Positions 1-64,000 of a stretch of DNA of 64,000 bases are shown here, piece after piece. The notes below the pieces were generated by a model. The model was given only the letters and a program-made list of their open reading frames with translations, ran no database searches and was not told the DNA's origin. A program made the position numbers and the translations under genes. Each line of letters starts with the position of its first letter. The stretch's first letter is position 1. The DNA is from Lactifluus volemus (lineage: Eukaryota > Basidiomycota > Agaricomycetes > Russulales > Russulaceae), in contig WTXI01000008.1 of assembly GCA_022376515.1 (NCBI GenBank), positions 434,001 through 498,000 of the forward strand. Direction: 5' to 3'.

Positions 1-38
1 TTCACCTTACCACAACCTCGATGCTACCATCTGCCTAG

Positions 39-2764
39 ACATGGATCTCTGCTGCTTGATTGATGCCGAAGAGCGTCTCTCCGCAACGGACCTTGTAACC
101 ATGCTCGGCGACCTCCTCGAGCGGGGTATGTTACCATCCTTCTCTCCACACTCTGCTCCATCTTCAAACCATTCTTTCTCGGCACCCAGAAACAAAATTC
201 CACGTCAAGCCACTACCTCATGCTCGTATACCTATAGTCAAGCTCTCCCTTGACCCCTCACCTGCACTTCCGCTTGGCATCGCGTGTGATATTGGGTTTG
301 AAAACAGACTGGCTCTGGAAAACACACGATTACTATATTGTTATGCTACGATCGACCCCACTCGCGTAAGAACCTTGGTCCTCTTCCGTGAGTTTGGCAC
401 TGCCCACATCCAACATATCATTGACATCTTTGCGCCCGAACAGTCAAAGTGTGGTGTAAAAGAAGGTATCCCCCCGCGCACCTGTTGTGTCTGAGCCATT
501 ACGTACTTACGTGCCTCCCCACAGAAAGATAAACTCTCCATACAAGGGGACCCTCTCATCATATGGATACGTGCTCCTGGTCATATATTTCCTCGTCCAT
601 GTCAAGAATCCACCCGTTCTCCCTAACTTACAACAAATGCCACCATTGCGGCCTATTTCACATGTATGTCACGTTTCCTCATAATTCCGGCGCCATCGAC
701 TGACGCTCGCGCAGGAAGATACTCATATCCGAGGGTACAATACTTGGTATGTATCTTGTAGGCACGCAGCCTGTGGGTACTAGTGGGCTGACGATTTTCA
801 AGGTTTTTCGATGACGTCGAACTGTTGAGGCAGCGATGGAAGTCTGCAAATACAGATAGCGTTGGTCAATTGTGCGTCTCCTTGCTTTGCCACATCGGTG
901 ACGACCCCGGTTCCTGAATGACGCACTCGTCCTCCCTTTTCTCAGACTAATAGATTTTTTCAAATTTTATTCCCGTGACTTTTCATACAATACCGGCGTC
1001 GCATCGATCCGGGCAGGTTTGCTCAAGAAAGAAAGCAAAGGCTGGCAGAATGATGTAACTCTGTTCTCCACCGAATCCGGCAATTCCATTCTGATCACAC
1101 GTATTTCCTCCAGCTCGATCCTGCGCGTTACAAGGACCTCAGGGAGCGAAATCGCTTTTGCATCGAAGTAAGGATTCGATTTTTCTAGGAGCATGTAGCT
1201 ATAGGGTGCTAATTCGGCTGCCCTGAAAGGATCCTTTCGAGACTGATTTCAACGTGGCACGTTGTGTCACCAGGGACGGTCTATACACAGTAAGCAGCTC
1301 GCCAGGTCGGGCTCTTTTTACGGACAATACTCTAACGCCGAACCACCAGATTCGTGGGGAGTTTATGCGGGCATCTAGAATTCTCACTACGCGCCCCGAC
1401 CGCGCCGTCGCACAACTCTGCGAGGAACGGACGGAGGACCTGAATTCAGCAACTTCGCCAGCTTCGGCTTCTGTGCCACCACGGCTTTCGCCCTTTCCTC
1501 CCCAGACGCCCTACACGGTTGAATCAAGTCCTATGCGTCTGACAAAAATTGACGTACCAGATCCCAAGGGCATCTCAGAGATGCCACCGAAACCGCCCCC
1601 AGCAGAAAAGGTTTCCACGCCAAGCCCGTCCTCGTCAACGCCTGACCATATGGCGCCGAAGCGCTCCAAATGGACCTCGCCACCGCCACCATCTGCCTCC
1701 GCTGAGGATCGTTCACAATTCGAGAATCAACTCGGTCTGGGTTTGGTGCTTGCAACATTGCCAACGAATGCCCGACAGCCGAACTGCGGCTACGCTTCGT
1801 CATCGAATAATAGTGAGATACTCACGGATGACGACCTCCAATCAATAAGGTCGCTATCACTTTCTGAAGTCCCGGAGCACGAGCAAGACCGGAGCAATGG
1901 TGTATCAGAGCCATCCCCAAGTTGCTCGCCTGCAAGTTCTTCACCACAAGCGTCCCCATATAGCGCACCCCCATATTCGCCTCGATCGCATGAGGGGAAC
2001 ACAGCTCCCTCGGCGGTGCCTACTATCCCAACGCGCGAGCCATATAATCACCCAGCATTCCCTAACTCACTCTCAGGTCTTCGCGGCCGTTCCCCACGCC
2101 ACCTCGACCTCATCTCGACTTCTCCGCGCTTGAATTCACCCCGTCGTTCGCACTCCGGCCCGCCGGGCCCTTTGTCCGCTGGGCCCAACAAGCCATTCCC
2201 ACCGCTGACAATGGCAGTATTGACCCCACTTCCTCCCTCGCCGTCTCCTCCACCCTCGCCCCAGTGCAACCGTATGTGTACTACGAGAGCGCACCCTCGC
2301 CGCCGATAATGGCGTATCCGGTTTCGCCACGTTATCCGCCGCGCTTTTACGCCGCCGCTGCCGCAGCCGCGGCGTCGGCCGCAGCTCGTGCGCGGTTGGC
2401 GCCGACGCCGACCGCTACGCCGACATCCCATTCGCACTTTCGTGTTCGTCACGCACACTCACATTCAATGACGACGGTGCACGCACGAACGCCATCACCG
2501 GGTCCACGCACGTTCGCTTCCCCGACCCCGACGACGACGACGACGACCCGTGGTGGTGGTGGTGGTGGTGGTGGTGAGTGCATGAAGAGTACCAGTTCGG
2601 CGTCTCCCTCCCCACCCGACTCGGGCTCTGCGGGAAGCGGGTCGCCTGCGCCATCATCGTTGAGCTCGCAGTGTGATGCGGGTGTGGATCTGGTCAGCTG
2701 GGAGGTGGAAGGTGGAGACGAGAACGAGGGAGCAGCATCCGCCGCCGCCGACGTGGAAAGATGA
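39..2764 (+). CDS. Cid1-family poly(A)/poly(U) RNA polymerase (5' end outside window)
   Basis: Nucleotidyltransferase of the Cid1/Trf4/TUTase group, which adds A or U tails to RNA 3' ends. The window opens in an intron ending at 38. Exons: 39-125, 190-387, 444-465, 525-663, 715-746, 803-871, 946-1054, 1114-1167, 1230-1289, 1350-2216 and probably 2288-2764. The first exon begins with the metal-binding DMDLCCLID; the third aspartate is in CDIGFENRLALENT. After the 22-nt exon comes LKVWCKRRKINSPYKG, then the PAP-associated region (IDFFKFYSRDFSYNTG, FCIEDPFETDFNVAR). The C-terminal 430 or so residues are Pro/Ser-rich with alanine, threonine and glycine runs, probably disordered. The last intron (2217-2287) is uncertain: without it the frame stops at 2309. 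The family call is solid; uridylyl versus adenylyl specificity cannot be told from sequence. Confidence 0.85.
2529..2577. repeat. Trinucleotide runs (ACG)n and (TGG)n
   Basis: Two adjacent short trinucleotide runs within the 3' coding part of the nucleotidyltransferase gene. They encode a threonine run followed by a glycine run. Length polymorphism here would change only the disordered tail. Confidence 0.8.
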
Positions 2765-3647
2765 CAGGAACGAAGGGATGGACGAATGTGCAAGGAAAAG
2801 AACCACCAGATATTATTTCGCGTTCTCATGGCGGGCAAGGTCAAGACAAAGGCGAAGACGGTGTACCCCAGTCTATGCAACAGGGGTCGCTGCCTCCATA
2901 GTCTCTTCTCTAAGAGATGTGTGTCGCGCGACCATTTAGAATCGTTGCAACGCTGGAATCTGGGCACCGAAGAATACTTTGTCATATTCTCATTCTCTTC
3001 CTCCTCCTACTCGTGTAATACACACTAGTCCGCCGTCCCCGTCATCGTCACAAGGGCATCCCGCCGCAGACGAGTTCATCATAACATTATGACATGTACA
3101 CACCCACGCATTCCTTGCATCAACCCCGCATTCTCTCCAGAGCCTTCCCTTTTTCATTCGTTCCTTCGTAACGGTGTTATATTGACTCAATACCGTCTTC
3201 TCACTGATGTCTCATTTTACCTGACATCCCGGGTTTTGTTACCATCTCCCAGACAATCCCTCCCCATCCTCTCCAACCCCTCTTTGTTCAACCTCCCCGG
3301 CCTCGGCCACATGTCGAGTCTTATCCACATATTAATGTTGGGATGTGCTACGGTCTCTAGTAAGACTAGACCCAATACGCATTTCAATGCCTTGCAAATG
3401 CCATGCCCAATCGTCCATGCTTATGTATATACCACTGTATATGCATCCACGAACAAGTAGATTGATAGGCGCGCATGACCAACTACGATAGAATTACAAT
3501 CTCTCTTTTTGGTTGCAGCGAGGGAAACAAGAAGCAAAAGCAAGGGAGGGAAAGATGTGTGTGGTCAATTTTTATCTTTTCCGGATGATTGGGGCCTCAT
3601 TTGAATCGAGACGTAGCCCCAGTGGCATTACAGTATTGTGCGTTTGC
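2765..3647. other. Convergent intergenic region
   Basis: About 0.9 kb between the stop of the polymerase gene and the stop of LSM7, which point towards each other. It must hold both 3' UTRs. I see no further gene; the open frames here show no family resemblance. Confidence 0.6.
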
Positions 3648-4204
3648 TTATTCTTGTAAGGCAAAAGGGTTGGAAATCTCTTCCAGCCCATCGACGGGAC
3701 TGAGCAGGGTAATTGTAGGCCCACGAAGCACGGCGAGGCCAAGTGTGCGCGTGCGTGGCTCTGGATCTGCAAGAACCAAGGATCAGAGGGAAACACAAGG
3801 GAGGTCAAAAAGGAATGTATATACCTTGCACCTGCTCTTGCACCTCATCCAAGACGAGATTGAGCAGTTGATCGTAACCTTTGAGCACGCCGGTCACTGA
3901 TTTACATGAACAATGGTTTTTTTTTTGATGTTTTTCTTTTATGAAGAACACACATGCCTTCACGCCCGCCGGTAAACTTGACTCGGATACGCGCGTTGAC
4001 GTACTTGGAGAGGTCGAGGATCGCCTCGCGCTTTGGCTTGTCGAGGGTCGGTTGGGGACCTTGTGGCCCGCCGTGGCGACCCCCACGCGATGCGAAAGGA
4101 CCACCGCGCTGTGAACCTCGGGCTGTGCCGCGGCCCTGTACGGTAGATATGATGAGAGAGAGGTCGATTCGAGTTTAGGGTAGCGTACCTACACGATCTG
4201 CCAT
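3648..4204 (-). CDS. LSM7: U6 snRNA-associated Sm-like protein LSm7
   Basis: Subunit of the heteroheptameric LSm1-7 (cytoplasmic mRNA decay) and LSm2-8 (U6 snRNP, splicing) rings. Exons on the minus strand: 4204-4193, 4135-3958, 3896-3825, 3766-3648; product 126 aa. The Sm1 motif reads KFTGGREVTGVLKGYDQLL then NLVLDEV. The Sm2 part LGLAVLRGPTITLLSPVDG and the ending EEISNPF match LSm7. The first coding exon is only four codons (MADR). An Arg/Gly-rich stretch of about 30 residues precedes the Sm fold, longer than in yeast or human LSm7. The second intron (3897-3957) must use a GC donor (GCATGT): the next GT donor downstream would break the frame. Divergent from importin beta, with start codons 196 bp apart. 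Confidence 0.92.
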
Positions 4205-4400
4205 GAAGTATTTGTGGGAGAATAGAGTGAGATGAGAAAAAAGGGAATTCACGCCGGAGGGACGACTATTCGTTCCCTTGCTTGGCCCTTGCCACAGACT
4301 CTCTCGCTCGCTCTGTTTTGTAAGACATTGCAACTCTTCTCTTTTTTCCTTTCTTTCTCATCTCTTCTATCTCTTCCCATTAACTCTTAAGTTTACGATC
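4205..4400. promoter_or_regulatory. Bidirectional promoter LSM7 / KAP95
   Basis: Only 196 bp separate the two divergent start codons. The region is CT-rich on the importin side. I see no clear TATA box, in keeping with housekeeping genes. Assignment as a shared promoter is inferred from spacing alone. Confidence 0.6.
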
Positions 4401-7400
4401 ATGAACGCACGCGAGCTCCTCGCCAACTCTCTATCACCAGGTAAACTCCTCTCTTTATAACTTGACAGTCGCGCTTCCTCCCTCATCATCTCTTCAATTT
4501 TCTCAATTTCTTATCCTCTCATTCCCCTCCAGATCAGGCTACGCGTGAAAATGCCGCACAAAAACTCGAGCTAGCTTCTCGCGAGAACTATGTGCGTCCT
4601 CGTTCTTAATCCCCTTCCCCCCCTCCCTGCCGTCGGCCACAAACATTCTCTTCTTCTTTGCGTCCATTGATTTTCTCCCCGTGTCGTGTCACACAGCCCG
4701 GTTATATGCACACGCTCGCCTCAGAGCTCGCCAATGAAGCTAGTCCCGTGTTCGTCCGAAACGCCGCTGGTCTCGCACTCAAGAACGCACTCACTGCTCG
4801 TGTACGTCGCGCCATCCCATCTCATGCCCTCCTCCTTTTGACTTGTTTTTCTTTTCGTTTATGACTTCTACAGGACAATGTCCGCCAGGCAGAGTACTCG
4901 ACCCGCTGGCTCGCCCTCGATGTCAAGATCCGCAGCGAGATCAAAGATTTTGTCCTTCGCGGGCTTCACTCTGAGCAGGTCAAGGCGGGCACCGTCGCTG
5001 CACAAAGTGTCGCCGCTATCGCAACCGTAGAGCTTCCCCAGGGCCAATGGCCTGATCTAATCGAGATCCTCCTTCGCTTTGTCAATACGGGCACAAGCGT
5101 GCCCTTACGGCAGTCGACGCTCAGTGCTATCGGCTTTATCTGCGAGGCACTGGTGCGTCCTTTTTTTTTCTTCTTCATGAACAAGGATTGATGGTCTGCT
5201 TTTTTTTTGACCCCTTAAATTTAGGACCCCGATGTATTGAGCGTACGCGCCGACGAGATTTTGACTGCGGTCGTCCATGGTGCACGAAAGGAGGAACCCT
5301 CGACGGACGTGCAGCTGGCGGCCATGCAGGCCCTCTACAATTCGCTCTCGTTCATTCGTGAAAATTTTGAGCGGGAGGTGCGTCCTTTCCTTTCCACTAT
5401 TTTTAACGTCAACTAAGCGGCTAACCCAACTCGTCAGGGTGAGCGCAATTACATCATGCAGGTCGTATGCGAGGCCACCCAGAGCCCATCCGTCCAGGTG
5501 CAGGCAACGGCCTTTGAATCCCTCGTGCGGATCATGACCCTCTACTACAGCAAGATGGCCTATTATATGGAGCGCGCACTCTTCGGGGCAAGTCATTTTA
5601 CTTGATTCCAATCCGTTCCCGGCTGACTTCTTGTCTTACTTAGCTAACCGTGATGGGTATGAAATCGGAAGAAGAGGCTGTCGCACTGCAGGCCATCGAG
5701 TTTTGGACATCCGTTGCTGAGGAGGAATCCAACCTCGAGAGTGATTATCTCGATGCTCAGGAGGTGCGCCATACGGTGTTTCATTTTTTATCTCCGGTCA
5801 TTCGCGTCTCACACAGCTCCCTAGGGCCTCCTTGAAGGTGATGTTGAGGCACCGAGGTACTTTGCCAAGATTGCACTCCCAGAAGTTGTCCCAGTGCTTC
5901 TTCAGCTCCTCACCCGTCAAGACGAGGATGCTGAGGAAGGCGAATGGAACGTCTCTATGGCTGCGGGAACATGTCTTTCTTTCCTCGCTCAGGCAGTGCA
6001 CGACCCAATCGTCCCCGCCATAATACCCTTCATTGAAGGGAACATCAAGCAAGAAAACTGGCACCAACGCGAGGCTGCCGTGATGTCCTTTGGCTCGATT
6101 CTCGTAGGCCCAGATCCGAGCGTGCTCACACCGCTTGTCAATCAGGCGTTACCACTTTTGATCAACATGATGTCAGATCCGCAGCCACAGGTAAAGGATA
6201 CGACTGCCTGGACGCTCGGCCGCATCTGCGAGAACCTTATCACGTCGATCAAGCCAGACGTGCATTTGCATGCACTTGTGAGCGCGCTCGTAGCCGGTTT
6301 GCAAGATAGCCCCCATATCATCGCGAATTGCTGTTGGGCCTTGATGAACCTTGCGGATGGGTTGTACGAGCTGTATGATTTAAATGAGGAGCAGACCGGG
6401 GGCCCACTTTCGCCGTACTTTGAGGGTATCGTTGGTGCGCTGCTGCAAGTCACAGAGACGTGCGTGATCATTTCTCCTTTCATTTCATCCGCATGCTCAC
6501 GCTCTCTTTGTTAGTGCTGGTAACGAATCGAATTACCGCACGTCCGCGTATGAAGCCATCACGTCCTTTGTCCAGCAAGCGACGCCAGACTGCTTGCAGG
6601 TTGTCTCAAACACGACGTTGAAAATTCTGGATCGTATGGAGCACCTCCTTAACGTTCAGGTGCGGTGTATTCCTTTGGTACATATGATGCGCCGTTTTTA
6701 AAGCCCATGCTGTGGCAATTAGAACCAGATCCTGGGCGCCGATGACCGCAACAACTGGAATGACTTGCAAAGCAACCTGTGCAGCGTCACCGTTGTAGGC
6801 ATTTGTACCACCCTCCCTTTTTCTCACCCCCTGATCTGCCCCGTAGAGCGTGATCCGTAAACTGGGCGCAGGCATTCAACCTCTTGCTGATCGCATCATG
6901 ACCCTTGTTCTGCAACTCATCCAGTCAGCCGGCAAGACATCGACGATTCTCGAAGATACTTTCCTCGTCGTCGGGTCGCTCTCTGCGGCTATAGAGGCTA
7001 AATTTGCGCCGTACATCCCCGCATTCCTGCCGTTCCTTTATCCGGCACTCAAAGCGTACGATGACACGCAACTGTGCACCGTCGCCGTGGGCATCATTGG
7101 TGACGTCACGCGCGCTCTCGGCGATCAAACAGAGCAATATGCGCAGGCGTTTGTGACCGTACTGCTGGAGAACTTGTCGAGTGAGGTTCTGAACCGGAAC
7201 GTGAAGATCTCCATCCTGGCATGCTTTGGCGATATTGCACTCGCGATCGGCCCCAAGTTTGAGCCATACCTAGAGACTGCGATGACGGTGCTCAGGCAAG
7301 CTGCGGCACTGCAAGCGAACCCTGTAGGCCTTGATGATGTTACGTACCGCATCGCAGTTGCTGAAAACTTTTGGTTTGTAGCTTGACTACGAGTCGATCG

Positions 7401-7875
7401 ACTATATTGCAAACCTGCGTGAAGGCATCCTCGAGGCCCATACTGGCATCATCACGGGCTTCAAGAAGACAGATCGGGGTGTGTTTTCTCTTCTTTTCCA
7501 GGCCCTTTATATGTTTTAATATACTTTCGTAGCCCAACTATTGGTCCCTCACGCGTCGTCAATTCTCGAACTTGCCCAAAAAGTGCTTACCGATGACAAC
7601 AGCGGAGAGCCGCTCGACAAGCTCGCGTTTGGCGTGATTGGGGACCTTGCCGACGCGTTCCCGACTGGTGAAATCAAGCCGCTCCTTCTGTCCGAATGGA
7701 TCGCATCGAGTTTGGTCTCACGAAAGGGCTACGATAAAGAAACCAAGACGACAATCAAGTGGGCACGCGAGGTGCGTCACTTCTTTATTCTCACATTCTA
7801 GTTCTCTTGTGTCCTCAACAACTGCGGCCCCCCCGGCCACAAACTGTGTAGATGGTCAAGCGCTCAACAGCGTGA
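4401..7875 (+). CDS. KAP95: Importin subunit beta-1 (karyopherin beta)
   Basis: HEAT-repeat transport receptor that carries importin-alpha/NLS cargo through the nuclear pore and releases it on RanGTP binding. Fourteen exons: 4401-4440, 4533-4591, 4697-4801, 4874-5152, 5225-5377, 5438-5587, 5644-5763, 5825-6459, 6515-6659, 6723-6794, 6847-7323, 7382-7478, 7533-7771, 7852-7875; 864 aa, close to yeast Kap95 and human KPNB1. Recognisable stretches run end to end: GYMHTLASELANE, LRQSTLSAIGFICEAL, EEGEWNVSMAAGTCLSFLA (where human has an acidic loop), DTTAWTLGRICENL, NRNVKISILACFGDIALAIG and YIANLREGILEAHTGII. The sixth intron (5588-5643) has a GC donor (G|GCAAGT). The final exon adds only MVKRSTA. 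Confidence 0.96.
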
Positions 7876-8688
7876 GGCAGAGCGTATTCTGTACCACACA
7901 AATCTCCCGTTCTCCTCCATCCTTTTTTTTTTTTGTTTGCTCTCTCTGGTTAACGATATTCCCAATGCCGTGGTCACACTTTTTTTTTTCCTTACGCAAG
8001 TTTTCACATCACAATCACCGGCCATCTGAAGGAGGCACAATTCAACAGCATCGCGATCTCACGTCATAGTTTGTCAAGCTCAAATTCAGTCCTGTTGTTA
8101 TAGTCGTAGTAGCAGTAGTAGTAGTAGTAGTAAGCTCGTACGTTAAGTAGACCAAATTCCCCCTCGTTTTCCAGATTACAGGTATACTAGCCCACGGTCA
8201 CCCCTCTCAATTGCTCCCTGGTGTTTCAATTCACCCGTCTCTTTTTTTTTTTTTGGTTGCCCTTTCCCTTCTCTTTACTCTCCTTTTTTTCACCTCGAGT
8301 GTCCATCCCACCTTGTATCGATCGATATCAGCCCTCGTGCAGACCGTGCTTCCAGGCTCAATATACATATCTTTTTCTCTCTTCTTTTCTTGATCCATTC
8401 TGTTTCTCGACAGGAAGGTGATTCTTGACATATTTGTGATTTGCTCCGAGAAGCACTGTATAGGGAAGTAGGCCTCACATCGATGATGCATCATACATCA
8501 GATATCAGTGTGAAAACTTTGATAGAGTAAGAGAGTTCCTCTTCCTCGGCGAATCCTCGCGGGGTTTTTTTTCCCTTCGTCATGGTTCATTAGCTTCATG
8601 ATCATTTGCTGTGTTGAAAGACAGGTGTGATCATGTGATTAATTGTGAGAGTTAAATAGCATATATCTCACCCTCTCTAGCAGCAGCC
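7876..8688. other. Intergenic region KAP95-LON with T-rich tracts
   Basis: Holds the importin 3' UTR and the Lon promoter. Many T and CT tracts and an AGT microsatellite at 8107-8132. No gene recognised. Confidence 0.6.
8107..8132. repeat. (AGT)n microsatellite
   Basis: Short trinucleotide run with one interruption, in the 3' flank of the importin gene. Confidence 0.85.
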
Positions 8689-11600
8689 ATGTCTAACAAA
8701 ACCCAGCGGTCCACTCTACCCCTCGTCTTCCTCCCCCATCCCCTCATACTCCTCCCCGGCGCACGCTTGACTTTCCCAATTTCAAATAGGCAAGCTGAAT
8801 CTCTCATCCGTCTCATAGACTCGTCCCTACACAATCCCCTCCTCGCCGCCGTGCCACTCGTTCAGCACCAAGGGAACACCTCTGTGAATAAGTGGGGCGT
8901 CACCGCTCTCATCAAGCGTTTCGTCCGTCCGGGCACCCACTCGGACGATGAGCGTTACTTTCTCACTCTCGCTGGCATTGCCCGTGTCTCTTTGCTTGAT
9001 CCCAGCAAACTTCAATTATCTATTCCCGGCACCTCCTCCCCCTCTGCAGACTCGCACCCGCTTCCCCGCGTAGACGTCATACATCCCCCACCCGATGCAG
9101 AGTTGCCGCCACCTTTTGATGTGGCACAGGATTTCAAGGCGGTGGCCATTCGCCTCTTGGAGCGTCTCGCGAGAGACAACTCGCAGTCTTTGCAAAGACG
9201 GGAGAGCTGGACCCGCATCGCGCAACTGGTGGAAGAGACGGAAATACACAAGGTCGCTACTCTTGCAGATGCCATTGTATCTGCGGTCGGCGCAGAGCAT
9301 GCCGATAAGCTCGGTGGGTTATTTTTCGGTTTCTTTACCCGTGTCCCGTGTCTCCCAAGCAACTGTCCATTGCTACCGCGCTTTTGGCCATTCGGAAGCT
9401 ACACCGTCAGCGCCAGATCCGTCTGTTTACCCGGACCTTCTCCCCAGTCTGTGGATTCACATGTTTCCGTTTTGGCACCGCTCACAACTCCGTGGCTAAT
9501 GCATTGACCCCGTTTCTTTCCTTGTCTAGTCCTCCTCTCTACCGAATCCCCTTCATTACGCCTTCAACACGTAACCAATCTGCTTACGAAGCAACTCTCC
9601 ATCGCTGAAGTCAGCTCAAAGATCGCCACCGCCGTAGACGAATCACTTTCAAAGCAGCAAAAGGCGTTCTTCCTCCGTCAGCAGCTTGCGGCAATCAATG
9701 CAGAGCTACAGCGCCTCGAACCAGGCAGTGTCGACCTGCATGGTACTGCGAGTGGTGTTGAAGATGAGGATGAGCTCGAGACGTTGATTCGCCGAATTGA
9801 TGCTCTACCCGCGGGCAGCGAAGTGCGCCGCGTCGCCTCCGCAGAGGCACGCCGCCTCAAGCGAATTCCCCCTCAGAACGCGGAACATGGTGTCGTGCGA
9901 AATTACGTGCGTCTCTTGCAAATTTCTTCCCCCGGCTGTATATCACCTGACCCTCTGAGACATTGCCCTACTAGCTTGAATGGCTCACTTCCTTGCCGTG
10001 GATCCCTTCGTCTACTGGTTCCGTTGCCGTAACGCGATCCGATTTTCTCGCTAACGCCAAGGCGCAACTCGATGCAGATCACTTTGGGCTCGATAAAGTC
10101 AAGCGTAGGACAATTGAGTACCTCGCTGTCGTCCGTCTACGTGCCCTGATTGCGCAAGAGGCCGAAGCAGAACAGGCCAAGGTGCACGAGGTCGCGCTAA
10201 AGAACACCAGCGAGGACCCTGCTGCGGACGCAGGTGCGGGCGATAATCAGAAGGAGAAAGAGAACGCTTATAAAGCCCTTATCAAGGCGGGTGAAATGCC
10301 ACCGCCGCAAATGCGGCCTAATCCCGCATCACCTCCTTCAACCGAGGTGCGAGCATCGCACAAAGCTATCAAAGCACCGATTTTGCTGTACGTGGCAATA
10401 TTTCTTGTTTAGCGTCGATCATTCGATGACGTCAGCAGATTTGTCGGTCCTCCCGGCACGGGAAAGACGTCATTGGGTCAGTCAATCGCTCGCGCACTCG
10501 ACCGGCCGTTCTATCGCATTGCGCTTGGTGGTGTTCGTGATGAAGCTGAGATCCGGGGTCATCGCCGTACATATGTTGCTAGCGGTCCCGGTTTACTCGC
10601 ACAATCATTACGCAAGGCCGGTCGCATGGATCCAGTTATCTTACTGTGAGTACTGGTTTACCAGTCTTGGATTTTTGACAACAACTCTTTTGACGGCAGA
10701 GATGAGGTCGACAAGGTTGGTCAGTCAAACTACCACGGTGATCCTTCTGCGGCGTTGCTCGAGGTGCTCGATCCGGAACAGAATGTTGCTTTCAATGTAT
10801 ATCCTTGCCCCAAACTCTGATATATTCGTTATTGTTGATGACGTGACTGGTCGGTAGGATCACTATATCAACATTCCAATCGACCTTTCTCAAGTTCTCT
10901 TCATCTGCACGGCCAATTCGCTCGACACGATTGCGCCGCCGCTCCTGGACCGATGCGAGGTGATTCAGCTCTCTGGTTACACACACGACGAGAAGTTACA
11001 CATCGCACGACGGTTCCTCCTTCCGAAGCAGGTCGCACAAAATGGGCTCTCTGAACCACACGTTCAGCTCACCGAACCTGCTCTCCTCCATATAGTCACG
11101 CACTATACACGTGAAGCCGGTGTCCGTGCGCTCGAACGCGCCATTGGCAGCGTCGTACGCTTCAAGGCGGTTGAGTGGGCGGCGCACGTTGACGAGCGTG
11201 GCTTGCCGCCCTCTTCATTACCTGCTTTGCGGCGCTCCTCGCTAGCAAGGGCAGACAACACCACAGGCGTGCTGGTCAAGCATGGAAAGAAGGATGCTGA
11301 CGCCGGATACAATCCAATCGTCGAGATGGGCGAGTTGGAAAAGATCCTAGGCTTGTCACGGTACGATGGCGAGGATCGTGAGCGCGAGGCGAGGCGTGGA
11401 GTCGTTTGGGGCCTCGTCGTAACTGGAATGGGCGAGGGCGAGATTATGCCCGTCGAGAGTATCGCAACCCCTGGAAGTGGCCAACTCAAGCTCACCGGTT
11501 CACTTGGTGATGTACGTCCCTTCCTTCTTATGATGTAGATACAGGATTGACATGTTGGGGACGGACGACTTATTTATTCAGGTGATCAAGGAGAGCGCGG

Positions 11601-12198
11601 AGCTCGCGCTCAGTTGGGTCAAGACGCACGCCTATGACCTCGGCATCACCAATAAGCGTGCACAGGACCCGCTCCGCATACCAGAAGCCTCCGTAGACGT
11701 ACACTTGCATCTTCCCGCAGGTGCACAAAAGAAGGACGGTCCCAGTGCCGGTATTGCCATGGTACGCGTTTCCTTTTTCTTCAAAAGCTGTTGCTCAACC
11801 GAAGGGTGGTGGGGGACCAGATCTGCGCAATCGTATCACTCTTGACTGGAAAATGTGTTCCGCCGACCACTGCAATGACCGGAGAGGTGTGCAACCTCCC
11901 ACTAGCCAAAGTTATGGCTCTTTGATTACTGTTCGTCTAGATCACACTGCGCGGACGAGTCTCTGCGGTCGGGGGTATCAAGGAGAAGGTGTTGGGATCA
12001 CACCGAGCAGGCGCGAGTAAGGTAATTCTGCCGTGGGCGAATAGAAAGGACGTCGAGCACGATGTACCAAAGGAGGTGCGTACGCGGACTCAGTTCGTGT
12101 TTGTGAGGACTGTGCGTGAGGCGCTAGACGCTGCGTTTGGCGCTGGAACGTTGTCGTGGCGTACGGATGTGCCACCACTCATCGAGGGCAGGCTTTGA
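8689..12198 (+). CDS. Lon protease homologue, peroxisomal (LonP2/Pln) type
   Basis: ATP-dependent Ser-Lys protease for quality control. Exons: 8689-9313, 9530-9906, 9975-10387, 10439-10645, 10700-10796, 10858-11511, 11582-11761, 11821-11886, 11941-12198; 958 aa. N-terminal LON domain (residues about 10-215), helical linker, then AAA+ with Walker A GPPGTGKT (Lys481) and Walker B VILLDEVDK. The protease domain carries catalytic Ser846 in DGPSAG and the dyad lysine at about 887 in VGGIKEK. No mitochondrial presequence is visible: the LON domain starts almost at once ([18 protein letters not shown]), as in peroxisomal LonP2. The C-terminus is GRL, a weak variant of a PTS1 tripeptide, so the peroxisomal location is inferred. 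The first intron (216 nt) is long for this window. Confidence 0.93.
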
Positions 12199-13691
12199 AA
12201 AAGAAAACGATATACAGGCCTCACCTCTTGCACCCGTTATTTGTATACGTATATATGTTCACTGCCACCCCTGCTTTGTTTGTTTGCTCTGTGTATTATT
12301 TTACTTCATTGGTGACTCCCATGTAGTACCGTACCACCTTAGATATTTGCATCCATCCTTTAAGCTTTCTTTGGGGGCCACCGCAGGGTATCTTGCTAGC
12401 GATCCCCCCAGTTTGCTTGCAATGGCATCGTGCAGGACATAAGGTTCATGATGACATATTTGGGGCATGGGATCAGCTTCGCAAGAAGGACCTCATCTGA
12501 TCAGTTCAAATTTGGGGGGGGGGGCGCACTTTCAGTTTCATTTGGGGAAAACAAAGGAAACGCCCCAACGCTGCCCACACTCACAGTGACGCAACTGAAC
12601 ATCAAGGTCGGGAATATATAACTGTCCTTGCCCAACCCACCTGGTAGTAAGGTTCACGCTCAGCCCACTTGGAGGAATGCTTGAGAGGATCTCAGTAGGG
12701 AAATTGTCTTGTCGTTTTTGAACTAGAGCCCATTGTTGGAATTGAAAAAACGATGTCTTCCGCACCCCTCTCAAGTAGCAAGCCTTTTTTTTTTGGCAAA
12801 GTTCTTTCATTTTACAAGTGTGAGACAAAATGTGTACGCTTCCGACCTACTCAGCGGGTGATTCGCTGTACATATTTCCGCCTCCTCCCAGCGTGTGGGG
12901 ACCCATAGAGCCCCACGCGGCCATAACGTACCAGCTAAGTAGGCAGACAAGGGTCCTCCAAGCCGCATTGGCAATCAGCACACCTTTGATGTAGCCAGAA
13001 GTGCGCCTATGTCCATATTGAGTTCCGTCACATCAAACAAACTTGGATCGAGCGACGACCCACAAGGGAAGCGCTCAGGATTAAAAAATGAGAGGAGGAG
13101 CACGAGGGGGGAGAGTCGCATCTGTCAGGAGGCTCTAGGCCTTCAAATAGCACGTCTCTGCGAACGCGTCGTGTGGCGAGCCCTTGACAGATGGGAGGAT
13201 GCCGCTCGGGTTGACATGAGAGAAGGCCGAGTTGCGGATGTGTTGGGGGAAGCAAAAATGGGTATAGTATGTCAAATGCTGCATACTGAGTACCCCTCGT
13301 CGCATGACGCGGCGTTTGGAGCAGCTACAGTAAACTATCGCGCACAGTGTTGTAGGGTGAGCGCGAGAAATAATACCACGGGCATCAGTTGCGGGACTCT
13401 CAGCTTTCCGAGTTACCTCCGAATCCTCGCGGGGCATTGTTAGAAAACGGGAAAAGAAGTGCGCGGATGTTTCCGAGAAGGTAGAACAGAGTTGCTCCTC
13501 CGGTGCACAGCTCCAGAAAATTTATCACGTGGGTATGATGTCATTTTTTGTCGCCGCTCCCAATCAGTCGGTAGAAGCGGCCCGTCGGCCACGTGCCACT
13601 AAAGGGGAACGTATCAATACCACACATCCCCCTTTTTCTCTCCCGCCGCCCTTTAACCAGTCAGCCAAAAATCAGACGTCACACCCACAGT
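12199..13691. other. Start of repeat-rich island; no supported gene
   Basis: About 1.5 kb after Lon. It carries one copy of a dispersed repeat of roughly 80 bp (12707-12786), a poly-G run near 12520 and poly-T tracts. A 144-codon open frame at 13009-13443 has no recognisable feature and no splice context, so I do not call it. Confidence 0.5.
12707..12786. repeat. Dispersed repeat of about 80 bp, copy 1
   Basis: Shares a 26-bp core (12714-12739, starting CTTGTCGTTTTTGAACTAGA) and a later block CACCCCTCTCAA.TAGCAA with 16516-16600. The second copy lies just beside a 5S rRNA pseudogene. Too short and isolated to classify. Confidence 0.65.
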
Positions 13692-15428
13692 ATGAACATC
13701 CCAGTGGGCTCTAGACCATGTTTTGTTGGCATTTCCCCCACCGGTGCCAAGACGAGAACTATTGTTCTCAATTCCACTTCCGAGCTTGGACAGGACAAGA
13801 CCAGTTCACCGACTCCACCATGTATCACGGCGACAAATGCCTACATTCATGCACTAGATATGCAAGCGGTGTTCCAGGCCGCTCTTTCGTCAATTGCCTC
13901 CAAGGGTCCATTGGAGTACGTCATACAAACTGGGTTTAATACAGACCTCCTACAACATCGAGGTTTTCTCATTCAAGAAATATATGTCTTCCTTGATGGC
14001 GACGTCCCTATCCTCAATGAGGAAATTGTCTCCTCAGCATTTCGAAAATTTTTCTCCCCCTTTCCGGGTGTGGTATACACGCGAGAACATTCCTATCGTG
14101 TCATAGTCGACCTACCCGCCGACCCCACCTTCTGCAAAATCTCGTCACTTGGCGGCTTTGATGTCATAGTTGCAAGTCTCGTAGGGGGTGAAGGAACCCA
14201 TGGTCGTCACGAGTCAAAGGATCCCAACATCCCGCCAGGGGGTGGTGACGGAGATGCAGACAATGATCGAAGTGAGAATTCCGAGGATCACTATGGCGGA
14301 CGCAACGACCCCAATGAGAATTGTGATGAACACGGTGGAGGCAACAAGATAAAGAAAACTGTTGCCAGTGGGGACAAATTGAATAGCTCGTATATTTCCG
14401 ACATTGAGTTTATGTCGACACTCAAGATTAAGGTTGGAGGGGTAGTCTCCCATACGCTTGTCTCGAAAACAAGTGGTGTCATCAAGGTATGTTCATCTAT
14501 TACAGCGATGATTTGGATTCACCCGGTCACACAGGTTGGTGAATGCGTGGAACATGACTGGCCAGCTACAAAGCTTGGCGTTGAGACAACTGCCGTTGCG
14601 GTCGCCTGCCAAGGCGAAGATGACCCCGGTTACAGCCTGTCGTTCGCCACGGTACACGTTACCGCTTGTTCTCGCTACCCGCCCAAGCTCGTTTTTCCCA
14701 CGCCTCGCAACGTTTTCATGGACGGGGATACCAAGAAGAAGGCCGTGAACAAGACGACAACTGGCAACTTTGGGGTAAATGTTGGGCATGTCCCAACTTT
14801 GTCGGCCAGTGTTGCGATGGGTAAGGGGGCGAATATAGAGAAGGTCTCAGCGCGTTGGGATATCCAATTTCATGATTTGACTACCGCACCAACTTATTTG
14901 CTGGACGACCAGCATCCTTTGGCCGATGGAGGTTTTTGGGTATATCAACCAAACAACGAAGATTTTACCAAAGTCAACAACATGGCGTTTGAACGTTCAA
15001 TGTCGCCTTCAGGAATATTTCTCATGACGAAGTCGGCTCCAATTAAATTGGAAATTAAGCTTATTTCTTTCTGGCAGAGTTCAGCCAACTCAAAAGCTAA
15101 CCTCTGGGATTCAATATTCGGCGCTCGACGGCGGCAAACAGAACAAACCCCAGGGGTTTTCTCAAACTTCCTCTATGGCACTTCGACGGTCATTTACCTG
15201 GATCCAGACAAGGTCCCAAGTGAACGAATACCTTTCTTCGTGAAGGACGAGTTTGAGGTAACACTTTCCAAAGAACCTCAGGGCCTCCGGACACTCGAGC
15301 GAGAGAAGGATATGGAAGTATCGATGGCAACCGCCATCATGGGTAGAGCAGGGAGAGCCTCACTTAGTGATGAGGAATTTCGTGGGCAACGTTCAGGCAT
15401 TTCTATTTTCGGCCTCATACCCCCATAG
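13692..15428 (+). CDS. Orphan hypothetical protein
   Basis: One long frame, open from at least 13593; I favour the ATG at 13692 because the stretch before it is CT-rich like a 5' leader. A 48-nt segment at 14487-14534 has perfect intron ends (GTATGT to CACACAG) and is a multiple of three, so the frame is open whether it is spliced or not. Protein about 560 aa without that segment. A Gly/Asp/Asn/His-rich acidic stretch lies at about residues 170-225. Apart from that it looks globular, with no signal peptide or membrane segment evident. I do not recognise a domain. It sits alone in the repeat island next to a minisatellite, which suggests a lineage-specific gene. Confidence 0.55.
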   Translation: MNIPVGSRPCFVGISPTGAKTRTIVLNSTSELGQDKTSSPTPPCITATNAYIHALDMQAVFQAALSSIASKGPLEYVIQTGFNTDLLQHRGFLIQEIYVFLDGDVPILNEEIVSSAFRKFFSPFPGVVYTREHSYRVIVDLPADPTFCKISSLGGFDVIVASLVGGEGTHGRHESKDPNIPPGGGDGDADNDRSENSEDHYGGRNDPNENCDEHGGGNKIKKTVASGDKLNSSYISDIEFMSTLKIKVGGVVSHTLVSKTSGVIKVCSSITAMIWIHPVTQVGECVEHDWPATKLGVETTAVAVACQGEDDPGYSLSFATVHVTACSRYPPKLVFPTPRNVFMDGDTKKKAVNKTTTGNFGVNVGHVPTLSASVAMGKGANIEKVSARWDIQFHDLTTAPTYLLDDQHPLADGGFWVYQPNNEDFTKVNNMAFERSMSPSGIFLMTKSAPIKLEIKLISFWQSSANSKANLWDSIFGARRRQTEQTPGVFSNFLYGTSTVIYLDPDKVPSERIPFFVKDEFEVTLSKEPQGLRTLEREKDMEVSMATAIMGRAGRASLSDEEFRGQRSGISIFGLIPP

Positions 15429-15462
15429 CGCCCAACATCCCACCCCCCACAAAACCCCCCCT

Positions 15463-15570
15463 AAGCGCTCCCCTTCCAACAAGCGCTCCCCCTCCAACAA
15501 GCGCTCCCCTTCCAACAAGAACTCCCCCTCCAACAAGCGCTCCCCCTCCAACAAGCGGCGCCCCTTCTAA
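15463..15570. repeat. 18-bp minisatellite (five to six units)
   Basis: Tandem units of AAGCGCTCCCCCTCCAAC with single-base variants, starting 35 bp after the stop of the orphan gene. On the + strand, in a different frame from that gene, the units read KRSPSN repeatedly. Confidence 0.9.
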
Positions 15571-16212
15571 CAAGTACCCCTCCCCCAACAAGTGTCCCCC
15601 ACAGTCAGCACGCCTTGTGGCACCTGGCTCCACATCAGCTACGGGATAATTCCTGTTATAATTATACTGGCACGTACAGATGTCATTGAAGAATGTGATA
15701 ATGTGTAGAGAGTACCCGCAAACTTGAATGACAGATGAGATTTTGACAAATTGACATCGCTCCGAGTTTGCCTGCAACACCGTTAAGCCTTTCCCGGCCA
15801 TTATGACTGTCCCGACTCCCGAATCATAAAAAAACATTTGCGCTCACCTCAATGAGTATGTCTTGTGACCTTTTTAGGTTACACTTCTCGCTCCAACAGG
15901 TATGTTTTGTGACCACCTGAGGTCACTCCTATTGACGTTTGCGCGCTCGGCGGGCCTGGTGTGTTGCCCCCACACTGTCTAGAATTCCCTGTGTCGGTAT
16001 GACAAACAATTCACGAACCCGCAAGACACAAACTGTACACAGCTCACAGTCCGCTGATGTATATCTAACAGCCATACATCGCCCACGAATGGCAAAGATT
16101 CTTTTTCGACAAGTGCCTAATCAATGGCGATGTGCACTCACACCTTCTTATAGGTTCTTCATAGGCTACCAACGCCATATAACACCGCACACATTCCTTT
16201 CTGTATCCAAAG
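15571..16212. other. Island sequence without a supported gene
   Basis: Contains a short direct repeat near 15850-15930 (two copies of a motif resembling TATGTCTTGTGACC, each followed by a GGTTAC/GGTCAC block). No coding evidence. Confidence 0.5.
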
Positions 16213-16463
16213 CGTCGTCGACGTTCGCGTTCCCCATGCTCACCCTCGCCTTCTCGTTCACATCGACGTTCTACGTCACCCGACCGGCGTCGCTCCCGTT
16301 GCCCCCGGTCTTCGCGGGGGCTCTTCGCGCAGCCGCTCGCACGACCGTGATCGCAAGCCCTCAGAGCCTGAGGGATTCCCACGCTCACTTGGCGGCCCAA
16401 TTAATGGGCCACATGAAGATGCAGCTGAGTTCGCCAAGCATAGCAAGCGGGAGAATCGCGTGT
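16213..16463 (+). pseudogene. Fragment of an RS-domain (splicing-factor-like) gene, frameshifted
   Basis: The + strand encodes an Arg/Ser-rich stretch (RRRRSRSP, RRSTSPDRRRSR). After a G5 run near 16316 it shifts frame and continues as GSSRSRSHDRDRKPSEPEG, ending KRENRV with a GTAGGT donor-like site. Such a run is typical of RS domains flanking an RRM in Tra2/SR-type splicing proteins (ENRV is a common entry to an RRM). The parent gene is not in the window and no downstream RRM is seen, so this is probably a duplicated exon fragment. Other frames here are longer but show no family features. Confidence 0.4.
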
Positions 16464-16515
16464 AGGTCTACTTTTCCACTCTTCAGATTCGACCGGAAAA
16501 GGAAAAGAGGTTGCC

Positions 16516-16600
16516 TTGTCGTTTTTGAACTAGAGCCCATGTTGGACATTGGTAGCAATGTCGGTCCGTGCCCCTCTCAAATAGCAAACCTTTCATTTTA
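16516..16600. repeat. Dispersed repeat of about 80 bp, copy 2
   Basis: Second copy of the repeat at 12707-12786, same orientation, 79 bp before the 5S pseudogene. Confidence 0.65.
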
Positions 16601-16678
16601 TAACAAAATCACAATCTTCCAAAAAGGATCTTGTTGTTTTGGCATGCCAGTGAGAAAAAGAAAATTCAAAAAGGAAAG

Positions 16679-16796
16679 AACCATGGCACCCAGGATTCCC
16701 GCATGGTCCCCCACCATGGTACTAAATAGGCAGCACTCTGGTTAACTGCACAGATTGGACAGGATGTGGTGCTTTCAGAGTCCTATGGCCATGGAT
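16679..16796 (-). pseudogene. 5S rRNA pseudogene, full length, CpG-decayed
   Basis: All 118 nt of the 5S gene at 63862-63979 align without gaps on the minus strand. There are 11 differences: nine are C-to-T or G-to-A at CpG sites of the intact copy, so nine of its ten CpGs are lost. The two others are one A-to-G and one G-to-T change. The upstream flank, including the TATA-like element near -25, also resembles that of the intact gene, so this was once a normal gene rather than a reverse-transcribed copy. Confidence 0.9.
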
Positions 16797-18239
16797 ATTA
16801 TACATAGTGAAGTAAGGGTATATATGCACCACTCTCATCCCCTCACTTTGGCAGCTTTCACAACAATTAAACATATTCAAGCGCAACATGTGGAGTCCTT
16901 GATCACATGGTATGCACGAACAGCGTACTCAGGCTGTAGCTATCGAGAGAAAGTAGAACGGGTTCAAACAATGGGTACAGAAGTAGCATTGATACACCGC
17001 TTTGGGTACACCCGATTGCTGCAACGACGCTTTCGGGCATCTGTGATCATGAGTGAGTGATCAACTCGGACGAGCACGTTACATTGTGGTGCAGTGGACG
17101 ACATGGCGCTCGCATGTAGTGGTGTGAATACTACTCTATCCGAGAACTGAAGATGTTAATTCCATACCGTGACCTTCAACCGAAAGCTACCAACCATATC
17201 AAGGACGAAACACAATTAACTTGTACCTTTGGATACCTGACGCCTCAGCTGACTGATGACCAAACCAGCATACTTGTGACCCCAGACCCAAGTCCCGGGA
17301 TAAGAGCATCACATAGCATGGCACGGCATTTCCTTCTCTATTTGGGACAAAGGTAAAACGTCGGTAATTATCAGTGAATGCCCACCTCTGGAGTCGGATT
17401 CATCGCCGGTGCTGAATGGACCATCAACCAATTATCACGGGTCGTAGATGATGAGTGGCCTTCGCAGCAGCGATCTCCCAGTGGGGGACACTGCTGTGGG
17501 CTACTATTTGGAGGTTGATCCCACAGTTGGGAGTACGTCTGTTTGGCCGGAAGCGTAGCGTGTGTTAGATAGGCGGCAGAGGCACTGGCAAGGCACTACA
17601 CAGAATGCAAATTTCCTGTTCATTCAGAAGCCCCTCGTTTTCTACACACGACAAGCCGCGCGCGCAGTGCCTTTAAGCCTTGGTGACTTCTAGGGGCTAC
17701 TCCGCGAGAATACGAGGGCAGTCATTGTGCAGCTGTGATGATCCAGCCATGCGACTCTTATCTTGACACCCTGGAGATAGGCTAAACTTAAGTCGGTTCA
17801 TTATATCTGCTTGCGCTCCCAATATTCTGCAGAATGGAAGAGGAAGCAGATCGCCAGAAGCGGTGATTGGCTAGGTAGCCCGCCCTTGTCTCTTGATAAA
17901 CTTTCCCCGATAATGATACTGTTCTTTGAGAGTCAGAAACTGATAGGACATACTCTTACCTAGTCCGAGTCGCCCCGAATTCAGAACCGAGGCTTCAGCC
18001 AGAAACCAGTACGAATCGTCCTGGGGTGAGTCATCGATGACGCACTTTCCACATTTAGAGATGTATGATGAAACTACCACTATGGAAGCCGCGGCTACAC
18101 CATCCAGAACACAAGGTAGGCACGAACACGTTCTAGGTCCTCCAATGAAACTCGCTGAATATCGAGGTCACTGATACTAGGAGGTCAAAGCCGAAACTAA
18201 AGAAACAACACAGATTATAAGTCCTATGGGTCGATGATT
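16797..18239. other. Island sequence without a supported gene
   Basis: About 1.4 kb. No conserved frame, repeat family or RNA gene recognised. Confidence 0.5.
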
Positions 18240-21000
18240 GTTCTGAACAAAAGTCCTATGTCAAAAGTCTTGGTGAAGATTCTAGCGTCACGATGCGAGC
18301 TTGAAAATAGCATCCCAATCGATCCTTCGATTCCTGACATCGGAGATTCTGTCGTAATCTGCCGACGGCTGTCGAGTGAGTTGCAAAATTGGCATCCAGC
18401 TTATCGCAGAGGGATTAACCGCCCCAATGATCATGACACTGCTGCGCTGCACGCCCCCGTCTCCAATGCGCCACAACTGGGCGTCCAAGGAGGTACATTT
18501 AGGATCCGGCTTGCAGTCCTTTAAATGAGGGAGAGAGATAACTATCAGCACATGAAAGGATTCGCAACGAACACGAAGACCTGACTGTGAGAAAGGTATC
18601 CACAAATTGTCCGATGCGGTGCGCAAACGTAGCAACCGTTACAGGGTCGTGCGTAGGAGTGACGTCACGAACACGAACTTGACGCGCAAATCGATCATAC
18701 CCTAGCCACTTTATTTATCATCCAGTTCAGCCTCATACATAGGCTGGTCAGAACAGAAGTTGTACTGACTGCAATGCAGATATGCGTAGTCGACCAAACA
18801 CCAAGTTGCGCATATTCATGCGCGTTTCGGAGGGTCTCGCATTGACCGGCTGCCGCTGCTTCGAGAGAAAGGCCTAGCTGTCCATCCAAATGTTCAAAGA
18901 AGATGGGAAACTGCAGGTCTGATAAGTCCGACCGCCCACTGACATCTGAAACTGTCAGCGGAGTCGGCATCATTTGGGGTACCACAGGGCCTCTGGACAC
19001 GACAGTACGGTCAAGCACCCAAAAATCTCTTCCATTACTGTCTGAGATGTGTGGTGGGATGTTGGGAGGAGGTCCGTGATCGACGGCCAAGAAGAGGCCC
19101 TCCCTTTCCGGGAGTGACATGGGCTTCAAGGGAGGGAGTGTGTCTTTTCTGAGCACGCTGCAAAAGTGCTGCATTGCGGACTCGTTCTGAAAAGACCAGG
19201 CTATGTATCCGTCGGTAAGGAGAGACTTGATTTCTCCTTGGGGATTCATGGCAGAGGAACTGCGCTGGAGAGTCGTCAATGGACTTGAAAAGATACGAGG
19301 ATACGTATTATATATGAGCATATGCACCGAGATGGAGGAAGGAGTAATGCAGAGCCCGGCTCCGGTCTTGTTGACTCCAAGGCTCTGGTCGCATCAAATG
19401 GGTTGAAAATAAAAGTGTGGTCTAGCTCCCGTCTAATTAGGAAGAGACTCTGCTGAGTCGGAGTAGAGAACGCGGGAATTGGAAAGAAGGGCACATTCTG
19501 AAGCCCCCTTGAGACTTCACCTTCTTCAGAATGGATGGACGGTATAGTAGGCTCAGGCTCAATGAGGGTCGGGAGTGGTAAACCTACCTCAATTTGGTTC
19601 AGTTTTCAACCGCCTGTCACGTGGATTAGCAAATTGCCTTGACGCATGAGGCCTCAGGCCGGACGTACCGCGTTTGGGTAGCTCGGTTTGCAAATGATCC
19701 CTCGTTGTCGGCATTTTAAGGGTTGTGACCAAGTCACTATCCTGGCCTGACACCTACATGTATGCCCAGCTAGTGACGATGGCACTCACGGGTAACACTG
19801 AACAGCATCTTTCTGCCCACAGCTCACTGGCAAGGACAACGCCGGGCCGGTACCGTCAACTATCTCATCCAGCATAAGTATCTTCTTCTCATATTCTGAC
19901 ACGCGACGCCAGCGACGGTGATTAACACACGTTAACATGTGGTGACGACGAGCTGTCTTGTGAGACGTAAAAGCTAGAGCAGATAAAACTTCTTGGCCGG
20001 GCGTCTCTTTATAAATTTATTTCCAACCTTTTTCTCTATAAGAAAGAATAGCAGCCAAAAGCTGCATGTCTTTCACCAACCCTGGGAAAACGAAAGACAA
20101 ACGTACAGGAAACACGCGGGTAAGCGATCCTATTACTTGTCATTACTGACGGTTGTGTCGTATGGACTTCGAGTGTGGCGCAAAAATGGTATCCAACTTC
20201 CTAGGGAGAACTTGGTAGCGGCATTAACTCGAAATACCATATCACAGCGCTGTTGAATGTGCGGGATCTTCTATTTTACAGCCCTAGAGTGGGGGAGGGA
20301 TGAATTCCAAGTGTTCTGACCACCCAGAGAGGTATTACAGTACACATATGCTCAAGCTCAGCGACCCATGGTCACCGGCGCCAGATGAGCAGAGAAGGAA
20401 ATGTGTGCGGCGAGATTGAACTTTGGGTGGGCTGCAACTTGAGAATAAAACAATCGACCAATCTCGTTTCCACGTCCTTGAGTAATTGAACTTGAAGTTG
20501 AGTTACACTGTCGTGTAGGGCCTCCTTCCTGGGGAGACGGCGGACCCAACCATCTCAGCCATTATAGCCGAGAGGTCTGAGCTTCTCCAAGGATGTTCAA
20601 TTTTGGGGAGAAAGTGTGTCTCTTTGAACAATCCCGCCTTTGTGCGCACTTCCCAGCTCGAGGGAAAAGGAAATACTGTGAAAGGGGTCGGAATGAGACC
20701 GTGATGCTGCATTGGGAACAAAAGGAGAATGTGCACCAGCGTTCTCCATGGGGCCTAACTACTGGAAACAGCCTCATCACTGGTGAAGCCTAGATCCAGG
20801 AATCAGGAAGAATGTGGAGTTATAGTTTTTTTACATGCTAGGTTGGACGAATCGTAGGTATTAACACCTTTGTGGTCAGACCATGATACGTTTGACGGAA
20901 CTGATGAAGATGTTAAGGAAGATATTACATGTACTGTATACACTCTGTAATGCATTACACTCCTTTGGCACACCTTGGCCGTCTCCTGCCTACCGGGCAT
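18240..21000. repeat. Tandem duplication unit A (direct)
   Basis: Direct duplicate of 21490-26440. Shared blocks occur in the same order: the orphan gene (18288-19494 versus 21514-22690), a non-coding block near 19690 versus 22840 (TAAGTCACTATCCTGG versus CAAGTCACTATCCTGG), TTGTCATTACTGA at about 20137 versus 25628, and GGAGCCTAAC-type sequence near 20750 versus 26185. Divergence rises away from the gene. Confidence 0.75.
18288..19494 (-). CDS. Orphan hypothetical protein, paralogue A
   Basis: Multi-exon minus-strand gene; outer limits approximate. Parts read with confidence: ELDHTFIFNPFDATRALES (about 19420), a long exon about 19250-18800 containing GYIAWSFQNESAMQHF, LPEREGLFLAVD and FPIFFEHLDGQLGLSLEAAA, an exon near 18709-18600 with WLGYDRFARQ and ATFAHRIGQFVDTFL, and a last exon with CTSLDAQLWRIGDGG and INPSA-like GAVNPSAISWMPILQL ending at 18288. 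Every block is matched by the paralogue at 21.5-22.7 kb with mostly conservative changes, which argues for selection on protein. No known domain recognised; the layout recalls Agaricomycete-specific hypothetical families. Confidence 0.5.
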
Positions 21001-21489
21001 ACAAAACGTGTTCTACAGCAGCCAGCAGTTACGGGTGATCATCTTCTAAACCATGATTGGCACCATCACAAGCTACCGCAAAAATGTTCAGGATAAAAGA
21101 GGAGAAACTTTGTTTCATCCTCTTGGCCCTAACAGACACTGTGATGTGTGCGTGTCACACAGCTGGACATGTGTCGCTAATATAGTCTCTACCTGTGATG
21201 CGAACTCCTGATTATGGTCGTCTTCGGATTGGCGAATCGGGTATCTGAAAAATAAGCGTGCTTACTAACGTGTACGTTCACGTGCAAAGAAAAAGGCATC
21301 ACATGCATCACATGATAGTCACGTCATGCAGGCGTGATTCGCGTGAACCGACTCAGTCCATATTCGATCCTCAATTCTACTTCTTCCTACAAACATAACG
21401 CCCTTGACTGACTAGTACTATCTTGCAAACTCTATGAATCATTCCAATCTACTGCATTACCGACAAGCAAAAGGCCCCAGAACAAACGT
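21001..21489. other. Spacer between tandem units
   Basis: No gene recognised; contains short palindromic and CACATG-rich sequence near 21270-21340. Confidence 0.4.
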
Positions 21490-21513
21490 GGGAAAGTCTT
21501 GGTGAAGGTAGCT

Positions 21514-22690
21514 TCACAACGCGAGCTCGAATATAGCATCCCAATCGATCCGTCGATTCCTGACATCGGAGACCCTGTCGTTGAGTTGCAAAATGGGCAT
21601 CCAAGTTGTTGCGGAAGGATTGATCGCCCCAATGATCGTGATATTGCCGCGCTGGATGCCCTCGTCTCCAATGCGCCACAACTGGGCGTCCAAGGAGGTA
21701 CATCTGGGATCCGGTTTGCAATCCTGCAGAAAAGGATGGAGAAAGGAAATTGCTATCAGCACATGAAAGTCTTCACAGAGGACACGAACCTGACCGTGAG
21801 AAAGGTATCCACAAATTGTCCGATGTGGTGTGCAAAAGTAGCAACCGTTATAGGGTCCGAGTCGTCACGAACACGAAGTTTAAGTTGACGCGCAAATCGT
21901 TCATACCCTAGCCACTGTATTTATCATCCAGTTCAGTCTCATGCATAGGCTGTCCAGAACAGAAGTTGTACTGACTGTAATGCAGATATGTGTTGTCAAC
22001 CAAGCGCCAACGTGCGCATATCCTTGCGCGTTCAGGAGGGTGTCGCATTGACCGGCTGCCGCTTCTTCGAGGGAAAGACCCAACTGTCCGTCCACCCGTT
22101 CGAAGAAGATGGGAAACTGCAAGTCTAAGAAGTCCAGGCGCCCTCTGACAGCCAGCGGAGTTGGCATCATCTGGGGTACCACAGGGCCTCTGGACACGAC
22201 AGTACGGTCAAGCACCCAAAAATCTCTGCCATTACTGTCTGAGATGTGTGGGGGGATATGGGGAGGAGATATGTGATCGGCGGCCAAGAAGAGGCCCTCC
22301 CTTTCCGGGAGTGACATGGGCTTCAAGGGAGGGAGTGTGTCTTTTCTGAGCACGCTGCAAAAGTGCTGCATTGCGAACTCGTTCTGAAAAGACCAGGCTA
22401 TGTATCCGTCGGTAAAGAGAGACTTGATTTCTCCTTGGGGATTCATGGCAGAGGAACTGCGCTGGAGAGTCGTCAATGGACTATATATGAGCATATGCAC
22501 CGAGATGGAGGAAGGAGTAATGCAGAGCCCGGCTCCGCTTTTGTTGACTCCAAGACTCTGGTCGCATCAGATGGGTTGAAAATAAAAGTGTGGTCTAGCT
22601 CCCGTCTAATTAGGAAGAGACTTCCTGAGTCGGAGTAGAGAACGCGGGAATTGGAAAGAAGGGCACATTCTAAAGCCCCTCGAAAACTTC
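21514..22690 (-). CDS. Orphan hypothetical protein, paralogue B
   Basis: Second copy of the gene at 18.3-19.5 kb; limits approximate. Readable parts: ELDHTFIFNPSDATRVLES, GYIAWSFQNEFAMQHF, FPIFFERVDGQLGLSLEEAA, then after an acceptor at AAATACAG the exon WLGYERFARQLKLRVRDD with ATFAHHIGQFVDTFL, and a final exon DCKPDPRCTSLDAQLWRIGD ending at 21514. A copy-specific deletion removes a few codons after MMPTPL relative to paralogue A (TVSDVSG is missing), in frame. The frames are intact, so both copies could be expressed. Confidence 0.5.
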
Positions 22691-23575
22691 ACATATCGTA
22701 GGCGCGGTGAGGAAATCTGCCGGAAATTCGGGGTATCGTTGCCTTCACGGCTAGTTCAAGTTCGTTTCTCGACGAGTCCCCCAATCGCCATCACATGAGT
22801 GACTCGGAGTGAATCGCGTCTAGGTGTAACTTGGTTTGCAGATGATCCTCTTCAGTCGTTGTCGGAATTTTAAGGATTGCAGTAAGTCACTATCCTGGAA
22901 TGACACCTACGCGTATGCTCGCTGTCAAGTGATACGTTCCCTGTGACGTAGGCAAATACGTTTTTCTGGCCACAGGCCGATTCAGCGTCATGACGAGCCT
23001 ACCACTCATTACTCTTGTCTGAAAAGAAGACTAGAGTGTGCATATGAGGTGCATGCATCGCAGACACGAGGACAATGGATACTGTCAGCCATTTCGTCCA
23101 ATCATCTGGAACACGTGTTTTCTGCATGTTCCAAAGTGCGATGATATCTGCCATGGGGCGGTAATTAACACGGGACTACCAGTGACACGTATCAATTATG
23201 ACGTGACGATTGTCTTGTAATGAGATATGGAGGCTAGAGCAGAGGAGACTTACTGGCTTCTCAGTTCGTTCGATCACCAGTTCTAGAGCACATACACCCC
23301 CTCGAGTTCCCGCCCTCCCGCCCACGATCTGCGCTCACCTTCTTGGTCATTGACCCATTGGTTTGCAGTAACCTTTTAGGATTGTAATACTCCAACCGCA
23401 GTACCATGAACACCTACTGGGGAGGTGTGAGGGTCTGGAACCTTTGACTCTTGAGCAGCGAGCTCCCCTCAACTAATAGGCAACCTCTACCCATATCTTC
23501 GTCACGGTCTTCTGCATGTTGAGGACAGGCCCATCACGTGGCACACCTCAGGTCATCTACAAGTCATACTCGCGG

Positions 23576-23594
23576 CAGGCAGGTCCCCCTTCTT
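23576..23594. repeat. LINE target-site duplication, left
   Basis: CAGGCAGGTCCCCCTTCTT, 19 bp, identical to 25548-25566 and directly followed by the poly-T that marks the LINE 3' end. Confidence 0.92.
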
Positions 23595-25547
23595 TTTTTT
23601 TTTTGATCTGCATTTATATAGCGCTGAGAGTCTACAAAAGACAAAGATGCACACGACTACGTTTACAATCTAAACGACTGAGAAAAATAATCTGGTGGGC
23701 TGGGAGTGGTGAGATGAACTTTTAACATAGGAAGGTGTGGTTTGGGTGCAAGGGTAGGTGGTGGGTGGGGGGGATATGAAGGCGAGAGCAGCGTGCTCAG
23801 CCGTGATCTTCTGGGGGGGGTCTCTTCTTCTGGGCCTTACACAGGCCTGGGTCATCTCAATAAATTTAGCTAAAGCCTCTCCGCCTGCTTTTGTCCCAAA
23901 AAGGATGTCCATGGATAGCGTTGGGGACGCTGGGATGAGGAACGACTCTCGGGCCTCTCTGAAACGAGGGCATCGTGCGAGGACGTGGTGTGCGGTCTGC
24001 AGCGTGGTGAGGCTGCATTCGCATCCATGTGGATCGGGGGCTTTTGGTCGGTGTCGAGCTGAGTATTCCCCTGGGAAAGCATGTTCAGTGAGGAGGCGAA
24101 TTAGAGTGCAGAAAACTGGGCGAGCTGCCTTCCCAGCTCCCAGCATAAAATCGGGGGGTTGTCCTGAAGGTGGTTGGTGAAGAGCTCGGAAGACTGGGCC
24201 CCGGTGCGAGCTTTCCAACCAGTCTTGCTTCCATTCAAGGAGGGCTTCGCTCTGGGATTTCTCTCGGAGCGCGCTGATCGTGGATGGCGTGTCATCCGGG
24301 GGAGGGAGAGGGGCCGCTCTGATTGCGATTTCTTGTAAACGTTTGACCGGGTTGAAGCTGGCTGAGCCCGGGAACCATTGGAGTGTGATTGATGTCTCGG
24401 GGAAGGTGGAGAGAGTGTCCGTTAGAGAGTCGCATATAGTGTGGCATGCTGCGGCGTTGTCGTGGCAATCCACAACCTGACAAAATCGTAAGATGTGGTG
24501 ATCTGCGGTGAGGATTTTTACCGTGTTGGAGGTTTCCTGGGTCAGGAGGTCCCTGGCCAGCTCTGCTGCTTCAGCTACCGCCTGGAAAGCGGCATCCCTT
24601 GCGGAGGCCTTGGGGCCTACTACCAGAGCCCTTGATCCTACCTCCTCCCCTCGTCTGAAGCCTACACAGGCACCGGTCCAGACTGGGCCTTCCTGGTTTG
24701 GATTGGGGCCTAGTGCGCGGCAATAAATGAGGATGGTGTTGACGTGCTTGTAGTGGTTCTTGATTGTGCTCGCGGCCAGGGCTTTCCGGGTTTCCCCAGT
24801 GCACTGGTCTGGCACAATCGTGAGACGTCCGGGTGGTGCACAGCGTCTCCATGGTGGGTGCGCGTGGTTGGGCGGATTCCGGCTTTCTACTGGGACCAGT
24901 CTGCTGAGACAGCGGATACAAGAGTCCGGGGGTCGTGCTAGGTCAGGGTAGGGGAGAGGGATGCCACTTCCTTCCGGCCTACTCCACGGTCGGCCCAACC
25001 GCTGGAGGACGGGGGAGTTGGTAGGAAGGGTGAGAAGGCGCACCCCTGCTTGGGCTGAAAATTTGGTGAGATGGATCTTCATTGGGAGGATTGCTGTGAG
25101 TTGGTGGAGGGGCTCGCGGGGGGTGCTGCGGAAGGCACCCGTGATGACTCTGATCGCCGTATTTTGTACTACTTGCAGAGTCGCGATGTGACGTTTTTGG
25201 CCTCGAAACCAAATCGGGGAGCCGTAAGTGAGGGCCGGGAGACAAATGGCGTTGTAAGCCAAATGCCAGTTGCCGTGGTCGAGATCCCGGATTGAGTTTC
25301 CCAGCAGTTGGAGGGCTTTGATAGTACTCTTTGTTCGTGAGGTTACGATCGCTAGGTGTTTGTCCCATGCCAGCTTGTGATCAAAATATATCCCTAGGTA
25401 ACGCACATGGTCAGCTGCATTCACTGAGTAGTAGGTGAAAGAGTCCCAGTCTGGGAGGTAAATCAGTCGTGGGCGTGGGCCGTGGATATTTGGGTTGGGC
25501 CGCCGGCGGGAAAAGAAGAGTACTTTGGTCTCCTCCGGTTCGATGGT
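23595..25547 (-). mobile_element. 5'-truncated non-LTR retrotransposon (Tad/Deceiver-like LINE)
   Basis: Minus-strand element: poly(A) appears as the T run at the left end, truncation is at 25547, and a perfect 19-bp target-site duplication bounds both sides. This is the hallmark of target-primed reverse transcription. A single uninterrupted frame runs from the truncation point to a stop at 23670, followed by a 3' UTR of about 65 nt, so the insertion looks fairly young. Confidence 0.92.
23670..25547 (-). CDS. LINE ORF2 C-terminal part: reverse transcriptase thumb, RNase H-like region, zinc knuckle
   Basis: 625 codons open from the truncation point. Starts in the RT thumb (EETKVLFFSRRR, then HVRYLGIYFDHKLAWDKHL, typical of the YLGV.LD..L motif). 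A region with the position of an RNase H domain follows (GACVGFRRGEE, LQWFPGSASFNPVKRL), but the usual catalytic Asp of TDGS and the His of PGH are not present (TGA and PGS). Near the C-terminus is a C-x-C...H-x4-C knuckle (GCECSLTTLQTAHHVLARC). The RT catalytic YxDD lies in the missing 5' part, so the copy cannot move by itself. Confidence 0.88.
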   Translation of the reverse strand, partial: TIEPEETKVLFFSRRRPNPNIHGPRPRLIYLPDWDSFTYYSVNAADHVRYLGIYFDHKLAWDKHLAIVTSRTKSTIKALQLLGNSIRDLDHGNWHLAYNAICLPALTYGSPIWFRGQKRHIATLQVVQNTAIRVITGAFRSTPREPLHQLTAILPMKIHLTKFSAQAGVRLLTLPTNSPVLQRLGRPWSRPEGSGIPLPYPDLARPPDSCIRCLSRLVPVESRNPPNHAHPPWRRCAPPGRLTIVPDQCTGETRKALAASTIKNHYKHVNTILIYCRALGPNPNQEGPVWTGACVGFRRGEEVGSRALVVGPKASARDAAFQAVAEAAELARDLLTQETSNTVKILTADHHILRFCQVVDCHDNAAACHTICDSLTDTLSTFPETSITLQWFPGSASFNPVKRLQEIAIRAAPLPPPDDTPSTISALREKSQSEALLEWKQDWLESSHRGPVFRALHQPPSGQPPDFMLGAGKAARPVFCTLIRLLTEHAFPGEYSARHRPKAPDPHGCECSLTTLQTAHHVLARCPRFREARESFLIPASPTLSMDILFGTKAGGEALAKFIEMTQACVRPRRRDPPQKITAEHAALAFISPPPTTYPCTQTTPSYVKSSSHHSQPTRLFFSVV

Positions 25548-25566
25548 CAGGCAGGTCCCCCTTCTT
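25548..25566. repeat. LINE target-site duplication, right
   Basis: Identical 19-bp partner of 23576-23594, joined directly to the truncated 5' end of the element. Confidence 0.92.
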
Positions 25567-26570
25567 CATAAGAATACAGTAAGAAAAAAGGACAAGCTTC
25601 TGTTCCGGTTACGTACCCTTCCCACTTTGTCATTACTGAAGGATTATCGTAAGGACACTGGGTGGATCGCAAGAATAGCATTTAACTTCCTGAGGAGACC
25701 AACTACTTGAATTGGAATTCCCATTTCATAGCGTTGAATATGCGGGACCCATTTCATGCAGCTCCAAGCGTTCTGAGGAAGGTTCCATGCATCCCAGCGC
25801 TCAGAAAAATGACTCCGAACCCCGACGCGATTGCCGAGCGAAAAAAAAAAAAGCGTACGGAGCTTCTTTGGCTTGATGTCACAGCCTAGCCAATTCGATG
25901 CATAGGATCGATCAGTCCAGTTTCTCGAGGGAAACAGTTTAACCGTCCGCCTGTTCGAAGGTGAGATCGATGAGCATTGTTAATGGCCATCATGATCACG
26001 AACTGCCGCCTGTAGCACCTCACCTCACGTCGGCCTGCACGCACAACGAACAACTATAATGGCGAGATGTTTGGGCGTTTGACCGTAGCGTCGCCTCGCG
26101 AGGGAGGCCATGCAATTCCCTCAACGTAACAAGGGAAATAAATATTGCGGCGCAAGAAGACTAGGATGCCAGTGTGAAACTATAAATGGAGCCTAACAAC
26201 TGGAAACGACCTTCCAACTGGTGAAGCTCAGTGAAGCCCTAATTCAGATATTAGGCAGGTTGTCAGTGGGTGGCTACAACGGCAATCGTGGATATTAGCA
26301 CCCTTTTCGTCAGACAATCTCGAATGAGTACTATCGTTCATCACCTGTTCGCCAAGGCGGCACCGGTTCTAAGTTGGCACATCTGGAATATCTGACTTCG
26401 GCCTTGAAATACATCGTTTGTGACATGTTTGAGCAAGGCGGACCACGTGTACTCAGCGAGCGTTTTCTGCATCAAATTGGTCAGATTGCCGCTCTTCTAG
26501 CTTCCAGTAATCGCGTCTCCCGACATATACTATACCCCCATATCTGACTCCCAACGATTCACCCCGCAGC

Positions 26571-27504
26571 ATGAGTCCTCCTCGCCCCATTAACCCCACT
26601 TCTCTTGTCACCCGCCTCGACAATCTCGCTCGCCCCCACCTCATCGACACCCGCCCCGCTGCCGCTTTCCTCGCTTCCCACATATAATCCAGCACAATTT
26701 TGCCATCTCTCTCATTCTCACAAACCCGCCGCCGCCGGTTTCGGCTCAATCGATGCCCTTCGTCAGTTCATCGTCCCTGAGCCTTGCAGAAAAGTCTGGG
26801 ACGCTCTAATAGCCCCGGGAGGTTCAAGGATGGTGACGTGATCGTCTATGACGAGGAAATGAATCCACAAGACAGGATGCTCAGGTCCCCGCTTGGGCCC
26901 TCTTTCTCCTCTCCTTGTTCGCGGCAGGGCGGACTATCTAGGGGATGGCATGCTTGCTGTTCGTGCTCACCCTGCATTGTACAACTTTAACATTTCATAT
27001 AATAACACGCTCTCCCCCACATGTCGGATTCGGTCTACGAAGAGCATCATTTCTTTCTTCGACTTCCCCGCCGCCGAAGCCTGAGCTCACCTCCCTTTCC
27101 AAGCCAAAGCAAGGCGCGGGCCTCTTCCAACTCGATACTCCCACCGCCGCGCGTTCAAAAACTCTTCCAGACATCGAGCTCAACGCGGGTTCAACCCCCG
27201 TCCAGATGCTCGCCAACGCTTTTCCAGGCAATAACACCGACACCAGTTCCTGGAACATCACCGATGCCACACCTTCTTCGCCTCCCTCCGTTTCCGTCTT
27301 TCTACTTCCGCCACCACGCCGATCGTCCCTGACCGGACTTCGCAAAATTGATAGAAAACCCGCCGAACGCCTTGGCCCACCAAAGCTTCAGGTGCGCTTC
27401 GCCACTCTTGCTGCTCCTCCTTCCGCCACCTCCTGGTCCAGCGGAGGCGGCGGGAACGGCTCCCAAGCGCACACTTGCCGTCCCACCTCACTCTCGCCCA
27501 CTTA
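26571..27504 (+). pseudogene. Decayed rhodanese-like/dual-specificity-phosphatase-type gene
   Basis: Begins ATG with an intact rhodanese-like opening (RLDNLARPHLIDTRPAAAF, LASHI), then a stop. The sense continues in other frames: GFGSIDALRQFIVPEP, DGDVIVYDEEMNPQDR, GLFQLDTPTAARSKTLPDIE, RRSSLTGLRKIDRKPAERLG. At least three frame changes or stops are needed to join them. The order and wording recall the long N-terminal part of basidiomycete phosphatases in which a rhodanese (CDC25-like) fold precedes a DSP domain; no HCxxGxxR motif is present here. Family call from memory, moderate; the decay itself is seen directly. Confidence 0.45.
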
Positions 27505-27817
27505 AACCACACACCCCCTGCCTCCGCCAGGTATGGTGAGTTCCTCCGTGCACCGCCGTCGCCCAATGTGCTCTCTTCTCCTATAACGCCTATTCCTCCA
27601 CGATAGATGGCATGATCCAGATGCCAGCGCCGTCAATGACATCCTAAAACCTGGCCCACACCCAGGCTAACCCCCATCGCTAGCCAGCTTCGCACCAGCA
27701 CGACACCTCTTGAACACGATTGCTTTGCACCCCTTCCCTCCCAACCACCGTGACCACGAACCGCACGCCATCAGTTATTATCAAAGAAATTAAGCCAAGA
27801 ACACCGCCATCGAAAAC

Positions 27818-28213
27818 GTGGGGAACGTGTTGGCTGAACAGCGACCACTCCGCTCAAGCATAGTAGCATACTACTCCTCCCTCCCACCCCACCCGCAGGC
27901 AAACACCCATCAGTCTTCCAAGGCTCCAAAGGCGGCGACTGAACAATTTTCTCCTCATCTCCGCTCCTACACAGTGAAGTTCCGACCCGACCTGCCCACC
28001 AGCTGTCCTTGTGGCGATCCCATCCAGAGTATCGAACACGTTATCTCTGGAGTCCGACTACCCATTCTACACAAAAGCCCCCGGGAAATCCTTCGATCGA
28101 TCGATCCTGACTCCTCGCTACCTATCTTCCTTGGCACCATCCAGAGAGGTGAGGCGATGATCCGCTTCCTCAAAACCACCCGGCTTCCCAGACAGACCTG
28201 GGACTTGGGATAA
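27818..28213 (+). pseudogene. LINE ORF2 3'-terminal fragment
   Basis: The last 130 or so codons of a LINE-type polyprotein on the + strand: a zinc-knuckle-like CPCGDPIQSIEHVI, then LPIFLGTIQRGEAMIRFLK, the usual tail of fungal LINE ORF2 proteins (GT..G...FL). The final cysteine of the knuckle is not in place. Opposite orientation to the LINE at 23.6-25.5 kb and clearly different in sequence. Directly precedes the pheromone repeat units. Confidence 0.55.
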
Positions 28214-30209
28214 CATTTCCAGGTGTAGAAGTTGATAGAAGTCCATAGCACATCCGTACCCCAAACCGTCACTGAGATATCTTGACCTTAGCGCAGACGA
28301 TACAAGTTTACATTTGTTACGGTCGATACCCGTTCTACCTCTCGTCGGATATTACTGTAAATTTTCTTTTCCCTTTCGCTCCTGGTGCTCGTAGTGATAT
28401 CGCCCTTCGTTCCCCGGCCTTTTTAAAAGGCCGAGGTTGGATAACATTCGCTTGCCAGTGATCGCATCGCTACCATTGTACTATCTCATCATGCTCGGTG
28501 GTCTCGAGTCTCGACTATACCTCGCAACAGGTTAGATACGAAAAATACCTTCTTTTCTCACAAGGATTGAGCCTTGGTCTCGCTTACAATAAGGTGTGTA
28601 TGGCGTTTCGTCTGATCCAAGGAACGTGTGGCGACAGTAGTTCGATTAGCGCGCATCATTATTGTTGTCGTTAAATGTGGTGGTAGGTGGCTTACAACTC
28701 TCGGAGATGGCCTCGAGTAGTTTTCGATGCCCGCCACGACCACCATCAAGCCGTATGCCGAAGGCACAGCTACTTCGGAGTCAATCTGGACCCGTCCGCA
28801 TGGATCATAGAGAGGGCACCCGTCCTCTAAGAAAACGCGAGGGCGCGCTGAGATCCGGCTGGTGAGGGTGATAGAAAAGTTAGCTTTGCAATGACCACCA
28901 CGAATGCGACTCGAAATCTTACCCCGCACTGGAAAATTATTCGCTGAAAATGAAGTTAGAAAAACAAAGCCTAAGCCGAAAGTTGCAAGTGAGCCCGCAA
29001 CTCGATCGGTTGATCGTCATCTGCCGACATGCTGTAGATCATATAGGCAAGTCCTTTTTTCCTGATGTGGCCGTGAACGGGTTTAAGCTGGAGCTTGCTT
29101 GGCCCGGGGTGTGGGTGTTTTTACGTTCGCGGTAGTACCGTGACCCTGCCAGGACGACGAGGGAGCCAATGAACATACAGGTACGCCTGCGAAGTGCCTT
29201 GAGGGCCAAGTACAAATTGGAGACAGTGATAATGCGACATGTGCGGGATTAATTTTTGTCAAGAGTCAAGGACACTTTCTATTCTCCCAGTATCCAAAGG
29301 TGCCAGTGCTAGTAATTCGCGGGTGGGGGAGATGATGGGGGATTGGTGTCGACGAACCCAGAAACCTGAACTCAGAGCGCCTACGGCTGGGAAGATGGAC
29401 TGACAGAGACTTCTGTTATCGCTTTTTGTTTTGATATTTTTTGGATATCATGTCAGTTTAACTTTTTGGTACTGACTGCCAGTGATTCGGACTCGGAAAG
29501 CACGCCCCAAGTCGCAAAGCCACCGGCAAATACCCAATTCCCCATACGCTTCTCCGAGGCATTCTGTAAGGAAGACGTGCACACATCGTCGCGAGTATTG
29601 TTACGCATATGGTGAGGACATCCTAACACTCGGTTGTCTTTGAATATAAGAGAGCATTCGTAGTACGAGATTTACATTCGTGATCAACAAAGCTTCAAGC
29701 TTGGCTCATCGTATCATGCACTTCATCATTTCGTACACGCCGTTTCACATTTTTTCACATCATCACATGAACGACCTGCACAATGATAGCAAGAATAAAT
29801 GATAACATGATCTATGATGATTTTAGGCATGGGTGGGTCACAATGGTCGTTCGTCCTCCAGTCTTGGATAAAGGACAGGTCATACGTTCCGCTCACGGTC
29901 CTCATCTGTTCCCCGACCCATTGCATTGGGTCAGACCCTTGCATCCTAGTTTCTGCAAACCTAGATGGTTACAGTAATATTAACCGACTGAAGCTGTTGT
30001 CGCTCTCAGTGTTGTTGTCCGGAGAGCTAGCTGTGCCTAGGAACGGATCGGGGCTCCCTGCCTCGCTGAACTTCAAAGAACTTGAATGCCGGCGGTGTTC
30101 ACTGAACAAGCCCTTTTGTTGTGCTGTTGTGAAACCTTTCTCTATTGTCTTGAACCTCACCTGCTCCGTTGTAATCCCCTAGGCTGATACGCGCCATGAA
30201 ATGTGAACG

Positions 30210-30217
30210 TATAAAAG
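30210..30217 (+). promoter_or_regulatory. TATA box of pheromone gene 1
   Basis: TATAAAAG, 89 bp before the start codon. The equivalent site in unit U3 (35548-35555) reads GATAAAAG. Confidence 0.7.
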
Positions 30218-30298
30218 GAGACGCTAGTCACTGGCTAGCAGCTAGCACTGGCAGACACATATTCAACCTTCTAAACACCCGCTAAACGCTACAAATCA

Positions 30299-30415
30299 AT
30301 GGATTTTTTCAACGTCATCTCTGCTATATTTCCCGACCCTTATCCCGACCACCAGCCTGATTACCCCACCGACACCGACGGTCCTGGCGATGGCGCCACA
30401 TGCCTCATCGTGTAA
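30299..30415 (+). CDS. Lipopeptide (CaaX) mating-pheromone precursor 1
   Basis: Intronless 38-aa product. Starts MDFFNVISAIF and ends DTDGPGDGATCLIV: Cys35 followed by two aliphatic residues and Val is a CaaX box for farnesylation, AAX removal and methylation. Basidiomycete pheromone precursors share this plan: about 35-60 aa, an MD(S/A)F-type start, an acidic/proline-rich middle and a glycine-rich stretch before CaaX. The usual charged pair about 12 residues before the cysteine reads DY here, not ER or EH. A TATA box lies 89 bp upstream. The copy in U3 conserves start, tail and CaaX although its middle has diverged, which argues for coding function. The family call rests on this architecture; secretion and receptor are not shown by sequence. 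Confidence 0.85.
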   Translation: MDFFNVISAIFPDPYPDHQPDYPTDTDGPGDGATCLIV

Positions 30416-31437
30416 TGGCATTTTCCACAACGGGGTCTAAAGACACTCTGATCGTGACCAAGGCTGGCAAGTGATTTTCTTTTACCTCCTATAATAGCAC
30501 ACAACTTATTCTTCACCCTGCGCGTCGCTGCACCCGATTCATCCCCGTTCTGTTGCATTTTCGTTAGCTCGTTTCTCCATGCGTTTCCTTCCTTTGATTC
30601 TATCAAGACAACACAAATGTCCTTTAACTTTTTGATTATCTATCCACGCACCTGTATCGCGTACATCTTGATTGTAGTGTGTGGATTACCTCCTGTACCA
30701 GTGGATGTATCATCATTTTCTATGAAGGCATTTCGCGTCTGTATATATGCATCTCCTTGCTACTCTCCACTCATGTTGGTACCCACCGGACCCGGTCAAG
30801 GGTGGCCATTTAAAATATGTGGCATCACGAGTTGGTAGGAGATGCACGGGCGAGAAAGATATGTAATGGCATTTGAAAGTGAGATGCTCTGGCAGTTGTG
30901 GGGTAAAATGCCCTTGCATAATGTGGTGACATAAGCGAAACGAGTCGCCGGCTGAAATAAGACACTGCACGAGGCACGGTACTAGTAAGCAGTCTGAGAC
31001 TACTAGGGGAGACAGATTCACCACAAAGGGAAACACGGGGCACGTCAGGATCATTGGAATAAAGGAAAGCTGAGAACCACACAAGACACGTGGCAGGGTA
31101 TTTGGGCTTTGAGATGAAGTAAAAGCAGCATACCGTGACAGCAAGGCACTGAGTCCAAGGCATAAGGAGAGGTGCGTGGATGAGGTGGCATAGCGAAGCA
31201 CAGAACTCGAGCTGAAAAGGTGAAAACGCCAGGAACCTGATGACCTGCTGCAACTACAGGCTTGTTACCGCAGCACTGAAGGTAGCGGAGAAAGGGCAGA
31301 GGGTTGGGTGTGAAGGAAGCTGAAACCGAGACACGGAATCGCATGACCCATAGACCCCCTCGCTTGCCCCCCTCGAACCGCTCCCGGTAGGACTCAGCCC
31401 GGGCACACCGGAACTTGGTGCCTGGCTGTCAATAACC

Positions 31438-33654
31438 CTCGTTGGATATTACTGTAATCTTTTTTCTTTTTTCTTTCGTCCCTGGTGCTCGTAGTGATAC
31501 AGATCACATTTTGTACCCCGGCATTTTCTAAACGACCGAGGTTGGTTAACATTCACATCGCTACCATTGTGTGATACCGTCATGCCCGATTAGGCTTGCA
31601 GTGGTCTCCGTTATACCTTGCAACAGGTTAGATACAAAAATACCGTATTTTTTTTCCCACAAGGATTGAGCCTCGATCTCGCTTACAATAGGGTATGTAT
31701 GGCGTTTCATTTGATCCAAGGAACGTGTGGCGACAGGAGTTCGATTAGCGCGCATCGTTATTGTTGTCGTTGATGGTGATGGTTGGTGGCTTGCAACTCT
31801 CGAAGAGTGGCCTCGAGTAGTTTGCGATGCCCGTCTCAGCCACCACCAAGCCGTATGCCGAAAGCACGGCCACTTCGGAGTCATCTGGACCCGTCCTCAG
31901 AGATCATAGAGAGGGCGCCCATCCGAGTCCTCTAAAAGACGCGAGGGCGCGCTGAGATTCGGCTGGTGAAAGTGATGATAGAAAAGTTAGCTTTTCAATG
32001 ACCATCATTAAGCCGAACCGTGATGTTGCCGCAAGTGAGCCCGCAACTCGATCGGTTGGTTGTCATCTACCAATGTGCTGTGGATCATATAGGCAAGTCC
32101 TTCTTTCCCGATGTGGCTCTAAGCTGGAGCTTGCTTGGGTTACTGGCTGTGAGGATACCTTTACGTTCGCAGTATCTCGTACCGTGATCCTGCCGGGACT
32201 ACGACGAGGGGGTGCCAATGAACCTCCAGGATGCCTGTGAACTGAGGAGCCTTGAGAGCCAAGTACAAGAGACAATACAACATGTGCGGGATGAAATTTT
32301 GTCAAGAGCTAAGGAAATTTTCTCTTTTATCAGCATCAAAAGGTGCTAATTCGCAGGTGGGGGGATGGTGGAGGGCAGTGGGGTGTCAACGAACCCAGAA
32401 CCTTGAACTCAGGACGCCTACGACTGGGAAGACGGTCCGACCGAAGTTTATGCTGCTTTTTTTTTGTTTATGTCGTCTATTGTTTTGATTTTTTTGGGTA
32501 TCATGTCAGTCTAAGTTTTGGGTAACTGACAGGGCGCTCGAATTCGCAGCGCCACCCGGCACATACCTGATTACCCATACGCTTCTCCGAGACATTCCAT
32601 AAGGAAGACGTGCACACACCGTCAGGAGTACGGTTACCCACATGGTGAGGACATCCTAACACTCATTTTTCTTTGAATCTAAGAGAGCATTCGTGGTCAA
32701 CAAAGCTTGGCTCGTCGTATCATGCCAGTGCACTTCACCGTTTTGTTAACGCCGTTCCACTTTTTTTACACGAACAACCTGCACGATGATAGCAGGAATA
32801 AATGATGACATGATCTGCGATGGTTTTAGGCATGGGTTGTCACAATAGTCATTCGTCCTCCAGTCGCGGACAAAGAATAGGTCATACCAACTCTTAGTAC
32901 GTTCCGCTCACGGACCTCATCTGTTCCCTATCCCAGTGTTGTTGTCCGGAGAGCTAGCTGTGCCTACTAGGAACGGATCGGGCTCCCGGCCCCGCTGCTG
33001 AACTTCAAATGATGCCGGCGGTGCTAACTGAACAAGTCCATCTGTTGTGGTGTCGTGACACCTTTCTCTATTGTCTTGAACCTCACCTGATGAAGGCATG
33101 TTTACGCATCAGTATAGACTTTGCTACTTTGGCCGTCTTTGGCCCACTGGGCCCGGTCAAGGGTAGCCATTTAAAAATATGCGTGATCACGAGTTGGCAG
33201 GAGATGCACGGGCGAGAAAGATACGTACGTAAGGGATTATTCAATTTCAATTAAAGGAAAACTGCGAACCACATAAGACACGTAGCAGGGTATTCGGGCT
33301 TTGAGAAGAAGTAAACGCAGCACGCAGCAAGGCACAGAGTCCAATGCGTAAGGAGAGGTGCGTGGACTAGGTGGCATAGCGAAGCACAGGACTGAGAAGG
33401 CGAAAATGCTGGAACTTGATGATGTGCCGCAACTCTAGGCTTGTTACGGTAGCGTAGAATGGAGCAGAGTAAGGCCAGAGGGTTGGGTGTGAAGAAAGTT
33501 GAAACCGAGCCCTGGGTCAATGGGTCATGCGATTCCGCTCCCACACTAGCCATGAAAGCGGACAGATGGTCATGCGGGCACGGAGCAACCAAGTTAGGGT
33601 TGCACGGGGTAGCACCCGGTCCGGGCACACCGGAACTGGGCGCCTGTCAATAAC
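31438..33654. repeat. Tandem repeat unit U2 (pheromone gene deleted)
   Basis: Middle unit, about 2.2 kb, same order of landmarks as U1 and U3. It runs straight from TTGTCTTGAACCTCACCTG to ATGAAGGCAT near 33090, whereas U1 has about 560 bp between these points (30164-30722), including TATA box and pheromone gene. Confidence 0.88.
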
Positions 33655-36600
33655 CCGCGCTACCTATCGTTGTAATTTTTTTTTCTTTTCCCTTTCGTCC
33701 TTGGTGCTCGTAGTGATACACCCTTCTTACCCCAGCCATCTAAAAATACGAGGTTGGTTAACATTTGCATCGCTACCATTGTGATGTCATCATGCTCCGA
33801 GTTGATTTTTCTAAAACTGAGCGTGGCAAAAGTTCTCGATACAAGAAATCCCATCTTTTTTTTTTTGCCACCAGGACTGAGCCTTGGTCTCGCTTACTAG
33901 AGGGTATATATGGTGTTTCGTTTGATCTGTCGAATGTGTGGCGACAGTAGTTCGATTAGCGCGCATCGTTATTGTTGTTGTTGATGGTGGTGGTGGGTGG
34001 CTTCTGACTCCGAGTCGGAGAGTGAGTGGCCTTCGTAGTTTGCAATGCCCGCCTCGGCCACCACCAAGCCGTATGCCGAAGTCACAGCCACTTCGGAGTC
34101 AATCTGGACAAGGACGTCCGTGCGGATCATTGTAGAGAGGGCACCCATCTTCTAAGAAAACGCGAGGGCGCGTTGAGATTCGGCTGGCGAAGGTGATAGA
34201 ATAATTTAGCTTTGCAATGACGACCACAAATGTGACTCGAAATCGCACCCGCACTGGAAAAATGTTCGCTGGGAATTGAAAAAAACAAAGCTCTAAGCCG
34301 AAGATTAAATTGAAAGCAAGTGAGCCCGCAACTCGATTCGGTTAATCTGCCGACGTACTGTAGATCGTATAGGCAAGTCCTTCTTTCCTGATGTGGCCCA
34401 TGAGCGGGATTAAGCTGGAGCTTTCTTGGATTACTGACTGTGAAGGTGCTCTTATGTTCGCAGCATCTCGTACCGTGATCCTGCAGGGACGACCGAGTCA
34501 CGAGGAGGGAACCAATGAACATACAGGACGCCTGCGAAAAGCCTTGAGGGCCAAGAAAAAATGGAGACAGTGCCAATGCGACATGCGGGGGATGAAACAT
34601 CGTCAAGAGTCAAGGATATTTTCTATTTTCTCATCTAAAGGTGTTAATTCGCGGCTGGGGGAGATGGTGGGGGGGCGGGGGGTGTCGATGGACCCAGATA
34701 CTCAAAACCCCTACGGCTGGGAAGATGTTCCGACAGAAGCTTCTGCTGCTTTTCTCCTTTTGTTATTTCGCTTTTTGTTTTCATTTTTTTGGGTATCAAG
34801 TCAGTCTAACTTTTTCCTAATCGATAGGGCGCTTGACTTCGCAACGCCACCCGACACATACCCATACCCACTGCATACGCCTCTTCGAGGCATTCTGTAA
34901 AGAAGGCGTGCACACGTATGGTAACGCATATGGCGAGGACATTCTAACACAACTTTTTTTTTTTTGAATCCAAGAGGGCAATCGTGATAAGAGATTTACG
35001 TTGCCAGTTCGTGGTCAACAAAGCTTCCAAGTTGCACGTTGTATCATGCACTTCACCATTTCGTACACGCCGTCCCACGTTTTTCTCCTCCACAACAATA
35101 GCAGGAATAAACTACGACATGATCTATGATGGTTTTAGGAATTGGTAGTCACAATGGTCGTTCGTCATCCAGTCGTGGACAAAGACTCGGAACAGGCCAT
35201 ACGTCTCACGGACATCAACGTTTTGAACTCTCATCTGTTCCCAGCGTTGCGTAGAGTCAGACCCATTGTCCCCTAGTACTGCAAACCTAGATGATAAAGG
35301 TGATATTAAACTGACTGACACTGTTATCGCTCTCAGTGTTGTTGTCCGGAGAGGTAGCTCAGGCTGTGCCTAGTAGGAACGGATCGTGCTCCCGCTGAAC
35401 TTCAAATAACTTAAAATGCCACACGGCGTTAACTGACCAAGTCCTTTTGTTGTGTTGTTGTGACATCTTTCGCTATTGTTTAGAACCTCAGATCTGCTCT
35501 GTAGATCTCCTAGGCTGATACTAGTACGCGCCCACGAAACGTCAACAGATAAAAGGAGATGCTCGTAGCAGCTAGCAGAAACATATTCAACCTTCTAAAC
35601 ACCCTCTAACGCTAACACATCAATGGATTCGTTCAACACCATCTCTGCTATATTTTCCGCCCCTCCAAGTGGCCCCGACTTCCATCCTGAGCACCCCACC
35701 GACACCGATGGTAATGGGAGTGGCGGCAATTGCCTCATCGCGTAGTCGTATTTTCCGCCACGGGGTCTCAAAACGCTGTGATCATGACCAGGATGACTGG
35801 CAAGTGACTTTCCTTTACTTTCTATAATAACCCACAACTTATTCTTCACCCCTTTACGTCGCAGCACCCGATTCATCCCCCGTTCTGTTGCACTCTCATT
35901 ATTTCGTTCTCCATTTGTATTCCTCCTTTGATTGTACCAGGACAACACAAATGTCCTTTGACCTTTTGATTATGTATTCACACATTTGTCATCTACATAC
36001 ATCTCGATTGTAGTAATGTGTGTATTGCCTCCTGTGCCAGTTGATGTATCATCGTTCTATATGACACTAATAGGATCATCTTTCGCTAACAGAAAATATT
36101 GTTGGATGATGTCGACAGACTGGCCACCTCTATCGAAGAACTCGCCAATTGGAGATGCTCACCTGATGCCCGGACTCCGAACTACTCCTGGTTCACGCCA
36201 ACACGTGAACGTCATAAGAGCTAGGCTGAATTCGTGGGATATTCCCTCCTAGACCTTCTATAGCACCCCAACTTGATTTGCGCAATGAAAGTGTTAAACC
36301 ATTTCAGGTGTGTGTGAACTGTTGATGCATCGTTTGGAACAAGATATGTCCCAAGGCATTATGCATTAGTTTAGATGCATCTCCTTGCTACTTTGGTACG
36401 TTGGCCGTCTTTGGCCCACCGAGCCCGGGCAAGTGTAGCCATTTAAAATATGCATCATCACGAGTTGGAAGGAGATACGCGCGAGAAAGATACGTAAGAG
36501 CATTTGGAAGTGAGATGTTTTAGCAGTTGTGGAGTAAAATGTCCTTGGTGATATAAGCGAAATGAGTCGCGAGGTGCAATAAGACACGGCACGAGGCACG

Positions 36601-36940
36601 GTACTAAGCAGTCTGAGACTACTAGGGGAGACACAGGGAACGTTAGGATCATTGAAATAAAGAAAAACTGAGAGCCACACAAGGTACATAGCAGGGTATT
36701 CGGGCTTTGAGCAGAAGTAAACGCAGTACGCAGTAAGGCACACACCCCAAGGCGTAAGGAGAGGTGTGGTCGAGGTGGCGTAGCGAAGCACAGGACTGAG
36801 AAGATGAAAACGCTAAGAACTTGATGACGTGCCGCAACTCCAGGCTTGTTACTGCAGCGCTGAAGGTAGCAGAGCAAGGGCAGAGGGTTGAGTGTGAAAG
36901 GAGCTGAAACCGAGGGTCCATGGGTGGTGAGAGTATCATC
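33655..36940. repeat. Tandem repeat unit U3 (with pheromone gene)
   Basis: Third unit, about 3.3 kb; carries an extra segment near 36065-36370 not seen in U1. Ends at the AAACCGAG landmark, followed by single-copy sequence. Confidence 0.88.
35623..35745 (+). CDS. Lipopeptide (CaaX) mating-pheromone precursor 2
   Basis: Intronless 40-aa paralogue of the gene at 30299. Starts MDSFNTISAIF, ends DTDGNGSGGNCLIA, so Cys37 heads a CaaX box (CLIA). The EH pair at residues 23-24, 12 residues before the cysteine, matches the canonical processing dipeptide of basidiomycete pheromones, predicting a mature lipopeptide of about 13-14 residues. The middle has diverged strongly from copy 1 (about ten substitutions and a two-residue length change) while start and tail stayed alike. 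The TATA box is changed by one base (GATAAAAG at 35548), so expression may differ. Sits in tandem unit U3. Confidence 0.85.
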   Translation: MDSFNTISAIFSAPPSGPDFHPEHPTDTDGNGSGGNCLIA

Positions 36941-37620
36941 GCGTAAGCCAGCACGGCATATGCCACGACATTATCTTCGTTCCCTGCTGTGCATCACCTA
37001 TGATGGAGTATTCTTGTTGGACAAGTATGACGTCCTTGTACCCAGGTGGCAGAAGGGAAAAAAGGACATGATCGCCACATCTTTAGACGTGAAATTTGTG
37101 TAAAACGTCAACGCGTCAAATAACGGGCACGTGCCCTAACTCCCATGCTATGCCGCAGTGGTGGTCGTCGGTAAGTAAAGCATAAGGATCACGCTCCGAT
37201 TCATTTTATGACATCATAAATATTCTTGATTGCGGAAAATAACTCATTAACGGTGCTCGACGAGGCCGTAGAAGTCCAAAGTCGGAGCACACATCAGGAT
37301 GGCTAGGTCGTACATGGTCAGAGGTGTTTGTACACTTGAGGGGTTAACGAAAGAGGTGAAGGCGAACGGGGTTGAGCTGTACGGCTCGTCATGCAAGGTC
37401 GAGTTTGGAGTAAAGGAGGCATAGAGGGAAGAGGGAGTTAAGTGCGAAAATAGCCCAAAAGGCGATACACGGAGAGATGAAGATTAGTTCAGATCAGAGC
37501 AGCATCAACCGCACATGAACAAAAATAACAAAAAAAAAGTCCTTGGGCTCCAGCGGCCTTGATATCGACAGCCGGTATGCCAAAAAAAAAAAAAGGTAGC
37601 GCGAGACAAGAAAAAAATCA
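36941..37620. other. Right edge of the repeat island
   Basis: No gene recognised. AT-rich, with poly-A runs near 37530 and 37580. It also holds the 3' flank of the coiled-coil gene. Confidence 0.5.
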
Positions 37621-40600
37621 TCACGATGGGACTGCAATCATCGATCTACGCTTAGATGCAGCCGATAATGATCCCGACATCGACACGGGGGGTGCACGTG
37701 GCGAAGGTCGCATCGTGTTTTCTTTTTCGTCCGAGGCCGAGCCCGACGAACTTTGATGCGACGTCGATCGGTCCACGTCCGAAGAAGACGCAGTTGCTGT
37801 GGCGAGTTTCGCCTGGCGCATCAGCTCGGTGCCCGACATCGACATCGGTCGCCGAGTGTTTGCAATCGCGGGCGGTGACTTGGTCCCGGGGCGACCGACA
37901 GCGGAGGAAATAGACGACACGCGCGTGTGAGATAAGCCAGTGGGCGACGTCGCAGTGGAGAGAGATGCGCGCGGTCGGATGGGTGGAGGGGCTTTCATCG
38001 AGCCATCGATTACGCGCGCAGGCTTGACAGTCGTCGGTGTCGGGACCTTATTAGGCGCCGTGCTCGTCGGCGTTGTCGAGTTCGTATTGATCCGGACGCT
38101 CTTGCCCAAAGTCGTGACACGTGCCGCCGTCGACAGTGTCTCTGAAGTCTTTCCAGCCTTGGGCGCGTCTTTACTAGCGTCGGAGAGGCGGGATACGGGG
38201 CGCGACGTGTTTGGCGGGGATAAGGTAGTCGACTCGCGTCGAATATGGTTGACCTTACTCGGTGCAGGTGTTGTGCCCGCTATACCTTTGACACTCATCC
38301 TGCGCTTCATCTGCAACCTGTCAGCATGGGACACGGGTGGGGGGATATAGGGACAAAAGGTCCAAACTGACCAGCTCGAGTTCCTGCTGCTTCGAATCCA
38401 GCGCAATATTAAGTCCCTGCAGATCGTCGCGGTCCCTCTCGCGTTGTTTCTCCATCTGTGCGACCTGGACCTCCCTGTTAGCGCTCTCCGTCTGCAAGTC
38501 GCGGACCTGCTTCTTGAGCTTCTCCAACTCGGCCTCGAGAGGTTCTACGCGCTCGCGCAGGGAATTTGCAGCGAATTCTGCGTCGTTCATCCTCTGGACG
38601 GCAGCTCCCAACTCTGTTTGTGCGCTCTCCGCGCGCGAGGTGAGTTCGGCAACCACCCGGCGGTGTTCATCGGTCGTGTGCACCTTCTCACGCTTGAGCG
38701 TCGCAAGTTCTGCACGCACGTCTTCGGCCTCATCCTCACGAGCAACGACGCGATGGGCAAGCTCTTCAAGCTCGGCATCACGCTGCCGAATGTCCTGTTC
38801 GAGGCGTGTGACACTGTCGTTGGCACATTTGAGCTCTTGCCGAAGTGAGCTGAGATCGTCAGCCTGCTGACGCAATTCGGCTAATTCAGCCCCAAGCTGT
38901 ATACACGTTCGAGTTAATTCCCGACAAAAGAGAAAGCCACCCAAGTTCCCTTACCTGAACCTTCTCTTGCTCGAGGGTCTCCTTTTCCACAAATAGCTCC
39001 TGAAGTGTGTTCTCTGCCTCGGAGCGGCGATTATCTGCGTCGTTCCATTCCAGCTCCATGCTTTCGATCTTTGCTTCGAGCGCGGCGACCTCGCTTTGCA
39101 AAACGTTACGTTCTTCCTTGAGTTGTGCCATGCTCTCCCCGTTCCGCTCGGTATTCTTCCACTGCGCCTCAAGTTCGTCACGCAAGACAACCATCTCTTC
39201 GTCTTTCTTCGCCAGAGCCTTCGTCGCCTCTTCCGACTCCTGGCAAAGTGCCTTGCGTTCTTTCTCCCATTCCGCTTCTGCGCGTCGGTGACGTTCTTGC
39301 TCCTCGCCGGCCGTTGCAATGTATGCGATGCGGGATTCGTCATCTAGCGCTCCCACGGTGTTCAGCAGCTCGACCTGCTCTCGGGCGGTGCGGAGATCCT
39401 CTTGTAACTCGCGTTCGGTCTCGTCGCGCTGATGAAGCTCCTCCCGCAACTTGGCGATCTCATCTTCCATCTCCTTGGCTTTCGCCGAGGGATCCATGAA
39501 GGTCATACTGTTCCTGGCCAACTCACCCTTCTCCCGTTCGAGTCCTGCGATTTGCCTGTGCAACAGCCTCATGGCTTCACCGCTCGCCTCATCCATGACG
39601 CTTCGCTCCAAGCTCTCTTCACGGCTTCGATCCACCTCTTCCTCTAGATTCCGGCACAGACGCTCGAGTTCTTGGACCTTCTTTTTCCACCCGCGGACAA
39701 CTCCGCGACGCTTCTCACTCTCCTTCTCAGCAGTCTCGGCTCGTTGGATGAGGACGGAGACAAGCGCGTCGCGCGCGCCAAGGTCGATCTCATATTGCGC
39801 ACAAAGTTCTTGCTGGAGCGCGAGTTGTGTCCGAAGTGACCAAATATGATTTTCATCTTTGGACGGCCTTCGTGCGTGTCCGATGACGGCGGTGGGGGGT
39901 GATGGTGGGAGCAATGTGCCCGGAGTGTAAAACGTTGTCGCATTCGCACGGAACGGATCAGGCTCTGCAGGTGGGGGAGACATGTTTGCTGCGCGTTCCG
40001 CCGATGACGTTGAATATAGCACAACTGTTGCAGGACTATCATTGGTGTCCGATTCTGGATTCTTGCTCCTCGACAGCGTCTGGAACATAGATTCGCTCAC
40101 CGCGCGGTTACGACCTGGGGAAGGCTCGACAGCGAGTACATTGCCAGGGGGGCCAGGGTTAGAATGATCTTTGGGCATGGGGTGGAAAACGGTCTGGCCA
40201 AAGCTGAAGGAGAGACTACGGTCATGGGAGAGGGCCTTTGAGGTCTCCATGGAATGGTAAACAGTGTGGTTTGCCTCCTTGGGTGGTAGAACGACCGTCG
40301 GAGACGGTGCAGGATGCCGAGGAACGTGCTGGGTTTCGTCATCCATGGACTGGTCGGTTTCAAATATCTCAACAGCATCATCGAGGAGAGGCGGCGCAGC
40401 GGAATTGGCGGTGATAGGTGGCAAGTCTCGTTGTGACATATCGAAGATGTTGGTAACCTCTGGCGGGGGTATTGATATCATCGAACCGAGGGACTGGGCA
40501 ACAGCACTTGGCGACCCCTGCGTGCTCTGCGCAGGCAGGAACAAGTCTTGGACCGGCACACGAATGCGGTTGCGGAAGCGAGTACCCGAAGGTGAGAGCT

Positions 40601-41283
40601 CCGCTTGGGGATTTGCCTCGTTGAGATGCAGGTCGTTCGGGAGTGACAAGTCATCCGGCTCGCTAGTAGCGGAGCCGTCGGGTGTCATGACTTTGTAGGC
40701 GTCACGAGAGAAGAAGCGGACGCTCTGCCCCGTTGCAGGTGTATTACCGTCACGGAGAATGGACCGCACAGAGCCACATCTGCCATCCATGGCAGTGTCG
40801 GGTCGCCTCACGCTTTCAATTGATGGTCTCATAGGATCCGTTGGTGTTAGTCTTGCGGAATCTGGCATCGTGTTTATGGAAAGCTGAGAGACTGAAGCTG
40901 GTGATGCTCATGTGAACAGCGGAGCCAGGACTGGTGGGAATATACTTACCATTCGTATGCAGGCTAATGTAAGACTTGGCCTTCTTGGGAAGGCGCAACG
41001 GTAATTTCAATCCAGAGGAAGCTTTCGAAGGTTCGCCGCTGTCGTGTTTGGCACTTTTTGATATCCGTCTGAACATACCGCCTCGATGTCTTGACGGTGA
41101 CCCGGGAGGACTGGGTACGGGAAAGGGGACTTCTGTGGGCCTGTTCTCACTGTTATCGTCGTTGTGAGATACAGCTAAGTTTGGGTGCTGCTCGAGGGCA
41201 TCTGGGATGACGTCTGGACTTGAGGACAGGACGTCCTCCACGGTAGTACGATGCTTGAGGGCATTGCTTAGTTTAGCCCACAT
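37621..41283 (-). CDS. Coiled-coil protein, conserved in basidiomycetes, function unknown
   Basis: Exons on the minus strand: 41283-40950, 40861-38955, 38896-38372, 38310-37621; 1151 aa. N-terminal basic/serine-rich part (LPLRLPKKAKSYISLH), then the conserved SVRSILRDGNTPATG and SVRFFSRDAYKVMTPD. From about residue 430 to 920 there is nearly continuous heptad-type coiled coil rich in Glu, Arg, Leu and Gln. The C-terminal 230 residues are Ser/Thr/Pro-rich and basic (SRPVSRLSDAS, RRPMSMSG), a disordered tail that could bind microtubules or be phosphorylated. I recall similar proteins with the FFSRDAYK motif in other basidiomycetes but no assigned function. A spindle-pole or polarity role is only a guess from architecture. 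Confidence 0.88.
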
Positions 41284-42026
41284 GATTAGTGTAGATAAAA
41301 GGGTGAAGAAGGGACGTCGTCGTGGTTATTGTAAATGTCGAGTTTGAGTTCGAGTTCGGATGTTCTTGAACATCATGTGACCGTGTCCCCTTCTCGCGTT
41401 CACGCGTATTAGTCACATGAACATCTTCAGCTGTATCTTATCACAAACTTGAACCTTTGATGGTTGAAATACAGTACTACTACATATACTATATCCAACC
41501 TATCATTCGGACAGTCACGGCTCCAAGTGATGGACAGACCCTTGCCGTGATGGCCCACTAGTAAGTTACCTCGCTGTACAGCTGCAGAGCTTCGGCTACA
41601 TTAGACAGCACGTGACTCAACCATCCGAGTCTCCCATGCACAGACTCAGCAACTCGGCAAGCGTGGTGACAGTTCACCTCTTTTTCGTTCTCATTAAAAA
41701 CTACACTTTTACACCCCCAAACACCTGAAATATCATAAAGACATGTATTTAATGACACCTGCCAAGAAGCGGGCCAGAAATGAGTGAAATATAACAAAGT
41801 ATCCGAATGATGGGTGTGACCGAAGGAAGGGTTGGATATATAGTACACAGTCGAATATCGCCCGCATTTAATCTTGCAAGCAAGGTGTTTACATTACAAT
41901 AACACTTGTTTTTACCACCGTCTGAATATGTAACACGATTCGCGTAGAAAGAACACTGTGTAACACTGCCTGCAACCTAATACAAAACAATTCTTTAGAA
42001 CAAATGTGGGGTGTTCTCATCAGGAC
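41284..42026. other. Intergenic region
   Basis: Promoter side of the coiled-coil gene and 3' side of the 7-TM gene. No further gene recognised. Confidence 0.5.
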
Positions 42027-43473
42027 TTACTCATTACCGCTTGTCCGTATTTGCGGATGCTTCGAGCAGCGTTCGTTAGTGGGACTGTTCTTGTCATGGT
42101 CAAAGTTGGACTTACGTCGACTTGCAGCACCAGTACGATGTTGAACATTCCAAGAACTAGTACAGGCAGTCGGTGATTAGGCCAGCAGGATTGTGTAAAA
42201 GGCTCACGAATCATGAACACAAAGTAGATGAGTCCTGGCCAAGCAAGACGCGTCAACAAACTGATCAGAACTTGAAAAAAAACAAGGTACCATCTATCCA
42301 AAGTGCATTCAGCAACTTTGATGTTATCTGTGTCGACTTGCATTTACGGAACGGTACAGCTTTGTACAACGTCAAAACCAACACGCCTGCTGGGTGTCAG
42401 TTGCGGCAATAGGGACACCAAGATGTTCAGACGAACCAGTTTCGAACGCCATTACAGTAACATATGAAAGAATCCACGTATGCCCAACGGCACTTGTTAG
42501 AACTTCACATTGCTTCATACCCTTGATCTTCGGAATATCAGACGGGTTTTCTGAGAGCCGCCGATTCGAGTCGTCAAATCGCTATGTGAAGGGTAAAACC
42601 AGACAGCTTACCGACAGTTGTGTAAACATCAATAAAAAAGAGCGCGGCTCCTGGTGCTATGCAGGCCTACGACCATCCAATTGATTTGAGATATAAGAAG
42701 TATTAAGGGCCGCTTCCGTACCACGAGGAAAGAAACAAGAAATACTAGCATCCACCGGCTTCTTCCCCACATAGCCCACGTCCTCATCATGATAATGACT
42801 GGGTGATTGAGTGGTCGAGTTTCAGCAGCACAGCGTAGACGTACTCACGCTCTGCAGTCAGTATAGTGATGGCACGTAGGCTTTCCTTGATCGCATCTAT
42901 CCTAGGCCCCGGCTAGCCGAGATCATCATCAGTTTGGTTTTAGGTGCCTGCAACTTGGAAACGCACTGGAAGTAAACTTAAAACGGCAGCTATCAATGAT
43001 GGGTATCGCGCCAATACGAATAGGATGTGGGTAAAGGTGATTCTGCCTCGGCGCCAGAGGAAATTAAACTGTCTCAGAGGTAAGACATCAGGAAAATAAA
43101 TTCTCTAGGTGAGCCGAGATGCACACCTCGTTTTGGCTGGTCAACAGCCAGTCAAAAAACTACCCAAGGCGGGATTGGCTTAGCTACACTCGCGAGTAGA
43201 CAAACCATCGTGCAAAACTGTGAGACTTACACTCAAAGTCACGCTCGCCACTGATCACACCAGATGAGGGTGCGCGCGCACAACACAGAGAGAATCAGCA
43301 TCGTGGAATCCCACGAGATTAGCAAGGATCCTGTACCTGCAATATCCTACAAAAGCGACAAACCAAAAAAAAAAGGGGGGGGTTGTCAGCAACTCGGATG
43401 TTTGCGTGCATTTCGAGAGTCCCGTGCTTGCAGTATAGTACTCACCGAACTGAGCCGCCAATCCGAAAGGCAT
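42027..43473 (-). CDS. DUF6533-like multi-pass membrane protein
   Basis: Seven or more short exons; limits approximate. Pieces in order: MPFGLAAQF (43473), then GTGSLLISWDSTMLILSVGE (the DUF6533-type YD..LTL..E helix), AITILTAE joined to LIIMMRTWAMWGRSRWM (the hallmark RTWA.WGRS between helices) and LVFLVSFLV, APGAALFFIDVYTTV, HTWILSYVTVMAFET, then DG|LIYFVFMI and LGMFNIVLVLQV. These correspond one by one to transmembrane helices of Agaricomycete DUF6533 proteins. Splice sites fit where checked, for example the intron between the helix ending FVFMI and LGMFNIV. Such proteins have unknown function and are not STE3 receptors. Confidence 0.6.
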
Positions 43474-44393
43474 TGAGCGACGCGTGCTACGGCCGCCGCA
43501 ATGTCCTCGCCACTCGGGCTTGACATCAAGATTTGCAGGCTACAGTGAACCGCGCCAAAAAAAGCACCAGGCGATATGACGCGTTTCTGCAGGGCAGCGG
43601 GTTTGGTGGAGGGTGGGGTTACACAGAAATCGCTTTAATAAATGGAACGTGCTCTCATAACTACCCGTGGAGGAAGTGATGGTAACTTAGTCGGGTGGCG
43701 ATTGGTGGCGGTGGTTGTTACAGCGATATCAAGGACGTTGTAATTATGCCGCCTACAGATAACGGTCAGTGTGAATGAGAAAGCTTAACTCATGGCGCCA
43801 CTGGATACTGTTGAGTGAATAGGCACGTCTCTCCAGCCGTCTCATGAAGACGTAGGATGTAGATTGGGGGGGGATCAGAGTAACAAATCACCTCGACCCT
43901 GATATGGACCTAAGACCTAAGACGCTGCCAGAAGCCCATCATTCTTGTTATGATGCGAGACTCTAGATTTGGAAGGAGAAGCACTGATTGTTGCTACAGT
44001 ATCTTGAATTTTCCTGATCAGGTTAAAACGTAGAACTTGGTGTACAATCTTGCCAGGCTCCCAGGCTCCCAGCTGGCGCAGCCGCATTCACCCATGTGCC
44101 CAGGGCCTTCGGGCGAGGGAAGGGATACAGTCCAGTAAAGAGAGTTTGCAGTAAAAGTCCGGCTGTTGTCCACACAATACAGTACCGTACCTCGCTTCCG
44201 AAAAAGGAGGTACCTGGTACCTGGTTCAAGGGGGTACGTCCAGCGGTACTGTAATGATGACGGCAATGGACTCGACATTTATTTTTATTTGTTTTGCTAT
44301 CGCCGAACATCATACGGCACCCCTGCTCTATACTGTACAGTACATAATGTACTACAACATTCACCACGTGCTGTATTTCATATCCCCAAAACC
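43474..44393. other. Intergenic region
   Basis: About 0.9 kb without a recognised gene; holds the 3' flank of malate dehydrogenase, with short GGTACCTG-type repeats near 44210. Confidence 0.5.
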
Positions 44394-45909
44394 CTATACC
44401 TTGGCCGGAGGCGTCTTTTGGAAAGTGGCACCCTAGCAACCACGAATTAGCCTTCCACTTCAGAACTGCCCGAGAGCAACAAACCTTCTCAATGTTGGCC
44501 GCAAGTTCGGGGACAGCAGCAGAGATGAGCTGCTTCTCGTGATCCGTCACGTTTCCAAGAGGAATGATCCTCTCGACGCCCTTGGTCTATCCCGAGGGTG
44601 AAATTGGTGAGCCGGCTACTAAATTTTAGCAAAAAAACGTTGTAACCAACTTACCCCAATCTCGACGTTCGTTGAGAAATAGTCTAGGTCCCTGCCGATC
44701 TCCTTTTTCACTGTAGCACCACCTTCACGGTCTGCTTCGAGGTGGACATAGCTAGGAGCGATGAGCCCTTTTTCTCCCGTGAGAGCCTTGAGGATCTTGG
44801 AGGTGAACTCTGCGCCGGCATATGCCATCGAGAGTGTGGCAGACCCTGTGCCGTCTTTGGCCTTGACGACTTCATCACCGCCAAACTGGATGCGCTTGGT
44901 GAGCGCCTCCAATCTTTCAGTGTCAACCGAAGCAGGAAGCGGATGGGATGACTGAGAAAGGAGTGGGACGATCTGCAATACGTGGATAAACAAGGTGGAC
45001 TATATCGGGCTGAAGAAGGCTCAACGCACAGTAACACCAGAATGGCCACCAACGACGGGAACGATGACGTCCCGGGACTTGGATCGATCTTCGATTATTT
45101 CTGCGACGAACGTTGAGGCGCGTACAACATCCAACGTCGTTACACCGAAGAGCCTGTCATGATCAACATCAGCGAAAATCTTCCCAAGCTCGCATAAGCA
45201 AAATACCTTCTGGGGTCAAAGATGCCTCGTTTTTTGAAGACCTCAGCAACTATGGGAACGGTAGAATTGACAGGGTTGGAGATCACGAGGATGAATGCCT
45301 TGGGTGCTGTGACAGCAATGCCGATGGCCAGATCATGAACTATGCCGGCATTGATCTAGTGATGGTCAGTTTTTGATATGCAATCAACTTATCATTTCAC
45401 TCACCTTGAAAAGGTCATCACTTTATATATTTTCATATCATGAGCTACTCTCTACATCAAAGGGATAAAAAAAATTGAACCAACCGGGTCATCTAAAACG
45501 ATGGATCAGTATCAGATTACGCAAATCCGGGCATGGTGCGCACTCCTGGCTTTCGAGGCACGCCAGCAGGGATGACGACAATGTCGGCACCGCTAAGAGC
45601 CTTGGCAAGACCATCATCTGGAGGGAGGTAGCCCTCGACCTTGGCAGGAGTGGCGATGTGAGAGAGATCGGCGGCAACACCTGGCGTGTTGACGATATCA
45701 TACAGGCCGAGCTGGAAGGTTCACATTTTAGTAGGTCTACAATGCCACGTCACGTTGGGCTAGTAACCTCAGTAACCAAGGGATTTGCCTTGAGGAGAAG
45801 GGCCAAAGGTTGGCCAATTCCACCTGACGGATGCGTTATCTTACGTTGGGTGATTATTGGAGAGGGGGTGGTACTGACCAGCAGCACCGAGAACGACAGC
45901 TTTAACCAT
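44394..45909 (-). CDS. NAD-dependent malate dehydrogenase
   Basis: Interconverts malate and oxaloacetate. Exons on the minus strand: 45909-45879, 45823-45768, 45711-45544, 45492-45485, 45420-45405, 45355-45207, 45153-45030, 44972-44655, 44586-44485 and probably 44414-44394; 330 aa. The Rossmann motif starts at residue 7 ([19 protein letters not shown]). Substrate-loop arginines are in PRKPG|MTR|DDLF, the catalytic His180 in VVGGHSGVT, and [11 protein letters not shown] is typical of the mitochondrial/glyoxysomal branch. No targeting presequence is visible, so a cytosolic or peroxisomal form is likely. Two micro-exons of 8 and 16 nt encode the mobile loop. The last exon (TPPAKV) is my best guess; the frame without it runs on without MDH likeness. 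Divergent from the PPR gene. Confidence 0.94.
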
Positions 45910-46062
45910 TGTGCAAAGTCTAGAGAGCTGGGTTGGATAGAGCGACTATTGACTGGGAATTTATACGGTGGCGAACGAAGGAGCCGGCTGATTCGGATCC
46001 GATAATTTAAGCTAACTTATTATTATATGATAAATTTAAATTTGAATCATGCGCAACTTTGA
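45910..46062. promoter_or_regulatory. Bidirectional promoter MDH / PPR gene
   Basis: 153 bp between divergent start codons, with an AT-rich core (about 46005-46050) of alternating TTAT/AAATTT. Shared control of two genes with mitochondrial or carbon-metabolism roles is plausible but inferred only from position. Confidence 0.6.
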
Positions 46063-48791
46063 ATGTCTCGTCTGCCCTTGCTCTTCCAATGGCCTCTCAT
46101 AGCCAAGAGGTCCTTCCAACAGGCAGCTTTAATCTACCCTGATTCACCCGTCGTCCCCTCGTCGCCGTCTACCCCTCGTACAAGTTTCTCCAATGGTGTT
46201 CGGCGAAGGCGGCCTGTTTCGACCTCATTAAATTTCCCTCTCCAGAAACATGTCTTACCAGTGAACTATCCCGCCGCGTGGAAGCACTGGCAGTCCCTTC
46301 TGAGAATGAGGTGCGAAAATGTGAACCCGTGGACTGTTCTTTGGGCTGATACCTTCTCCAGGAAAAAAATGCATCCGACGTCACTTATAGCGAGGAAGAG
46401 CTAGTGGCCCTCTACGAAGACCTTCTTGCCTTGCCTAACGACGAAGCTGAGATCAACACTAGCTCGTCAGAACAGTCGTCCGTAGACGAGCAAGATAAAC
46501 TGTCGTCGAGGCAATCATATCTCGCCTCTCGCCTTCACCCTCGCTTCCCATCCGTCAGAGACCTTTCTGCATTGTTGCTACAGCAAACCAAAGTCGCTCC
46601 CGGTCAAACGCAGCAACAAGTTCATGAGACTCATCACTCCCGCATCACCTCGCGTTGAGGTTGTTGGCACCAATTGTCCAGGAATTGATTAGCACCCGAA
46701 ACGTACCTTCATCTGCCTCTGGGCAAGATTCACCACCGATACCACTATCACTACTCTCGATCCAGGAATGGAGATCTCTGACACGGCTTTGTGTGCGTAC
46801 TGCCTCGCGCTATACCCCAAAGCCACTATAACAATGTAACACTAGCTTTCGCATGACGACCCACACTCGGCCAAAACTGCTCTCGAATTCATGATGGTTG
46901 GTCATAACGGGCATGCTGCAAGGATCACTTACTCACATGTCAAAAGGCATCAGGAATGGTAGTAGTGGAAGATCTTGCGAATGATGTCATGGCCTGGTTT
47001 GCTAGGAGAGGAGATATATTAGGTCTGGAGGAGTTTATGCGAACGTTCGTTAAAGGTGCGGTCTCACGCATCAACATTTCTTGTTCTCAACCCTTGTCCT
47101 AGGCACACTCACTGATCGCCAGCGCCATTTACACATTAAGACCCACGAAAAGAGCGTCACTCTTGGGACGATTCCTGAGAGTGCCATTTCGCTTCTCCAC
47201 GCTTACGAAAATGCTGGCCACCCGGCACCCATGACGGCCTATTCACGAATCATCGCTGCCCTTTTTCGCGCCTCTTCCTCGCTTGCGCACGCCCGAGCTT
47301 GGGATCTCTTCTCCCACATGCGATACGTCGCCTACCCAGAGGCCGACGCCCACCTTTTCTCCCAGATGATCCGTGCTTGCGCATTCACTACCCCAGCCGA
47401 GCCCGAGCGCGCACTGGACCTTTTCACCGAAATGACTATTGATCGCGGAATCTCACCCACTCCTAGCGCTTACAATGCCGCGATTCTCGCATGCGCCCGC
47501 TCAGGCTCAAAGACATATGTGAATGAGGCATTCCGTCTAGCGAAGGAAATGCTTGACTCACATCGTGACGCACTAGGACGAGGTGCATTCCACCCCGATT
47601 CACGAACATACATCGCCTTGCTTGAAGGTGCAAAGCGCATTGGCGACCTGGGCCGCGTTCGTTGGATACTTGCCGGGATGGTCGAGGCATCACGAAAAGA
47701 CCCCGAGATCGTCGTCGACCAACGCATTATGACGCACGTCTTTCATTCATACGCCGCATATAAGCCTCCATTCAAGCGTTCTATGGCCCCTCTGGCGGAC
47801 CAAGAAAAGGTCGACAGAGATATATCGGGCGCATCACCGACGGAACTTGTCGAGTCATCTGCCGTTGACCAAGAACCGTTGGCACCTAGCTTTGCCCATC
47901 TACCGCCCCAGAGCTGTTCTGATGTGATCAGGGAAGCTATGGCACTCTTCTCTCGTATTTCTGGCATATCACCACCGACTTCCGTTGCAAGTCCCTGCCA
48001 ACTCTCCCATACGTCCACGTCACCTCGCGTCTCCTCAACGCATACCTCTCAATCTTTTATGCGCACGCATCACTCGAAAGGGCACACGAGTTGTTCCGCA
48101 CGGCGTTTGCGGAGTACGACCTAAAGAAGGACGCGTTTACGGTCATCGAAGCGCTCGAACGCTGCGCACACGCGCGTCGCGGCCCTGAGCGCCTCATCGC
48201 CTCGCGATTCGCCGAAGAAGCGTGGGGTGAGTGGACCGATCTTGAGAATGATTCGACAAGACACGTCTCCGCACGGCACGTTCAGCGCGCATTCTCGGCC
48301 CGGATCCGATTCCTTTCTCTGTAAGTGATAAAATAAAATATATATTCCCCCTTTTAATCAAATTTCCTTATCTCCCCCGAATTACCCGATTCGTTTTCGC
48401 TTCTTCTTCTCCCCTTCGGTCCTTCTGATATATACGTTTTGTGCGTGACAGGACTGGCCGTATAGACGAGGCACTCACATGCCTACGTGATTTTGTCGCA
48501 CGCTATCCACCATCCATCATACGTGAACCGCCTTTGGTTACCCAACGACCGGACACAGTACTCAAGATGCGCGTAACACTCGAGGGTGCCCGCCCACTCG
48601 TGCGGCTTACCACTCCCCTAGACGTGCAAGACGACCATGTGCCACCCCTCGTGACGTTTGATGATCTCGAGGTACTGCATCACCGTCTAATAGCGGCAGG
48701 CGATCTTCGTGGCATCGCATACGTCAAGTGGGTGTGCAAGGCATACGAGGGTGCATTGCGCAGGAGGAGAGAGGCGACACTCAAAGTATAA
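46063..48791 (+). CDS. Pentatricopeptide repeat (PPR) protein, probably mitochondrial
   Basis: Exons: 46063-46195, 46246-46310, 46362-46619, 46682-46792, 46846-46896, 46947-47055, 47103-47923, 47992-48320, 48452-48791; 738 aa. N-terminus MSRLPLLFQWPLIAKRSF is basic and hydrophobic, without early acidic residues, as in a mitochondrial presequence. PPR-type helical pairs lie between about residues 260 and 430: MTAYSRIIAALFRASS, ARAWDLFSHMRY, HLFSQMIRACAF, YNAAILACARSG and YIALLEGAKRIGDLGRVRWI. Related fungal proteins act in maturation or translation of mitochondrial transcripts or in mitoribosome assembly; which one cannot be decided. The eighth junction (47924-47991) was placed to restore frame into YVHVTSRLLNAYLSIFYAHA and is less certain than the rest. 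Confidence 0.85.
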
Positions 48792-49355
48792 TTTAGACCA
48801 CACTCTCCCTCTCTTCCTGGGATTGGCATAATTTTTTTTTGTTTGGCACATGCTCATGTTATGCTGCGTATACACGTATCGAGGCGCTTAAAACTATACA
48901 TCCAATAGTACTACTACCACCCCTGCTTGCACATGTCATGCTCTCTTAATATATAGTCACCGCGGAACAAGGGTACCGTGTAGCACGCCGTGCGTGCGTG
49001 CGTGCCTCTCTCTCCTCCATAGGTGCGTCCGGGATTATTGCAGTTGCGGAGGTGTCACGGGATTGATGCCGGTATGGGGAGCGCGCAACGTGTAAGATCG
49101 TGCCGATTAGCATTATTTAGAAACGAGTATTGAAAAGAAATGAGGTATATCGAGCAAAAACCACGGGTCAAAAAGAAAAAGAAAGGTGGGGGAGGGGGGC
49201 CACAAACACGGGAGAATAGATGGTGAGGTCTTGCGAACCGCGTCGTCGTGAAGGAGGTGGAGGGGGGGTGGAGGGCGTAAGTCATGAAGGGAGGGTAAAC
49301 GGCAGCATTTCTCGGGATTAAAAGGGAGAGGAGAGAGGAAGGACGAGGGGGGTGT
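48792..49355. other. Convergent intergenic region
   Basis: 3' flanks of the PPR gene and of the PPTase-like gene. Pyrimidine/purine-rich tracts; no gene recognised. Confidence 0.55.
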
Positions 49356-50609
49356 TTAGTCGGTGAGTTTGGGGATGACGTTTGTCATTTGGTCAATGTT
49401 GATAAACTGAACCCAAGATTCGAGGTCCTTATTGTTGTCTTGCCAGACAAACTTGGAGTCGGGCGTACCGCGGAAGTGGGCGGTGACACACTGGTAGCTC
49501 TCCTCGACGAGGATGCCGCGACGTTGGACGCCGAGGTGCGCCTTGTAGAGTCTAAACTCCCAGCCGGTGAGCGGCTGACCGTCTCCGCTGCACGTCTCCT
49601 CGGAAATGTTGAACTCGAGACGGGACCAGTCGAACCCGATCGGTTGTCCAATCGCCTTGATGTAGGCCGATTTGAGCGCTAGAAGGATGCATAGCCGGCG
49701 TAGGACGACTTCGTCACCCAGATTGGGAACGAGGAAGGATAATTCGAGTTCCGTGAGCTGTGTGGAGTAACCCCACAAGGATGAGTCAACTTCAAAAGTT
49801 TGGCCATGGGTGGAAGTGGGAGAGGGGAGGAGAGGGGGGGGGGTTTAGGAAGGAATGAGGGGTGTTATTCCCCTTAATAATCCGGCACCTCCCCCCAAGG
49901 TGGCCTCGTGGTGAAGAAAAAACGTGTGCCACATACCTTGTGGGATAGGGATTCAACGTAGGTAGAGACAGTGGCATCGCGAGGTTCGACGGCGACCTGC
50001 TTGACACCTAGGCCGATGTTGACCACCTCGCGCTGCTTGCCCTGCACCATGACCATCCCAATAAGCGAGTTCTCCCATGCGAGATGATATCCAATCATTG
50101 ACCGGAGGTGGTGTTCGGGATTGACGTGATCCAGCATCTTAACAGAGAGAGGGAAACGTTAGAAAGTCGAAGATGAATAGAAAAAAATGGCCCAGACCGA
50201 CCTGCTCTATCCAGTGTTTTCCATTGTGCGTGCTGTGATCCCGCCACCTGGCACGAGGTATTCGACGGTGCCTCATCATGAGGAGTGGCATCATCTGGGC
50301 GATGATTTGGCCTGGAAAATTGAGAGACGTCAAAATTCTCCACGGAGGTCCAAGACAGGGGGTATAGCGAACGCAATGATTCGCCAGAGGAAGGGTTGGA
50401 GGGAATGTTTTTCGCATGGGGGACTGTGTTGTGAATGAGCTCGTAACATTTTTCGTATTCCTAGAACAACGGTCCGGTGAGTTTTTTACTCGTTTTAATT
50501 TTAATTTTTTTTATAGAAAAAAAAAAAAAGGTGGTGGGGGAGAATGACTGACCTCTGATGTGACCTCACGGTTCAGGTATAGCATCCAAACGAGAATGGG
50601 AGAATTCAT
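49356..50609 (-). CDS. 4'-phosphopantetheinyl transferase-like protein, probably catalytically dead
   Basis: Exons on the minus strand: 50609-50553, 50460-50373, 50311-50202, 50137-49937, 49757-49356; 285 aa. It follows the Sfp/AASDHPPT fold order: MNSPILVWMLYLNRE, RHRRIPRARWRDH with GKHWIEQ, then the segment that should carry GID, then YVESLSHKLTELELSFLVP, LLALKSAYIKAIGQPIGFDW and a C-terminal beta segment. Active PPTases coordinate Mg through the Asp of GID and the Glu of WxxKE(A/S)xxK. Here GID is GLG (Gly129) and KE is KS (Ser182), and the Trp is Leu178. Both metal ligands are therefore missing, while the scaffold and Lys186 remain. The changes occur in clean exons with intact frame. Introns of 61-179 nt; the GTTCGC donor at 50372 is weak but restores frame. 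Confidence 0.85.
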
Positions 50610-50946
50610 CTGGGATTGTAAGACTCCACTGTAACTAGGTGTGAGTGTGAAGCTCGAGGCGGCGTCAAATTCCTAGGACGGTTTGGGCGCAAAAAGGGCG
50701 TCTGGCGGAGGGAAGATTGTTATATATGTGGGATGTTTTGATCCACAAGTAGTAAAAGGGTCAAGTGAAGGACGTGTCCGACTATTGATCCGAAAATGGG
50801 CGCTGTAGCGGTTGTTCGGGTGGGCCGGCAAGTGGGTAGTTGAGAGGGGAACAATGGTGTAACTGGTGGGTCGATGTCAACGAGTTTGTGTCCGCCGCAA
50901 GTCGGGCACGCAATTGTCCGATTTCTTTCTCCCTTTCGCTTTTGAC

Positions 50947-50979
50947 GGCTCTGGCTCTGGCACTGGCTCTGGCTCTGGC
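50947..50979. repeat. (GGCTCT)n hexanucleotide repeat
   Basis: Five to six units with one variant (GGCACT), upstream of the PPTase-like gene. Confidence 0.85.
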
Positions 50980-51931
50980 CCCGTTATCTGATCCCGTCAA
51001 AAGCCTACACCTTCCTCTTTGTCTTTTTATAACTTTGACAACAAACTTCCAGAACATGTAGGATAGGGGCCGTGACCTATCGGTGCCACCTCCGGATTAG
51101 TTGTGTTGGGTCAACATACCGATGGTGGCTCTGATGGTAGAAGGGCCTAGATGGTGCAACAAACCTGATGCCGCAAACATGCGTAGCTCAGGTACCCAGA
51201 CGTCACCTTGAATGGCAGTCAAAGCGCAGAAATGGCGCGAGGGCCAGCTTGTTCACACTGTTGTCAGGACACAAACATAGATTGGCATTGTTAGACGAAT
51301 CTGCACAATCTTCGCATGCCCTCCCAACAATGTATACAAGTGGAAAATGACGTAGACGAGAAGAAAAAAAAAGAGAAGAAGAATGAGTACTTTCCTTTGG
51401 TGTATCTAGGACTACAATTAGAGTGAATTGTCATGTAGTAGTAGTTGCAGAGGAGAGGAGAGTCGCACCTTGCAAGGTTACTTAAGTAGTCGGCTGTGCC
51501 AATTGATGGCAAACAAAGCGCTCAATGAGGCATCGTCCCCCTTCAGCGGTCACGCTCTTAATCCGAGTTGGCGGTCATATATTTCCAACTCAAGTGAAAT
51601 TGGCACTTTTTCACCCCTTTCACCTTCACGTACAAATTCACTACCCGCGTTCAAACACGTGCTGAGAAAAACTAATCTACACGTGACATGGTGAATTCTT
51701 CCCGATCTTTCCCCTAAAATCCTCTTCCCAGGACTTTGGCAACCCCCGATTGGCAGCCTCCCCCTCCGTCTTGACTCAGCTCGGCACTCCAGTCGGCTTC
51801 TCTATTGGTATTCCTCAACATTTGGATTCCAGGCACAACTCCGAGCCCGAAAGAGCTTCTGATGTCCCAATATACTTGCCGGCTCTGACATCAATCTGAG
51901 AGATCCATGGTAGTACGGTAATGAGCTGCCC

Positions 51932-51952
51932 GGTCATTTGTTATAAATGACC
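51932..51952. promoter_or_regulatory. Perfect palindrome around a TATA-like core before the P450 gene
   Basis: GGTCATTT and AAATGACC are exact reverse complements, separated by GTTAT, 45 bp before the start codon. The loop and right arm contain TTATAAAT, a likely TATA box. A dimeric regulator could bind the arms; that is inference. Confidence 0.5.
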
Positions 51953-51996
51953 CTCAATCTCGAGTCGACTTGTAACCCACTTTCTCCGCGGAAAGT

Positions 51997-54107
51997 ATGT
52001 CAACCTTTGAATCTCTCTGGGATGTCTCTCTCAGCTCTTGCCTTGTCATCCTGATTTGCATCTTGCTACTTTCGAGGTTGATTTCCACTAATCGGCGCTT
52101 AAAGCTACCCCCTGGCCCCAGGCCAGATCCATTCATAGGAAATATTCGTCAGATGTCGTTGAGTAAGCAGGAACTTTGCTTCACAGAGTGGGGAAAGATA
52201 TTCGGTACGATCGGTCCTCTTCACGCGCAACTTCTTGGTTCTGAAAAACAGTCAATCAGGCGACGTTGTCTATTTCAAAGTCTTTCGACGCCCCATGATC
52301 ATATTGAACACTTTGAACGCCGCTCGGGATCTTATGGAAAAGCGCAGCGTCAACTATTCTTGTCGTCCCCGTTTTGTCCTTCTGACCGAAATGTGATCCG
52401 ATTACTCAAACTCATCCCTGTTTCAAGCCATCATTGATATCATTTTAGGATGGGTTGGGACTCATCCCTTCCCCAACTACCCTATGGTCCTCGATTCCGA
52501 AAACATCGTCGTCTGATCTTGGACCATTTCACCAAGGATCTACCCTCTTTCCGCCAAATTCAACACAGCGAGACTTATACCCTTTTGCATGGTCTCCTGG
52601 AAACCCCGGATGCCTTTCTCCAACACATTCGCAGGTAAGGTACCTCCCACTTCGTACATGTACTTTTGCGAATACCCAAAATCAGGTTTGCTGCTGGGAC
52701 GATCATGAAGATCGCATACGGACACACGGTCCGTTCGACTGACGAGTTGTACGTACGCTTGGCCGAAGAGGCAGGGACGGATACCGTCACGAGTGGTAGT
52801 CCAGGCTCGATGCTCGTTGACTTCTTTCCCATTCGTATGTCGGACTTGCGACCCCATCGTGAGAAGGTTCGCTGATTACACCCCCTCCATCTAGTTAAAC
52901 ACATACCCACTTGGATGCCAGGAGCAGGCTTCAAGCGACACGCTCTCCGGACTAGAATCAAAGTTCGTAATATGCACGATGCGCCATACGAGATGGTACA
53001 GCAAACAATGGTGAGATATGATTCCCCCATGGTCACTTGTTCCTACATTTCTTGTCAAGGCGGCAGGTACAGCCGTACCTTCCTTCACATCGACACTCAT
53101 CACAGAAAATCTCTCCGCCGGACAGTCCCCTGTTCACGACGAAAAGGATATCAAGGGTCTCGCAGGAACCCTGTATGGAGGTGATTTGTTTCCAACATAG
53201 GCTCTTTAGACGCTCATTCCTCCCACGTTGAATCAGCTGCGGCAGATACGGTGGGTGCTGTTTCTTACTACGTGAGATTGCCCTTGCTGATTCCTCATGT
53301 CTTTTAAGACTTCCGCAACGCTTTCTGCATTCTTTTTGGCCATGACATTACACCCTGAGGTATTCGCGAGGGCACAAGCGGAGATTGATCGCGTGGTAGG
53401 GTCCGACCGACTTCCAGACTTCCAAGATAGAAGCTCGCTTCCTTATGTCGAAAGTGTAGTAAAGGAAGTCTATCGGTAAGGCTCTTACCCACGCTGCATA
53501 CCGTCCTTATGCTTATCACTTGTCAAGTTGGCACTGCCCCGTTCCACTCGGTCCGTCATACATGTCAGCGGCCCGAGTTTGAGATGGCTTATTGAATGTT
53601 ACGCAGCTATACCTCATCGATCGATGAACGATGACCAGTACAGGGGTTATGATATTCCTGCCGATACCGTGATCATTCCGAACGTCTGGTCAGTGTATAT
53701 TTAACAATCATGATTCTTACATCACGTTTGGTCATAGGGCGATGAGCCGAGACGAACAATTGTACCCGGAAGCCGACTCGTTTAATCCGGAACGGTTCGT
53801 GAACGAGAACGGATCAGAAATCGAGCAGACGGATCCGAAGGACTTTGTTTTCGGCTTTGGGCGGAGGTGAGTTGTCGTATCGTTGTGCTCTCCCCACACG
53901 TTGTTGGTTCATTCACAAATCTACAGGGAATGCCCAGGAAAGGTCTTTGCGGATGACAACGTGTGGTTGGTTTCTGCGTGCATCATTGCTGCGTTCCAAG
54001 CACCTGTTTCGCGTAACGAATTCGGAGAGAAGATGGTGCCCCCTGCCGAGTTTACATCGGGGTTTGTGCGGTGCGTGCACGCGTTATCTTTTCATCCATC
54101 CATGTAA
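51997..54107 (+). CDS. Cytochrome P450 monooxygenase
   Basis: Twelve exons: 51997-52204, 52260-52392, 52449-52634, 52686-52834, 52895-53010, 53060-53180, 53237-53250, 53309-53475, 53528-53550, 53607-53688, 53738-53866, 53927-54107; 502 aa. N-terminal membrane anchor ([15 protein letters not shown]) followed by the proline hinge [10 protein letters not shown]-helix AAADTT, ExxR as EVYR, PERF as NPERF, heme-binding FGFGRRECPGK with Cys445. Layout as in basidiomycete CYP families that oxidise secondary metabolites or xenobiotics; the substrate cannot be predicted. The exon coding AAADTT is only 14 nt, and another is 23 nt. No biosynthetic partner gene is adjacent. Confidence 0.95.
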
Positions 54108-55943
54108 GTGAATGCTCATGACGAGTTTACAGTCATCCAATACCCTTCTCGTGTAATATCATGCCCAGATCCTCGTCGTACTCCGGGCTTATCCATCAAG
54201 CGGTGAATTCGACGCTTCACTGACTACCCTTATCAGCCGAAAGTTGATGAGATGTCCGGCCATAATCATCACGAGTGTATTGTTTATGACATGGAGATTT
54301 CCCTATGTGCACTTGCGACGATGTGAGCGTGTGTGACTCGGAAAAGCCGGGGGCAGGCTTGTAGTGTCGTGTTAGCTACTTCATTTGGTATCTCATCTAC
54401 CCCAGCCTGCTTTTTTCTCCCTCATCAAACAAAAAAAATGACTTTGAAAGAAAAGTCGAGTCACCCACCAGTAGCAGATGACCATCTACTTCCTGAGTCT
54501 CCAGCTCGTAGAACTTGATGTGGGCCTATGAAGTACGATCCATTGAGTCCGTGTCCCACAACCCTCCCGATCCACGTCTAATTGATGGGGTTCAGACGCT
54601 CCTCTCGAACCGTCAATTTGGCCAAAACATGTCATCTTTAGCCGAGCGGGAACGAACCTTCCCAAGTGAGTTGACAAACTCAACTCCCAAGTTTTTTTTT
54701 AAATTTTGATTTTGATTGGCCTGTTTTTTTTTTTACCTCCTTTGGATCAGATTTCAGGAACCGACATCTACGTCAGTGACAACCAAGCCAGACAGCCGCA
54801 GAAACCGCAGCACCAGTGCCCGCGGGACGTCTATTACTTTGGCGTCCCCAAGACCGTTCTGACAAACTCCATGCGTTTGTACGTATGTCGAGACAAGTCC
54901 TCCCCCCCCCCAAAAAAAATATGAAATATGTGTGCTCCAACTCCACGCCGCGTGCCAAGCCGTCCGTCTGTCCGTCGGTTTTATCTTTGTTGTATCATCC
55001 GGATTCTTGGCTTGTGAATAAGCCTCGCCCTACCTCATCGAGAAGTTCTCCCGACTTTTGTCTCTGGAGGACTTCATCTATCAAATACTCCCAAGTTTTC
55101 TTTTTTTGCCGCACAGGGGAAATTGGTAACCGCAGGGCCCGACGTTCGGGTTACTGAATGCGCAGTCCTTTCAGTTATCACACACACACACACCCCAACT
55201 TGGCCGCTTTTGGAGATCGACTTTTTTTTTTCTTTTTTTCTTTTCACCGTCCCGCCGGATTGGGACTGCCCATCGATCTCTCTTTCACACACATCACACA
55301 AACAAAGCAAACAGAAAAGCGCCGGATAGCAAACGGCTTTTTGACTTTTGCCGACCGACGCGGCGGGTTGGGTGGGGTGGTTGGTCGTGCGAAACCGCAT
55401 GTTAATGACCTCATGATGATTTTGCTCTACAGTTGGCATATACTTTTCATGAATGAATGAACAGTCCCCGATCGGATCGCACATTACATTCTGCTTTTAT
55501 CGTCGTCGGAACGGCATCTTTCCACTCCATTTTTGACGTTCTCTCCAAGATCAGCGGGACAATTAAGCGTTTGCGGCAGGCGCTTCATCGTACTTTTTTT
55601 CAAAATGTTGGCTTTATCTTTAGGGCGTACTTGGCGAACAGAAATGTAACTTTTTAAAAGCCAAGGGGTCTCCGCATTCCTACATTAAAAGTAGCGATTA
55701 AAAAAAAAAAACGTAGAACTAACTACTGTACTACCCATTTAAGCTCCGCAGTTGAAAATAAATAAAGCTTCCTCCCTGGTGCACCCAGACGCGGCGAGGG
55801 TGGTCCAGAACTTCGCAGCTGTTGCATAGTCGATCCAGGCCGACACAGCGTAGCGCTGGCCACATACGCAACCCGCACAAAAAAAAAAGTGAAACGAGCG
55901 GCAAACGCAAACACCCCTCAATCATCGAACGCTACGCACGGGC
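54108..55943. other. Intergenic region with low-complexity tracts
   Basis: About 1.8 kb. Poly-T tracts, a CA repeat near 55176-55194 and a CCCCCCCCCC/AAAAAAAA junction near 54905. No frame with family likeness. Confidence 0.55.
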
Positions 55944-57226
55944 TCAAGTGGTTGCCTGAGCACCAACGGGTTGAGCTTCCGTCGACGACGTCTTGGAATC
56001 ATGAGCGGCCTTGAGCCAACTACCGACGCCGACGGCAATCGCGCCGGCCGCTTGTACGGCGTGCGAGGCGAGGACGGTACCGCCGGCAGCGGCCGAGACG
56101 CCCGGTAAGGCCGGGATGCTACCCACGGTGAGGAGTACGGCCGCGAGGGTGGACATCACCTTTGGGTGCTCGGTGTGCAGGAAATCGAGGGCGTTGCAGG
56201 CGTTTAGAAGCCATAATGGCGCTTGTGCTACCGTTGTGGTGACTAGATTAACGTGTGTGTGTGTGTGTGTGTGTGGTGTGAAATGAAATGGGATGGGGGG
56301 AAGATGGGGAAGTGGGGAGGGTGTTGATCGTGACCATGGTGAAGATGGATGATAATGTTAAAAACGTACCTTCACCGGAGGAAGTTGTGGGTATGGATAC
56401 GACGGATGAAGGAGGCGTGTTGGCCATGACGGTCGTGGCTGCGGATGTGCTTGTAGAAGATGATGAAGAAGGGAGATGCAGCTTCCAAAAGCTTGACGAG
56501 GAGCTCGTCGATTCGGCCTTGACGACCTCTTTTCCGCTGTCCAAGGCAGCCGTCGATGACAAGGAAGCATTTGAAGATGAACGAGCGAGCCAGGTGGCGG
56601 CCCTTCGTTTCGGCGCTGGTCTTTCGCCGCCGCCCTCGGCCTTCTCACCCTGATTCTTGTCGGTCGGAGGAATAGAGCCGTCGCTGACCGTCGCCCTACG
56701 CGTGGTCGTGGGCCTCTTCTTATCGCTCGGCATCAATTCTGCCGGTTCCTCCGAAACAACCTCATGTTTGTCTCGTCCGATTATCCACCACGAACCGGAG
56801 GACTTGACGTCGACGGATTCCGTCTTCTTGTCATCAAGGTCCCCTATCAAAGGAGAGGAAAAGCTCGATCAAAACAAAGACGGAGAAGGGCAGGGGGCGG
56901 AAAGAGAGGAATAACGTACAACCCATGTTTCTCATCGCGATCTTGAACCTCTTCCAGTCCCACTTGTAGTTTCCACCGTGGAGGTTGCGTAGGACATCCT
57001 GGAGCTCATCGAGGCGTTTGCGTGCCTTGTCTCCAAGAAAGCGCTGGCCGACTTTGTGCCAGTAATCCTTCGGAATCTTGCGTTCGAGGCAGCCCTCTTT
57101 CACCTGGCCGAGCCATGTGTCAACCGGTGGGTCCTTCTTTGGGTTGCCAAGAAAACGAGGCGGGTTCTTCCAAGAGTCGAAGATGGGCTGGAGGTCAAAT
57201 TCTTTGGATTTGAATGCGTCGAGCAT
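55944..57226 (-). CDS. Conserved hypothetical protein with Ala/Gly-rich hydrophobic C-terminus
   Basis: Exons on the minus strand: 57226-56923, 56843-56370, 56242-55944; 358 aa. The N-terminal 100 residues form a compact conserved block: FDLQPIFDSWKNPPRFL, CLERKIPKDYWHKVGQRFLG, LRNLHGGNYKWDWKRFKIAM. I recall this block from other Agaricomycetes but no function. The middle is Ser/Thr/Lys-rich and disordered. The C-terminal part is small-residue-rich and hydrophobic (LAAVLLTVGSIPALPGVSA, VQAAGAIAVGVGSWL), possibly membrane-associated. The second intron (56243-56369, 127 nt) holds a GT/CA microsatellite at its acceptor side; the first intron has a weak GTTGTA donor. Confidence 0.8.
56252..56275. 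repeat. (GT)n microsatellite in an intron
   Basis: Lies 10 bp from the splice acceptor of the preceding gene on the minus strand, so on the transcript it is a CA run. Length changes could affect splicing. Confidence 0.85.
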
Positions 57227-57788
57227 GGGTAAGTAGGTAAGGGGGACCGGGTGTGGACAGGCGTCAAAAATTGTTGTGTGGGATAATTGTCAGTTTCCAC
57301 CCCTCATCCAGCGCAAGCCTTATGTACAACTGGGGAATGCCTCACGGCAAAAGTGTGGAACAACAGCACATTGTTGGGCAGGATCAAAGTTTGACACTTC
57401 GAAGGAGAAAAAAAAAACAGGGTTCTGGGCGTGCGTGTGTTTAGGGGGGAAAGAAGGGTTCGTGGTCATGGTCGTGGTCGTGGTCGTGACCACCGTCCAC
57501 ACGTGTCGGCTCGGCTAGATTGACAGATCGCCTCTCCGAGTCGCACTGCCCTTTGACGCAGGATTTCACGTGGAAACCCTGATTCTGGCATGTGGAGACC
57601 CCACGCGTTGGCTGAGCCGCAACCACCGGGAATCAAAAGCATTCATATGCGTGCGGTGAGTGAAGGATCCGGGAGGACAGCCCCAGCAATACCCCACACA
57701 GACATGCAGATGATGGTTGGCGATGAGATTACGCACATACATTCACAATCGATTCTTCATTCACGTTAGCGTGTACTGTTTTGGTTAT
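57227..57788. other. Intergenic region
   Basis: Between the start of the hypothetical gene and the stop of ARPC5, both on the minus strand. Contains GGTCGT repeats near 57463-57488. No gene recognised. Confidence 0.55.
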
Positions 57789-58414
57789 TCATACCAATCT
57801 GCGGTCCGTCATAGCCCTAACGATGCAACCGGTTCCCGCGACTTCTGTTAACTGAAGTTGGGTTAGGGAAAAGGTGGAATGAATAGATCCGCTATCTGGC
57901 ACACCTTCTCATGCCAGCCCAGCAGGACGCTCCCACTGACGTCGCCCCAACCTGGCAAACCCATGCCCTTGTATAAATACTTCATCAAACTATCCTGTGT
58001 GTCTGGGGGAAGCGATCTGACTACGTTGGGTATATCTGTCGCCTTTGTGCTGTTAAGGACGGTGACGACTGTCTGCAGCGTTAAATTCTAAAAGAAAAAC
58101 ATTCGTCAGAGACTCAGGTTTGTCGATCGATCATTTACCTTTGCTTCTTCGACATTAGGTCCATAAGGAGGGTTGTCAAGAATAGTGACAAGGGCACCCA
58201 CAGTGTCACCTCTAATCCAGAACCGATGAGTGTTGCAGGTCGCGAGGATGATAGTGGCTCACTTGGCGAGAGATGACCTCACTGAGGCAGCCTTTGCTTT
58301 CGTGTCCTCTAAGACTTGTTGGGGACTGCGAGGGTCAGGATCATATAGTTCTGTCTCGAAGAGAACGTCTTCATCATAAACATCCACGTCGATTTTTCTA
58401 AAGTTGATATCCAT
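57789..58414 (-). CDS. ARPC5: Arp2/3 complex subunit 5 (p16-Arc)
   Basis: Small subunit of the Arp2/3 complex, which nucleates branched actin filaments at endocytic sites and hyphal tips. Exons on the minus strand: 58414-58263, 58211-58139, 58087-57905, 57851-57789; 156 aa against about 150 usual. Family signatures: FRKIDVDVYDEDVLFE, ALVTILDNPPYGPNVEEAK, LQTVVTVLNSTKATDI, DTLMKY-type helix (DSLMKYLYKGMG) and the C-terminal KLTEVAGTGCIVRAMTDRR. Start codon chosen because it gives the conserved MD.NFRKID N-terminus. Divergent from the F-box/WD40 gene, 149 bp between start codons. Confidence 0.94.
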
Positions 58415-58563
58415 TGATGTTGTCGGTAATAGCGGGGATGTTCTCACGGGTTGGTGACTAGTCATACGGCTCGGTCCCTTTAATCTTGTTACCACTGCAA
58501 CACCCATCAAGGGCACGTAGACCTCTGCGTGCAACAACATTTGATACAACCACCTCACATTTT
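58415..58563. promoter_or_regulatory. Bidirectional promoter ARPC5 / F-box gene
   Basis: 149 bp between divergent start codons. No clear TATA box. Shared promoter inferred from spacing. Confidence 0.55.
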
Positions 58564-61159
58564 ATGCACAAAGCCCCAAACAGGAGTTCCAAGAAAGACA
58601 TCCTTCGTAAAATCAACAAGACTTCCCGTGAATTTACCCAATCTTCTCAATATGGCCAACACTCGTCATATCTACTCTTGCTCCCCTCCGAGTCTCTCAC
58701 CCACATCACTTCTTTCCTTGACCCGAAATCTCTCATCTCTCTCCAAAGGACCAGCCGAAAACTTTATCAGCACGTTCAAGACGATAACACCTGGCGGCGA
58801 GCCTTTCTCTGTCAATTCCTAGGCGTCTCGCCCGAGAACGACGTGAACCAAGTCAAAGCGCTGACATTCAGGCTGACTGAGAAAACTTGGAGGCGTGAAT
58901 TCCTACGTCGTCACGCCATCAGAGGGTGTGTCCAAGTGTTACATTTACCCGCATCGAGGGACTTAATACTCAGTCCACAGGCTCTGGTCACGCTCCAAAT
59001 TCACCGCGATATCACATGAACCCCTTCCTTCCTCGATAGCTGCCATTCATGTCATGTCAGATGACGCACTTCTCAGTGCGTCGATCGAGTATGGCATTGT
59101 CGCGCGCTCTCTCCCTTTCAAAAACAAAGTTTTAAAGGGTTATCTGAACGCAACTGGCGTACCGTTGAGGAACGGAAATCCCAATGCTGACTTCACGCCT
59201 AATATCAGTTCATGTGCGCTCACATCGGATGGATATACCGCGAAAGTGCTCTGGGGCAGACGGGACGGAAGCGTATCGATCGTGTCTCACCCCGATACGA
59301 TAAATAAAAGCCAAGGCCCTGCCAGTGTAAACACGAGCGAGGTGCGACAAGAACACGAGGATGCCGTGCTAGACGGGACTTGGGCTGCCGATGGCAATGC
59401 CTTTGTAACCGCTGGTTCGGATGGGCGAGTCAAAGTTTGGACCGTGGGGCCTTTTCGCTGCGCCTGGACTTCCGAAAAGCATTTGTTGGGACTAGAAGCA
59501 GATGCAATCCTAAGGGTTCTGGAAGATCTACCAAACGGTCTCGTGGTGGCCGCAAGTCGAAGCGGCGACATCATCATCTTCTCGGGTCTTGTCTGGTCTG
59601 ACCCACCAGCTTCTACCACTATTGATGTCCCTCTACAAGACGTTCAAAAGCTCTGCATCTCAACTCGCACATTCTCAAGACCAGACGCCGAGTCTACCTT
59701 GATTCCACAGCCCATGACAATCTCAGCATTCCAATTCCAGGCGTCATCTCCCACGAGGTTATCTATCCTTGCTTGCTACCAGGACCAGGACCATTTTTAC
59801 CGCTCCTCCGTGGACTTGCTTAGTAAGAACGTGGTTGTCGAGACGTTCGGAAGCGCTGCATTCGGTATCATTCGGTGTATTCAACCGGCTTTCTCCCATG
59901 ATCCTGCAAAGCCAAGCTTTGTCGTCGCAGGCACCCAGCTCGGCTTCGTTAGTCTCTATGATTGGGATACCACCTCCCTTTCAGGCGATCCGCTTCCAGC
60001 TAGCCGGCATATCGACTTGTTCACAGACGCCCATGTAACCAGTCTGGCCATCAACTCTTTCGTCATGGTTGCAGGCTCGTCTCGTTGCGCCATAAGGGTC
60101 CTCGACTTGCTCACATTCGAAACCATGGCATCGTTCACCGCACCGATGAATAATGACGACTGTGACGTACGGCAGATCGAGCTCACAAGGGACGCCCTGA
60201 TGGCTAGCGTGGGCGGCAAGGTATGGGCATGGAGGGCCGGCCATTTCGGCTCAGGTGGCAAGGGTCCCTTGAGAATCAAGGGCAAAGGGAGGCGCGAGTC
60301 CCATGGAAAATGGTTCAGTAAGTCTGTAAGCGGCTCCTCGACATGCAGGTCATAACTCGAATGTCTTTCAGAACAGGTAGAAATGAGAGACCAACTAACA
60401 GAGTTCAAGGAATATTTCGAAGAGGAATCGCATTGCTCGCCGCGTGTATCAGACGCCGAGCACGAACAGTTATTGCAGCTTCATACTCTTGGCCTAAGTG
60501 AACGAGAAGCTGTGGAGTACGCCCTCATGTTGAGCCGAGATGAAGAGTTGCAGAGGCTTCAAAACCGTGCTAAGGACGTGCGTGAAGAAGGGATGTTCGA
60601 CTACAGCGATGAGAGCTCAGGCCGACAAGTTGGTTCTGACCATTCATCTCCGCTGTCTTCGTCTTCCACCGATTATTATTCCCCGCCCCCACCCTTACGC
60701 CCCTCAACATCTGGGTCCAGCTCAAGTTCCCATGGACGCTTTGTACCGTTGGCATCTCCGTCTACTTCCAACGCAAAGCTACAAGTCTTGCCCCGTTTTC
60801 ATCCTGAACCAATGGAGGCGGGAGGGTTGGCCGGTAGCCTCTCCGACTCGCGGTCGGTGCAACCCCAAGGAAGCTCATCATCGCCTTGTTCACCGCCTCG
60901 TTCTTATTCACAACCCTGGCTCGGGCAAGCATCCGTTCGATCCACCCGTTCGAAAGAGACCCATATTAGGTATGGTGCGTCTTTTGGAAAACCAAACGCG
61001 TGGAACAAGCCCTTGCCGGGCACGGGGTCAACAGCATCCACTCCAACACTAATCAGGCTACCACCATCTGGAACTAACCGAGAACGGGTTGAGGATCTCG
61101 AACTTGAATTGGCACTAGAGCTCAGTTTAGTAGAGGCGCAGAATGGAGGGGACACGTGA
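58564..61159 (+). CDS. F-box/WD40 protein with C-terminal ubiquitin-interacting motifs (Ufo1-like)
   Basis: Probable substrate adaptor of an SCF ubiquitin ligase. Exons: 58564-58925, 58981-60317, 60372-61159; 828 aa. F-box at about residues 38-80 (LPSESLTHITSFLDPKSL, then TWRRAF). WD40-type repeats follow, clearest at residues 240-330 (LDGTWAADGNAFVTAGSDG, RVKVWTVG, GLVVAASRSGDIIIFSG) and weaker to about 540. After the last intron there are two UIM-like helices: EREAVEYALMLSRDEE (about 609-624) and LELELALELSLVEAQ (near the C-terminus), both with the Ala-x3-Ser core. F-box, WD40 and C-terminal UIMs in this order are the layout of yeast Ufo1, the HO-endonuclease adaptor. Between the UIMs is a Ser/Pro-rich linker. 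Confidence 0.88.
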
Positions 61160-61307
61160 TTCGTTGTTAACTGGAACTGGTACAAGTAATAGATTCACAT
61201 TTTGTCACACACGCCCGTGTAGCTCTTGCGCAAAGTCAACCTAGAGTATCGTACAACGTGTGATACATGAGGTGGAAGTTGCCGACGAAAGTCAACGCTC
61301 GGGTGTG

Positions 61308-63087
61308 ATGCGTGCGCCCAGAAAAGGTTACACTTACCAATGCTTTCATTTCTACGCCGTTCCCCTGTCTTCTCTCTCTTACCACTCCGACGAACTAACC
61401 CAATTATTTGACGCTTTGAAGCGGCGATGCAATGTCGTACCCGCATTCTTTCGCTCAAAGTGCGTGCCAGTTGACTGCTCTATCCTCGTGTGTGTGTGCA
61501 CGCTTACGACGAACCGTTTTCCAGATCAAAATCAGTTGAGCGAACAATTGCAAGTCCTACAGTTGCTCAGGAAGAGGAGATCCAATCATGATGACCCCTC
61601 CCGTTCCTCCTTTCTCGACCGGAGCTTTGGACGTCTTGCTGAACACGGAAGCCGCCGCGGGCGCCTCGCCGTCCAAGATGACGAATCTCTCATGCTCCAA
61701 CTCGTCGCGCTATCCATCGTGGGACAGACGCGTGGCGACACGGTCGCGGTAGCGCTCGACAAACGCGACGCGTCCAATTTCACATTCGTTCTCGCCACCA
61801 ACCGCCGACAGACCGCCGCTGACGAGGAGAGGGCACGCCGCTTCTTCGAGCTCGCCGCACTTGCCGATACCTCCGTGCGCTCTCTCCTCTTGTTCGCCGT
61901 CGGATCCTCCTCCCGAAAGGTGAACCGGCGCCTGGCCAAGCTGAAAAAGTCGATCGCGCAGTGTTTGCCTGTCATCAGGCGCCTCGTCCACGGATACAGG
62001 TGGTCCGATAATGAATTGCGAAGGAGGGCCAGAGATCTACTCCCGGACATACACGCAAAGTTTGGCGAGATTCCCTTGCCTGCTCTCCTCGTCAAGGTCC
62101 TGAGCGCGCTTGCCAAAGCCGTGGCCCCCAACCGCCCTTTTCGCGACTCGCCGTCGAACGATGATTATAATCGTCTCCTTAACATCCTAAACATGTCCAC
62201 GTTCTTACTATCCACTCGTTTCATATCCTGGTTGGCTCTGGGTAACAGATATTCTGAACCCATGGCCGTCCTCGAACGCCGCTTATATAGGGTGGCGCAG
62301 TATCTGATGGGCGCGACAAGCTTACTGGTAATGAGAGCGGCGTTGCTGCAGGAAAGGGAGGCTCTTCCTTACGTCTGGGCCACCATGGGAGGAGAACCCC
62401 ACTCGGTCGAAGACATCTTCCTTCTGCGTACCCCTTTGGAGGTCGCGCGAGAGGTCGACGCGCGCTGGACAGAATCGGCGCTCCGCACGAGACTCACAAA
62501 TTTGGGCGAATGGAAGCCCTTCTCTAGTCCCCGAATTCATGCAGAACTGCGCTTGATCGCGTCCTGTAACCGAGCTTTCCTCGACCCTTCGTTCGACACG
62601 TATGACCCGCGCAAGCCTGCGGCCGTTCGTATCGCCAGCTCCCACGACGTCTGCACGCTCTGCGCCCTCTGGGTCACCGTGTACAATCGCCAGTTTGGGA
62701 CCCGTTTCAAGGTGTTGCCCTCGGGCGGTTCTGGAAAGATCGATCGAAATTGGGCCTTCGTCCTTTCTCCTCGTGAGAGACCTGATCAAGACGTCAGCGA
62801 ACTGGTGTACAACCTCCTCGAAAATGAGTTGAACCACCTTCAAGACACCTCTCGAATGACGTGGGGGGTCATGCTACGGTCTTTGAGACCATGGACATGC
62901 CTCTCTGGGTCACATGAGGTGAGGATATATATCCTGTCTATGTCATTGTGGATGGGCTGACCAAACCCTTGAGCGGATGCAGAATATGGTTCCCCGTAGA
63001 GGACCCACCCCGAATAGCATGCAAACTTATGTGCGTCTTCTTGCCTCACCTAGTGGCGTTATCGTTGCACAGGCATTTGGGTTATAA
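61308..63087 (+). CDS. Putative OTT_1508-type nucleic-acid/nucleotide deaminase
   Basis: Long frame open from 61260; the first in-frame ATG is at 61308 and I use it. The frame stops at 62960, but an intron at about 62921-62981 (GTGAGG to GATGCAG) would carry it to 63087. Protein about 550-570 aa. The C-terminal third has the zinc-binding signature of the cytidine-deaminase superfamily: IHAELRLIAS (His-Ala-Glu, 62538-62546) and, about 35 residues on, SSHDVCTLCALWV (CxxC, 62653-62664). This spacing and the HAE/CxxC pair fit fungal OTT_1508-like deaminases (Pfam PF14441), which are expanded in some Agaricomycetes. The large helical N-terminal part (FDALKRRCNVVPAFFRSK) is of unknown role. The substrate is unknown. 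Family call from motifs only. Confidence 0.68.
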
Positions 63088-63861
63088 AGGTATCATCGCA
63101 CGTCTCGGATCCCAAAGTGGCTAATATGCCCTCACCTGCGACGACACCTCTCGCTGACAATGATCCGTCAAACCCCAAGGATTCCAGGTCCGTCGTTGCT
63201 TCTGCAAAGTATGGTGCCATTCGACACCCGACTGTTGTTCGTGACATTGAGGTGATGTATACATGACCACCGCGGATGATCAGTTGATTTACGACAATTT
63301 TTTTCTGGTCAGGCATGTGCTTCTGTTGTACATCCACAATCTACCAACATTTGTGAGGGTGGTTTGAAGGATTAGCTGGAAATTCACTAGGGCTTTATCG
63401 GTTGGACAAGGACACTTGGTGCTCTTATTATATTTTTTGTCGAGTCAAGAGGCGTACAGCATATGTTCCGAGTCCGCTTGGAGTGTTCGCTATTTGTCGT
63501 CACTGTGGCAATTTGGTGTACTTAGCGCTAGCAATGTATCTTCTCTTTCACTCATCGGTCGTAATGCATTCCTTTGACTTATTAAATAGCCCGCAATCGC
63601 TCTCGTTGTTCTCGAACAATGCTCCGCGTTTCTATCCCTGCCAGATGTTTTAACCCATTCTACTTTGCGTCTAAAGACTGGTGACGTTCGTGCTGTTAAC
63701 GCGCGGCGTTGCGTTGCAGTGCAGATGAGCTCTGCACGTTTCTCGAGTCAAAAGCCAACAATGAATGGTAGCACAAGCGATTGACAATTTTGTCAAGGGG
63801 GCACGGCTCAGGCTGAGAGGCAAAAGAAGTGTATATAAACCCTTGCTCGTGTGTATATAAT
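63088..63861. other. Intergenic region before the 5S rRNA gene
   Basis: No protein gene recognised. Two TATATAA elements at about 63832 and 63853 precede the 5S gene. Confidence 0.55.
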
Positions 63862-63979
63862 ATCCACGGCCATAGGACTCTGAAAACACCGCATCCCGTC
63901 CGATCTGCGCAGTTAACCAGAGTGCCGCCTAGTTAGTACCACGGTGGGGGACCACGCGGGAATCCTGGGTGCCGTGGTT
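63862..63979 (+). rRNA. 5S ribosomal RNA
   Basis: 118 nt, from ATCCACGGCCATAGGACT to GGGTGCCGTGGTT, a typical fungal 5S gene with the internal Pol III control region (GTTAACCAGAG, TAGTTAGTACCACGG). The terminal stem pairs (CCACGG with CCGTGG). A TATATAA element lies just upstream. A T5 terminator follows at 63983. It is isolated from any rDNA array, as is common for dispersed 5S genes in fungi. Confidence 0.96.
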
Positions 63980-63982
63980 ACC

Positions 63983-63987
63983 TTTTT
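63983..63987 (+). terminator. Pol III T-run terminator of 5S rRNA
   Basis: TTTTT, 4 nt after the mature 3' end of the 5S gene. Confidence 0.8.
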
Positions 63988-64000
63988 CAGCTTGCTTTTT

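Follow-up and report, generated by a model that had tools for sequence, protein, structure and literature searches.

The a-factor of Saccharomyces cerevisiae is prenylated, trimmed and methylated, and is recognised by Ste3. Precursors in basidiomycetes are described as short, CaaX-ended and often missed by gene predictors (PMC5473757, PMC4101180). Passages on gene content report four or three precursors and five receptors in two Serpula strains (PMC3564976), three precursors and five receptors in Hypsizygus (PMC8686365), and, for Flammulina, three precursors close to receptors, with a distance of 177 kb between subloci called exceptionally large (PMC3140503). STE3 and phb genes have also been counted in 73 genomes including Russulales, in a survey whose search, as its text describes it, was filtered with PF08015 (PMC8686365); larger precursor or receptor numbers may already be in print there. 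For Lactifluus or Russulaceae pheromone/receptor (P/R) genes, or Lactifluus mating, we found no study by title or abstract. We analysed a window of 64,000 nucleotides of Lactifluus volemus DNA (positions 434001-498000 of contig C607, in an assembly of 62.4 Mb and 628 contigs), and one short reading frame in it, as judged from sequence, very probably encodes a prenylated peptide pheromone, in precursor form, that belongs to the basidiomycete STE3 system.

The focal frame and its repeat unit

Window positions 30299-30415 on the plus strand translate to MDFFNVISAIFPDPYPDHQPDYPTDTDGPGDGATCLIV and then a stop. The first-pass annotation had described a 38-codon intronless frame with an MDFF start, a Gly-rich tail and a CLIV end, and the translation agrees, the tail being rich in both Gly and Asp. 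The parts of the putative gene are as follows:

30299..30415, plus strand: focal candidate pheromone precursor frame, 38 codons, 38 aa, intronless, CLIV end
30401..30412, plus strand: CaaX codons TGC CTC ATC GTG (C-L-I-V), read from the sequence; Cys invariant in 12/12 aligned intact paralogues
30210..30217, plus strand: putative TATA box TATAAAAG, 89 bases upstream of the ATG, read by eye
30248..30298, plus strand: 5′ leader CATATTCAACCTTCTAAACACCCGCTAA continuing to the ATG, common to family copies with differences between them

Upstream DNA could be aligned for 15 copies (12 intact and 3 broken), and all 15 have a TATA-like box, which reads TATAAAA, TATAAGA or GATAAAA, and a 5′ leader close to CATATTCAACCTTCTAAACACCCGCTAA ahead of the ATG.

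The focal frame sits in repeated DNA, as had been claimed, but what was called a junk repeat is a duplicated gene unit: a gene-carrying direct repeat of 2-3 kb, present three times within the window, with limits that are approximate because they were read from repeat pairs.

28520..31400, plus strand: repeat unit 1, bearing the focal gene; limits approximate
31600..33600, plus strand: repeat unit 2, gene-bearing stretch absent between ~33090 and 33144; limits approximate
33800..37000, plus strand: repeat unit 3, bearing the second intact copy; limits approximate
35623..35745, plus strand: second intact putative pheromone precursor frame, 40 aa, MDSFNTISAIFSAPPSGPDFHPEHPTDTDGNGSGGNCLIA, in repeat unit 3

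Further copies lie on the minus strand at 499 to 531 kb of C607, so that the array consists of two halves that point towards each other, with ordinary genes in between. Tandem Repeats Finder, with a longest tested period of 500 bases, found no array.

Repeated DNA of this kind raises the alternative that the frame is a chance one, riding passively in a non-coding tandem repeat. Two frames of 30-65 aa in the window combine MDxF with a C-aliphatic-aliphatic-X end (30299-30415 and 35623-35745); 60 first-order Markov copies of the window averaged 0.000 such frames. Once the MDxF requirement is dropped, 0.98 frames are expected against 2 observed, so that the CaaX end alone is weak evidence; it is the paralogues described below that argue against chance.

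Several other features of the window were recorded. Ordinary genes flank the array on the plus strand (5825-7386, 8656-11538 and 58462-60355), and the flanking gene types are importin beta-like HEAT/TPR repeats, a Lon protease, and an F-box gene, after which comes a frame weakly similar to WD40. A 631-aa frame on the minus strand (23670-25565) resembles by eye the end of a non-LTR retrotransposon and has no Pfam match at E <= 0.001. Two similar minus-strand frames (CDQSLGVNK...; 18695-19393 and 21901-22566; 232 and 221 aa) lie ~3 kb apart and have no Pfam match, and the DNA around them is ~85% alike, as seen through contig C527. That contig matches window positions 20816-30141 at 99.84%; its end falls within the repeat unit, 157 bases short of the focal ATG. 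We considered C527 as a second allele and set it aside, as 99.84% is far closer than the long pieces shared by C77 and C607 or by C289 and C35 (about 94-98%; a shorter piece has 92.5%). It could be a duplicate made in assembly, or an allele that breaks off at divergent DNA. For the focal gene itself we found no second allele.

Family copies, conservation and profile matches

Whole-genome searches, whose counts are lower bounds, returned at least 16 protein matches to the focal peptide (self included) and at least 25 DNA pieces for its 498-base surroundings (self included; some short, and one of them the C527 duplicate), while the C35 member as query gave at least 13 matches, all within the same set of loci. 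Reading of the fetched loci yielded 12 distinct intact copies of 36-45 aa, all of which combine MDxF and a CaaX end with a common leader and a hypervariable stretch:

C607, intact copies at 424801, 464299 (focal), 469623 (second in window), 499786, 503522, 507515, 520749, 527497, 530979 and 723305
Other contigs, intact copies at C35:454945 and C46:550444

Nine of the intact copies on C607 fall within 106 kb. Two members have haplotig twins with identical proteins (C607:723305 and C77:77452; C35:454945 and C289:9344), and in DNA the C35 and C46 copies are 70-72% identical to the focal stretch. Three copies are frame-broken and reach no CaaX end (C607 at 510919 and 516257, and the C201 copy), and no intact frame was found in the family copy near 524 kb of C607; since intact copies were chosen by their CaaX end, these four broken copies have to be weighed against the 12. 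Among 246,015 fetched bases there are 19 CaaX frames (25-89 aa), 14 of them from the family, which become 12 distinct ones once the two haplotig twins are set aside; the bases were picked around matches, and 14/19 is not a genome-wide rate. The copies at C35:454945, C46:550444 and C201:339922 (frame-broken) are dispersed, on contigs that lack any STE3 match.

The family shows a conserved leader and a fast-varying stretch behind it. In focal numbering, M1, D2, F4, S8, I10, F11, P16, P23, D25, D27 and C35 are invariant in 12/12 intact proteins, and eight columns remain invariant when two outside relatives (P0002 and P0003) are included. The hypervariable part runs from D27 to the Cys, and the CaaX ends of the 12 copies are CLIV (5), CVIV (2), CLIA (2), CVIA, CIVA and CLVA. 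Between pairs of copies the mean amino-acid difference is 0.75 in the variable stretch, more than in the leader (0.36) or the CaaX end (0.34), and the gap in variability between variable stretch and leader was reached by 17/20,000 column permutations. The dN/dS ratio (Nei-Gojobori, all pairs pooled; pairs are not independent and gene conversion is not modelled) ranges in the leader from 0.63 for the 12 copies to 0.69 for the 8 array copies; it is 1.48-1.72 in the variable stretch and 0.84-0.97 for the four CaaX codons, which offer few sites. For the whole CDS it is 0.81-0.92, so that constraint on single copies is loose and purifying selection is not strong.

These patterns bear directly on the chance reading. 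The repeated DNA, the broken or deleted copies and the whole-CDS ratio would all fit a passive passenger, but the frame, the start and the CaaX end are kept at 12 distinct loci, including C35 and C46 at 70-72% DNA identity, gaps among intact copies leave the reading frame whole, dN/dS lies below 1 in the leader and above 1 in the variable stretch, chance predicts none of the two frames in the window, and relatives occur in three outside records. We therefore consider a chance frame highly improbable.

The outside relatives (P0002, P0003 and P0124, from ENA or JGI records that are probably metagenomes) all end in CLIA. They come from two profile searches of 5.8 billion proteins that were limited to 17 and 24 word-sharing candidates, among which there was no L. 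volemus protein record for the family; the family genes thus seem to be unannotated in that species. The first-pass annotation had held that genes of such size are routinely missed by annotation, which agrees with the literature and with this result. One further record, P0030, is a receptor piece 99% like the receptor at 423 kb of C607; for P0003 and P0030 alike the longest contig given is 13,674 bases, so the two may share a contig.

Profile matches are less straightforward. An HMM search with known pheromone precursors had been proposed as a check, and here the pheromone reading fared badly: the Pfam family PF08015 (Pheromone) matches 0/12 members and 0/3 outside relatives at E <= 10, a result that alone would have spoken against a pheromone. 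As a control, PF08015 matches 6/6 Rhizopogon pheromones (six peptides out of 13 rows in the source table) at E values of 2.5e-5 to 0.057, with 2/6 over the cut-off. A profile built from these six published peptides and run without filters gave the focal peptide 8.4 bits, where the 95% point of a null that keeps MDxF and CaaX and shuffles the middle is 6.8 bits; 9/14 family members lie above that point and 5/14 below, and the best shuffle reached 13.1 bits, more than the focal peptide. In the reverse direction, 4/6 Rhizopogon peptides exceed the 95% point (5.9). By its layout the family thus belongs with basidiomycete pheromone precursors, though it is not a member of PF08015.

Another small CaaX protein could in principle account for the same ending, since G-protein gamma subunits and Ras-like proteins also end in CaaX. 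Proteins of 36-45 aa are however too short for either, no Pfam family matches any of the 12 members at E <= 10 (HMMER filters drop most weak matches), and a gamma subunit or Ras-like fragment would leave the expansion of the family beside STE3 genes unexplained. We give this alternative almost no weight.

The pheromone-precursor reading was the claim of the first-pass annotation, and it is upheld by size, the MD start, the CaaX end, the conserved leader with its fast-varying stretch, the core promoter and the three outside relatives. Among the features by which such precursors are recognised, the focal gene has a length of no more than ~100 aa, the CaaX end, MD(x)F, an association with STE3 genes and a variable peptide behind a conserved leader; it has neither a charged pair or Glu ~10-15 residues before the CaaX nor a PF08015 match. 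At the position of the charged pair (ER/EH type) the focal copy has DHQP instead, and an ER pair occurs in 4/12 copies (424 kb, 723 kb, C35 and C46), at least 17 residues before the Cys. The charged pair is speculated to be an N-terminal cut site in the passage that treats it in PMC3140503 and is called required for maturation in a figure legend of PMC8686365.

STE3 receptors and the question of mating

The first-pass annotation had placed a P/R-type mating or pheromone-signalling locus here and had pointed to DNA beyond the window as the place to look for STE3-type receptors. These are present. The STE3 profile PF02076 has at least 82 exon matches in the genome, which group into 15 loci and a fragment on C607 (131-159, 384-387, 423, 706-721 and 929 kb), five loci and a fragment on C77 (64-75 kb), one pair on C596/C626, and weak single-exon matches on C385/C112; the loci are putative, being groups of exon matches. 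The nearest to the focal gene is 40 kb to its left, 10 kb beyond the window edge, and none lies within 10 kb. Other family members are closer to receptors: a STE3 gene at C607:422842-423815 is ~1 kb from the copy at 424801 and divergent to it, and the copy at 723305 lies ~2 kb past a cluster of six receptors at 706-721 kb.

A receptor tree was built from 9 crude models of this genome and 38 proteins chosen from 120 listed, 47 rows in all. It joins the receptors at 384, 423 and 706-721 kb in one clade (100/100), separate from other Russulaceae. The 131 kb receptor groups with L. subvellereus (91/63), the 387 kb receptor, whose model is short and crude, is not part of the 29-row clade (100/97) that the remaining Russulaceae form, and four Russula species have their own receptor pairs or clades. 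STE3 has expanded strongly in one species, with tandem clusters.

Within the pheromone-precursor explanation there are two ways to read the family. One is that it encodes non-mating pheromone-like lipopeptides, which would act through STE3-like receptors in processes such as fruiting, hyphal growth or nuclear traffic, without setting mating type. The paralogues are similar to each other, and a passage on Pycnoporus describes distinct precursors as typical of the B mating type and more similar ones as like presumed non-mating peptides (PMC4101180). Two members are identical in protein across haplotigs, which would be unexpected for a determinant of specificity; the C35, C46 and C201 copies are apart from any STE3 match; and the receptors at 384, 423 and 706-721 kb look like a species-level expansion. 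Against this, the stretch before the Cys is hypervariable among copies, and C607 carries a match to a PAK-type PBD at 250 kb (PAK/CLA4 type; 250096-250316), one of at least three PBD places in the genome; Pak kinase is often linked to MAT B, according to the relevant part of PMC3564976. Homeobox_KN matches lie on C168, C1 and C95, which puts homeodomain (HD) candidates and P/R genes on different contigs, and on C1 and C95 a Peptidase_M3 match is ~2 kb from the homeobox match, so that the layout allows a tetrapolar B locus on C607. RIC1 and ICMT, which flank MAT B in other orders, have no match on C607, and RIC1 is on another contig. We put the non-mating reading at a little under even. A mating role, to which the hypervariable stretch and the P/R setting point, stands near one half for the focal gene.

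Whichever role applies, the pheromone precursor would be matured as in a-factor-type pathways: the Cys would be farnesylated, LIV removed and the new C-terminus methylated, the leader would be cut off upstream of the variable stretch, and a lipopeptide of ~8-18 residues would be exported and would activate a STE3 GPCR in a partner, whether cell or nucleus. The family probably grew by tandem duplication of the 2-3 kb unit beside the P/R region, with some copies lost, and one haplotype could then emit several different peptides. The array layout, in which nine intact precursors spread over about 106 kb have a single receptor at their edge and the six receptors and a fragment at 706-721 kb are accompanied by a single precursor, invites a broader proposal that we consider rather doubtful: the P/R region would have an organisation without counterpart in the papers compared, pheromone genes and receptor genes having largely parted into separate tandem arrays, and new pheromone specificities would arise as units duplicate and the mature peptide changes fast. 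If true, each nucleus would broadcast a mixture of peptides.

Comparison with described pheromone systems

The family offers a natural set of variants, one leader with many mature peptides, in which peptide-receptor specificity could be tested, and it opens the role of non-mating STE3 receptors to testing in an ectomycorrhizal genus. A survey with a PF08015 filter would overlook the family.

Its closest likeness is to the phb genes of Rhizopogon, which the descriptions in PMC5473757 portray as short frames with an MDxF start, a CaaX end and a variable stretch before the Cys, near STE3 and missed by predictors. CVIV and CVII ends occur among them (PMC5473757), so the focal CLIV is not odd. The two differ in length (48-60 aa in the six Rhizopogon peptides tested, 36-45 aa in L. 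volemus), in PF08015, which matches theirs and not the L. volemus family, and in the ER pair, which the focal copy lacks. They also differ in number: R. vinicolor is given 8 precursors and 6 receptors (PMC5473757), whereas L. volemus has many related tandem copies. The Pycnoporus non-mating peptides, as presented in PMC4101180, are similar in that several precursors resemble one another; by comparison, in L. volemus the residues before the Cys are hypervariable, and the contig that holds the cluster has most of the STE3 matches. Trichaptum Phe3, as described in the portion of PMC8970355 on this locus, shares the MD start (in most), the CaaX end and a place beside STE3 genes, but there two precursors and four receptors occupy 30 kb and RIC1 flanks them, while in L. 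volemus RIC1 is elsewhere. With the S. cerevisiae a-factor the likeness is one of pathway, the same maturation being predicted for the L. volemus family. Precursor and receptor numbers in the compared papers are lower than in L. volemus, in a comparison that is no survey. The kind of gene is already known, and it is the arrangement in L. volemus that is unusually expanded.
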